64,000 bases of DNA from NCBI GenBank assembly GCA_030248295.1, contig JASANH010001553.1, positions 1 to 64,000 of the forward strand, read 5' to 3'. The translations under genes were made by a program, and so were the position numbers. Below, one piece after another: positions 1-64,000 of the stretch; position 1 is the first letter of the stretch, and every line of letters starts with the position of its first letter. This stretch comes from Mesodorylaimus sp. YZB2_4. Lineage: Eukaryota > Nematoda > Enoplea > Dorylaimida > Dorylaimidae. The notes beneath the pieces are model-generated. The model worked only from the letters and a program-made list of their open reading frames with translations, had not been told where the DNA came from and searched no databases.

Positions 1-53
1 AATCAATTTGTCAAAAAGTTCAGAACAGTTTTTCCAATGCTGCAAAATTTTAG

Positions 54-229
54 GAATATTTATCTCGCGTATAACTGTCCGGGGCCTTTTCCCACTCTTA
101 TCAGTGGGTGATCAAATTCTGGACGTCGATTTCCAGCCGGTCAAAGGGCGAACATTGGAAGAGGTGCAGCACATGATGGCCAATAATGATCGAGTGATCT
201 TGCGCACATTACCGGCAATTATGAGATAA
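54..229 (+). CDS. C-terminal exon of a PDZ-domain protein (5' part outside the window)
   Basis: The exon follows an AAATTTTAG acceptor (phase 1) and ends at a TAA. The peptide carries the second half of a PDZ fold: a hydrophobic stretch, then LLSVGDQILDVDFQPVKGRT, matching the GD-x-I-L-x-V-(N/D)-x-x-P-V core of the betaB-betaC region, followed by LEEVQHMMANNDRVILRTLP, the alphaB helix and last strand. PDZ domains bind C-terminal peptides and scaffold membrane or junction complexes. The carboxylate-binding loop (GLGF-like) must lie in an upstream exon outside the window. The protein stops about four residues after the domain, so PDZ is its C-terminal module. The domain call is firm; the gene identity is not known. 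Confidence 0.75.
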
Positions 230-800
230 TGCCTGGCACATGAGTGCGGTATCAGTGGTCTCTAACCACTATCAGGGATTTGGTAAAGCATATATGCTTG
301 TGTATCTTGATGCAGTTTGTGAGGTGAATACTTGACCAAGTATTGACAGTGCCTGTTCTGTGTCTGATTGAATGTTGCCTTTTATTGTTCGTGCTCTTTT
401 AGTAAAGTAATGTTTGGTTGCCTATTCGGCGATGATTCGCGTCTATTGGCTGAGTTTCTTAAGCACCGCCCCAGCCCTTTCCTGATTGGCTCCTATCGGT
501 GTCGGCTTCTTCTGATTGGCGGATAAGTTAAAGAACCAAAATCAGCGAAACATTGGGTTTTATACATTGACGATTTTCCTACACCCCGCTATCAGCCCCT
601 TGAAAAGTACTAGACTTAATCTCCTATATTCTACCCTGTACTTTACGACTACCAATATTTCAGAGTACAGCCAGATCTGGCTTTCTTTAAAGCCAATATC
701 TGGCTGTCCAGTTATCCTATTAAAAACAGGGGGGTTTTAATTATTTACTGCCTGGGGGCCGATTTAGTTGAGCTCAAATAGCTGCAGCAAGCATACCTGC
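230..800. other. Non-coding stretch after the PDZ gene, with CCAAT-like motifs
   Basis: No supportable gene. An AGTGGT/ACCACT hairpin lies just after the PDZ stop, near 268-286. Four ATTGG (inverted CCAAT) motifs and a CCGCCCC GC-box occur between about 455 and 520, a density resembling a promoter. No coding exon with family support follows closely, so promoter function is only a guess. Confidence 0.3.
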
Positions 801-826
801 ATAAGTAAGTCATCTCATATGCCACT

Positions 827-975
827 TTATCCATAGCCAAGCACCATGCATCGCACTCGAGGGCGAACGAACACATATTTGACAATCATTTGTAGCCCAA
901 GCGGGAGTCGAACCCTCCCGTGTGAGTGCGCACCTAGCTTGAGAGGCAGACGCCTTAACTCACTGGCCACGACTG
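827..975 (-). repeat. tRNA-derived SINE, copy 1
   Basis: Read on the minus strand, the head begins GTCGTGGCCAGTGAGTTAAG (a box, tRNA-Leu-like, with CTCAAGCT at the anticodon position) and continues to GGTTCGACTCCCGC (B box). It is followed by a non-tRNA tail of TGATTGTCAAATATGTG and CCCTCGAGTGCGATGCATGG. The same head and tail recur near 34199, 34309, 48165 and 50625. The tail is not part of a tRNA, so this is a SINE and not a functional tRNA gene. Confidence 0.7.
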
Positions 976-1765
976 AGTAAAAATGCAGCTTTATGTGCGA
1001 CCATGGTTTCTGACGGACTCTCACCTGTTTCTACTTTCTTGCATCGAATTGAGGCTTGTACGACTGGTTTTTCAGCACAGCGCAGAATTTTGTCCTTTAT
1101 TAAAATTTCCACCTGATTTGATTCCCGCCATTAGAGATTCGTAGCAACAAGCAAACCCAAATCGCAAAATCAAGCTCCATGCTCAAAAGATACAACTTAT
1201 ATCCACTAAACAAGTGTAAATTTAGACTTCGTATGAAACCAAATGGATCCTATTCTCGTAAACACGGGCAACCCTTTCAATGTTTTTCAACACCTCGAAT
1301 AATGACATCCAGTTTCGAGATGCCAGGCCTCTATTCTCCTGTCGAACAGTATCAAATTTCCCCCTCCCCCTCATATGCTCCGACCCAGTTCTCTCGACAT
1401 CCACGATACAATACCCCATCGAGAGGCACCAAAAACTAGTGGATACAAAGAATACAGTGATCTCCACGGACCATGGAACCAGTTTGCCCTCCTGCTTCAT
1501 TCAGTTGGCCTGTATTCGCAGTTACGGGCTTCATGCTCTCCCATTTCCATAGGGATACTCAGTTTATGACAGCGATTTAAAGTTTCTGGTTTCCTACCTA
1601 ACGGTTGGTCAGTGGACGGAAAAGAGGACGTTACGTTTTCAAGGTGAGAAGTTTTTCGTCAAGCTCGTTGGTTTGAGAGACTGGCATTTTTCTTCCTCAT
1701 TTTAAAAACTCAAGGTTCGATCAATTTTAGATTTTGCACACCATATTCCCATCCACGCTTTGAAG

Positions 1766-1993
1766 ATGGCTGATGATACGACTAATAAGATTCTCCAAAT
1801 TGTCTGCGCTATTTTTATACCGGTAGGCCTTATATTATTTCTTCTAAAAAGTGTAGTAAAACTTTTCTTTTAGCCAATTGGAGTCTGCCTAAAAGGAGGA
1901 TGCAATGGGCACTGCATTCTGAATTTGGTTTTGACTTTGCTGTTCTATTTCCCCGGTCTTATACACGCCTTGTGGTACATTTTGAAAGACTAG
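1766..1993 (+). CDS. Pmp3/UPF0057 small membrane protein (two exons)
   Basis: Exon 1 (1766-1822) encodes 19 residues and ends at a phase-0 GTAGGC donor. A 51-nt intron (1823-1873) ends in CTTTTAG. Exon 2 (1874-1993) encodes 39 residues and a TAG stop, giving 58 aa. The joined protein reads through IFIP-PIGVCLKGGCNG, the Pmp3 signature of a first membrane helix ending in P-P-x-G-V, a short loop rich in G and C, then a second helix (ILNLVLTLLFYFPGLIHALW) ending in the family's (P)G-x-I-H-A-x-(W/Y) motif. Members are 50-60 residue plasma-membrane proteolipids; yeast Pmp3 and plant RCI2 affect membrane potential and salt or cold tolerance. The length is typical. No track-sized ORF marks it because the intron splits it. 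The family call is strong; substrate or partner is unknown. Confidence 0.9.
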
Positions 1994-3065
1994 AGAACAG
2001 ATTAAAATGCAAGTAAATTTATAGAAATGATTTTTATTGAATATTGTGTGAACAAAGTGTGTGAAAAAAAATACTTTTTTGTTTTTATGCTGCTTCGCAT
2101 GTTTTTCTTACTCATCGCCTTTCTTCTGGATGCAGTACAGCAGACTAATGCCTGCCTACCTATGATTGTCAATGAGATCAAATTCCTTTGGAATAATAAA
2201 ATGTGGCGACTGGCCAGGCACGAGCATTGTCCAAAATATTCTGTGCATTTATGACGACATGGACTGCTAAGCGCTAATTATGATCAGAGCTACATGCAGC
2301 AGGCTAAACGGCTGAACTGGCTTGCATCGCAAAAATATCATAACACTTTTCCCCAAAGAGCATACAGTACCTGGCGTACTCATGTTTTATACTGTTTCTT
2401 GACTCAGTGATGTACTGTAGGTACATGGCGACCTGGAATGATATGCACTGTGTGTTTCATGGGGGTGCACTCAATGATAGTTTACCCTCGCATACTCTCT
2501 CTTTAAACATGACATGACAGGAGGCAATGAATGTCACGGTCGCAGAAAATACTTTCAGGTACCCCATACAGCCCTGGGGCAAAGGAAACTATCAAACCAA
2601 AGGTTCTGGGGGACTACATGAATTTTGTATTTCGTACAGTCACGATAGCTCGTGGAAAGTATTCTGGGAGTTGTAGGTACCTATGGGATCGATGAGCTAA
2701 TACCACGCGCAAGTGATACAGTCATTGATGAGCGAGGTTGGACATAAATCATGCGCGTATTGCCGGAGAGGCACAGACCGGGTTGAAGTAGAGGGCTACC
2801 TGCTGGCAGCGCTTGATAGGTTACGACTCGGAAGCATGGTAGATTCAGTGCGTTCTCGTGCTTACAGAGTCACACAAGCCAATAACAAACATGGGCACAG
2901 CCATTATGTGACTCCCCACGCGCGGGTCAAGGCAGCGATGTGTGCGGTCGTACAGCTGGTTAGAGTCAGACCACCATCGTCTTACAGGCTCTAAATTTTC
3001 ACAAATGACAGTGCAAAAAAACTGGGGTGTGTTGTTTTGACAGGCACTGTAGGTAGGAAGTAGAG
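1994..3065. other. Intergenic sequence, nothing supportable
   Basis: Short open frames occur on both strands, but none shows a domain, splice logic or composition different from background. A minus-strand AATAAA-like motif lies near 2031 with no identifiable gene in front of it. Confidence 0.4.
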
Positions 3066-3850
3066 GCGTGCGCCGCTCCCGAAAAATGCGGGAGTGTCCA
3101 TGGGACGCGCGGGAGCTTTGCGGGACCACAGATTCACAGCTCCACCAAGATCCACTGTGGATCCACATTTTCCTCCATGGATCCACTGATTTCCATACAT
3201 TTCACATGGATCCATGCCATTCCATAATAAATCCACGCGGATCTCTACTGGAATCAGGTTGATAATCCGTGGAGCTGCATGGACTCTATCTGTGGATTCC
3301 ACAGTAGATTTACGATGGACCCGGATGTGGATTCTGATAGATCCAACCAGATCGACAGAGGAAAACATTAAGTTTATTTCGATATTGTATATATATCCTG
3401 ATGTAAGTTTTGTAAGTCGATTTTATGCATAGCTATAACTTGATTGTGATGGTTGGTGTCATACACGCTTCGAGTTTTATGCAATGTGATGTGCTATCTA
3501 GTGTTATTCAGATGCCCGTTTACATGGAAGCGAAGTGAACGATTTTTCCATGTAAAATCCGTCATTTCCATTGAGGATCCACGTGGAGAACCAGCTGTTC
3601 CATGGTGAATTCCATGTGGACTGCGGTGTGGATCTCCATGGAGGGATAGAGACTTGCACGTGGTTTTTATATGGAGTCCATGGTGGAACCTATGTTTTAG
3701 GGAATCTTGGACGGGAGTCTTTTCTGCGGCGGGCGGTAGTGGGCGAGAAGGGGCAGACTCCAAAAATGGCGGGCGGAAGCGGGAGCGAAGCAACGAGGGT
3801 GTTTGAGCGGTGGGGGTCGCGCCCAAAAACTTAAACTCCCGCCCCATTTG
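3066..3850. repeat. GGATCC/CCATGG-rich degenerate repeat block
   Basis: From about 3120 to 3360 and again from 3505 to 3700 the sequence is a degenerate run of TGGATCCA, CATGGATC and GTGGATCC units on both strands. The block is flanked at 3060-3120 and 3725-3840 by GC-rich stretches with CGGGAG and GGGCGG units. The open frames here (on both strands at once) are by-products of this low-complexity composition and not genes. Confidence 0.5.
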
Positions 3851-4074
3851 TGCCATTGTCTGCTGTGCTGTTTGACAGTCAGAGAGCTGCAGTCTCAAAT
3901 AAATCCGAAAAATGTTGATGATCTTTTATTTCTGATGAGTGACGCCGGTTTTCTGTGAAATGTCTTCATTTTGTGGCAGGCTGGTTTTTATGCCTTGCAT
4001 TTCTTGTGGGTTTGATCTACTCGGCTGGTACTGCGCATAAAGAGAGAGAAGCGGTGATTTTAACAGCTTTGCTC

Positions 4075-4265
4075 TGCAGACGGGCGGGGGTGGGAATGAC
4101 TTTTCGTCTCATGGGCGGGCGTGAGCATGTTTTTCTAAAGTGCGGGCGGTAGTGGGCGGGAATGCCTTGCAGGAAAAGCCACGAGCGGGAATAAGCGATT
4201 TTGGTGAGCCGCGGGCGGGATTGGGCGCGAACATACCACGCTCACGCGGGCGTGGGCGGGCGCAG
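4075..4265. repeat. GGGCGG-rich degenerate repeat
   Basis: Repeated CGGGCGGG, GTGGGCGGGA and GCGGGCGTG units occur at least six times and match the GC-rich flank at 3725-3790. This resembles a diverged minisatellite or the end of a repeated element. No gene is associated with it. Confidence 0.45.
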
Positions 4266-4933
4266 GACCAGAAAACTCACTCCAGCCACACAGTAGCAAG
4301 TGGGTGTCCAGTCCAGGATGCCTCCCCGTGATGGTGCTCCTAGTGAAGACGCGGATGGACACTGCTGTTGTGTGCTGGTCCCTGCACTGCCGGGCTTAGA
4401 CTGATGGCCGGCTATAAGCAAAACGAGCTAGAGCCCGAAAGCTTGCGCTGTCGTGGCGTGTTCTGGGAGAAAGCCATTGCCTTAGCTGAATTACTTTCTA
4501 GGGAAAATATCTTTCAGTTATCTCAATTTTTTGAAGTCTCTGTACCCTGCAAAGAGCGCTGAAAAGAAAAGATTGACGTGCTTAAATAGAGTTGTTGCCT
4601 AAGACGAGGGTCATGTCGCGTGAAATTCAGAGTTGTGTTTTGCTCTCATTGAGAATAGAGGCGGCTACCATGCGCTTCAATCATACGATTTGCTGTAATC
4701 AGATCATCGCGTGGTCAAATTGCTAAGAAGATTGGCTTGCAGTGATTCCATAGCCAATCGGTCAATACTGTCAGACTTTACGAGGCAAAAAGAGGGAATC
4801 TGAGCGGGAATCGACAGGGTGGCGTCAACGAGGCATGATTAAAGCTGTGAATAATATCGATTTGACATGCCTTTTGTCCCTAAAGGTGGCACTTGCTTGC
4901 TGCCACCAGCGACTCACCATGCTTCTGTAACCA

Positions 4934-5100
4934 GCGCACCCAGGCGGCGAGAGATAGTCGATGGGAAGTCTTTGGGCAAAAAACCCCGGCTGGAGGGGCA
5001 ATTGTCGCGGCTATATCTGCCCTTGAAATATCAACCGAAGAGGTTGACGTCTCCCAGCCAGGGGAGCGTATCGATTACTATTACAGGGATGCTGGTTACA
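4934..5100 (+). mobile_element. ~190-bp dispersed element (GGTTACA-ended family), copy 3
   Basis: This stretch aligns with the reverse complement of the insertions at 26709 and 27656. Shared blocks are CAGGCG..GAGAG, GGCTGGAGG, CGCGGCTATA/CGCGACTATA, GAGGTTGACGT, CCCAGCCAGGGGAG and CGTATCGATTACT, ending GGTTACA. It is diverged from the other two copies, so it is probably the oldest. The 105-aa open frame over it is not considered a gene. Confidence 0.6.
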
Positions 5101-5333
5101 CATCCTTGGACAGAAGCAAGTGATGGGGACCACAGAGTACGGCAGTCGCAAACCGGAGTGACCAACTTGGATGAACTTGATTGAAATCAGCAATTTTTGG
5201 TTGCATGACAGTGCAGGAGGACTCGTGGTTGTTTCACCCGTGAATTTGTACCCGTGCTCTCATACCCTTCAAACGCACACTGCACTCAACCAGCACACAC
5301 ACAGCACATGACTGGGTGATGCTATATTTCCCA

Positions 5334-6353
5334 TCACGAAACGACACAGCAGCTGTCCTGCGAGGTATTGGCGGGCTGATCGTTTTGAGGTGCGTTGCCA
5401 TTGTGATGTCTATCTTGATGTTGGTTGTTGCTGTGATTGTTGGGCGGCGGGCGATGACTGTTGTTGTTGTTATGGTTGTAACGGTCATCAGTCATCGTCC
5501 CTTGATTGCTAAACTTTTTGTGCGACGGCGGTGGGGGTCGGCGTGGTCGGGCGCTGTGATAAACACCAGTGCTCGGACGCATCGGGATTTCTTCCAGAGA
5601 TCTGCGTCTGTACGTTGGCTGGAACAGAAGTCATGATATTACTTGGTTACCTCTTAAATGCTGCTGTACCTGCTCCCAGCTTGGATATGGGTCGAAATCG
5701 GGCTGTTGCCATGCTGTGCGCGTGTATGGCCGGGCAAAACTGTTGGTTAGTGGTCGTGGGTTCGGGGTCCTTCGCGTGGCTGAGTAACTGCTGGCGCGAC
5801 CACGACTCGGCCCTGCCGCCCAAGCGAGTGTTTGTTGAAGCCATTCCGGGTCCATCGGGGCCCCGTCGTAGGCGAAGTAGACGTAGCCGTGATGGAAAGG
5901 GTTGGCCATGGCGGTAGTGCTCCATGCCGAAGTATTTGCGCATCGTTCATATTTGCCATAAAATTGATCCAAAATTAATCTTTCGGCTCTTCTCAAATCA
6001 GTCGGTGTCTCGGATCGATAAACTGTTATGAATTGGCATATACCATATTCTCGTCTGTGCGGATCGTATTGAGGTGTATCGAATTTCCTGTACGTCAATG
6101 GACCGTGTTCTTCTGACATCAAGTTCTCGTTGGCGAACATTTCCAACTCCATATGTCTCGGGCAAGATCTGACGAAATCGTTCTCGCTGACTGACGTGTA
6201 TCCGATTTGGAACCATCTTTCGGGATAAGTCGACGTTATGGCTTCGAGGAACCGTACAGCTATTTCCACTGTACTTTTCTGCCCATTCTCCAAAACGCAA
6301 CATTTGTCTAAGGTTTCCAAATGGGGTGCCGATTTGTACATCGTGGTCACAAC
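5334..6353 (-). CDS. Unrecognised protein with C-terminal CaaX box (two visible exons)
   Basis: Exon A (5670-6353) follows a GTCTCAG acceptor, with the first ATG at 6341. Exon B (5334-5618) ends at TGA. The 51-nt intron between them (5619-5669, phase 0, GTACAG...TTCCAG) is the same size as the Pmp3 intron. From the ATG the protein is 318 aa. The first ~150 residues look globular (Cys, Trp and aromatic rich, e.g. RWFQIGYTSVSENDFV), then a basic, proline-rich stretch (RPRRPPPPSHKK), then an Asn/His/Gln-rich tail (NHNNNNSHRPPPNNHSNNQH). It ends SCCVVS, a CaaX motif (C-V-V-S) of the type that is farnesylated. I do not recognise the globular part. An upstream exon is possible. Prenylation would place it on a cytoplasmic membrane face; that is inference. 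Confidence 0.55.
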
Positions 6354-6839
6354 CTGAGACTCAACCAAAAGTTAGAAGCCAGTAGCGCCTCAAGTTCTTT
6401 CTAGACCCTGTCCACAGGTACTTGCTTCGAGCCAACGATGAACAATAGGTTCCAGGAGCCAGAATCGATCTAGTCTGAAGCACAATAGGGGCATACCCAG
6501 CCGAAATGGGGCCATTATGCTGTCGTCAAGGTGGATGAAAATTTGTCCTGAGAAACTAGCAGACTGGGACGCCCAACTCGCTGCTGGTTACAAAGTCTAC
6601 TGTAAATTCCATGCCAATACTTAACATGCATGAAGTTCAGACTGGCCAAATTTAAGTGACCCTGTCCCTGTCTATATGTAATTCAAAAACCTCGAAAATT
6701 CTTGCTTCTTGAATCAAAAAGCAGCTCATTGTCGTTACATTGCGTCACGTCAGATGCTGTAGAAAATCATTGAGTGGAAATTGGCGCCAAAAAACACGAT
6801 TTGTTAATTAGAGGAGAAAACTCGCGGGAAAGTTCAAAT

Positions 6840-7035
6840 TTTTAAACCTCTCTAAGGGCTCCTGCATACTAGGCGCGTGGACGCGTGCGGGCGTGCGAGC
6901 GCGCGTGCGTGAACGAAAATTCAGGTTATACTTCACGCGTGAAAGCTAGCGTGGGCGCGTGCGTGAGAGAATGGGGGGAGGGGGTCGCGTGAACACGTGA
7001 CGCCGCCTTGCGTGAGCCTCCGTAGCCCGATCAGC
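6840..7035. repeat. CpG-rich GCGTG repeat block
   Basis: A run of degenerate GCGTG, GCGCGTG and CGTGCG units, followed by a direct repeat of CTCCGTAGCCCGA (7018-7050). No gene overlaps it. It could be a small satellite or a CpG-rich control region, and nothing in the sequence decides which. Confidence 0.4.
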
Positions 7036-8356
7036 CTCCGTAGCCCGAACAGATGAGGGTAGTTTTTGGCGTCTGACTGCCATTCGTCACATCCACGTTA
7101 AATAAAACAGTTTGTTTTTGGAGTTGTAGACAGATGATAAGCACCTTCGCAGTTAATTCTGCTTGCATAAATTCACTACCTTTAATATTTTAGTCCGGTA
7201 TTTGTCAAATGAACTTGCTGAAATCGATGTTATCTGCTATATACAGTGCCTGCGCACCAACATGCATACTGCAGTTGCACAAAAACTCGAACGGAAAATT
7301 TGGTGTTTGCAAGCTGGTCTTTTTTAAAAGAGAAAGTGTTTGAAAATCCCTATTTTATCACAATTATCTGGATTTTTGCAACAGCTGTTTTTACTCGGAT
7401 CTAGTCACTTTGTTGTCTGCGAAGTTAAACTTAAATTCCTTTCCCGCCTAAAATTCTTATGATAAAGCGTTTCTCCACATCTCATCGTCAGTGCGGAGTG
7501 CGGGAACAAAGCGGCGGAGCGAATTCGGCGGGACGTAACAGCATGAGTGGATGGAAAGTGTACCCCCCCCCCCCTCATCCCACTCCTGCCCGCCAGCCGC
7601 CTTATCTGCAAGACATTCCGCCCGAAATCTGCCGTAGTCTACTTTTCGTCAGAATAAAAGTCACTCCTTGTGCAAAGGCGGGTTTTCTTGAAAATTCTGT
7701 TTTAGATGGCAATATGCCGAGAACATTTGAAAGTTTGGCGGAATTTACGGCTGGTTAGTACACTCGACTAGAAATCTCAGAGATTCGTGTTCGATTCCCG
7801 CATGGTACTCATGTTTCGCATTCCTTTTCCTGTTTCCTAATCCCAATCTGAGGCGCTAACGCTTTCAAAAATTGTCAATCTATGCACAATGACAGAAGCA
7901 CAAGCCACAAAATCGAGGGGTCGACATTGCTTCTGAAACTCAGCTGGAACTCACTTGTCGAGTGGGACCCGCTTGCCTCCCAGCCTGAGAGCTTCACTTC
8001 CCCTCTCTTTTGGAGCGTGCCACTTCGCTCCCACCACACGGAAAACCGACTCCCGCCCCCCTTAAACCCCCACGGGACTCATCGACAAAGCGGGTGGAGT
8101 TTGTGCAGTGTAAAGTCAATTCCAAATAAGGCGAGGCGAGGTAAAATGACAAAAGAAATGCTTCTGGTAGCTCCAGTTGCACTGGCCGCATCGAGATCAG
8201 ATGTGAGGAATCCTTTGTCATAAGAGCTTTAGGTGATAGACTCATCCATTTCATACTGCTATGATGGCTGGTATTGATCAGTATCACCTTCGTGCACCAA
8301 AATATCCAATATTCTTTCAGTCGTATCAATCATTTCTCCTTTTTCAATGGCCGAAA
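7036..8356. other. Intergenic sequence with one tRNA-like remnant
   Basis: No gene is supported. A tRNA-like fragment at about 7742-7800 has CTGGTTAGTACACTCGACTAG and a TTCGATTCCCGC B box but no closing acceptor stem, so it is probably SINE debris. A short poly(C) run lies at 7563-7574. A 113-aa frame at 7882 has no family features. Confidence 0.35.
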
Positions 8357-9286
8357 TCAGTAAGCTTCTCGATTTGTCCTTCTATAATATTCCCCGTAGG
8401 TCATGACCTCGAAATTTGGGGTTTCTCCATTTTTTTTGCAACCATCTAAACATTCTATCACGGCCTCGGAATTCATGACCACGAAGTAAGCCACTGACAA
8501 TCGATCAGGCACGCAGGTCTCGTCCGACCATGCCACTTTGTGCACAGTGGCCTTCCAATGACCGTTGGTCAAAAGTTGCAGGACATGACCCGCATTGACG
8601 AAGACAGCTCCGGCCACTGGATCGCCATAAACCCACTGGCCATCATTTTTTTGTACCATCAAGGATTTGGCGCAAGAATCCGTTGCCAAAATAGTAAATA
8701 GATTAGAATCGGTGTGCTCAGGGAATCGATGACTTTGAGCAACTTCGGATGTTTTTAATGCAGGATAAAAATTGGCTTTCATAATATGCTGGCCATGATT
8801 GCAATTGCGGGAAAAATAATTTGGATCAGTCGGATTTAGAATCATGGAAAAAATATTCATGAGGGAATGGGATAAATTTTGAAAAGAAGTATAATAATTT
8901 TGAACATTATTTGTCAGAGATGGTGGTATACTAGGGTACACATTTTTGGGTACGTCTGAGGAATTACGAGGACCGCATACAAATCTTTCGACTGGATCAT
9001 TTGGGAAATTCGGTCGACCCATGTAAGCATTGACATTTTGAGTTTCAAAAGGAATATAGCCGCGGAGATGATTCTTGGACAGAAGATATCGAAATTTATA
9101 TTCAATAGGTTGGGCGAAAAAGGCTCGAAAATCAGCGAATGTCAAGTCAATCAATTCTGGATCGATTGCGTGATTGCGGACATAGAATGAGCCAAATTCT
9201 CTCATGGCCGTCTCGACTTGGGAGACCAAATCGTTGAGATTCGACCGCAAGTCAATCATAGGAAGGCCGTGAGGGGATAATTCCAT
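8357..9286 (-). CDS. Isopenicillin-N-synthase-like 2-oxoglutarate/Fe(II) oxygenase, intronless
   Basis: A single 309-codon open frame. It starts with a short lead-in to the LPMIDLR strand typical of this family, followed by FGSFYVRNHAID (the F-Y-V-x-N-H helix-strand). The metal triad is H191 and D193 in EHTDSN, and H249 in TVHKV. The co-substrate-binding R-x-S is R262/S264 in DRLSVAYF. NAGHVLQLLTNG matches the family N-x-G-D-x-L-(Q/E)-x-(L/W)-(S/T)-(N/G)-G segment, with His replacing the usual Asp. The C-terminus TYGEYYRR is also typical. Members use O2 and usually 2OG to hydroxylate, desaturate or cyclise small molecules; the substrate cannot be read from sequence. It has no introns although neighbouring genes are intron-rich, consistent with horizontal transfer or retrotransposition. 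All catalytic residues are present, so it is probably active. Confidence 0.9.
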   Translation of the reverse strand: MELSPHGLPMIDLRSNLNDLVSQVETAMREFGSFYVRNHAIDPELIDLTFADFRAFFAQPIEYKFRYLLSKNHLRGYIPFETQNVNAYMGRPNFPNDPVERFVCGPRNSSDVPKNVYPSIPPSLTNNVQNYYTSFQNLSHSLMNIFSMILNPTDPNYFSRNCNHGQHIMKANFYPALKTSEVAQSHRFPEHTDSNLFTILATDSCAKSLMVQKNDGQWVYGDPVAGAVFVNAGHVLQLLTNGHWKATVHKVAWSDETCVPDRLSVAYFVVMNSEAVIECLDGCKKNGETPNFEVMTYGEYYRRTNREAY

Positions 9287-10287
9287 TTCTGAATTTCAAA
9301 AACATGCAAATTCGAAAATTGAGACAGCCCCAGCTTTGGCAATCTGGAGCGCAAACATCAAAGTCTACGGTACTGTACTTATCGCACCAGGCAAGGACAG
9401 CCTGTCTGGGCTGCACTTGCAGACAACACTTGCAAACTGGCGCAAAGAAGAAGATGTGCCGCACAGATTTGAACTTATTGAAGAAGGATGTGCTTTCCCC
9501 GCAAGAAAAGCTTAGCATTTTCTGCCTGATTAAATGCTTTGAGCAAGCAAAATACAGCGTAAACATGAAACTTTGCAGTATCATATTATAAACTGCAGCA
9601 GGTAGGCAGGCTGGTCCCATTCATGCAAACATGTGGTGGGCCGCAGACTTCTTTGCGCAAAGTCGTAAAAATGTATGCACCTGAAAATTGCAGCTGGTTC
9701 TTTCGTAAAAATTACAGAAACAAAACCGCAGGCATAGAAATTAATTTAAAAACTTTTGCCTTGACTAGGATTCGAACCCGTTTGATGGAACAGACAGACA
9801 GTGTGGCTAGAGTTCTCTGCTTAAATGCAAGGTCCGAGCTTTTGCATACATTTGTGGATGCTAATTCTCACCACGGACTCTTTGTTTCTTTCAAAAAACT
9901 GCTCGTAAGATACGCGAGTAGAATGTATTTCAAATTTAGCGCCTTTACAATCTTTATGACAATTTGCTGCGCAGATGTGCGAGCCCGCCGTTTGCTACCG
10001 TAATCCAGCCAAGCCGCGCTTATCGATCGATCGATTATAACCTTTCTTTTATTTTTCTGTTCCGTGTTCTTTCCGATTAATTTTTATTGATTCATCATTT
10101 CGGGCATGGACCTTCGTGATATATATCGATTCTGAAGCTCGGCCCAAAATATGGTAGGTCCGCATGAAAATTTAGTACATAGGCCAGCGGCTTACTTTCG
10201 CGACTTGTTTTGCTGCATTGTTTTCTAGCGTGAGTATTTTCTGAAATTTGTTTCGCTTTTTAGTCGCGCGATATTCGAAATTTTTTT
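9287..10287. other. Divergent intergenic region between the oxygenase and RFC1
   Basis: The two genes point away from each other, so both promoters lie here. A tRNA B-box-like fragment (minus strand GGGTTCGAATCCTAG) lies near 9767-9781. Short frames in this stretch have no family support. I see no unambiguous TATA or initiator. Confidence 0.35.
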
Positions 10288-13200
10288 ATGGCGGGGCCAT
10301 CTTCAGGCAATGATTCTCAAATATTGAAAACTTTCGCGCCGAAAACTCCAGAAAAGAAGGTTCGTATGTATTTTGTGTGTTCTGTTATTGTAGCCATGTA
10401 TCTGTATTATTTCACATGATGAATCGTGCAGGGGTACTAAACTCGTCGCGTGTGGGCGAGAAAAAGTTGAGCATCGTCTTTGGCGGGCTTGCTTTTTGGA
10501 AAAACAGCACTCGCTGAAACTAAAGTTTCAGCTTTTAAATTCATCCAAACTAAACTTTGGGCTTTTAATATAATTTGTTCGCCATAGGTTAACGGAAATC
10601 GTGACTCGACTTCTGGACTGAACGTTCGAAAGAGTTCAGAAAAGAAAAAATCGAAAGCTGGTCCTTTGATTGTATCAGGTAACACACTGAATGCCAGGTT
10701 CAAGTTGTCAGCTTAATTTTTTTTATTTTTAGACTCGTCGGATGAGGAGGATCCGATGCCGTCGTCCTTCTTACGAAGATCGCCTCGAAGCAAAAAGGTA
10801 TTTTTTCAATTTGAAGCATTAGGCGTGACGAAATGCAAGCGATTTTTTCAGGCCGACGTCAAGACCAGTGTGAAAGCAGGCCCTTCGAAAGATCACGGTC
10901 CTAAAAAAAGGAAAGCCACCGAACCGATTTATTTGTCAGGTAAGACGAGTTGTCTTTTTTGAAAAACTGAAAGCAAATTCATTATTTTTAGACGAATCGG
11001 ATGCGGATGGTCCTGTACCATGCGTCATAGCGAAAAAATCCGCGAAAGTGGACAAAGCGGCTCAGAAAGATGATGTAAAGAAACGTTCGAAAAAAACAGA
11101 CGTCAAAGATGGCAAAGCACCAACGAAAAAAGAATCGAAAAGTCAAAAAGAAAAGAAATCAAAAGCAGCTATTGAGAAGACAGCTGGTCGTCTTATATTG
11201 TCAGGTAATTTTCTAAGTCCCTTCAATATTCTTTTTTCAAGTTGCTCTTTTCTAGACTTATCCGAACCGGAAGATTTAGATCCACTAACTTTGGTCAAAA
11301 ATCCAAATTTTCGATCATCGATTATCGTATCACCAACAAAGGAACTGGAAAAAACCAACGGAAAACCTGGAAGACGTCTTAGCAAAAGCCCACCGAAGCC
11401 GATAGCCCTTGAAAAGACATCAAAGACGAAACACCCTGAAAAAAATATTCCCGCCGCGACAACTACAGAAAAACCATCTGTGTCTATTGCCAAGAAGGAG
11501 ACGTTCGGTTTGAGCAAACGGCCGAGGACGTCGAATGAAGAAGAAAAACAAACAAAAACAGTAACTTATTTGGGCATTACAAAACCAGCCGTGGATTTGG
11601 CCGTCGATAAGAAATTTATGGATGAGTTGGCCAAAGCTCATGTTGATGTGGTAAGAATTTTATAGTTTTACTGATTGGGATAGGGCAGTCTGAGAAATCC
11701 TATCAAAATTTTCAGCGTACTCCGTCGACTCATGAAACGCCAAAGAAAACGAACGGTGTATCAACGGTGCCTTCTCCAGCACGTACACGATCAGCAACAA
11801 AACCACTCGGCGATGATCTTTTCATGGAAGTTATTCCGACTCCAAAAGTGAGAATGCGATTTTTTGCCTTTTTATCGTTAATGCAATTTGTGCTTTTGAG
11901 AATCTGACCTCGGTGCAAGCTCAAAAAAAGACGCCAGTCAAAACTATTTCCCGATCACCAATCGTTAAAAAAACGAAATTACCCACCGATGAAGTAGCGG
12001 CATCGACTTCGGCCGTGGCGAGGACATCGATGCCATCACAAAGTGCGTTGTGCGTGCCTTGGGTGGAGAAATATAGGCCGACCAGTACGAAACAAATTCT
12101 CGGACAGCAAGGGGACAAAAGTTGTATGAAAAAACTGTCAAATTGGTTACGCGATTGGCCGAAATGGCATTTGACGGGTGAAAAGCAAAAGCGTGAGTAA
12201 ATTTGTGAAACTTAATACAAACCATTTTACAAGACTCTTGCAAACTCAAAATTTGAATTTCCCGCTGTCTGCTTATAACAGTTTTGCATCCTGTAGATGA
12301 AAAGTACCGTACTCTAAAGGCTGCTTGTAGAACTCGTTTTGAGTTTTGTTATTGAAATGAAAACGATGAATTAAAGTCATAAAATCCAAAGCAACTTCGT
12401 ACAATTTAACGCGCGCACAGCTTTGAGAGTAAACCTGTCATAAGAGGCGCTCAGCGGGAAATTCAAATCTTGCGTTGTACGAAACCTGGAAAATAGTCAA
12501 TATGTAGGTTTATTTTTAGGTTTTGCAAAAGGAGCTGCGGATGACGGGTCGATTTACAAAGCGGCATTATTGTCTGGTCCACCGGGTATCGGCAAGACGA
12601 CGACGGCTGGAGTGGTTTGCCAGGTTGGCCTAGTTTATTTGATTGTCTTTTGCGAAGTACAACTCTTTTTTTAGGAATTGGGCTTGAATTTTCTCGAATT
12701 GAACGCTTCGGATGCGAGAAATAAGAAAAGTTTAGAACAGACTGTTTCGGAATGTTTGTCTAGCCACTCGATGATGGAGTATGGAAAAGGTATGTGATGC
12801 CAAATGGGTCCCTAAGAAGCCGTAGACTGAGAACACAAGCCCTTCTTTGTCTGTTTTTTTTGTTTTTCTCCTGATTTTAATGTTTTTAGCCCTTGAAGAG
12901 CAGAGGCAGATTTTGAACAGTGACTTTTGTTCTTGTTTAGGCGCCGTCAGAGGCCTTTCGAAGAAAGAAGTACGAAATGTGCTAATTATGGACGAAGTAG
13001 ATGGGATGAGCGGGAATGAAGATCGAGCTGGTATTTCGGAGTTGATCACTTTGATTAAATCGACACGAATCCCGATTATTTGTATTTGCAATGATCGATA
13101 TAATCAGAAAATACGCAGTTTATCAAATCATTGTTACGATTTACGTTTTCATCGACCCCAACTGCCTCAGCTCCGTGTAAGTGATTTGAGGGATTTAGTT

Positions 13201-15030
13201 TTGGTGGTTTTGTTTGATTGGTTTTTTGTTTCAGAGTGCTATTATGTCGATATTGTTCAAAGAGAAAGTGAAACTGCCTGCGATGATGGTCGATCAGATA
13301 ATCGAGAGTTCTGGTCGAGACATGCGTCAAGTGTTGAACCATTTGAATTTCTTGTCAGCGACGGGTCAAGGGTTAAATAGTATGGAAGATGCAAAGAATG
13401 CTGTACTGAAAAGTACAAATTCGAAGAAGGACGAAAATGTGGTAAGCGGTTTGTTAGTTTGGTGGAGATTGAAATTGAGTCTAGGCTGGCAGGTCTTATC
13501 AGTTTGCCTCCTACCCCTAAGATGGTGGGTCAAAAGAGAACTAGTGGGTATGAATTATTTAAAAAAAGGCTTCTACTGCAGGCGCTTTTATTTGAATAAT
13601 GTTAGTGGCAGAATTTTGAAAAACATTTAAAACTTGATCTAAATGGTGGGAAATTAAAAATTCTCACTCATCGTTCTGACCTCTGCCATATAAAACATAA
13701 AATGAGACTTTGTCGGCAGACTTAGGGTTGGGCATGGAGTGTAGGCTGGCTCAAGTTGATTTTATTCGCAGAACGTATTCGAAGCTGTACGAAAACTATT
13801 TTCGGCGAGCGAGGAAAATCAAATGACCATAAACGAACGGGCGGAATTGTTCTTTAGCGATTATGATCTGGTGCCCTTATTTGTGCAAGAAAACTATTTA
13901 AATGTGGAACCGGCCAGAGCGAGGTAAGGACCAAGAGGATTCTTAGAGTGACGCCAGGGAGCACCTACTGGGCGCAAGGAAGGTGCTGCAAATAGTTTTT
14001 GGCACCCATGCATATTTTATGCCCCGATATCAATACGTAACTGAGAAATGAAAGTTTTCTTTTTTAGAACAAAAATGGATTATTTAGAGACGATTAGCCA
14101 ATCGGCGGATCTGTTATCGATCAGTGACACAATCGATCGTCAAATTCGGACTGATCAGAATTGGACTTTGTTAAATCAAAAAGTGGGTGGTGTGGTCTGG
14201 TCTGAATTGAATGCGGGCGAATAAAAATTTTGTGGGTTTTTTCTAGGCCATGTTTTCGACGGTGATCCCGTGCGAATTGATGAAAGGTCGAATGCATGGG
14301 CAGATCAGTTTTCCGTCCTGGTTTGGACGATATTCGAAGCAGAATAAAATGAAACGATTGGCTCAACAATTGCATTTGCATACGGCCTGCAAGTAAGTGG
14401 GGGTAATGATGTTTGGAAGGAGCAGTAGTTTAGTTAGCTGTGATGAAAATTTTTGAGTCTGAAGATAAAATTGTGTTGAGATCAGACTCCTTGCCTGAGA
14501 GGAGTGGTTATGGAAAAAGGGTAGGAGATAGAGGATGGTGATGAGTAAGTTACCGTGGGCTCATTGTAGGGTTTCCGCCAGTGGCACGACGTGGGCGATG
14601 GACTACGCCCCAGCATTGCGTCAACGCACGACCGAGCCGTTGCTTAGACCGACAGCAATGACTGATGGCGGGGTCAGCAGGGTCCTGCAGACGATGGACG
14701 CCTACGATTTGACAATGGAAGATCGGGAATCGATTTTGGAGTTGACGAAATGGCCAGACATGCCTGATGCTGTTGGGGAGATACAGAGCAAGGTATGCTG
14801 TGGATATGATGTTGCAGATGTGGGACCCATGTGTGCTGTTTTAGGTGAAAGCGGCTTTGACCCGAGCTTATAATAAGCACGAGCACAAGTTGCCCTATGC
14901 TGTGGCGGTGACGGCGACTGGCGGTAAGAAGGGGCGGAAGCAGGCGGTGGTGGATGAGGAAGAGGGAAGCGATGGTGCGGATGAAGAAGGTACTCCTAAG
15001 GAGGATATCACTATCGATGACTTTGCGTGA
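10288..15030 (+). CDS. RFC1: Replication factor C large subunit (RFC1), 17 exons
   Basis: RFC1 is the large subunit of the RFC clamp loader, which opens PCNA onto primed DNA in replication and repair. Exons: 10288-10359, 10588-10678, 10733-10797, 10852-10939, 10992-11204, 11256-11650, 11716-11847, 11901-12192, 12520-12623, 12675-12789, 12941-13176, 13235-13441, 13772-13923, 14068-14182, 14247-14392, 14570-14792, 14845-15030. All phases join, giving 943 aa. The first ~390 residues are Lys/Ser/Thr-rich and look disordered. Then come WVEKYRPTS..ILGQQGDKS, Walker A SGPPGIGKT (residues 468-476), Walker B LIMDEVDG (537-544), ICNDRYNQKIRSL (sensor 1), the RFC1 C-terminal domain (PLFVQENY; FPSWFGRYS) and an acidic-basic tail. 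No BRCT domain is visible between the N-terminus and the AAA+ module. The exon 8 acceptor (11900) is the least certain boundary. Confidence 0.93.
12225..12508. mobile_element. MITE (AAATTTGAATTTCCCGCTG family) inside RFC1 intron 8
   Basis: The left end carries CTCAAAATTTGAATTTCCCGC near 12247. The right end carries the inverted counterpart GCGGGAAATTCAAATCTTGC near 12454, extending to TACGAAACCTGG. The element fills most of the 327-bp intron 12193-12519. There is no coding capacity. The same termini occur at 29790, 33745, 36455, 36680 and 41995. Confidence 0.7.
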
Positions 15031-15228
15031 AGACGGTGGGCAAAATTGTATTCTTTTATGTGGTCTAAAATGTAATTTGGGGCTCTTAATGAATTTTGAT
15101 TGTCAATGGCTTGACTACAAGCAGAATGAGGTAGGGGGCATGCTGGACTTGTATGTCAGACCAATGAGAGATGAGACGCTAGTTTATGAGAGCATCAACA
15201 AATTTACATGTCGAAACACGGTCGAACT

Positions 15229-18200
15229 CTAGAACTTGGTTGGCAAGGGCTCAACGAGGGCAGGCTTTATATCAGACGCTCCAGCCTGCTCCTTGGCTGG
15301 GTGCAGTAGCAGCTTCTCTAATCCGATGATCGGAGCTTCGAGGGCGCAGCTGACGAAGAAGGATGCGAACATGGTGACGACCACGATGCTGATCCACTTG
15401 CAAATCTGAAACAGGTGGGTGGTGGGGTGTTGTAGGGGGGAGGCCAGGGGGCAGTTACCCAGTTGAAGTGGGTGTCCCAGTGAAGTGGGAACTCGTTCGA
15501 TGCCACCACGGCCCCGATGACGGTGTAGTGCAGAAGGTAGGTGCAGTAGCTGAGCCGACTCAGCGGCAGCCAGCCACGCCACGAGAGCAGTTCGTTGATG
15601 GGCCCTACAGAGATGTGATGAGTAGGGTCCTCGGGGGACGGGGGCGGGCTTACCTCCCCGACCAGTCAGACAGGCGAACATGAGCCAGCAGATGCACAGG
15701 CTCCAGACGGGTCGTGTCACAGCACCGTACAAGGCTCGCACCCCGACTGGCAGTTGGTTGCCCTTGACGTAGTCTGTCAGACCGTAGATTATGGCCAGGG
15801 CCACAGCGAAGGCAAGCGCCCATGCGACGAGTGCTGTGAGCTAAAAGGGGGTCGTGGTCATGGATGGTCAGCATGCTGTGCTAACCCCACAGTACTGCCC
15901 TGAGTTGTGTGCTCCAGTGGCCTACCTTATGCAGTTGTTTTTTGTGCAGTCCCTTCTTCCATGCGTACCCGAACAGCAGCCCGATGAGGTAAGTGGGGAA
16001 GCGAGTCCATGGAGGCATGTACACCAGACGCATGAAGTCATTGACTAAGTCGGCATGGTTTTGGGAACTGAAATATGCGGGGCACTCGACTGAGGGATCC
16101 ATACTTCATCATGCAGACTGTTCTTACTGGTCTTTTAGCGCGCCAGCTATCGGAATAGGTGGAAAATCATAGACTGCAATCGTCGCTGCTGTGGCGCCCA
16201 TTGATGCCAAGATGAGAGCGGCTGAGAGAAGGAAGCCAGCTGCTGGGGAGCTGGAACGAATGACTGTGTAGAGGATATCTACTTGCTTGTTGTGGCCTCC
16301 GTGATTCCAGCATTTCCAGCCAATTAGACTGGCCGGATCTCAGCGGGAAGTGCACACTAAATGTGATTATGAGCCCTCATACCCGTTTCTGACAGGCTAC
16401 ACTTCACAGGCCAACGATCCCGCCACATAGTGCACATGCAAACAGGGCTTACTATAAGAGTAGGAGTAAGATGACAGGCGCGAGTGCATAGAACTGCATG
16501 TCGTTGGGCAGGTACCAGGCGGGCCCGTAGCACTGGTCAGTGGGGTAGACGAGATTGTTGACGTAGAGCAGGTTGGTCCACCATGTCTTCGAGCAGTCGC
16601 GTCCTATCGCTGAGCTCAGATCGAATTGGTGCGGTCCTTTCACAAAATAATGTGACAAGGTCGCATTCGTGCCAATTATTAGCATAAACACTGGCGTCAG
16701 TCTAAATCAAAGAAAATTGATTCAAACTGCTTCTGCCCGATATGATCAGCGCACTTGGACCTCATCTGCGCGCCGTCCTAGGTCCAACTCCGCTGCTACG
16801 AGAATCGCGATAAGAGTACATGCAGTAGTTAATTCATGTATTGTTGACGTGATATGAATATGATTTCGATATTTCTGTCAATAAAATATGGATATGGATA
16901 TGGCATTTCGGGATAAGACCAGGGTCATTACTTCTCCAACGTTTAGTCCTGCCGTGCGTAGGGTGGTAATTTGAATTTTTTCCGGGTCTCCTGCGCCTCA
17001 TGGATTTTTCGCTTTCTTCAGGGCTTTTCCGAGTGATTAGCCATTGCTCCGCTATTATAGAAGCCCGTGAAGGTCGCTGGGCATGTTGTTGGGCCAGCAT
17101 CACATTGCCGGCGAAAAGCCCGAGCTGTGCGGTATCTTTCAGATAAAAATTCCAAGACAGGACCAAAGAGAAGATAAAAGATTGTTTGCTCTATGAGTTA
17201 GACCAATAGAACAGTCTGTGTCCTGTATGTGTGGACGCTGGTCACTATCGGGCCCGCGGGTCAACACATCGGTCTGCCACATGTACCCAACATACCGATC
17301 AAACACACCAATCTTTGTAAAATGCAAATACAGTCGATTCCCCTTAATTGCAAATCGGATAATCGCATAAATCGCTTTATTGCATAAAATTTTTAAGTCC
17401 CGATTCTTTTCCTATACCCGCTATGTAAAAATCTTCGCATAAATCGGATAAGCGCATAGCCTTTAACAGAACGACGCATATGCTACATATGCATTCTGCC
17501 GTCGGATAATTGCATAGCGCCATCGGATATTCGAATAACGAGCTCCTCAGTTTCCCACGGTTCCACTCTTAGATTAGATTAGATTAGATCTTCATATGAG
17601 GTTGAGCAGGACGTTTTGAACGCAGGAACAGGCTGCCTTGAAACTACGATCACAGATTAACTTGCAAAAGATCACTAAATAGGTGTTCATACATGCCGCT
17701 GCTTATTTGGAGTTTTGTTTGATATCTTATGCGATTAAAGTAGAGGTCATTAAGAGTTTTTGCGAGAATACTGAATTTAGCATAATGTGCTTGAGCAAAC
17801 CAAGCTAGCTTGCCTCGCTTGATCGAATAACTCATCCATATATGCATATTATGCAAATATCCGATGTTTCGGATGAAGGAATAAACCGGTTAATTGCATA
17901 TAAAATTTTGGTCCGGAGGCTGTGCAATTAAGCGGAGTTGAGTGTACCTCAGATCTAAAATCAATATTTATCTATATCTTTTGAGAGATATAGATTTGGA
18001 TACTCATATCCATATCCATAGAGTTCTGTATACTGTAGATGGCACGAGTAAAGACTGCACGATTTAGGATGATTAGATGCACTTACCTGATATAACGATG
18101 CAAATAATATGCAATCCAAGTATTTTTTGATTTGACAAATTTGGAACCAGATTTCTCCTCTTCTTTAAAAAATAAATACGCGACTAAAAATCCGCTAAAA

Positions 18201-21200
18201 AAGGAGACAGATTTCAGATTTTTAATCTTTGTGCTCATCACAGCAAATCTTGCGAGCCTGGCGCCCCTAAAAAATTTTGCAATGCCAGTATACCTCATTG
18301 TGAAAAATGTATCCACAGAAAAGGTCGCGTTATTAATTACTTCGACTGACCAATCGTTTCTCAATTCGTATGCGTCGACCAAATTATCTAAAATTGATGT
18401 GTTTTACATTTAGTGTGTCTTTTTCAAAAATATGAGTTACCTGCATATTGCAAACGCAAGTATGTATGGCCGAGTATAACCCAGAGCATACTTAGCACCC
18501 TCATGCCGTGCAAACACTCCAATTGGCCACTTCGTTTTGTCATGTCCAAAATCTTCTTTCCGTTTGTATACAACGAGAAACATAGCAAAAATTCTGTTGC
18601 GACTGCAACGAAATCAGTAAGATTTTCAATGATAAGGTAAGTGATTTAATAGAATAGTCGCTTACAATTTTTGCGGCGCTGGTTTTCCAAAGGAGACCCG
18701 TATAATTGCTCTTGAACATAATCGACAATTGTCGCTAGGATTACTGTAGCCCCGATTACAGACAATAAGGCACTAATAATAAAACACACAGCTTCAATTT
18801 CTTGTTGGCCCTGTTTTTGATACCCCTTACTCACATCATTATAATTGCGCCTGTGCTGAATTGTTCTTCTTCGATACAAAAAACGTTGCAGGCCATGGCT
18901 CGGAGTTTATCTGTAAATAAACATCGATGTGCCTGTCAGTGACGGGCCCAGTTAGTGATTGAAGGAATATGTAAACTTTTCACACAGCATTCCTTGCTTG
19001 CTATTGACGTCAAGACAAGTTAACGCTGGCACCATCACCCTGGTAAACAAGATATTGGATCATCTCCCAAATTACATGCATGGTAGCCGATTTTTTAAAA
19101 TGATAATCTAAACCAGGATCGCGTTATCTACTTTAGTTCTGACGTAAATCAAAGCGTCGTTTGCGCATCGAAAAAATATTTACGTTCAGTTCGCTCAGTT
19201 CAGTTTGATTTCGTCTGGCCTTGTAAATGTTTGCATACAGGTGAATTATAAATAGGAAGTTTTTCTATGGACGAGTTCACTTTATATCAGCTGCTGATAA
19301 TAAAGCTTGCAAGGTCATGGGTGTGGCTTGAAACAAAATAGGCTTTTAATGCCAATAAATCTTCTCAAATTGCTGTCAAAGACTTTGACCTGTGGCTTGC
19401 TGAACTTAATGGAGAGAAGATTTTATGAAGTTTTTTTTGGTGTTTGCGAAAACACTATTTTTAATGCAACAGGCTTATTGTCAGTGCAACTGGTGGTGAG
19501 CAAGTAGCGGTCTAGAGTGTGCAGCGCAGGTTGCGAAGCATAATTCAGCCGAGCAGGACTCTTGAAATGCAGTGGCCTACTGTACTGAGCGAGCAACGAA
19601 ATAAGAATCTGAGTCTGAGTCACTGCAGTATAATACAGTAGACGGGGTGGCAGTGTAGCGTTTGCACCCCGGGAGAGCCAACAAAGTTTTCCGACCTAGC
19701 CCGTAGTTGGAACATCATCCTGATGGGTGACGCTCACGGCTGCTAGCTCTGCAAATAATCGATTGCCACTCGAGATTCTACAAAATCTTTTAGTGCGGTA
19801 GGTACTGTACTGCACTGTCCATGCACCCCAACAGTACACCACCAAACGGCATAGCTACTAGGGTGTTCCGCCATCCTCCAGTGCAGCCTCGGTACATTTC
19901 TCCAGCTTGCGCTATCACGCTCGTTCCTGCAAGCTATTGCATTTTGTGCAAGCTATTTCAGCGTTTGCGGGCCCGTGCAGCCTCATCCTTCGACCACAAA
20001 AACTCACCATACTGCTGTACTAGAGCCAATGCATCCATTCTGTCGCATGTGCTCGGTATGCAAAGCCCCCATCGAATACTGGTTCCATATTGAGTCCAGT
20101 CGTCTGTCATTTCCGGGCAAGCACTGGCCCCATCGCCAAGCGCCTTGAGGGACATCATTGCATAGCAATATTTCCCTCGATACTTTCTGAAAAATACGTA
20201 ATGCGCTCGAGCATTTGCGAGGCTTGGTTTTTTTGGTTCAAAGCTAAATAGGCATTAAATGGAAAGCAAGTTTCTATCAAAATGCATACCCCCTAGTAAT
20301 ATTTCCTGGTGGCCTGTCCACGTTGATGCTGGTACATTCTCCATAACTGCCATGCCAATAATAGTTTAGCCGCAGGACGCCTGATGGCACTTTGCCGAAC
20401 GAATCAATTTCTAAAAATTGAAACGTATAATTTTATACTTTCTAGATTTTCTTCAAGATGTGATTTTGTATCATCCCAGCCCAAATAATTCTAGTTGCTG
20501 CGAAGTGTAGCTCGGCATACTCGTATCCGATTTTTTTCTTCTTTTTATCACAAGTCAATAATATCAGTTAAATCATGAAATCAGCTCAAAAAGTTACTCT
20601 TGACTTGCAACAATATACGAAAGAAGAAGTCAAAGAATTGCTGCAAAAGAGCATTACTAGGGGAGACTGGTAAAAATGGCAGAGTCCTGTACGCGCTGCT
20701 GAATGAGATATCGCATTCGCACGAGTGCAAAGAATCCATGGAAAATTATGTTTTGACTAGCATTGAGCTCCTTTTCAGCAGGCAGTCGTTATGCAAAAAA
20801 CACCTAGCTCAGTCAGTCTCGTCCTTTCTCCCTCGTAATCAGCTCTAGCGCACACAGCGCAGCCTCAGCTGTCTTCCTAAACTTGCCATTATGTATCCTA
20901 CTGTATATTATATCCTATCGCTGCAAAAACATGCTGCCAAACTGCGGTTCAGAATTGTTGCTCTCCAAAATAATACAGTCTTTTCCGCCGATCCAAATCG
21001 CATTTTTATAATGCCAAGAATTACAGTAACTGCCTGCATCGTCTTTGCTCTAGCCGCGCCTCAAAATTCATGAATTAGACCACGTAAGGTTTGGAAAACA
21101 GCTCGGATGGCATTGTGTTCTGTTTCGTAGACTGCGCTTGCTTTTAGTTTCCACAGGCCAGCGAAAGCATCGCTAGCAATCCACAAGAAAGGACTTTCTT

Positions 21201-21721
21201 GGATAAGAAAAAGTGGGTATGGCACACATTTTACACCACTGATTCAATTTAGAAAATTAGAAAAAATACTCACAAATAGCCTTAAAGACGCAAAAAGCGG
21301 AGAAATGGTTTTTGGGGTTGCTGTACTTACGCGTTTGAGTCCAAGCCACATTTTTTCTCGCCTGGCTATGAATCTTCTGGCATTCGCTGTCATTGGCTCG
21401 TGCACAGGCCTTTATAGCAGCAGATTCATCTTTGTACTTTTGTTTTGAATCGCGAAAAAACTGCACATCTTCCGCGCACGCACTCGACAAATTCAAGGCC
21501 CAAACTGGTTTAGGCTTTGGTATAGACGGGGAAAATAAATCGATTGTGCCAAATATCGGTAATAAATCTTTGAATGGCAAAATTATGTTATCAAATTGAG
21601 AACGAATGTTTTGAAAATCAGCCCATTTTTGTAATATTTCTGTCTCTCCATTTTTTCCTTTGACTAATAATTCAAATTGGAGTAAGAAAATCACAACGAG
21701 ATGCAGATTTCGGCTAATCAT
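15229..21721 (-). CDS. NRF-6-type acyltransferase-3 family membrane protein, copy A (intact, 14 exons)
   Basis: The family (nose-resistant-to-fluoxetine; acyltransferase 3) comprises multipass membrane proteins implicated in lipid or drug transport and acyl transfer. Minus-strand exons in order: 21331-21721, 20290-20410, 20008-20186, 18835-18910, 18666-18772, 18441-18602, 18294-18387, 18087-18194, 16453-16701, 16128-16250, 15926-16067, 15654-15840, 15459-15604, 15229-15405. All phases agree and give 753 aa. A signal peptide (MISRNLHLVVIFLLQFELLV) leads into the Cys-rich extracellular NRF domain (SSACAEDVQFFRDSKQKY; IRWGLCIPSTC). The acyltransferase-3 domain starts with LECLHGMRVLSMLWVILGHT (about 319-337; conserved His 337). 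It continues through SVDTFFTMSGFLVAYLFFK, CYGPAWYLPNDMQFYALAP, PPWTRFPTYLIGLLFGY and SRLSYCTYLLHYTVIG. Substrate unknown. Copy B lies about 4 kb upstream in the same orientation. Confidence 0.92.
17331..17944. mobile_element. pogo/Tigger-like MITE in intron 8 of acyltransferase copy A
   Basis: The left terminus is TA-CAGTCGATTCCCCTTAATTGCA. The right terminus, reversed, is TA-CACTCAACTCCGCTTAATTGCA. Both are bounded by TA, as in Tc1/mariner-pogo target duplications. CAGT-x-x-A-x-x-CCCC-TTAAT is the usual pogo/Tigger end. The interior is AT-rich with repeated CGGATAAxxGCATA units and a GATTA microsatellite (17571-17590). No transposase frame, so non-autonomous. Confidence 0.65.
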
Positions 21722-23249
21722 TGTAATCGTACGGATTTAAATAACGCAGCAAATAGTGATCCTACATCCGCTTAGGACTGACGTTTTGTCTTGGCGACAT
21801 CCGATATATAAGCCAGTCCCTTATCACTTGAGCAAATATGTAAGGATGGTCTGATCTTTTGTCAATGCCGCATGTACCGCGGTGGGCGCTGAAACGAGGG
21901 CGGGCTGACGAATGAAATGTGGTCTCATTTTTCCATCAAGTTTTTATCAATAAACACTTGTTTTCGATAAACGGATACTTTCTGTCGAAGGCAGGCGCAC
22001 ATTTCTTTTTCAAATTGACGCTACTGTGTGCGGCAAACTTTTATTGACGTCTAATGCGTCAAAAATTCAAAACGCTTAACAGAAAACGTTGAGTGCGCAG
22101 TTTTTATCGGAAGTTAGCACCCAACACTGACGTCGGGCCTGGTATGGAAACAGTGAGTGGACTGCCGTGGCTGCCTGATGCGCGTACACGCTGCGTCCAC
22201 GTGGCTTGTATGACTGACGGTGAAGCACGGCGCGAGGAGCAAACTTATCCTTGCATCATGAATATTTGATAGCGTCCAGGGCAAGGGCAATTGTTGAAAT
22301 GTCTTATCACGCACTGAGAATGAACTATAAAATTCTTCCAAATAGAAAGTCTCCCCTATTCGATCAAAAAAAAGATATATTTAAACTCCGTTTTCGAGAC
22401 CATTTTCGGCAGAAACTTTGTGCGTACAATATAAAAACCTTGCTAAAACTTGACATCACGCATGAATACTGATTTCAATACCCATTTACTTCGCTTTCTT
22501 ACACCCATCTGGCTGATAAATATATATGTAAAATGGCCTATAACAAAAAAGGCGCACCGAAAAAAGTGCATCCACGATAGATAGAGCGCAAGTGAATGCG
22601 ATTGTTTTTCGAAAGCAAGGACAAATCAAGAATTCGTTTTGGACCCTGATCGTTGTGGAGATTGGTGACCAGGCAGCGTCGTACTCATGCGGGTAATGGG
22701 GACTGGGGAAGCAGCAAGAATTCCTGTGCAAATGCGTTGAGCATCTTTCTGACGTGGAACTGACGATGAAGGATTTCAAGATATCGGCTTACATGGACTT
22801 TATTTTTTGTCTTCTATTGACGTGATTCGGCGCCTTGCCAAGTTAGAACAGGTGGTGACCATTCGAACTTGGTGGATTTAGGCTAACTTTTGCTGAACAC
22901 GGCTCACCAACCCTGTGCTGGATCCCAAACTTCAAGGCTTCAGCACCAAATTTAATGTTTGCTTAAAAACAATCCTTGTCCAATCTTTTATTGGAAATTA
23001 ATATCGCGAGACACCGCTTGTGGTTATCAAAAAGTACATCGAAGGGAATTTCGTTCGACCGCACGACTGTCTTCCGTAATTCACGACTCACGACCGGATC
23101 GGATAGGTTGAGAAAAATTTCCGTTTCAGATTGGGTCGAATAAGTGTAGAATCGGATCGATACTGTACTGTTTATTCCTCACGTATGCGCTAGTGGGAAG
23201 ATCGTGGGACACACTAGGAAATATAGCAAAAGCAGCTCAATCAAAGAAC
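21722..23249. other. Upstream region of acyltransferase copy A and spacer before the LINE
   Basis: Holds the presumed promoter of copy A. No gene with supportable features is seen. Short frames on both strands lack domains. A GGATCGGAT fragment near 23094-23105 belongs to the GATC-satellite type of sequence found elsewhere in the window. Confidence 0.35.
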
Positions 23250-24515
23250 ACACTACAAAGCGGCACTCGAAAGACCCTGTCTAAAAACATCATCGCTGTA
23301 TGTCCACGCCAATTCAGAACTCAATTTGTTCCATAAAATAGTTGTCGAATGTTCAAAGCACTGCTCAGAAGCCTTGGTTCTCGTGCCATTTTCAGGTAAA
23401 AACAGTGAATGCTCTTTGTTCAGTCTTTCACTCATCCTCCTACCAGGCTCTAATACATGTCTGAAACGAGCATTCGTGCCAACCATGATAAAATTTATGA
23501 AACTGGACGCTTCAGTTCCTGTCGCCTCCGAGCCAAAGGCTGCTCACAACGTTGCTGCCCACGATCCCACAACTGATAAAAGGTCGTCGTATTCACTGGA
23601 CCAATCGTTGATGATAAGACTGAGAGCATATCTCTGGGCATGCTCCGAATTATCAATGTCAGCCTTCAAAATCGGATCCCATGCCTGACAATTTGGATCG
23701 AAAGCAAGCCGAGTACACCACTCCAAGAAAGTGAGGTGATTCGTGCCGACCAAGTTTGCGACAAAGTGCACTCAACATGCTGCGTGCACTAGAAGAAATT
23801 TTTGCCACGTGCTCAGAAAATTTAATGTCCGCCGACATTGTGACCCCCAAATAAGTGACTTCATCAACGAAGACAAAACGCTGTCCATCAAGGGTCAATG
23901 AAGGCACGGTCGAAGGCAACATTGGTGTACCGAAACGCAATGGCCTGACGTTCCGATACATTTAAGTCCAGACCAGACGAGTGAAATCGGCGCTCAAAAA
24001 GTCCAGAGCTGCTTGAATCGTCCTCGCGCGCTCCATAGAAGGCAATGGGATGAGTAAGCATGTGTCGTCCGCGTAACACTGGAGCCGGAAATCAGGGAAT
24101 TTCGAGGAGAAGCTCGCAAGAGCGGGTCAATGAACGAAATAAATAAAAGAGGGCCTAGCACGCTCCCTTGCGGTACGTCAGATAGGACCCGCATCCTCCT
24201 GGGTGCACAGCCTTTCACACTAGCACTCGTACTGATGGCGATCTTTCAAATACGAATGTACAGTATTCAGCTGATTAATTTAGTGTGGACGTCGATGCTG
24301 GGATTGCAGAGTACGCAGTAGAAGTGAATGCGGAACTCGGTCAAATGCTTTCTGCACGTCCAAGAAGATGCCAATTACCAAACCGTACGTCTTCTGACTG
24401 AGCCAATTAAGGATAGTTTGCGTATAATTAATTAGAGCTCCAGTAGTTGATCTTCGCTTACTGAATCCATGCTGATTTTCTGACAATTTGATATGCTGAC
24501 GAAGAAGACGGTCAA
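23250..24515 (-). pseudogene. 5'-truncated LINE (CR1/Jockey-like reverse transcriptase), dead
   Basis: Minus-strand frames together give RT landmarks in order. NQHGFSKRRST and IFLDVQKAFDRVPHSLLL match the RT region with the first catalytic Asp. LSDVPQGSVLGPLLF is the P-Q-G-S-V-L-G-P-L-L motif. YADD lies at 24064-24075 in CYADDTCLL. FVDEVTYLGVTMS follows, and the C-terminal ILWNKLSSELAW ends the region. The pieces lie in different frames with stops between them, so it is not functional. The endonuclease domain and 5' part are missing: homology stops at an artificial-looking hairpin at 24494-24537. The clade call is tentative. Confidence 0.8.
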
Positions 24516-24537
24516 TCGACCGTCTTCTTCGTCAGCA
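24494..24537. repeat. Perfect 20-bp-stem hairpin at the truncated LINE end
   Basis: TGCTGACGAAGAAGACGGTC is followed by a 4-nt AATC loop and its exact reverse complement. The lower-coordinate arm is in frame with the LINE RT coding (encoding RLLRQH just before IKLSENQHGF), so the higher-coordinate arm is an inverted duplicate of coding sequence. Confidence 0.9.
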
Positions 24538-25439
24538 ATTCAAATTAACGCATCAATTCTTTTCGAAAGGCCGCTCCCCAAGATAGGCATACAGTATTCA
24601 TTATCATGGCACCACGGCACAAGCAGTATCCCTCTCAGAGCTTTTCCACGCTGCTCATCGCGGTACTTTGCAAGCTGATAAAGTAAAGAAGATTCATGCT
24701 ACTCATAAAAAACCGAAACTTCAATTTTTTATAGAACGGATATTTCCACTTTTTTCACTTCGCTTCAATATTCCTGCCGCATAACTCCAAGCCGATTTGC
24801 AAATCTGACAGTGCAACCTTCCCAGCCGTTAACCAAAAAAATTGTAATTTGTTTCTGGCTGCAAAAGAAAGCACTCTGAAAAATATAAGAGGCGTCTTAC
24901 CAATCGGTCAGCAGTAGTCAGCGCCAAAAGTCTGGGAATTTTCAAAAATCTTCTAGATTTTTGTTAGGTTTTGTCTCAAAAAACCCGAAACCCGAGTGTT
25001 GGAAGTCTAAACTCGAATCCTGGAACCTAAAAACCGAGTTTGGGAAAACCCTGTGTTTTTCTCACGCTCGGGCTCCTTAGCACACAATTATTCCAAAATT
25101 TTCAGGATTTTAGGCCATCGCCATTGCTGATCAGTTAACTAGACGCCTCTAATATTTTGCAGAAATCTTTCTTTGCGCCCAGAAACAATCAACAAATTAC
25201 AATTTTTTGGTTTGTCAAGTTTGACTTGAGTGTTGGCGATGGTGCCTTGTCAGTTATCCATGTTTCCTATGCTCGAAGAATAATGAGAAGATGACTTGTA
25301 ACTGTAATCGTGAGCAGAAAAAAGGAAGCAAGAATGCAGAATATTGATCTCATCTCATTCATTACGCCAGAGTGGTTGGAGAAGAGAAGAACTGCGCGAT
25401 AATTGGTTGCTTGCCAGCGGTTATTGCAACCAGTTTGAA

Positions 25440-25556
25440 ATTTCGGATCGGACAGTTCAAGATCAGATGATCCGATCCGAATTATCGGATCTTAATTTTT
25501 TGATCAATCGGATATCTAATCAGAACGGATGGGATCCGATCCGATCCAGCCATAAT
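25440..25556. repeat. GATCC/GATCG pentamer satellite block 1
   Basis: Degenerate GGATC and CGGAT units such as GATCCGATCCGA and GGGATCCGATCCGATCC. Related, purer blocks lie at 50090-50185 and 51045-51195. Confidence 0.6.
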
Positions 25557-26708
25557 TCACGACTCTTGCCTTGAACCCCAGAATTCGTTTATTCGCTTCA
25601 GTCGATTTGCTCATAGTCGTATGTTTGATGTATAGTCGTAAGACCCGCCTGTATCGGCCACGTTCTCTCCTGCAAGGCACCAGTGCACGAAGCTCCTTTA
25701 CAGAAGGAAAAGGGTGTCCGCGCAGTTTTTTAATAAAGGCTGTCCTATGAGAATTTTGAGGCCCCAATAAGATCCTTCGCAACTTCTTTGCAGTACCGCT
25801 CACTGATGCACCATTCCGTGGCCGCACAAGCTACCCCTATGTAAGCAGCAACAAATTTATAAGGATGATATCGGCAGCTATTTCAAGTCACAAAATTGAT
25901 ACACTTTCCGAATTGCTGTACGAAAAAGGACGGCTATTTTGAGGGCACGTGTCGTTTATCAGAGAATCATCTTTTAAAACCTGGTGGGCAAAGACTCATC
26001 TGATGCAGGTTTTGAATCGCAGTTTGCAGGCTCCTCCTTGGCTTGGTGCAGTAGCAGTTTCTCTAATCCGATGATCGGAGCTTCGAGGGCGCAGCTGACG
26101 AAGAAGGATGCGAACATGGTGACGACCACGATGCTGATCCACTTGCAAATCTGAAACAGGTGGGTGGTGGGGTGTTGTAGGGGGGAGGCCAGGGGGCAGT
26201 TACCCAGTTGAAGTGGGTGTCCCAGTGAAGTGGGAGCTCGTTCGATGCCACCACGGCCCCGATGACGGTGTAGTGCAGAAGGTAGGTGCAGTAGCTGAGC
26301 CGACTCAGCGGCAGCCAGCCACGCCACGAGAGCAGTTCGTTGATGGGCCCTGCAGAGATGTGATGAGTAGGGTCCTCGGGGGACGGGGGCGGGCTTACCT
26401 CCCCGACCAGTCAGACAGGCGAACATGAGCCAGCAGATGCACAGGCTCCAGACGGGTCGTGTGACAGCACCGTACAAGGCTCGCACCCCGACTGGCAGTT
26501 GGTTGCCCTTGACGTAGTCTGCCAGACCGTAGATTATGGCCAGGGCCACAGCGAAGGCAAGCGCCCATGCGATGAGTGCTGTGAGCTGAAAGGGGGTCGT
26601 GGCCATGGATGGTCAGCATGCTGTACTAACCCCACAGTACTGCCCTGAATTGTGTGCTCCAGTGGCCTACCTTATGCAGTTGTTTTTTGTGCAGTCTCTT
26701 CTCCCATG

Positions 26709-26903
26709 TGTAACCCCTACCGGGCAGGCCATGGCGAGTGGTAGAGAGTAATCGATACTCTCCCCTGGCTGGGACGTCAACCCCTCGGGTTGATGTTTCT
26801 AGGTCAGGTATAGTCGCGAGACTTGCCTACCTCCAGTCGGAGTTTTTGTCCCGCCGACTTTAGTCGGCCGCACTCCCTCCCACGCCTGTCCGCACGAGTT
26901 GCA
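26709..26903 (-). mobile_element. ~195-bp element inserted in copy B exon, copy 1
   Basis: Interrupts the exon encoding PWTRFPTYPIGLLFGCA. Copy A runs straight through the corresponding site (15960-15975), so the boundaries are visible: CCATGTG-TAACC on one side and GTTGCA-CATGCG on the other, with a possible CATG(T/C)G target duplication. The interior contains CCGCCGACTTTAGTCGGC, CTCGGGTTGATGT and CCATGGCGAGTGG, shared with the copies at 27656 and 4934. Confidence 0.75.
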
Positions 26904-27655
26904 CATGCGCACCCGAACAGCAGCCCGATGGGGTAAGTGGGGAAGCGAGTCCAAGGGGCCATGTATACAAGACGCAGGTAGTCTTTGGTGTAGTCGACAA
27001 CGCTGAGAGTAGTTCTAAAATTGTGCCGAATATGAAAAAGTTTCTGATGAGCATTGTGATAACAGAGGCGCACTTGGGATCGGTTGGTGCTCCAGTGACT
27101 GCCATGGCTGGAAATCGATACGCTACGATTGTTGCTGCTGTGGCGCCCATCGATGCTAGGATGAGTGCGGCAGACAGAATAAAGCCAGCCACCGGGGAGC
27201 TGAAATTTAGGCCCAGCTGGTACGGCCTGTTAGCACGATTCAACCCTCTCCAGTCCCGTCCCCATAGTGTACGTGCAAGCAGTTGCACTTGGCTTACTAT
27301 AAGAGCAGGAGCAGGAAGACAGGCGCGAGTGCGTAGAACTGCATGTCGTTGGGCAGGTACCAGGCGGCCCGTAGCACTGGTCAGTGGGGTAGACGACATT
27401 GTTGACGTAGAGCAGGTTGGTCCACCATGTCTTCGAGCAGTCCAGTCCCGTTCCAGAAGTTAGATCATACTGATGTGGTCCTCGCATATGTTGTGACAGG
27501 GTTGCATTTATACCAATTATGAGCATGAACACTGGAGTCAATCTAAAAAACACTGCTGCTTACATTTTGCTGATTGTTAGCGAACGGATGTTTCGAAGTC
27601 TTGTCCATCAGAAATGTGCAATGTAAAGACCAATGTACAGTATACATACGTGCTA

Positions 27656-27838
27656 TGTAACCCCCTCCCCCCCTTGGTAGGCCATGGCGAGTGGGAGAAA
27701 GAATAATCGGCACTCCCCCCCCCCCCCCCCCCCCGTTAATGTTTTAGCCGTAGGTACAGCCGCAAGACTCCTGATCCAGTCAGACTTCTTGTCCCGCCGA
27801 CTCTGGCCAACCACCTCCCTCCTACGCCTGGCAGCCAT
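27656..27838 (-). mobile_element. ~185-bp element in a copy B intron, copy 2
   Basis: Begins TGTAACCCCC, then GGCCATGGCGAGTGG, AATCGGCACTC, a 16-nt poly(C) run, GTTAATGTTTTAG, CTTGTCCCGCCGACTCTGG and CCTCCTACGCCTG, in the same order as copy 1. Flanks suggest a short duplication (ACG-TGCTAT on the left, ACGCTAT on the right). Non-coding. Confidence 0.7.
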
Positions 27839-29789
27839 GGTACGCTATTAGTGCTACTACTTACGGTACCTTCCTATCATAACACTACGTTTTTGTGCAC
27901 GATTTGCGCAGGTTGGAACTGAAGATAGTGGCTCCTGCACATTGCAGCATCCTCTGATATCTCTGACGCTGGGTGCAATGCAACGCTATAACCAAACTCG
28001 GAAGAGTTCACTTAAACTGCAAAGAACATTTGGGAATGATTACCTGATATAGCGATGCAACTAATATGCAATCCATGTTCTCTTCGGCTCAATAAATTTC
28101 GATCCTGATTTCTCCTCTCCTTTCAAAAATAAATGTGCAACCAAAAAACCACTGAAAATAAAGTGTTAGATTCTCGTTTTCCATCCATCTACTCTACTGT
28201 GCGTACTATATTTTCTCTTTTCTCTCCCACATTTGCACATCGCAGCGAAAACCTACCTCATCGTGAAAAATGTATCCACAGAAAATGTTGCATTATTGCT
28301 CGCTTCGAAAGTCCACTCTTTCAGCAAGTTAATTGCATCGAGCAAGTTATCTGATATTATTTGATTTTACTTCTTGATACTGCGGCAAAGCCTGTATTAC
28401 CTGCATATTGCACATGCAAGTATGTATGGCCAAGTAGAACCCAGAGCATACTCAGTGCTCTCATGCCGTGCAAACATTCCAATTGACCACTTCGTTTCGA
28501 CATGTCCAAAATCTTCTTTCCATTCGTATACAACGAGAAACACATCAACACTTGTGTTGCGACTGCAACGAAATCGATTTTCACCTCTGCTTATTGCATG
28601 TTTCAACCACTTACAACTTTTGTGAGGCTGTTTCTCGAAGGGTTCGAATTGCTCTCGCACATACATAGTCGACGACTGTCGCCAGGACGACTGTGGCCCC
28701 GATGATTGATAACAAGGCACTAAAACTGTTATTCTTATGTTGGAACAAGGTCGAGCACCAGTTACTCACATCATTATGATTGCCCCGCTGCTGAATTGTT
28801 CTTCTTCTTCGATACAAAAAATGTTGCAGGCCATGGCTCGGAGTTTATCTGTAAATAAACATTGATGTGCCTGTCAGTGACGGGCCCGGTTAGTGATTGA
28901 AGGAATATAAACTTGTCACACAGCATTCCTGCCTGCTGCTGACGTCGAGATAAGTTTGAGCTGGTACCGCGATGGCAGTGATATCAAAATAAACAAGATT
29001 TTTGGATCATCTTCAAAAAATTACATGTTCGCTGGCACAGTTGTGATTACTATTAAACCAGGATTCGTTATCTGTTTTCGCAGTGACCTAAATCGAAGGC
29101 CTCGCAGCATCAAAAACTGTTTACACTTTTGGTTTGCTGTTGATTGCGTGTGTCTGCTGTTGTAATTGTGATAATATGGTTAGTTAAAATTAGAAAACCC
29201 TTTTTTTTCTGTGCGTGTGGACCAAGCGTCCTGTATGAACGCTACCGGGTGGGGGACTTTCATTTTGGATATTGACGGTTTCTGACGACAAAAATGTATC
29301 ACTAGCTGGCTTTTGCAAAATGAACCATGTCATAGCGGTATCTGCTGGGGGTTATTCACTCTTTTTTATGATTAAAACGGTTGGGATAAAACTTGGGAAA
29401 GGAGGACCCTTGCTACTGTAGCTTCCTGCTGACCAAGCACGGGCTCTACATATATTTCGAGGACACACACTGTACTGCAGAGTGCGATCACAATACTCAC
29501 CGTACTGGTGTACTAGAGCCAGCGCATCCTCTCCATCGCACGTGTTCGGTCTGCACATGCCCCATCGAATATTGGCGAAATAAGCAGTCCAGTCGTCCGT
29601 CATTTTTGGGCATCCACTGGCACCTTCGCCAAAAAGAGCCCGTAGAGATATCATTGAGTAAGAATATTTTCCGCGATATCTTCTAAAAAGTACCCAATAC
29701 CTCGGTTCGCGAACTCGTTAATTCCTTAAGATTTTTCAATGATTTTTGGATAATAAAACAAAAGCCAGCGATTAATAACACGTTAATGT

Positions 29790-30116
29790 CTATAGACCAT
29801 GTCACAGATCTGAACAATGCAAAATTTGAATTTCCCGCTGCAAACCACTTATGGCAATTGTACATAAATGAAAAGTTCCTTATTTTAAAGGTTGTGCGCG
29901 TCCCTCTCTTTGAAGCAGTTTTAAACAGAATAACACAATAGCAACAAATTCTGGCAACTTTATGACAAGAAAACTAATTAAAGCCAAAAATCAGGATTGT
30001 CACAACAGCTAGCGCAGAGGCTTAATTCGAGAAACGGAATTTTGTCTCAAAAAAATTGTCACAAGCAGGAAATTTAAATTTTGTAATGTACGAAGCCAGT
30101 GACATGGTTTATAGCA
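29790..30116. mobile_element. MITE (AAATTTGAATTTCCCGCTG family) in copy B intron 2
   Basis: Left end TATAGACCATGTCACAGATC then AAAATTTGAATTTCCCGCTG. The right end carries the inverted counterpart AATTTAAATTTTGTAATGTACG and CATGGTTTATAG. Copy A's intron 2 (20187-20289) is only 103 bp and lacks it, which dates the insertion after the duplication. Confidence 0.7.
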
Positions 30117-30608
30117 TAAAATTGGGTGGGAAAATTCAAAATCAAAAATGACATACCAACACATGACCTGACAAAATGACATGATATTGTGTGGGAAATG
30201 AAACGAAAGGTGCATACCCGTTGATTGCCTGGTGGTCTCTCAACATTTATGCTGGTACATTCGCCATAGCTGCCGTGCCAATAATAGTTAAGATGCAGGA
30301 CGCCAGGTGGCACTTTTCCAAACGAATCCATTTCTAAAAATGAAATCAGAGCATATCTTTTAGCCTGAAAATTTGTTGGTTGGTGCCTGTCATACAAAAG
30401 AATTTGACTTGGCTGAGCTGGTGGGCGACAAGTTTATAAACTAGCCTTCATGTTAAGTGTGTGCTAAACTAGTTCAGTGCTAAATTTAAATGTCAAACAG
30501 GTTTTCTTATCTGCCATAGACCGGAGATGCATCTGAGTATAATAGAGATCTTTTTAGAATGCTGCAAAAAATGGTAATACGCAAATGTAGGCTAAATTAT
30601 GATCCTTA

Positions 30609-30665
30609 ACCAACTTGGTCATTGAATTTGTCGAGTGCGTGCGCAGAAGACGTGCAGTTCTCGTG
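30609..30665 (+). repeat. Inverted fragment of acyltransferase exon 1
   Basis: The plus strand reads TTGGTCATTGAATTTGTCGA followed by GTGCGTGCGCAGAAGACGTG, matching the coding strand of exon 1 (LNLSSACAEDVQF) with few differences, but on the strand opposite to the gene. It lies inside intron 1 of copy B. Confidence 0.65.
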
Positions 30666-31179
30666 CAGAAAACGGGTTAGCCGTGTGCGTCTTTGCCTTG
30701 TGAAAACCAGTTTTATGCTCATCTTTAACGTGTAGGAAGTGGTCTTTGTTCGAACCGCGGTAATTGGGTCTCTGGACCCAAAAAAGACCAACTAGGGGTT
30801 TTAATGGCATTTAAAAAATGTGTCATTGCTGTAGTTACACTTGAAAGGAAATCTCAGCGCTGCGTGACATCTTTTTCAAGTCAGTTGTAAGATCATCGAG
30901 TGGCTCATTCGATGGCTTGGGTCTCACCTGTCGAACAGCTTCCTGGGATACAATATGAGGTGTTTAAGGCTCGCTTCTCGGGAGAATCTGATCACGTTCC
31001 GGCTGAAATTGATCATCACCTATTGTTTCGAGCGAGACATTAGTTCGAAGCTGTACCACGGGACAGGTTTGCGTTGTCGTTTGGGGGACAGCTGCAGGTT
31101 TCGTTCACACACTGTTCGAATTGACTGTTCTTATTTTGCATGTTACCCAGTGCGCTCTTGGCGTTTGGTTAAAGGGCGG

Positions 31180-31530
31180 ATATAGGGACCGATTGGCCTG
31201 TCTTCTCCTTATTGACCAGTAGCCGGGTAAGGTGTCGCGCGGCCGGCAAGGTGGCTTCTGATTGGTTGACCGTCCAGGGGGAGGAGCGGCGCGTTTGATG
31301 TGGCTAACTAGGAGAACCTTGCCGAGCCACAAGGTATGTTGCATAAGAGGGCGTGTTTTGTGTATGCAGAGTGGTGGTTGTTTTAGTTTGATAATTGTCC
31401 TTCGGTGAGTGATAATGGATTATTCGCCATGAAGACGATGTTTCAGCCTTCGCCGGCAAACAAATAAAACGTGAATCATGCATGTTCTCTTTCGTTTTTC
31501 CTCGGGACTCAAACAATAATCTTTCAAATT
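31180..31530. other. Possible solo LTR or similar regulatory-type repeat
   Basis: A TATA-like GCATAAGAGGGCG near 31342 is followed by an AATAAA about 120 bp downstream (31461-31466), then a T-rich TTTCGTTTTTCCTCGG. This order (promoter, polyadenylation signal, U5-like tail) resembles an LTR. I cannot find convincing TG...CA ends or a target duplication, so this is tentative. It lies in intron 1 of pseudogene copy B. Confidence 0.25.
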
Positions 31531-31749
31531 TTCCTACTTTATTTACTTGTCTTATCTTATGACGCATGAACGGTCGACTTCTCCTTGCTCTCATCGTCAG
31601 TCTTTTGTCAAAAAACATAAGAGATGAAACGATAGTTCATTGCGTGTTTTCTGAGTGACTGGTTTATAATTTCAAGGTATCAAAATTTATATTTATTGAC
31701 CTTACTGATCAGCTTAAGCTACCCGAATCTGAAACTAACTTTTACTCGA

Positions 31750-31820
31750 GGATAATGTGGCACCTCCCATGGATACACTAGAACTAGAATAGTATATCCA
31801 TGGGAGGGGCCACATTATCC
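31750..31820. repeat. Long hairpin: 26-bp arms, 19-nt loop
   Basis: The left arm 31750-31775 (GGATAATGTGGCACCTCCCA then TGGATA) is the reverse complement of the right arm 31795-31820 with one mismatch. The loop is CACTAGAACTAGAATAGTA. It lies in intron 1 of the acyltransferase pseudogene. Confidence 0.85.
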
Positions 31821-32521
31821 ATGGGCACCTTCAGTTGGCGAGAAAAAATTTTCAATTTTCTGTCGCGAGCGCCTTGTAATCGTCCTGCACTATAAAGACG
31901 GTTTGAGCTAGTTGAGCATAACCTGCGTCAAAGCGCCACTTTTAAATCAATTCTCGAAATCACAGCAGCAGCAGCAAGAATCATTTGCCTGTATTTTTAG
32001 TCCTGAACCAAAGAACAGAACAGCTTTCCCCAAATGCCAGAATTAGCACATCACCTGAGCGTAAAAGTGAGTTTCAGATCCATGGTCACCTCATTAGCTT
32101 ATATTTCATGGCAGTACTTACGAGTTTGAGTCCAGGCCACCATCTGCCTCGCCTGGCTGTGAATCTTCTGTCATTCGCTGTCATTGGCTCGACGGCATGC
32201 CTCGATGGCCATCGATTCGTCGTTGTACTTTTGTTTTGAATCACGGAAAAACTGCACGTCTTCTGCGCATGCACTCGACAAATTCAATGACCAAACTGGT
32301 TTAGGTTTTGGTATGGAGGGGACAAATAAATCGAACGTGCCTGATGTCGAGAATAATTCTTGCAATAGATTCATTTCATTTTCCAATTGAGTTTTAAGAA
32401 AGTGGATGTTTTGAAAATCGGCTCATTTTTTCAACAGTTCTGTCTCTCCATTTTTTCCATTGACTAATAATGGGAATTGAAGTAAGAAAATTGCAGCAAA
32501 ACACAAATTCCGGTTTATCAT

Positions 32522-33262
32522 TGTAGTCGTCCGAGTTTAGCCGAAACTAATCCGCATCCGCTCAGGGCTGGCGTCTTGTTTTGGAACAGTTGAATATATG
32601 CCCATCCCTTATCACCAGCAAATTTGTGTATGGTCTGATGGACCCGACGAGGGGAAGCTGACGAATACTATTTGGCCTCACTTTTTTTTAAGTCGATCGA
32701 AAACGCTTGTTTTTGATCAAAAGCATCAAAAATCGCTTGTTTTTTTTGTTTTTGATAACAAAGACGGCGAGTGGACGACAAGCATGGCTCTTCCTTTCAT
32801 TCCCAATCTGACACTGCTGCTTTGACCAAAGATTTGATGACGTTTTTTATTGTCTAAGAGATCTCAACGCCCATGTTTTAAATAAGATAACCGTCGGGCG
32901 CATAATTTTTATCAAATGTTTGAGCGTCGAAAAGTGGGAGAAATGTGGGTGGCATGTTTGTACTGATTGGAAATAGCAATATGAGCGTGTCCTGCCATCA
33001 CCTGATCTTTGTTGTCCATGCTAGTCACAGTTTTGGTTTGCTGTCATATCGATGACCGTTTGTGTTCTTGCACATTGCAGTACGATAGTTGCGCAGTGGG
33101 CGGCGAATGCCTCGGACACCAGATAAGCAGTTCCGGGCTAGTGTTCGACCCGCGGCTGGGTAAATCATTTTGTGTAATGCCACCCTCGAGTGCACTTTAG
33201 TGTTGGTGATTTGGTAAAACGTGAACGTTAATTTTTGTGGGCTTCTAGCCGGCCAGCAGTCA
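32522..33262. other. Upstream region of acyltransferase copy B
   Basis: Contains the former promoter side of copy B. It shares scattered similarity with the copy A upstream region, for example the CATCCGCT..GGACTG/GGGCTG and CTTATCAC stretches at 21768-21830 and 32556-32616. No additional gene is visible. Confidence 0.4.
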
Positions 33263-33613
33263 AACTGTCTAAGGGATCACGTCGAAATATGGACTTCCAA
33301 CTGGAAGAAAAAACGCTTCCAGTTACAAGTTCTACTGGAAGTGGAAGTGGAAGTCCACACTTCCAGTTGGTTCGCTTGTCAGAAGTGACCACATGCTCGC
33401 GCCACCGGCTATGTCCACTAATGATGGACGCGAACCAACTGGAACTTGCAGTTCGCCACTGCCCACTTGAAGTAGGATTGGAACCAGCTGGAAGTGTGGG
33501 TCAAAAACTGGAACCTATATGGCCCCTTTTCCTTCCAGTTGCCATTTCCAGTAGAACTTTCGACTGCAAGCGTTTTTGCTTCCAGTTTGAATTCCAAATT
33601 ACGACGTGAGCCC
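33263..33613. mobile_element. Fold-back MITE with ~85-bp inverted ends rich in CTGGAAGT
   Basis: The left end GGGATCACGTCGAAATATGG runs through AACTGGAAGAAAAAACGCTT to AGTTCTACTGGAAGTGG. The reverse complement of the right end gives GGGCTCACGTCGTAATTTGG, AACTGGAAGCAAAAACGCTT and AGTTCTACTGGAAATGG. The centre is full of ACTTCCAGTT/AACTGGAAGT units. Because the ends are inverted copies, both strands encode nearly the same peptide (GSRRN-x-x-F-x-LE-x-KTL). No transposase. Confidence 0.75.
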
Positions 33614-33744
33614 CGAGCAAGGCTGTGCGGGGACCAGCACACTCAGCAGCGTCCCTCTGCTGTCTCCACCAGGAGCAGCTCCACACGAGGGCATCCTGGA
33701 CTGGGCACCGACTTCCTTGGACGATGGCGGGTGGGCCGATCCGC

Positions 33745-34082
33745 CAGTTATAAACCATGGCATAGGTCTCGAACAGTGCATAGTTTGAATTTCCCGCTTC
33801 AAGCCGCTTATGACACTTTCTCATGGATGGGAGGCCCTCACTTTAAAACCTGTGCGCTAGTTAAATTTACAGAAATTTTCTATCGACAGTTTTCCTCATT
33901 TATGGCTTCAATTTGGCTTTCTTTCCAAAAAGTGGTCAGAAGTTGTTGCTATTCTGTTTAGAAAAGCTTCCAAGAGCGAAACCTGCACAAGCTTTGAAGT
34001 AAAAAAACCGTCATAAGCGACTTGCAGCGGAAAATTCAAATTTCGCGTTGTATGAGATCTAGGAAATAATATGCTGGCAAAA
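33745..34082. mobile_element. MITE (AAATTTGAATTTCCCGCTG family), intergenic copy
   Basis: Left end TATAAACCATGGCATAGGTC and TAGTTTGAATTTCCCGC, with GCCGCTTATGACACTTTCTC just inside. Right end GTCATAAGCGACTTGCAGCG, AAAATTCAAATTTCGCGTTG, TATGAGATCTAGG. The interior shares GTGGTCAGAAGTTGTTGCTA with the copy at 36900-37116. Confidence 0.75.
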
Positions 34083-34198
34083 ACCAACAGTTTAGACGTT
34101 TTGAAGGTCATTTGCCTAGATTTTTCAGATTGAGTGCCATAGCACTAAGAAACAAGCCGCAATTATTCGCAATATCACTTCGAATTCAAATTGCCCGG

Positions 34199-34440
34199 GT
34201 CGTCGTGGCCTAGCGAGTAAGGCGGCTGCCTCTCACGCTTGGTGCACACAGAAGAGGGTTTGACTCGCGCCTGGGTAAAAAAATGATTGTCGAATATATA
34301 TGCGTTTCGTGGCCTAGTCGGTTGAGGCGTGTTCCTCTGATGCATGGTGTGCAGTTACAGGGGAGGGTTCGACTCCCACTGCGCACAACATGATTGTCAC
34401 ATATGTGCACCTTAGCCCTCGAGTGTGCTGGTGACAGTAA
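34199..34440 (+). repeat. tRNA-derived SINE, two adjacent copies
   Basis: The first unit (34199-34300) has GTCGTGGCCTAGCGAGTAAG, GGCTGCCTCTCACGCTTGG, GAGGGTTTGACTCGCGC and an ATGATTGTCGAATATAT tail. The second (34305-34440) has TTTCGTGGCCTAGTCGGTTG, GGGAGGGTTCGACTCCCACT, ATGATTGTCACATATGTG and CCCTCGAGTGTGCTGG. Same family as 827-975. Confidence 0.7.
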
Positions 34441-35068
34441 AATGGAAGCCCTGTTGGCTCGCACGAGCCGCAAATCCAACTCCAGAATCCTTAAATAAGG
34501 AAGAGCGCTGCGCTCAAATAAGAATTAGCATACTTTTCTCACCCCTGGATATCATGAAAAAGTTGTGCATCTTTTGCCATAGCTTCAAAATCTTAAAAAG
34601 ATACAAGCTTCCTCAAAAATCAAATTAAATCTCTCCATTCCTTCTAAAGATTGTGCGTGTAGTTTAAGGGTCGGCGACCCGTCTGCTGCGCGAGGGAAAA
34701 GTCCATCTGTCACCGTGTTATCGCATCAGCACATTACATTGTCTCCTCTTTATTGACAAAAGGCAGCATGGTCACAGCAGCAGATAGCACGGTAACAGAT
34801 AGTCTTTTCCCTCACGCAGCAGACAGAGAGTGCCCGTCTGCTGTTGTTGTTCGCCAACCCTTTAAAATGGCGCCACTGCACCTTAAACCAACTTTTACCA
34901 GCAATTATTAACAGTTAAAACACGCATACTCATTCTATCTCACCAAAAATACTAGCCAAACAATACAACTTTCCACATCCCTCCCCCAAATATGCTAGCA
35001 CTTACTATCCCCGAGACAGCTAGCCCTTCCACAGGTTTGCAACATATCCTTGATGGACCCCGCCTATC
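34441..35068. other. 3' flank of the zinc-finger gene, no gene seen
   Basis: Contains a degenerate repeat of GTCTGCTG...GAGGGAAAAG and its inverse near 34676-34860 (CGTCTGCTGCGCGAGGGAAAA versus TTTTCCCTCACGCAGCAGAC), i.e. another inverted repeat of about 20 bp flanking 140 bp. No coding frame is supported. Confidence 0.4.
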
Positions 35069-38000
35069 TCACTCCACCGCGGCCTTAGGGGGTGTGCACT
35101 GAAGGCCATGAACATCGGCCGAGTGTTCCCTCAGCACATCAGCACTTCGATACCATTTTCGACAAATCAGACACCTCAAACCCACATTGATCCTGTGCGC
35201 TTTGTGCATATGCGATGACAGACCCCATTTGTTCGGAAATACGGCCTCGCATAAATTGCACGAACGACTTTCGGCCACAGGCTGCCTCTTCTTCTCCTCC
35301 CTCGCATACACATCCATCGACTCGTAGTCCAATCCGTCCTGTGGCGATGCAGGTCGTAAAAGGGCATTCGCCGGCTGTGAACGTGGCTGTGCTTTTTTGT
35401 TTTTTTTCTCCTTTTTCCCTTTTTTCACAATTGCTTTCTTGGGCGGATATTTCCTCGGTCGACCACGCGGCCTCTTGATTTTTACTTCCAATTTTTCTTT
35501 TGATTCTGTCGATTTCGATTGTTTTGGTGACGTTGGTTTCTCGCACTCGCCCAATAACCAATCCTCGTTATCATCCTCCGATTTGGCATGTTTTTGTTTC
35601 CGTCCTCGTTTCGATGACGTTCCAGGTTTGTTATCGTTCTTTTTCGCCACCCCTTCGTCCTCCACCTCCTCCTTAATGACTGATACAGCCTCCACCGATT
35701 CAGTGCCACCTAAAATTATTGATTTCTTGTTGATTCCGATCGATGATTTCGCTCCATTCGTCAACATCGCGCACGGCAGATGATCCAACGACAAACCAGT
35801 CAAAAACGAATGAGCACCAGTCGAGGCCGATGGCGTACGTTCATTGGGGGACGAGATTGAATCACTTCGATTTCCAATCCACAGATCATCCTCCTCCATC
35901 GCCTGCCTGATCACTTCGGGATCCATGGACAAGGCGGCGGCTGGTAATCGTCGAATGGCTTCCCGAGAATGTTCCGTTCTCAGATGATAAGCTCGATCGA
36001 TGGCCGTTTCGAACCAGGCCGAGCATAGGCTGAATAAGCAAGGACTCCAGCTCGGATGCGTCTTATTGACGTGCGCTGTGAGATCGCTGACTCGAACCAG
36101 TCGGCACACGTGGCAACAGTCGATCATTGCCGCGGCTCGTTGTACTTTGCTCGCATCCAGTTGGGAGATCGGTACAATCGAGTGATCGGAGAAAACTGAA
36201 ATCGAGCCAAGTGCAGGATCCCTCTTATCACCCGCAACATATTAGACTGGAAAGCCTCAATTTTAGCATTAGCAAGCGCCCTTCACTGAGAAAAACCCTT
36301 CTGCCCAATATCTTAAAATGGCGGGAAAACAAATTTTCAAATTCTGGCACCTATTACAGCAGTTTTGTTACAAGCAGCTGCACAACAGATCAAATTTGCT
36401 CATAATTCGAGATTTGCGCGGTATTTTAAAACTTAAATTTTCCTCCATTGTTGGCTATAGACCATTTCACAGGCTTCGTTCATCGCAAAATTTGAATTTT
36501 CTTATTTCAAGCCGCAAGCCAGGACAAGACCGAGACAGTGTTACATAAACGAAAAAGAGCCTCAATCAATCCCGTCAAGATAATGTTTTTAAGGACAGCG
36601 ATAGATCGTTTTTCATTTGGAGGCCCCTTCTTCGACATCTAGTCGACAGCCTGCGCGCTAGTTGTGTAAACTTTCAGCGCGCCCCACACGCCTCGAATTT
36701 GAAACTCCCGCTTCGACTGCTTATGACAATACATCAAGGAAAAAGCGGATCTGCGCGCGATCTTATGCAAATTTCGGCTGACATGATGAAGATCGATAAT
36801 CTGCTTAACAGATCTGCTCATTAAGTGTCAAATTGTCATAAGCAGTCCAGCTACGTTAATCGCGGGAATTCAAATTTTTGCTGACGCTAAATAGGTCTAA
36901 TGACAGAAATTTTGTTGACAGTTCTCCTTGCTCGTGGCTTATGGGCTTTCTTTTTAAAAAGTGGTCAGAAGTTGTTGCTATTCAGTTAAAAAATGCTTCC
37001 AAGAGCGGAAAGCGCACACGTTGAGTGAGGACCTTTTTATATGCAAAACTGTCATAAGCGGCTGGCAGCGGGAAATTCAAATATCGCCTTGTACAATATC
37101 TGCGAAATAATCTATAGTGCACTATGCTCAAGGACAAAGGCAAATGAGGGAAATCCGCACACACAAACTTAAGGTCTAAACGAACCCGCGCCTATGGGAT
37201 TGCAGCAATTGCCGAGAGACGGGGTTCGATTCCCACTCAGAATAAAGTTTTGGTTTATGCGCGTTGTTGCATATTTTAAGTTTTTGCAAATCAAATACGT
37301 TACTTACTAATGGGATCCACCTTTTCTTTTTGCTTTCCTTTCTTCTTTAGACTAGAACAGTCTTCCTTGGCGGGTGACTTTGCTAAAAAACATCGCAGTT
37401 AAACCCCGACGCAGCATTGATATCCCAAAACTCACCTGCTGTCGTTGCGGTTGTGTTAACTTTCGAGACTGTGGCAGGAATTTTGGCAGGTTTTGCTTGT
37501 TCAACAATTGCGGCACCAGCTGGCGGCGGCATTGCAGTTGCAGGTGGACACTGACGAACTGTCCGATAAAGAGGTGGCCGCCACATGTCCGGTGGAAGAA
37601 TAGGTGATAGTATATCTAAAAAAGGAACTTTGACAACAAACCAGCGCATTTCTATAAAAAAGAGTAAAAATCGATTTAAAAAAGCGTAACCCGTCAAGAT
37701 GATGTTTCAGGCGTGAGGCAAGGCCAGGGACAGCGACCGATCGCATTCCTTGGAGCCCTATTATTAGTCAGCTAGCCAGTCCATAGGCAAAGGAGCTTAC
37801 CATTCGACTTAATGATGGGTTGCAGGGCGTTGTTAATGACAGCCAGGTCATCGCCGTGACAACTGGCCACGTGATCGTGCAATCCCGTTTCCGTCATCAA
37901 AACCGCCGGGCAGAGAGAACAACGAAAACGATTCATTTCTCCGCCTCCCAACAACGATGCAGGTTTGGATAAAATCGGTACTGCTCGATAATCACGTTTT

Positions 38001-38722
38001 GGTAAAATCGATACTCGAGTTAAATTGAAATTCTTAGCCGGACTTGATAATTTCATCGAATGCGATGGCGTTGAGGAAGTCGAAGCTGAGGTCGGCTTCG
38101 GAATCAATTCATTCTGAGCAGTTGATATCGATCGATTCGTTGTGCACGGTTGATTATCGATTTCTTTCCGCTTTATAAAGATTTTCTTTCTTATAATCGT
38201 TTTTAATTTCGGTTTTGGCGCTGATCGATCAACGACACGAAACATTTTCAAATTGTTCATATCGATCGCGTTTCGCCCGCCAAGTTGAGCCATATTCAAT
38301 ACATCAGCCACAGAATTACATTTTGGATCATTATCTAAATTCGATAAATCATCTTTTCGAGGTCGTTTTTTTCGCGTTTCCGTAGCAATTTCTTGATCAC
38401 GGCGCGTTTCCATCGGCTGTGCATAATCGTAATAATGCGCATATAATCCCAAATGATCATTTCCCGATCGATTAGTTCCGATCTGATCAGTCATCGATTC
38501 ACCAATTTCTTCATCAGATTCGTTTCGATTTGGTTCCAAATATTCGATATCTTCGCGTTTTGGCGAATATTGATTTTCATAAATAAAAGATATTTCATGT
38601 TCTTCTTCGTCTTTTTCTTTTTTTATTTCTTGAAATTCTCCTCCTTCTTCATCTTCATCTTCAATTTCTTCCGCTTCGATAGCTGGTAAAATTGAAAAAT
38701 TATCGTCGTCCGATTCGGCCAT
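35069..38722 (-). CDS. C2H2 zinc-finger/AT-hook nuclear protein, four exons
   Basis: Exons: 37801-38722, 37436-37615, 37308-37382, 35069-36195. Each junction is phase 1 and the joined frame is 767 aa. I chose the ATG at 38722 (AAAATATGG context, MAESDDDNFS). The open frame extends further upstream without an ATG, so a longer N-terminus is possible. Features: an acidic N-terminus; a C2H2 finger CSLCPAVL..GLHDHVASCH near residue 280; a Pro-rich linker; CCHVCRLV..LTAHVNKTH and a degenerate second finger near 419-465; IKEEVED, a sumoylation-like site; an AT-hook RPRGRPRKYPPKK; and two C-terminal fingers, CNLCEAVF..SSHMHKAH and CLICRKWY..REHSADVH. It is likely a nuclear DNA- or chromatin-binding factor. 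I do not assign an orthologue. The last intron (36196-37307) holds nested MITEs. Confidence 0.8.
36455..37116. mobile_element. MITE interrupted by a second MITE, in the last intron of the zinc-finger gene
   Basis: Left end at about 36462: CTATAGACCATTTCACAGGC, AAAATTTGAATTTTC. Right end at about 37070-37116: CAGCGGGAAATTCAAATATC, AATAATCTATAG. The body GCGCGCTAGTTGTGTAAACT at about 36653 resumes with ACAGAAATTTTGTTGACAGT at 36904. Between them (about 36680-36900) sits another inverted-repeat element with TTTGAAACTCCCGCTTCGAC and GTCATAAGCAG..CGCGGGAATTCAAATTT. Non-coding. Confidence 0.65.
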
Positions 38723-39043
38723 ATTTTGGTTGAAAATTTTGAATGGAAATTGGTATTTAAAAATAAATTTTTTACGAGCACCCAACCGAATTCGATTGGA
38801 ATTGCAGCGAGCACAAGGGTGGAATTCAGGTTTGGTCACAAGTTGAGCGCTTGTTCGATTTTTCTTCCAAGCAAAACTTCGATCGTATTGTGGTGAATAG
38901 AATAAATACAGTAGGCCAACCTGAGCATCACAGACCAAGGCGGGAATTTGATTCAAAATTTTGTTCAGCTCGCGATTAAGTGCGAAAGGAAGTGAAAAAT
39001 AGTTTTCGCAAAATCGAACAAACTGTGCATCACTTCTTATCAC

Positions 39044-40836
39044 ATTGTTATTTTATCAGCCAAAAAATGACATTCTGTTATCGAAAATAATTTTGAAAAC
39101 GTGAAATTAAAACGAAACCCCACATTTCCCTTTTGATTCGCCCCGCCCAAAACTAGGAAGCCTTATTCCGCTGTCGCAAAGCGATTGGTCAACTCAAAAT
39201 GTAGGCGGAGTCAATTCAAACCGGCCAATAACGTAACGCCACCCTTACGAAGAACCGAGTTCGATTCCTGGCACTGGTAACACTTTTTCACGCTTATTTT
39301 CTCTCAAAAAAATCGTAAATGCCATTTCTTTTTACATCAATGCAAAGCATACCAAGATCCAAAAAATACACGCGCACGCGCAAATAGACATTGGAGTATA
39401 CATTGTTACATCACATCAGAGAAGACCATCCAATAGGCCAGGCGGAAACGGAAATGGAAAACGTCAAGAATAGACACTGCACAACAAATTACAGAACACC
39501 ACACAAAAATGGACATACCACCTTATTCGAAAAAATCTGCTTTCATTCCTCCACAAAACCATCTCACCCACATGGCCATCATATGTATAGATAATATTTA
39601 CATAAACTTATACCTTTAATCCAATAAAGTATATAAATATATCTCAGCACAATAACATCTCCAAATACGATATACCCCACACAAACCGTACATGTACTAG
39701 AAAAGGAGAAAATCGAAGACCATCCCGGCTCGAACGCGCAATTACAAACACATCAGCCAAAAACAAAATGGCAGCCGCCGCCGGTGAAAGAAAAGAACCC
39801 AAATTACAGAACCTATCGAAAACGTACACCACGCATCTAAGAGAATCAAAAACACAAAATAATTCCAAAACTCATTAGTTCAAAAAAAACTTCGCAGACT
39901 TTCATTCCCCCAAATGACATTTCTTTAAAAGTATCGACTCATCTCGCCTTTTCCATCCCCACAAAATCCAAAAAACTTCTTCAAATTGTTCTAACTTCAC
40001 CAAAAAACCCAAAACTATACACACCCTACATTTTCAAAACAAATTATCACCAAAAAAAAGCAAAAAAATAAATACGATATACCATTCTACACTGCCCACA
40101 AAATAAACGATTAGTCGATTTATAATCGATCCAAAACACAAAAACCAACGTAATTCCTCTCAAAAAAACGACTCCTTAGCCTTATCACATTATCGTTTTA
40201 GAATTTCTAAATTCCACTTTCCACATCCATTCTACAATTCGCTACACCATTTTTTCATATTATGCATTGATCAAAATGAAATATTTTCGCGCATCGAAGA
40301 TTTTGAAAACACTTTCCATCAAAGCAAATTCCAATTTCTTTTCAAAACTAGACCATTTTTGAAAACTTTTTTCAATTATTTCCTAATTCGAGATACCCAA
40401 TTGCTTCCCTCCACTATTTGCGCCTACTTCTTGTCATTTACAACAAAAAACAAAGATCAAAAAAATTTGAAAATCCACCAAAAATGAGATAAGAAGGTAC
40501 GTTTTTGAACAAAAATCTGGCAGTTTATAAACAGATAGGGAACGCTAACCAAAAAAAACCGTTTTTCCCGCCTGTGCAATTTGGCACCATAATTTTTCAG
40601 CCATCAAGAAAATGAAAAATCCAAAAAGTGAAAAATATTTTTCGGATTTTTTTTTCAAAAACAATATTTTTTTCCTCGTCATAAAAATCTTGCGAATATT
40701 TTAATCGTTTGTTACAAAATCTTACAACTTTTCGCAAAGAAAATTGTGGGGAATTGGAACAAAAACTTGATACTTTTCCAAAATTCATTAAATCGATGAG
40801 CGAATGCAATCGAACGAGCGTCAGATCCGTCCATAC
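39044..40836. other. Intergenic sequence between the zinc-finger gene and FNDC3
   Basis: AT-rich, strongly A/C-biased on the plus strand from about 39300. A tRNA-like B box (GAGTTCGATTCCTGGC) lies near 39258-39275. The minus-strand 3'UTR of FNDC3 should lie just below 40837; AATAAA-like sequences occur but none is decisive. No further gene is seen. Confidence 0.4.
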
Positions 40837-43800
40837 TTATCGCGCTTGACTAGCATCGGCGCCAGTCGAGCCAGTCGATGCGGTGGTCGAGGATGGTATG
40901 AATCGTTGCAACATAAAGGCCACCAATAACGCCACCAAACTGAACACGATCAAAATCAATATGGCCCATTGACTATCCGATAATTGACGAGGGTGACGAA
41001 TCAACGACGTCAAACCACCTTCGACCACTCCTTCCGTCTCGCCATTCTCGTGCGACCCACTCTCGGATAATTTTCTAAATAAAACTTGACGTGTACAATA
41101 TTGCCACCTGCCCCCAGGATTTCATGGACCCTCCATTCGCCTGTTTTATCCCCACTCCACAAGTTAATTCAGAAAAACCAAATGTCATTTCCCGCCAAAA
41201 CTTCAAATTTAAAAATTGGCGGGAAACATTTAAATCCCCTTTCTTCATACCTTCTATTAACGACAGGAGAAACAGTCGAGAAGCTGCACGTCGGCGATGG
41301 CGCTCCGTACGTTTCCGTCTCTTTCGCACATTCCTCATCGGCCGGCGACACTCTGACTGTGCACACTCGCACACGATAATTGCCACCCTGCGTCAATCCG
41401 TTCATGTGATAACTCGTCGACGGACCCTTGTACACCTGAAACACGTCCTTCCATCATCCGCCTCCTCCATCCCGCACCAGCATCCGAAACTGGGGAGTTG
41501 CCCATATGACCCTCATTTTGGGCTAATGCTAAGTCTAGACCCCTTCGATAGGAGTCGAGAGCTGACGTGAGTCCACGACACTCCTTCCCAGGACCGGCCC
41601 CAGTGCCAGACTGCCGACCAATTTGTGCCCGTGCTAGAAAACGGGGACGCTATGCCCCACGTGAGGCCCACTCTGCGCATTGTATATTTCTTCTTCCATG
41701 AAAACCGTGCGCAAAGGCTACGCGGGACTCATTCAAGTTTGGGAAAACTAAAAAAGTCATAGAAAATGGAAGCTTTTTAGCCCAAAAGAAGCAAAACTGC
41801 GAAAAGTTCATTTTGAGGTATCGAATTTTGAAAATTATCAGAGGAAATTTCAATTTATCATCTAGAAAACACGGAAAAATTTATTCAGCGTCTTATATGA
41901 ACCCTGTAAAAAGTTTATGACGCCATGAACACAAAAAACTTGCTTTTTTGGCTTCCCTTTTCAACACCCAAAAATATCTCACGTTTCTCCGTACCCAAGC
42001 GCTATGGACTAATTCAGAGTCATCGTAAACGCAAAATTTAAATTTCCCGCTGATAGCCAGTGCGCTAGTTGTGTTCAGAGAAAGTTTCTGTTGACACTTT
42101 TCCTGGTTTATCGGTTTTCCTTTCAAAAAGGACCAGAATTTATAGCTATTCTGTTTAAAAAGCTTTAAAAAGCCGAACGCGCACAAACTTTGAAATGAGG
42201 GACTTTTGATCCATGTAAAATTGTCATAAGCGGCAAGCAGCGGGAAATTCAAATTTTGCGTTGCTCGAGATCTGTGAAATGGCTTATACAGCGCACTCGA
42301 GTCAAACCCTGTAAGCGCCCCGAGCTAGTGGCTAGGTTTCGGATTCCCCTACCCCAGTCGAAATGCGCAAATGAAATTATAACTGACCGTTCTAAACTCA
42401 TCGCCGCTCGACGTCGACGCTGCTCCAGTCGACGACGGTCCTTGGATTTGTAGACTGTAATATAATTTTTCGCCAACCCCCAAATTCATCGATCCACTGC
42501 CCGTCAATTTGACTGGTTGCCAATCGATTTGGCACGACGTCTCCGTCACGTCGCTGATACGCGGCGCAGCTGAAAGCACAAAAAAAGTCAGCACTCAAAC
42601 ACAGTGACGTCAGCCGGAAGCCCTGGCAGGGCCCTACTAGTTGGGGTACAAACTGGTACGGGCACGGATATGGTATCATCTCCATCCTACCCGATTCCTC
42701 CGACAAATCCATTCTTTTCTGCACATCCGACACTTTAGAAAAAGCCTATTTTTGACGCATTTCTTCCTGCTTTCAGCACTTTTCACGCGTCCGATATCGA
42801 GACCCAGTTTTCAGCCGAAGCTCACCACCATTTTTGGCACTATTTTCCAGTTTCTCAAAATTCTGATATGTTTTTAAAGAAAAAAATGATTTTTTAAATA
42901 AACAAGAAAACCTTCTTCAGAGTTCATATGAGGAGCGGGAAATGATTTTCATGGATTTTCCTGGATTTTTCAGACAAAATTCTGATTTTTCCATTAGTTC
43001 AACACTACTAAACTAATTTACAACACGATTAGCAGGTCTTCGAAAAAACGGGTGATTCGAAGTTTGGAACCTCAAAATGCAGCTTTTCAGTTTTCCTTGA
43101 TTTTTGCTCAACAATTCCCATGTTTTTTTAGATTTTCTAGGCCAGGGACATCTCGGATTCTAAGATTTTCCAGGCATTCTCGAACTTTCTGACTTTTCCT
43201 GGCCTGCCCACATTTTCCAGCCTCGTATAATATCCAGTTATCCCGAAATTAATAAAGTTCGCTTCAAATCCAGCCAGATCATCTGGACAACTATCCACTC
43301 CCTTTACCCCCTATTTGACTTACATTTAACAGCAGTCGGCGGTGTCCTCGACGTCTTGAAGGCGAATATGTCCGACCAAGTACCGGCCCCTCCCGTCGCC
43401 GAGCAGGCTCGAATTCGGAACCGATAAAGCGTCGATTCATTCAATCGCGGTACTTTACAACTACGCGATGTCAATTCGGCGGCCACCGGCGAGAATGCTC
43501 CGCTCTTATTCTCCATCTCCACCGTGTACGTTAGCGTATTGTCATTGGAGGCCGTTGATGGCTCGTTCCATTTCAATTTCAACGAATTATGCGAGGCAAC
43601 CACCAATTCTAAACTGGGCGGACACGGGGGCGGCGAGAAGGTGACTGCTTTCACGGCCGACGAATACGATCCAACACCAACCTCGTTGTACGCTTGCACT
43701 CGAAATCTATGAGCAAAGTCATCGATACGTTCTCCCAGTTCCAATCTAGCTCAGCAGTTAGTCAGACCCCCCCCCCCCCCCCAGGGACAAGTGTAGCCAA

Positions 43801-46800
43801 CTAAGCCAACATCGGTCGCCCCGGGACCTCCCTTGAAAAATCGAGAAGTCTCAAAAGAATCTTTTTCTTCAGTCCTCAAATCCCGACCACTTCACAAAAC
43901 TTTTGTCCTTCAATCTACTGTAGGCTTCCAAAATTCTACTCATTTGAAAAACCTCACATTCCGCAATACATTCGAATTTGGCGCTCGTTTTTCAAAGTCA
44001 AAAGATCAGAAAAACTTTTTCTCCCATTTCGACCCTTTCTAAAACCTATACTTACCTATCCCACCTTGACCCCTTTCCAACACATCAGTGCAGACCCTCT
44101 TAGTCGACACCACACCTTTCACAGGTATCTTCCGGCCCAACCGACCCGACATTATGGTGAGCCTTCTGATACGTTTTTTGCCGTGATGCACTTTGCGTTG
44201 ATCAAGGAGATCAGCAGTCAGAAGGCCAAGGGATAAAGAATATTTTGGCGGGAATTTAAAATTCCGATCTGGCTGACCCACTGACTCGACAGACAGTAAA
44301 AAACCAATTTTCCATACCTGTACGTGGTTTCTGGCAGCAGATTTTCAACCGTGCACTGGGTCGAGTTCGCGAGTACCAAGATCGGACTACTCGACGAGTC
44401 GGCATTGACCGGCGGTGGGCTGACGTCCAAATAATAACCAACTACTGGGCTGCCATTGTCCAACGGTGCTTCCCATTGTACATATATCTGAAACAACACC
44501 ACCTTCCTTATCTGCCTTCATTTATGCTCATTTTCCCAGCACAAACGACGTGCGCCCCTCTAAATTTAAAGTTCCCGCTTAAACTGCTTGTGACAATACA
44601 TCAAGGATAACTTTACGATTTTGGAATGTTTAGAGGATGATTTTAGGCGCTACAAATAGGCGCTCTGACCACTGCCATCCCTCCCCTCCTCCCAATATCG
44701 CCCCTGGTTTTCTCCCATTGCCAAATAGGGCAAAAAAGTTAGGCATGTCACGCGCCTACCCCCCCCCCCCCCCAGTGCCAGTCATCCGTACCTCCGACAA
44801 GGACAACGCCTCGGCTCTCAGGTTCGACGGCGGTTCGGGCACTCCGGCTAGCGTTCGGCAAAACAGGGCGTCGCTAAGTCGCGAGAATCCGGCGCTGTTG
44901 ATCGCCTAGAAATAGAACAATGATTAGAGGCTCCCCGCCCCATCCAATGCCGTCACTGGTCAATCAGCCAGGACATCCTTGCAGCACGTGCGCAATCACC
45001 CGGAAGGCCCCACCCCCCAAATTACAGTTACCCCGATCCGGGGCGGAGTTGAGCGTGTCCCGAACAAGACGAGTCACCCGGCCACTGACCTGTATTCGAA
45101 ACACGTATTCGGTAGCCGCCTTCAAGGCCTTCACTTCGTAACTGAGGGCGCCCGCCACGCTGATTTGGCTCATTGTACCATATTCACTGTCCACAACACT
45201 CTCGACCGCACTAATCGACGAGGCCGTCGAATGTTGTCTGACTGGACCACCGGCAGCTGACGACGACGACGAGGCAGTGCTGGTCGATGACGAGATCGCG
45301 GCCGCAGATCGCACGGATTTGGACGGCGACGAAGGGGCATTCTCACTGAACTCCACCGAATTCGACTGTCTTGAATCACCGACCGATAAGGGCACTTCCA
45401 CTCGAGACACTCTGCAACACAACCACTGCTCACTCCGTCCTCCCCCCCCCCCCCCTGGTCCCACTTACATTCTACTCGCTTGATGCAGTCTATACTCCGT
45501 AATCGGTGCCCCATTGGTCGAGACCGGGGCGTCCCAGGCCAACGAGACGCTCGTCGATGTTTGCCCCATCAATCGCAATCGTTGCGGGCATTCGGGCGCC
45601 GCCGCGGCCGTTTCACATTCCAACCTATCCGACCACGGGCCGGCACCGGCTCGATTATAGGCTCGAACACGGAAGGCGTAGGTCCGACCCGGTTGGAGGC
45701 CAGTCGAAACCACAAAGTCCATCCTCGGTCCTTGGTACACGGCTCGACTGGAGAACGAAGCGGGCGACTCACCCTCGGCCACCGACGACGAAGACACATC
45801 GATTACCAATTCGTACTCGCTTATTTCGGCACCACCACGAAAATCGGGCGGCGACCATTTCAAATGCAAACTGCTCGGCTTGGGCTTCCCATGCAATTGG
45901 ACTGGACGACACGGACCGGGCGCCACTGGCGACGTGGTCACGCACAGCTCCTCGGAATACTGCAAAACAAACGTACATTGCAACCTTGCCAGAGCCATAC
46001 TTCGAGTCTGTACCCTGCCAGACAGACACGAGTCAAAGACGGCAGCGACTGTTAGCGACCGCAACGAAGTCGTGTGCGCAGTAGCTAGGTATACGCGTGT
46101 GTATGCAGGAGTACTTCCTCGGCTATCCGAAAAGGCCTCAGTTTATATATTTTTGACCTTGTAAGGCCCGGGCTACTAAGCCTAAGAGTACATTTTGAGG
46201 AAGTACAAATGCTTCGATCATCAGTTGTGCACAAGTTTCGCTGATTCGAGCGCCTTTTAGATGCCAAAAAGTGACTCGTAAGCCTTGCATACTAAATCAG
46301 TTACAGTCGGACCTTGCTCTGTACTGATGATACCTAAAATTCGCATACGCGTACTTTTCTCATTACTTTCTAATCCTAGGCTTAGGTTTATTAGTCTGGT
46401 ATTTCTGCCAGCACAGCTCGAACAAAAAACTTGTTTCTGTCCGCCATGTTTTCTAAGCGTGCGAGCTCCCGCCCACGGACAGTGCTCTACGGCCGCGCAC
46501 ACGATTTCGTTGCGGTCGCCAACAGTCGACACGTGTCTGCCTAGCAGTGTACACATTCGAAATACCTCATCCCGTGCCACTTACCGAACTGCGTCCCCCG
46601 GCAGAAGAGCAGGCCAATCGAAATCGGTAAGTGACCCCCGGCTCCAATCCGGTGACGTGATATTCTTGTTCGACTCCATCGAAAATGGTGGACCAATTGG
46701 ACGAGGCACCACCAGTCTCGTTGCACATATCCAACACGTAGCCACTGATCTCCCCGCCGCCCGTGTCCCTCGGTTGTTCCCAGGCTATTTTCACATTATT

Positions 46801-49800
46801 CCACGCCACTCGCCCCTTGGCGTGCGGTTTTGGCGGCGCCTGCGGTCGCGACGGCAACGTTCGATAAGTGACAATATCCGATGGCAAACTTCGACCATCC
46901 TCGTTGCTGGCCGTCAATCGAAACCGGTATTCTTTATAACGCATCAGACTCGGCACAACGTAACTGACGTCCCGCGTCGTGGCAACCGGCAAATACCCGT
47001 GGCCCTGCAACACCGCACATCAGTCCCCCGAGGACCCTCCACCCCTCCGAGCACTCACTGTTTGCGGATCTTCCATCAACAATTGAAATTCTTCATCGCC
47101 TTCTCGCTTCTTCCAATGCAAATTCAACGAATGCGCAGTCGCATGCACCAAAACGGGCGGGTCGGGCGGCGTCGGCGGTGCGCCCGTCGTTTGCACAAGT
47201 AACGTGTCACTGAATTCACTAAAATCCAAACCCTCTTTTTCAATCGCTTCTAGCCGGTCAGCAGTCAAATCTTCTCAGCCAGGCCCTCGACGGCATCCCA
47301 GACTGGACACGGATGGCGGGTGGGATGGCCCGTCTACCCCTCCGGCTTCCGTCCCCACTCCACATCACCCAAAGCAAAGTCAGCCGGGGTTCATGTTTCG
47401 CAAACCTGCCTCACCGGGGATCGAACCAGGGACGATACGGAGACCGCTGCACCCACTACACTCCCCTCACCTTTTCCCATGCTGATTACTGGCCGCCACT
47501 CGTATCCTATACAAAGTGGACGGTTGTAATTTTTGCAATTTAAATTGTCTGGCCACACCGAAAAACACTTCTTTGAAGACCGCCTCGGCACCCGTGGCTT
47601 CGCTCTCGTCCATCTCCACGTGATATCCCGTAATTTTGGCACCGTTATCGCACGGTTGCTGCCAACGAAGCAGAATCCACGTTTTGGCGCGTTGCAATAC
47701 TCGAGGCGTCTGCATTTTATCCGGATGCGTCGGTTTCGTCTTGAACGATACGGCCGACGATGGCTCGCCGTGCAGACCACGTTCTTCCAACAATGCTCGC
47801 AGCCTACAACAAAATCGAATGTGCAGTCGAGCTGATAAAAAATAAAATTTCCAAACTTTTAAAGTTTTGGCGCGAAATTCAAATTTTCAAAGGACTACGT
47901 GATATTAGACAGAATTTAGGATTTTCCCCAACATCAGATCTGTATCAGTTTTTATTCCCATCTCTCCTCGTCAGAAAAGTGATTCACCTAGTCGAAGTAT
48001 CTAAAATGAGCCTACTATTTTTAATAAATCGAGGACAAGACAAATCAATTTTGTAAATCTAAAATTCAAAATTTCGAATTCAAAAAATTTAATTTTCGAA
48101 AATCTTACGAATTTCCAGCAAAAATTTAATTTTCTGCGACGATTTCACGTCATATTTCATCAATAGCCAAGCACTATTTGGAACACTCGACGGCGAAGAC
48201 ACGCATAAATGACAAACATTTTTACCCCAGCGGGAGTCGAACCCTCCCTTGTAAGTGAGAGGGGCAGACCCCCACTCATCTAAGCCACGTCAAGGCTTCA
48301 ATTTTTTCAATTTCTTCACCAATTTTATTCATAAAACCTTTTCCAGAATTCTTTAAATCCTTCCATAATCAGCTATTCAGGTCAAACAGAAACCTCCCCT
48401 GCCTTTCCTAGAATTCAACTCAGTCGGGGGCAAAAATCATGAGTGGATTCACACAAGCAGAGCATAATAATTTTTCTTAATTTTCCAGACAGAAATTTGA
48501 TTTTCCCCCAATTTTTTCCCCACGATTACTCGACCAATGTCAACTGATTTATTCCCTCAAGCATAATCAGCAGCGCTGATTCCGCAATTCTGCTGGTTAA
48601 TTTTAGCAAATAAGCGATTTTTTCGTCGAGAAAAAAAACGAGATATTCCAAAACTTGAAACATCAGCTTTTCAAATTTGATAAATATAAATTTAAAAGTT
48701 CAGTATTGTGTCATTTTGACTGGAAAAGTGTCATATCCCTATTTTCATTAATCTCCATTCTCCTACGACCAACCGCCTCACCTGACGAAATATTCAGTGG
48801 ACGGTTTCAAATTGGCCAGCCATTGTTGTTGCAGCTGATCGGCCTGGCATCGATAATTGTTTGTCGGTTTTCCTTCTGGTCTTCGTTCGTACAATAATAT
48901 TTCATAGGTGAATTCGGACGCATCGATTTGCGGGAACGGGCCGCCGCTGGCCGACGCTTCGGAACAATCGAACGGTTGCCATTGGACCAAGGCGTCCCTC
49001 GGTCCGATATCGCACACTTGGGGTGGTGGAATTCGAGACAGCATTTCTGCAATCTTACATATCTCCTCGTCCTCGTTGCCGCCACTCGTCGCCGCCGACG
49101 TGTTATCATCCATGGTCGTATCGTGCAAAGGACTGTTATTCTCCGTCTCTTGATAATCTATAATTAGCCATCCCGTGCTGACATAATCGCTCACTTCCTT
49201 CCCCTCACTCACCGGCGTGATATGTCCTCTGGCCACCTTGGTTATTGGTCGCCTTGCCTCCGCCTCTGCCCGTCATCTTGGCAGCGTATGCTCGCTCGCC
49301 ACTCGAGTACAAATGCCCGTCTACAAGCCAACAGCCACCTTGCCGACGTGTCTCGACTGCACTGCACCCCGCTCACCTGCCTACCCCATCCTTATCTCGG
49401 GCGCCAAATACGAAACACTGCGCACTGCCCCTCCCCTGTTCTGCAACTATGCTAATCGACTCACCATCGCCGTTGCCCCCGTTAATATGCAATTGGCAAA
49501 TATGCGGCGGGTTCGTATGCAAATGCAACGGGTGTCGCACGGCCGCCACTGCACTGTGGTGATGGGCGGGCACGGGCGCCACGGCCACCATCGGCCCCGT
49601 CGTCGCTGGGAGCACGTTGGGCGGCGGATGCAACGGGTGATAAGGCGGTCCCGGCGGGCATTCGCTCGGCCCCAATACGGCCACCGGGACGGGTCCATTC
49701 TGCGGCACACCCGCACGCACACCCACTGGACCACTGCCGTTCACTGGCACGTACTGCACATTCGACCCCAACGGTCCGTTCTGCAATTATGCACCCAATT

Positions 49801-52800
49801 AGTACACGTTTCCCCCCTAAGCCGTGCCCAACCTAATGTCTAGGAAACCCTTGAAACCAAGCGCACTTACACTCCCCCTGCTCTGCCCTCCCCACTGTCG
49901 TCTAGGAGACCCATATGCAAACCAATCACACTCGTCATTCGCACTGCCATCAATACATCAAATCATATCATAAGCACCCTCTCAGTGCACCATAGTTCTT
50001 CCGCTGGCCGCGCCCATCCCAATGTCGCTGAAGGAACCTTTCAGACCAAGCACGCTTACAATGCTTCTTCCTTTAGCCGTGCCAAACTCCAGCATCGACC
50101 GATCCACCGATCCGGCCGAACCGATCCGCCGATCCAGGGGGTGGATCGGATCCCGATCCGATCCGACCGCTGGATCGGCCGGATCGGCATTTCAAAGTTG
50201 CCGCGCATTACCTGCTTGAAAAACACGCGTATGACTTGTTTTACGATACTCCTCTGACATTTGAGTTCTCTCCCATAATCATGGTCTCTGTGACATCGTG
50301 TACGTGAAGTTTTTTAATGGGTTCCAGAGGTCAGAGAGAAATCAGATGCAATGGCGAATGGAAGAAGTGAATAAGGAGCTTAACGATAGCTTAACGGAGC
50401 TGGATCAGGATCAGGGCGACCCCGATTGGGATAGGATTTTTCTGTGTTTTGCGTATGAGCCTTTATACCTCACTGAAGCACTTTTCAGTCACACAGCTTT
50501 TTTGAAACTTCTCCAATTAATTATTATTATAGATAATTTGAAAATTGATTTGAAAAATAGGGAGTTCTGATACAGGCCATATATAGATAAGCCATGCCAG
50601 CTCACGTCATGTCATGCTTTATTCCTGACCAAGCACCATGCAGCACTATCGGGGGTTAGGAAACATATGTCATGTATTGACAATTAATTTTACCCAGGCG
50701 AGAGTCGAACTCTCCCCTCTAATCGTAAGTGCGCACCTAGCGTGACAGGCAAACGACTACCGCAGGCTACGCCCCAGTTTTGCTTCCACCCCCAGAGCTG
50801 CTACAGACTACGATAAATAGACTAGCCTAGCTAGCGTGCTTTTTTCTTCATTTATGCAGAATCCCCATGCCTAATCGTCGGGATCCTGGCCTGTCGTTGA
50901 AGGATCACGCGAAGAAACGAGCTTGTTTGGAGTCCCGCTTATTGGGCCTGAAGGCCCAATTAAGATATGTAAAACGATTTGAAATCAGAGTTTTTTAAAT
51001 CAGTGAATGAAGAACAAAGATTGCGCAGAATTTTGGACACAGTTTTTGGCTTGGGATCGGTTAGGATCGGATCGGCTGGATCGGATCGGATCGGATCGGC
51101 CGGATCGGATCGGATCGGGATCGGATCGGGCCGATCCAGAGCATGGATCGGATCGGGATCGGGATCCGGGCTGAGGGTCGGATCGGTCGATGCTGGGCCA
51201 AACTTAATGTCTACGAAACCCTTGAAACCAAGCACGCGTACACTGCCTTATCAGCACACGCTTCTGCCGTTAACCGCCGCTAGCCGTTAGCCGCGCAACC
51301 TTTGGCCACCCCAGTACTTTCTACGAGACCCATGTAGAAACCAAGCACCAATCATTTCTACAGCCATCAGTACACCATCTTTCTTTCGTTAGCCGTGCAC
51401 TCACTCTCTGTTTTCATCCCCTTACACCCCCCCACCCTCCCCCCCCCCCCCCCCCCCCCCACCCCCCCCCTCCCCCCCACCCAACCCCCACCAAACCACC
51501 ACCCCCCCCCCCCCCCCCCCCTTTTTCCCCTCCCCCCCCCCCCCCTCTTTTCTCTTCCCCCCCCACCCTAATTGTAGGACACTGTGCACCCACCCCAGTG
51601 CCTTCTACGAGACCCACATGCAAACCAAGCACCCATCAGTTCGTACACAATCTTTCTTCCGTTAGCCGTTAGCACCCGACTGTGTTCCAGAAAAAAGGAA
51701 CACACACACTGCTATCAGCATATGTTTCTTCCGTTAGCCGTGTACCTCTCTGCAAACCCCACTACGAAACCCATATGCAAACCAGCACACTTACAGTCCC
51801 CACTTCTCTTACACTATCCCCAGCACCGAAACACCCTCGCCCAGTTAACGAGCGCGTAAATTTTCCTCCTCTTCCACATCATATTTTATCCAGGCCTCCA
51901 TGCGCGCACGTGGTTGCACCCATTTTCAACGAACTTCGCCCTCCCAAGCGCACATTTCGCCAACTTTCAGCTAACTTTTGCATACCTTCCGGGCCTAACC
52001 AACACGCAATGGTTTTACACCCCGCCAAAAATTTATTTTCTTGTCAACATAACACAACCCTTTTTATTAAAAAGCCCACCCAGCACGCCTAAACAGCTGC
52101 CCAAACCATCACATTCACTGAAACCACTTACGAATACACACAAATCTTTTTTAAACTCCTCAAAAAACCTACCCGGAATAACATTGTCTAACTTTTCCTC
52201 CCATCTGCTCGACGCATGACAAAAATCTGCTTTTTTTTCTGTGCAGAAAATTCAACAAAGACTGCTTTCAAAATTGTGAACAAGGAAAAATATGAATGCA
52301 AACTAAATTCAAGCACCAAAACCAGGTGCACTCGACAGCCAATAATAAAGGCCACAAAGACGGGTCTCTAAACTGGCAATCCCAAAAGAGCGGGTTCGAA
52401 TCCCACTCAAGGTAAACCTTTTGGACTTCATATCTCGATTGAAAATTAAACTTTCTCATTTCTCTTTTATGGCCTCTACGTAAGTGTAAACGTCCTCTCT
52501 AATCGATATTTATTCCCAACTCTCTCTTCGCATTTCATTTCTTTCATCCCTCACTCTTTCTAAACCATATTTTTTTCTCTTTCGAAAACTCAACTCGACA
52601 TCGTCGCACCCTACTTATTTCCTCAACAATACACCAACCATCGCGTAGGCGTTCGTCCAATTTCATTAAAAACTAGCCATCCCGATCGAGATAGATGGCC
52701 ATAAAAAACCCAGCACAAACCTATTCTTCGTCTATTCAAAAAGGAAAGACACCACGAGCACTTCTTTCGAATCCCCCATCTCTGATTTTAATGCCACCAA

Positions 52801-55268
52801 TTAAACGGCCAAAACTCCAATAAAACCATTGCTCGTTGCAACCAACAATCAAACCATATTTTACCCAGCTTATTCTCGTTCCCCACAAAATGTCATAAAC
52901 CCACATTTCACAACACTTACCGGCACGCAAGGAAATGTTGCACCGGCAGTTGCGGCTGGCGGTTGTGGCGTTTGAGGACTCAATATCAAATGCCTCAACG
53001 TGCCATTCTCGTCCACGATTTGTTGCACCACGTGGCCGGGGGGAACGTGCAGTGGTAAGGGCACGGGCGGGCCCGCGTTGTGACTGCTCACCATTCGAAC
53101 TGTGGCCGGTCCTGAAACAATCGAAATACACCATTAGCGCTCCCCCATGCCCCCCCACATTCCACCCCTTTTACCCGTTCGCACACACAACATTTACGAG
53201 GTCGCATTTTCGTTACAAAAACACGTCCTTCTTCTTCCTTCGCCCCCTTTCAAAATTTACTCATTCTCGAAAAGTGGCGCATGGCGGGCGTGAAAAAGGT
53301 AAAAACGCCTTTTGCACAACACTCCCCCCACGGGTAGCCGATCGGGCACCACTGGTCCATCGTGCCAGCCCGCGCCAACCGTCCACTGTTAACAAGGCAA
53401 ACAGTGCACGCACGACTGACACTCACCCACTTCCCACACTCCCCCTCCCCGGGCCACCCACACCATAAACCTCGTTTTTTATACCATCCCCCTCCTGATC
53501 CAATCATCCACTAAGGTCAAATATTCCATTCCCATCCAATTCTTCAATTCAAACATAAAAGAACCCGCTCTTCACCTACAATCATTCAATCCTCCAAAAA
53601 AACACCTTCTTCCTCATCAATTCACCCCGCCCAAAAAATCCGCACAATCTTAACTTAGAAACACTCGATTGCTGCAAAAAATCGATACTCGCTTATCGAT
53701 TAGGTCAATAAATCCTCGCTCCTTATCATCGACTCCGCCTCCTCCACCACGTGACGTCATTGAGTGTGAAAACACGACCCACCCCCACCCCTACGTAACA
53801 GACCTCGCACGATTGACCCGGCCGAGCATCACGCTCTGCATGATCCGACGAGCACGTCGACGTACTGATCCTGATTCGTCACTCCCACCACCTCACCTCC
53901 CACACACGCAGTCAAATCTAGAATTACATATTAAAAACATACGCGCGCGCAACTCGAGTGTCAGATATATCAAAATCGTAAAAACTTTTTACCCTGACCG
54001 GGAATCGAACCCCCACTGCCCACAACTACTGAACTCCTTACATCCGAACACTCACCCGGAATGTGTTGTATTTCGTTTCCAACCCGCACGCTCAACGTTT
54101 CGCCCAAATTCACATGCACATAAACGGCGTGCGGACCGACTGGTGGAAATCCCAAATTAAGACTGGCCGAAGCATTCGTTCCCCCATCGCCACTGCCGGG
54201 CGCTTGCGGCGGGCTCGAACTCCTCGATCCGCCCACCCCGCCAGCACCACCGCCACCGCCGCCATTCCCGCCGCCGCCATTTCCGCTCGTCGTCTGCGTC
54301 GTATTCGTATTATTAGTCGATGTCGATTGTTGATTTTCCACCGTCGACGCTTCGTATCGAGCGGCCGAATTACGAAACGGCAACGTTTGCGGACGCGACG
54401 TAGCGCCTTGTTGATAGCGATGATGATAAGCCTGCATATGACGTAGACTATTCGTGACAGTCGGCGTCGATGTTCGATGCTCGGGCGACGAGTGATCGGC
54501 CGTCAATCCACTATCCGCACTGTCCACCGAATCCACTTCCGTCGATTTGGCCATACTTGCCTTCGAATCGACCGCCATCTCGTTCGATCTATCCTTTTCT
54601 CCTTCATTCTCTCGCCTCGACGTCGACGGCCTCGAATCCGAATATCTCCTCGCTTGCATATCTTCTCCGCCTCGAAACGTATTCTCGATGGCCCCGCTAC
54701 AACTCGACGCCGTATCGCTGGCCGCCGATGCTTTCATAAATAACGATCCAGTATCCGACGACGAAAATCCCGTTTGACTACGCGCCGCCTTGCCATAAAC
54801 GACGTGTTGCACATTCGTCGATGCGCTCGATGAATTGGGAGCATAAACCAGGGGTTGTTGATAATGTCCAACAAATGCCATGGGCGCGGCCACGTAAGGA
54901 TACGCGCCCCCGCACTGATCACTCGTCACATACCCACCCGCCGAATCGCCAACATAATTCTCACTCGTCGTCACATAAGCACCGGTCGGCGCGTAAGTTT
55001 GCAACGTCGGCTGCGTCGTATTCGATCGATGATAAACAGCGTTCGATACGCTCGGCGGTGGATGAGAAAAATCCGTACTCGACATGAATGCGAAGGATGT
55101 GGAGAATTGGTGATAATTCAATAAATATTGTTCGTGTTGACCGGGATAGATATAAGCCACGGGCAGCGTCGGTTCCTTTTCTTCTACAACACTCACCAAT
55201 TCATTGACGGACATGAATGACTCGTTTGCGACACTTCGATTCGTCCAATCCAATATATCCGCATTCAT
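40837..55268 (-). CDS. FNDC3: FNDC3-type protein: nine fibronectin III domains and a C-terminal membrane anchor, 16 coding exons
   Basis: Exons: 54056-55268, 52921-53111, 49465-49780, 49213-49320, 48782-49157, 47471-47803, 47059-47218, 46585-47004, 45469-45959, 45090-45411, 44792-44905, 44318-44487, 43324-43706, 42388-42569, 41251-41435, 40837-41074. All phases close, giving 1733 aa. The first ~400 residues are Ser/Gly/Pro-rich and disordered. Then come VYVHVNLGETLSVRVGNEIQ and HVPPGHVVQQIVDENGTLR, the conserved FNDC3 N-terminal motifs. Nine FN3 modules follow (first PPPQVCDIGPRDALVQW, last SAPRISDVTETSCQIDW), and LSDSQWAILILIVFSLVALL forms a single C-terminal helix, as in vertebrate FNDC3A/B, which are Golgi/ER membrane proteins. 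It is longer than vertebrate family members (about 1200 aa), mostly through the N-terminus and linkers. Upstream non-coding exons are probable. Confidence 0.92.
41180..41228. repeat. Short inverted repeat TTTCCCGCCAA/TTGGCGGGAAA
   Basis: Perfect 11-bp arms around an AT-rich loop containing AACTTCAAATTTAAAAA, in FNDC3's penultimate intron. It resembles the MITE terminal motif in miniature and may be a solo remnant. Confidence 0.5.
41995..42292. mobile_element. MITE (AAATTTGAATTTCCCGCTG family) in an FNDC3 intron
   Basis: Left end GACTAATTCAGAGTCATCGT, GCAAAATTTAAATTTCCCGC. Right end GTCATAAGCGGCAAGCAGCG, GGAAATTCAAATTTTGCGTT, CGAGATCTGTGAAATGGCTT. This is the best-preserved pair of termini in the window. 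Interior shared with 33745-34082 (CTATTCTGTTTA, CTTTGAA). Confidence 0.75.
45998..46566. mobile_element. Fold-back element occupying almost a whole FNDC3 intron
   Basis: The left end ATACTTCGAGTCTGTACCCT continues through CAGACACGAGTC to CGACTGTTAGCGACCGCAAC, GAAGTCGTGTGCGC. The reverse complement of the right end reads GTATTTCGAATGTGTACACT, CAGACACGTGTC, CGACTGTTGGCGACCGCAAC, GAAATCGTGTGCGC. The ends are about 95 bp. The intron is 45960-46584, leaving only about 38 and 18 bp outside the element. No transposase. Confidence 0.75.
48165..48295 (-). repeat. tRNA-derived SINE in an FNDC3 intron
   Basis: The plus strand shows ATAGCCAAGCACTATTTGG, ACTCGACGGCGAAGACACGC, TGACAAACATTTTTACCCCA, then GCGGGAGTCGAACCCTCCC (B box reversed) and TAAGCCACGTCAAGG. 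Same order as the copy at 827-975. Confidence 0.7.
50090..50185. repeat. GATC pentamer satellite block 2
   Basis: CGATCCACCGATCCGGCCGA, GATCGGATCCCGATCCGATC and related units, within the FNDC3 intron array. Confidence 0.75.
50625..50780 (-). repeat. tRNA-derived SINE in an FNDC3 intron
   Basis: The plus strand shows CCAAGCACCATGCAGCACTA, AAACATATGTCATGTATTGA, CAATTAATTTTACCCAGGCG, AGAGTCGAACTCTCCCC and GTGCGCACCTAGCGTGACAG. It matches 827-975 throughout, both head and tail. Confidence 0.75.
51045..51195. repeat. GATC pentamer satellite block 3 (purest)
   Basis: About 140 bp built almost only of GGATC, CGGATCG and GGATCGG units, e.g. GGATCGGATCGGATCGGATC. The remaining variation is single-base. 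Confidence 0.85.
51424..51563. repeat. Long poly(C)-rich tract
   Basis: About 140 bp of almost uninterrupted C with sporadic A or T. On the FNDC3 coding strand this is poly(G), capable of quadruplex formation. Exact length is unreliable in such sequence. Confidence 0.85.
53748..53759. promoter_or_regulatory. Composite E-box/CRE: CACGTGACGTCA
   Basis: A palindromic E-box (CACGTG) overlaps a full cAMP-response element (TGACGTCA), in the intron after FNDC3's first coding exon. Such sites bind bHLH-zip and bZIP factors. Function here is inferred from sequence only. Confidence 0.35.
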
Positions 55269-58200
55269 TCATCCCTCACTTCGAAATATCATCTAATCTC
55301 ACCTTCTCCAACTCGATCCACCCGGCATCCGCAAATCTACAATAAAACAAATCATATCATATTCTAAACCAATTTAATTCGCGTTTTACTCGTCAAATTT
55401 ACATTCTATGACAGAAAAAATAACTAATTCATTCTCATCTAAGCTAAACTATCAAACGCGATTTCTTTTCTCCCCAACCAAATTATTATTTCTCTCTAAC
55501 CTGTTCCATGCTCTTTCGATCAAGAAGTTACAACCCCCTTTCAAAGTAAACTACAACCGGGCCAGCGTTAGTGAGAGCGCGTCCCGTCCACCAGACCAAC
55601 CGAAAACTTTTCCATCGCCCGTCAGCCAAAGTAGTAGGTACTAGGTTGGCCAACCATCAGCATCCGCCTCGCGCAAACAAGAAAAGTACGACGCCCTCTA
55701 TTTCGTACCACCCATCGCCCGTTTTGACCGACCGACACAATACACCTCGCTGGGCCACCAAAAAAACAACTCATTCCACACTTTACACGAGACAAAATGG
55801 CCAGTCCATAAAGCAAAGCCCGCATTCCATAATCCCTCAAATTCCGTTTCCCATTCAATGTTAAATGAACGTGAACAACGTCATCGCCCCCTCATTGGCC
55901 GCTTATCTTTTGCAAAAAGAGCTAAAATCACCACGAACAAAGACAACAAAAGAAAATAACTTGGAATAAATTTCTTCTTTTCAATTATACAAAATCCCCC
56001 CCAGACTAGGATGACGCGTGTCGTCCAGATGCGCCCCTACGCTTACTGTTAGCATCCAGGCAGGTGTGTACGCCCGGGCCCCAGCCTATTAGCATTAGCG
56101 CGCTTTTCACCATCCAATTGCGCAAAATAAAACCCGCCCCTTCTTTCAAGACCAGGCCGCCAACGGACCTTAATTAGGGACGAGCAACAAACCAATCGTG
56201 CGCCCCCAATCACAATCCACTTACGACCACAAATCAAATTCGAAATAACAAAATTAATTTCTCCGAATATTTTTTCAATTTCGTATCGATTATAATTTAT
56301 CGATCAATTATTCCAATCGATTTTCTCTCGCTTTGATCCGCATTCATCCGCGCTAGAATAATCAATCAATCACCCCCGCTAATATTCATCATTTATCGAT
56401 CAATTACCACCCGAACTTGGACCAATCGTCCGATCGATCACTCTCCTCATTCAGTGATCGATCAATCGATAATCGACAGCCCCAAAGAATGCTATATATT
56501 CACCTGGCCACGCTACGTTTGTGCACCCACCGAGCCTATTTACAATAATGCCCCTCGCCCATTCCACCAACCACCTCAAACAAATACGAATGAAACCACA
56601 AAACCATCCAAACATCCCCCCCCCCCCCAACAGACACCCTCTAAATTCCAATTCGCCACCCAATCATCAATAAATCAGTCAACTCGAAAAATGCTACTTT
56701 CACCTTTGCCCCCCTTCGTTCACATTTTATATAAAATTTCAATCCTCCGAGGCCTCTTCCGGCATTTCATTAATTCGTATTCACACACTCATTTTTAAAT
56801 TCCGCTTTCTTTTTCACCCAGAGCAAAATAAAAAAACCTATTTTTCCACCAACTACTTATTCCCACAAAAAACCAACCTCCATATTCGCCCGTTCCTTGC
56901 ATCTCGTCGTAACCAGACCAAATCACGCAACACTCCTTCGTTTTTTTTCTAAATAAAAATTTAAACCTTTTTCATAAAATTCTTTCTCTCTCCTAACCTC
57001 ATTCTTGCAAAAAAAACTACGTAACTTTTCAATTAACCTCATTTTTTAAATAAACCAAAATATCTATTCTTCCCCCCAAAAATTCCACTCGCAATTCTAA
57101 ACTTGGTCAAGAGAAAAATAATTTTCAATTTCCAATTTTCGAAAAATCCATAATTTCTTTTAAAAATCCTATTTCATTTCGAATTCTTTCCATTAAAAAA
57201 ACAATACATTTCTTGCCAGAATTTCATCCGAATGACCAAAACACGTAATAAATGGCATTCAGGTGCAAAGCGCGCCGCACCATTTCCGCCAAGCCGGCAC
57301 CCCTAAAAGGCCCACTCGGCCACCAACCAATACTCGTCCACACCCTTCTCGCCCTTTCGCGAAACCGCCCCCTCCGCGGCTCGATCGATGGCCAGACGGC
57401 TTAGGTAAGAGGACTATGGAAAAGGTGCCACCCCGACGGCCCTTATTGACAGTTCGACACACTTTCCTACAGACCGGACTGTTTACTCGTCCGTACCAGC
57501 CTCGCACAACAAACACAACCGCCTTCACCCAGCTAAAATCTCAAATTCACGCTTTTCGTGGGGAAAAAAATAAAATATTACATTCATAAAAACCCTCATT
57601 TCTCAAAATACAAGAACGTCCAACTATAAAACCACTGACCATCCGGCTCGCGACCCGCACGCCGCCATACTTGAAAGTACAAGGCCATACCTAGCCGTCG
57701 GCCCGCGACGTCTCAAGGTTGGACACAATCGTCACCGCACGCATTCCATCCATTTCGTACAAATAAATAAAAGTGACAAATTCTTCCACATTCGCCATTA
57801 AAATATTTTACGCACAAAAAAACAACATCCCTCATCTTCTTCGCCCGAAAAGGAAACTGCTTTGATTGTTTTCTCACTCAATAAACATCCTCACCATCCG
57901 CCGCCTATTCACCAAATAAATCTTTCGAAAAATCTACTTTTTTTACGCAAAAGCTCCTTGCTCATCCAACTGAACCAAAGTACGAAATCAACACTTATAT
58001 TTCGCCGTCCATAAAATCTAGACCCTATTACTACGTCAATCCCCCCTTAACTCTAAGTTCGAGTAATATAAGGCCAAAAGAGTGGACCATTTCTAAAACG
58101 TAATACGCCAACACAAAATACAAACCAGCAGCCTCGCCTAAACTTCATTCCCTTTTGCACAATACTCACTCAACCAGACCGGACCCGACCGGCCGGTTTG

Positions 58201-61200
58201 GTTTCGCCTACGCTACGGACTGGGCCCGATCGTAAACTATGTGCACCTACCAAGCAGCCAGTACAAAACGACACGCCAAGCGGCCGACCTTCTTGCAGCC
58301 ACCCGTCTGCCCTCAACGTCTATACCATTCCCAAATCCCCCATAGCAGTCGCCACATGGCACGAGCATTTACATAGGCCTCGCCCGCCCCACCAAAACAA
58401 CATATACCCTCGCTAAGGCCCCGCATAAAGTTCAAACTGCTCTTTTACTACAACCCCCCCCCCCCCGTCAGCTGTCGCATATAAACCATCTCCTAATCTC
58501 CCCATCATTGCCCCACGCATTAGCCACACTATCACAACATCAATTAACAACTTACACCAAACGGCCAGTCATCTGCCACTTCAATCATCCATATACCCCC
58601 CCCCTCCCCCACTACACTCACGTCACGACCCAACGCCCACTTCCCCCCACAGCAGCAAACAAGAACGTCGTCCAGGCCCCCTTACGTAATTCACTGTGTG
58701 CACATTAGCCTCGTGAACCATTCGAGCCACCCTCGTCACATGTTGAGGCAGCTGCCCCCCATCACGCCTGATACCATAACATGGCACACCGCAGCTGATC
58801 GCCCCCCCCACTGCCACGACGAACCCCAAAAATCGTACAATATTCACGCGCTGTACGGACGGGCTCACAAATTTCGACGGCCGCCCATGGGCCCTTCCTC
58901 CAGACAGCCGATCCGGCCTCGTCCACCGTCTCGCACCGTTGTTGAATAGGCCAGAAAACGGGTCACATTCGCATAGCGCCCACTCCAACCACGACTGCGT
59001 GTTTTGTACAATTTGCCCCCCCCCCCATGTCTGTACAGTAACGATACGACCACCCCCTCGGCTGGCAGCACACAACCACGTCTAAGAAACCCACTCACGA
59101 ACCACCTAGACAACCGGCTTCATATACATAGTCAACCCCCCCCGAAATAATTCCGACTTGTATCCAACTCTAACTTTCAAATTTCCCGCGATTTCCAACC
59201 CATAACCACTAAAATACTAAAACCCACACGTTCGTCGTTAAAATACTTTTTTCAAATTTCCCGCGTTTTCCAATCCTTCCCCACCAATAGCACATGCCTG
59301 TCGCCAATATTCCGCTTTTTTCTCAAATTTTCAACCATAAAATAGCCTATTCCACAGCACATTCCCTACCTACTTCGAATCAATAAATAACGCATACTGT
59401 TCATATTTCGCGCTATTTTTGTCCCCCATTCTCTACCAATCCATCGAAAACCCCAGTTCCAAGTTGACAAAAAAAAACCTCTCGCATATTCTCCATCTTC
59501 GTCAAACAACACGTTTCCTATCCAATACACGCCCTCGTTGGACAAAGATGGAAGGCGTGAAACTGTAAACCTACTTCTTCCACCTCCTATCGCCGCCAAA
59601 ATCCTATAAAAACACGAGTAGATCGGCCAGGCTTCGCATTCACGTGATTTTCACGCCGCCATCCACAAATATGCAAAAAGGAACATTCTTTTAACAAAAA
59701 CTTCAGGGAATCCACGAAATAAAAATTCCTTTAAAAACTATTTTCAATTTTATACGCCATGAAATTCCACAATCTCAAATACTCGACCCCTACGAGGTTT
59801 ATATGTTTCCAATTCTCATCGCATTGTATCAAAACTAAATAAGCAACCTTCTTTCCTTAAAACACGACTAAAAACGTCAAAGTCAACATCCGCCCGCTCG
59901 ACTCATTGACATTTACGCTTCAATCAACTTCCATTATCTCCACCTACACCCCACTTCCCCCCCCCCCCCCCCCCAATCGCACAGATTACTCGCCACATTG
60001 TCGGCATTTTCAAGGCCCGGCTTAACAAAACACGTCGTCTTGCTAACAAAGAAAAAAAGTCGAGTTATTTCTGTTTTTATTTACTCGCTTTCAAGGAATC
60101 CCACAAAGTTTAAAATTCCAATAGCACCACCTACGAAGACACGGTTTCCGAGCTCCGTTCACCTAATCACTTCCCCCGTCCTCGAGCCGACCACATTTTG
60201 TAGGTATGCCTATTGGACAACACATCAATCTTGTTTTTACCATCATTGCCGATGTATGCTAATCATAGCCACGCTATCCATCCATTCCTCACCTACGCCC
60301 GAGACAGAATACACAGCTGTTGTTTTTCCAATGTAAGAATATCAAGTGGCCATTGCGAGAAAAAATCGATCATAATTCGATTTTCGAGATGATTCAATTT
60401 TATTGATAAAATTCCACAGGCTAGGGGGCTCCGAGCAATAAATCTACGTCATCGAGTATGTCACGATCGAGTATTGGAAAGAATTTTTTAAGGTTTACAG
60501 TTCCTTTTTCCATTCCTATTATTCGATGGGATCGAAGCGAGTTTGAAAGTTGGTCGCTTCGGACATCAACAGGAGAGTGTTGACCAAGAAAAGGAGTCAA
60601 AGCGAGACACATTCGTGCTTGAATGTTTCGAACATATAAGAAAAAGGGAGGAGCCTTTTTTCAAAACGGGTGCATTGCACTTACTCATTCGCCCTTCTCT
60701 CGTCCACTTTTTGTAGAGCCCGAAAATTTTCGGCCGCCGCGACCGGCACTACCAGCCGAGTCAGTCTTCGTCGAGTCTGAGCACTCAGCACGGGCCCCCG
60801 TAGCCAAACTGAACTAAACTAAACTCGAACCAAAACCCGCCACGGCACAGCGTCGAGAAGCTTTCCACGGGACGCGACGGGCGCCGGCAACAAATTGGCC
60901 AACGCGACAAGCGGGCCCAGAGTAAACTGTCTGCAACCGACCGCGCACACCTTTGCACAACAAACCACCAAATAATGCACGCACGAGGCACCTGAATCAG
61001 CCATCTGATCACTGATTGAACACATTTCCTATCATCCCACCCAACCGCCGGTCGTGGGCGGCCACGCCGCGCCAACACATCCAGTCCCAGTGAACCCTTT
61101 TGCAAAGGCGGGTTCAATTCCCACTGGCCTACGAGCGCACAATACATTGCGGTGCCAAATTCAAAGTTTTCTCGACCAACAAATTTTTCTTTTCCCACTC

Positions 61201-61559
61201 AGTCTCGAACCGAAGCCGACAATATTCTATGCACGACCTCATAGTCTCGAATCGCATCTTCACGTCCCAGTTTTTCGATGACGTTTTCACAAGCCGTGCA
61301 CGTCATATTACAACGACTATGTACTCAGGACGACATGGACCGAGCGTCAACACAACACCCAGTCTCCGAATGTCAACAAGTGCAAAAACACCCGATTCAG
61401 CCGGAAAAGCAAAAACACCACATTCTCGAAAAAACATGTCCCTACTGCGGAAAAAAGAACGATTGCAATAATGCACAACAGTTTAAACACGCGCGTTTCA
61501 AATCTGGCCGAATCAAATATCCTACGTTGATTTTTTAAAACACCCCAGTCCAAAAACTA
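55269..61559. other. Non-coding stretch, probably 5'UTR and introns of FNDC3
   Basis: No convincing coding exon. The plus strand is C+A-rich and G-poor, like the proven FNDC3 introns, and this bias ends near 61.6 kb, so transcription of FNDC3 probably starts there. Poly(C) runs occur near 56618, 58448, 59017 and 59958. A tRNA-like B box (GGGTTCAATTCCCACTGG) lies at about 61108-61126. A minus-strand frame at 60421-60612 has slightly protein-like composition but no recognisable domain. Confidence 0.4.
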
Positions 61560-62068
61560 TAAGTTTCTAGTGCTATGCAAAATTATGCAACATTACTAAC
61601 CTGTCAAAACTGCTTTCGATGATTGTTTTCTTCCGTTTCAACAGACGATTGCCGATTGATCAAAAAATTTGCTCGCGTGAATTTCACTATTTTCAAATTC
61701 GTTGTAAACCAATTTCGATCAGACGCAAATTGCACAAAAGTCGACTCGAATTCGTTTGAAATAGTAAAAATTCATTGTTTATTCACTCGTTTACACAACT
61801 TGGACATCCGCCCGCGGAATGATGCATTCCCGAATTTCCTCAACGAAACTTCTGGGATGTGACGTCAGGAGCTATGGTGTGCGCGAAATTAGAAATTGTT
61901 TTGTCATAAGCAGGTAAACTTCCGTTGTGACCTGAGCATCAAGTTCTGCTGTAATGTGCGCGAACGGCGATGATTAGTAGTTTGGAAATTGTCTCTCGAA
62001 AATTCTTTCTTGTTTTATCACGAATCTGATGTAAATTAATTGAAAAACGAGATTATCGTAATTTTAAA
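61560..62068. promoter_or_regulatory. Candidate bidirectional promoter between FNDC3 and the membrane-protein gene
   Basis: Lies between two divergent transcription units, where strand bias changes. It contains a perfect CRE, TGACGTCA, at 61860-61867, and an ETS-like ACTTCCG near 61919. No TATA box is clear. Confidence 0.4.
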
Positions 62069-63524
62069 ATGTTGGAATCTTATCGATGGTTAGATCTGAT
62101 TTGTCCGATCTCGTTCGTGGTGGCTTTTTTGGCATCGGCACCCTTCGGTCGGCGGGCATGGTCGATGGTGGATTGCAGCGCCTCGTTCGTATTCGGACTC
62201 GGTTTGATTTTAATACCCGAAGTCATTTTAGGATTTCAAGTAAGTCAAATGAGATTTTAGAATATTTTGCTTGACTTTTAAAAAAAAAGGCACAACTCTA
62301 AAGCTTCTAAAATTCAATCAAAATTAAAAAAATTTCTTTCAGCCAGCTTTGATACATAGGCCTACTGTGGGCCTTGATTCGAGAAATTAGGCCGAAAAGC
62401 CCGAATTTTTTTCCTTATATTTTCAAACTTCAAACTTGTAATTTTGCATTCATGTTTTCGACTGGCCCACAATTTCCGATTTTCGATTCTCTATCGTAGA
62501 AGTTTTTGAAATTTTGTTGTGCAACTTTAAAATTGCGCCTGGAAGCAGAAAATTCGTCACTGCAACATGTTTGTTTTTAGGTAACTGGTGGAAAGTTGGA
62601 CACAGTTCACGCATTTTTAATTCGACAAATCGGAGCACTATTGGTGGGCCAGTCGGTGACCTTGTATTTAAATCGCAGCTCGGCCGATGGTCGAATGTTT
62701 GGAAATGTGTTTTATTCCCGACTTTTTGTAAGTATTTACCGCGGTATAATTTCGATAAAGTCGGGCGGAATAGATTCTAGTCGAAAATTTGTTTTTTAAG
62801 CATCTAAACATTGGTTTTTTTCTTTTTTTAGACAACCCTCCTTTTGCTACTCGGCCAATCATACAGTGCGTATCATTTGTGGGATCGTAAAAACATCCAT
62901 TTCAATTTTAAGGTAAGACGAAGTTTCGAAATTTCAGCTTCTGATTATCCATTTTTCAGTTTTTACTATTCGCCTGCTGCGGAGTTGGTTTTTGGATGCT
63001 CGGCTGCCTGGTTCAGTTAATTCGGTACAGAGAAATGGGCGGATACGTGCAGAAAACGTCCTACATCACGGCTGGATTCTTTATCGATCATTTCGTCTTA
63101 TTATTAATGGCGATTGTATTATTCGCATTTCCAACACAAGTTTTGAGAGCTATGGTAAGTGAAAAAGGTAATTTTTTTTGGGAAAATGCAGTTTTTTCAT
63201 GCCGTTGGTCTCGAAAGGTTGAGAAAAATTGTTTCAAAATTGTTAAACTGGCTTTTCATTTTAGATAAAACAAAAGACCATCGATGGTGTGCACGTGTGT
63301 TTTGTACGCACCATTGCAGCTTTATTGATCGGGCACGCTTTATCGTCGAATTCGGCCCCAGGCTATCTTTACACTCGTGATCAACGATCGCATTTGATTG
63401 GTCGGTTAACTGTAAGTTGATTTTATTCTTGCTATTCTTGGATTTGCTTTGAACCCAGCATCTACCGAACTGGCAGAACCCGCCCGCCGATCTGGGCCGG
63501 ATCGGTTTGAGGGAACTGGCCTAA
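62069..63524 (+). CDS. Unrecognised multi-pass membrane protein, six exons
   Basis: Exons 62069-62239, 62581-62727, 62832-62912, 62960-63154, 63265-63411 and 63459-63524 are all phase 0 with GTAAG(T/A) donors and TTTAG/CAG acceptors, giving 268 aa. Hydrophobic segments: WLDLICPISFVVAFLAS, FVFGLGLILIPEVILGF, AFLIRQIGALLVGQSVTLYL, TTLLLLLGQSYSAY, FLLFACCGVGFWMLGCLVQL, FFIDHFVLLLMAIVLFAF and VCFVRTIAALLIGHAL, i.e. about six or seven membrane helices. There is no signal peptide beyond the first helix. All-phase-0 introns and uniform exon sizes support a real gene. I do not recognise the family. It shares a presumed promoter with FNDC3. Confidence 0.75.
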
Positions 63525-64000
63525 GTTGTCGGTCAAATTTCGAATTCCCGCCAAAATATAGTTCTATGCAGGCAGCTAGAGTTCAAAGTTCAACCCACAA
63601 CGGTGCCGTCCATAAATGACACTCGGTCTTTCTTGAATATTTGAGCCCACGTCACCTTCTGCTCGCATAGGAACCGCGGGGAGCTTAGTAGGTCTGGACG
63701 CTGGTTCCGCATTGATTGGGCGATTTCTGACCAAGACGCCGCAGTTCTATCCTGGCCGAGGACGGCAGATTAGGAAACCCATTCTCAGAGAGAGGGAACT
63801 GGCTCTGGCGCACTTACCAGGAAGCCAAGTGGAGGTGGGCCAAACGAGGAATGGAACTGGTCCTTATACACCGCTCGGGAACCTTCCATCTCGCCCTATC
63901 ATCTTGGGATGCTGATGGTGGCGCGGGATGCTCTGGCGGTGATACTCCTAGCGGAGTCATCAGAGCTGGTCACCTCACGGCTTCGCTTATCATATTGTAG
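63525..64000. other. 3' flank with possible retroelement debris
   Basis: Includes a TTTCGAATTCCCGCCAAAAT fragment (63538-63558) like the MITE ends. A stretch at 63760-63960 whose frames contain W-x-x-R/K-rich peptides could be retroelement coding. No family can be assigned. Confidence 0.25.

Follow-up and report, generated by a model that had tools for sequence, protein, structure and literature searches.

Interlocus (ectopic) gene conversion without crossover between two old tandem NRF/OAC acyltransferase-3 paralogs is very probably the best explanation for the patches of near-identity shared by genes A and B, as judged from the sequence of one assembly. Both genes lie in the window, that is, the whole stretch of 64,000 nucleotides which was analysed. 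The initial annotation had described a 3' part which is near-identical, introns included, while the rest has diverged. The alignment confirmed this description, with 97.9% identity in the longest patch (P1) against 40-76% in the segments outside the four patches P1-P4, and the divergence given by the segmentation was not uniform along the two genes.

Gene A (15229-21721, minus strand) is, in the spliced model, an intact NRF + acyltransferase-3 gene of 14 exons, in which all introns are GT-AG and the frame of 753 amino acids runs without interruption. Introns 1, 3 and 8 are 920-1385 bp long, and those between the last exons are 49-85 bp. The protein was compared with Pfam and gave NRF (PF20146, 1.8e-18) and Acyl_transf_3 (PF01757, 2.3e-26), both beyond the Pfam cut-offs; by this N-terminal NRF part together with the acyltransferase-3 domain, the predicted product belongs to the NRF-6/OAC acyltransferase family. 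Gene B (25974-32521, minus strand) is a paralog of A with homologous exons and is a pseudogene, carrying a 198-bp insertion and deletions that break the frame besides three in-frame stops, all given here on the minus strand. Two of the stops are in exon 1, at 32423-32425 (TGG in A, TGA in B) and 32171-32173 (TGC in A, TGA in B), and the other is in exon 8 at 28061-28063 (TAT in A, TAG in B). Exon 2 (30218-30333) has 116 bp against 121 in A, a hand count on the sequence where the A-B alignment puts the boundary one base further, and this difference is frame-breaking unless splicing differs; exon 5, as aligned, is two bases shorter than in A. A 1-bp deletion which is absent from A lies in exon 9, within patch P2, at 27365-27369. 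The insertion (26706-26903) lies in exon 11, within P1, and consists of a dispersed repeat of about 194 bp and a 4-bp CATG duplication, A having the empty site; at least 39 further copies at 88-97% and two partial ones were found when 40 of the 2853 first-look candidates were scored. In the upstream part, exons 1, 3 and 4 of B are longer by 9, 3 and 3 bp and the introns differ, which is in accordance with the divergence in codon number and intron length described initially. The DNA of the window is probably nematode, judging by the family of the acyltransferase pair and by repeats. Arrays of TTAGGC, the nematode telomere repeat, are numerous in the same genome; an exact match to SL1 was looked for and none was found.

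The comparison of A with B by blastn revealed one match of 690 columns at 97.5% (15282-15970 in A, 26027-26716 in B), the remaining matches being 75-90% identical. The limits of the patches were taken from a piecewise segmentation of the exon-anchored A-B alignment of 5037 columns, and all coordinates are on the minus strand. P1 (15289-16009 in A; 26034-26953 in B, where it holds the 198-bp insertion) starts within exon 11 and stops within exon 14, covering the end of exon 11, exons 12 and 13, introns 11-13 and most of exon 14, with 15 mismatches in 721 columns, of which 13 are transitions. Between 15290 and 15960, where about ten differences had been estimated by eye, 13 were counted. P2 (16443-16598 in A, 27280-27442 in B) covers the 3' part of exon 9 and the first 10 bases of intron 9, with 6 mismatches in 155 columns (96.1%); it corresponds to the second patch that had been placed at 16453-16610 and 27298-27455, which is real and slightly offset. 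Two patches were additional to those already described. P3 (18827-18997 in A, 28762-28932 in B) comprises exon 4 and 87 bp of intron 3 with 8 mismatches in 168 columns (95.2%); in the comparisons of A with the family members C153 and C380, the similarity of exon 4 extends no more than about 20 bp into the sequence upstream. The weaker P4 (18437-18628 in A, 28397-28583 in B) comprises exon 6 and part of intron 5 with 19 mismatches in 187 columns, and is possibly an older exchange, though it could also reflect chance or constraint. The patches have sharp edges, lie at homologous positions and have diverged sequence on both sides, and the patches of A and B are 10.7 kb apart in tandem and in the same orientation.

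The contrast was also found at sites where constraint on the protein does not act. Introns 11-13 hold 5 mismatches in 187 columns, and for introns 1-10 outside P3 the identity is 48% (2361 columns). For introns 12 and 13 the A-B identity is 98% and 100%, where 23 pairings of different family branches gave means of 48% and 45% and highest values of 54% and 55%, supporting the earlier argument that near-identity across introns does not come from selection at the protein level. The dS between A and B was 0.015 in P1, 0.139 in P2, 0.196 in P3 and 0.38 in P4; for the parts of exons 4-14 outside the patches it was 1.22, and for exons 1-3 it was 0.77. Between A and C153, P1 gave 0.865 and the flanks gave 1.66, so that P1 evolves more slowly without being frozen. 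The longest identical A-B run was 177 exon columns, where 10,000 shuffles gave at most 84, and 100 third positions, where they gave at most 47. The GENECONV check proposed in the initial annotation was carried out with our own GENECONV-like permutation script in place of the published program, using seven loci, 21 pairs, exons 4-14 and raw per-pair counts. The A-B run was reached in 0 of 2000 column permutations. The counts per 2000 for all sites and third positions were 1 and 18 for C153-C86, 47 and 8 for C492a-C492c, 59 and 20 for C380-C86 (with runs of only 10 sites), and at least 119 and at least 193 for the other 17 pairs.

The trees revealed different relationships inside and outside the longest patch. 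In P1, A and B were grouped and the two tested alternatives were rejected (AU 0.0012 and 0.0014). The best tree of the flanks (exons 4-14 outside the patches) placed B with C153 and C86 at an ultrafast bootstrap of 93; A and B as sisters were kept (AU 0.113), and A with C153 and C86 was rejected (AU 0.013). Outside the patches, A and B differ about as much as members of different family branches. On the best tree the two genes would be old paralogs and not a young tandem duplicate, an age that rests on saturated dS and is read beside the AU of 0.113 for A and B as sisters.

Synonymous differences amount to 2 of 131 in P1 and 4 of 31 in P2 (Fisher p 0.013), and the synonymous divergence of P1 also differs from that of P3 (p 0.006, with 2.5 rounded to 3). 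Because synonymous divergence differs between patches, the data suggest at least two exchange events and probably not one, although over all columns P1 does not differ from P2 (p 0.24); it does differ from P4 (p 4e-6). One conversion or exchange had been considered the simplest explanation; the exchange stood, by the two-sided patch, the introns, the dS and the best trees, and the single event probably did not, by the synonymous counts of P1 and P2. The direction had been stated as from the intact to the broken copy or the reverse. The branch lengths of the P1 and flank trees point both ways, and the intact copy may or may not have been the donor. With P1 scaled to its flanks by the distance of C153 to C380/C492, the distance of A and B to C153 fits B as donor better, and their distance to C380/C492 fits A as donor better.

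The repeat in exon 11 of B was considered as the stop of the tract and rejected, the 48 columns past it being equally alike (2 mismatches, against 13 in the other 673 columns of P1, p 0.26); the next 58 columns of exon 11, beyond P1, hold 20 mismatches. Because the repeat and the exon 9 deletion lie within patches yet are absent from A, both arose most simply after the exchanges, and B may have been broken only after them. The stops of B in exons 1 and 8 are outside the patches, so they give no order relative to the exchanges. The coding differences of P1 were polarised at sites with at least four outgroup loci in agreement, and 6 of 6 B-derived changes were nonsynonymous against 1 of 3 A-derived ones (Fisher p 0.083, small numbers). 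In the flanks, B had 19 nonsynonymous and 5 synonymous polarised changes and A had 14 and 10 (p 0.21). The contrast within P1, on few sites, is as expected for a decaying and a working copy that evolved on after exchange.

The base composition of the patch was analysed as well. The core of P1 (15313-15959) is 59% GC, and values of 59-62% also occur in several further 650-bp segments within the 64 kb. GC3 of exon 13 is 86% in A and B against 45-64% in six paralog loci, and introns 12 and 13 are 63-65% GC in A and B against 36-54% in the five loci measured. The changes in P1 common to A and B were 19 from AT to GC and 2 from GC to AT, compared with 5:13, 11:11 and 7:15 for other lineages over the same exons (p 8e-5, 0.007 and 1e-4). 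Compared with its own flank, the A lineage showed 21:2 in P1 and 12:7 in the flank (p 0.055) and the B lineage 23:4 and 15:8 (p 0.18), both of these being weak tests. The pattern hints at repeated GC-biased repair in P1 and is a lead, not a proof. For Drosophila, conversion tracts are reported to have higher GC than the adjacent sequence but not than unconverted members of the same family (PMC3924832, a review); P1 differs in being GC-richer than its relatives.

The same composition would be expected if a third GC-rich paralog, lost or unassembled, had overwritten both A and B, the exon 13 GC3 and the 19:2 ratio of shared derived changes being in its favour. This explanation requires two events and an unseen donor, and among the matches listed in the genome search the long ones outside A and B were 71-73% identical and the shorter ones 79-83% over 70-170 bases, which makes it very unlikely. 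The likeness of the 3' exons might also be put down to purifying selection or to a mutation rate that is low locally, as across the family these exons show somewhat better conservation and, in the tabulated pairs, lower dS. Such a cause is hardly credible: introns 12 and 13 are near-identical in A-B but average 48% and 45% between family branches, the gap in dS between P1 and the flanks is about 80-fold in A-B and about 2-fold in A-C153, and B is a pseudogene. The tandem arrangement of A and B in the same orientation, with patches 10.7 kb apart, would suit unequal crossing over or a 3' end that was partly duplicated in recent time. A crossover is expected to leave a single junction and a changed copy number, but every patch lies at the homologous place with diverged sequence on either side, and a double event would be required more than once to produce the separate patches, so that this too is most improbable.

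An artefact of assembly or polishing, in which the reads of one copy wrote the 3' end of the other, is improbable to a slightly smaller degree. The evidence comes from one assembly, and the paralog loci on C86 and C378 share 97-98% identity over 4.7-6.2 kb, from which it follows that the assembly may keep alternative haplotypes as separate contigs. Against the artefact, the window is without any N, the 15 differences in P1 are spaced and mostly transitions, with the six polarised to B all nonsynonymous, the patches have several levels of divergence, and similar patches exist in other pairs, though in the same assembly. A cDNA-mediated copy of the 3' end was ruled out because introns are included in the tract. 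Conversion in yeast has a 3'-end bias. Gene conversion without crossover is the explanation retained.

The other members of the family in the same genome were explored by protein search. Among the matches listed, the close group comprises members on the contigs C153, C380, C86, C378 and C492 (twice), with pieces on C504 and C416, and more distant members occur on C41, C70, C195, C10, C107 and others. Seven pairs were segmented (A-B, C492a-C492c, C153-C86, C378-C86 and three pairs of C41), and in three of them (A-B, C492a-C492c and L061-L063 of C41) the acyltransferase core holds a patch with clear bounds on both sides; the other four show none. The patch of C492a-C492c starts within exon 12, reaches approximately the end of exon 14 and is 94.7% identical over 581 columns, its sides being 76.6% and 69.0%; introns 12 and 13 of this pair are 86% and 97% identical against 36-74% in the measured introns 5, 6, 7, 9, 10 and 11. 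Exon 9 of the same pair (92%) was rejected as a patch, its dS of 0.37 being not clearly below the 0.55 of the pair. L061 and L063 are not adjacent, L062 lying between them, and are 95.8% identical over 693 columns with sides of 58.5% and 79.2%; by eye, the homolog of exon 9 is identical and the introns within the patch are included yet less alike. No clear bounded patch was found in L061-L062 (at most 69.5%) or L062-L063 (at most 81.7%, 278 columns). C378-C86 showed a step from 97.6% to 99.7% without a clear bounded patch. C153-C86 showed a mild step from 89.2% to 95.4%, with dS falling from 0.21 to 0.04 in exons 12-14, and was rejected as a conversion pair since its introns have no clear step (93% and 81% in introns 12 and 13; 89% and 85% in 7 and 9).

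The acyltransferase core as a conversion hot spot is a hypothesis; the A-B patches span much of exons 4-14, so that an overlap in the core by chance is not unlikely. The fuller form of it, in which the core (exons 9 and 11-14) is a standing hot spot where members with diverged NRF parts and introns recopy the core from each other through GC-biased repair, a pseudogene being among them and perhaps a donor, is rather doubtful. If it were true, the tandem OAC pairs of other nematodes that are near-identical might be old genes which conversion keeps alike, and not young duplicates.

The proposed course of A-B conversion would begin with a break in one copy, mended without crossover on the template of its tandem neighbour. 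The exons that are well conserved between A and B were the probable starting points of strand exchange, which would then have extended over the short introns 11-13, the last event replacing about 720 bp as P1 and at least one earlier event lying behind P2 and P3 and perhaps P4. The decay of B would have gone on, with the repeat of exon 11 and the deletion of exon 9 added after the exchanges. The short 3' introns together with conservation may set where exchange starts and runs, and the long introns 1, 3 and 8 would interrupt the homology. The position of the tracts does not follow from geometry alone: the introns of exons 4-8 are short too, and only P3 and P4 lie there. The repeat in exon 11 of B could hinder later exchange, similar to the terminator mutation idea discussed in PMC3966223.

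For tandem paralogs of nematodes, conversion between loci that takes in introns is well documented (PMC3966223), and A-B conversion is a known kind of event whose interest lies in the divergence of the partners and in the recurrence. In C. elegans, Semple and Wolfe, as cited in PMC3966223, found conversion in 2% of 7829 duplicate pairs, commoner at short distance and with introns in 15% of the events; P1 is well above the mean tract of 117 bp (range 12-2958) in that survey. The GOT1 paralogs of the copepod Tigriopus californicus show a similar mosaic of high and low divergence from ongoing conversion, and conversion there need not keep both copies functional (PMC3728101); that work had population data, and the present one a single genome. 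No report of conversion in the 'nose resistant to fluoxetine' family was found in the open-licence literature searched, which is a thin basis for novelty.

The closest relatives by family are the OAC genes of C. elegans, to which nrf-6 is assigned and whose acyltransferase-3 domain has conserved Ser, Tyr and His residues (PMC12799122). That family likewise has pseudogenes and tandem near-identical pairs such as oac-25/oac-28, whose identity was read as recent duplication, whereas the identity of A and B is confined to parts of old paralogs; the term 'gene conversion' is absent from the main text of that paper. Some of the 'young' tandem duplicates which it ties to the sex pheromones of C. elegans may be old, partly homogenised genes. 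The nearest parallel by event is fog-2/ftr-1 of C. elegans, also tandem nematode paralogs with repeated interlocus conversion, where KS is 28%, the tracts are 39-145 bp and one of them reached into a region of only 77% identity (PMC3966223). Unlike fog-2/ftr-1, A-B has a pseudogene as one partner and several tracts within one pair, the longest of about 720 bp, at a flank dS of about 0.8-1.2. According to PMC3966223 there is no robust estimate for Caenorhabditis of the paralog divergence that still allows conversion; the recent copying of about 720 bp between A and B would lie beyond the KS of 28% discussed there.

The two loci of the NRF/acyltransferase-3 family termed L058 (on contig C378) and L059 (on contig C86) were compared and found to be 97-98% alike across 4.7-6.2 kb, and this likeness stops abruptly within the gene, near exon 7. 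The pair represents either two haplotypes of one locus or a duplication that is recent and truncated.

The search of the same genome for exact TTAGGC 24-mers revealed 972 forward and 921 reverse matches, with arrays present on C15, C17 and other contigs. Some of these arrays lie deep within contigs, as on C15 at about 246 kb and 506 kb, and are interstitial telomere-type repeats. The SL1 sequence showed no exact match in this genome, which carries the TTAGGC arrays.

Within the window, a dispersed repeat was observed at 29790-29938, 33749-34070, 36903-37117 and 42101-42290, its pieces lying in both orientations and being mostly 75-83% alike. A long poly-C tract (51427-51568; 119 copies of C, 79% match) is accompanied by GGATC repeats at 51054-51129. 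A fibronectin type III domain frame was located at 45468-46142 on the minus strand (PF00041, 1.2e-19); overlapping long open frames were seen on the opposite strand.

The minus strand also carries, at 8357-9295, an intronless open frame of 312 aa having the DIOX_N and 2OG-FeII_Oxy domains of a 2OG-Fe(II) oxygenase. Further open copies, at 42-53%, are present in the same genome, two on C86 and others on C283, C17, C77 and C431. The family is intronless and was possibly acquired horizontally; when genomes of bacteria and archaea were scanned once with a pattern, which reaches close relatives only, no member was found. Among solved structures, the top match of the 312-aa frame was an ethylene/succinate-forming enzyme (1.1e-24).
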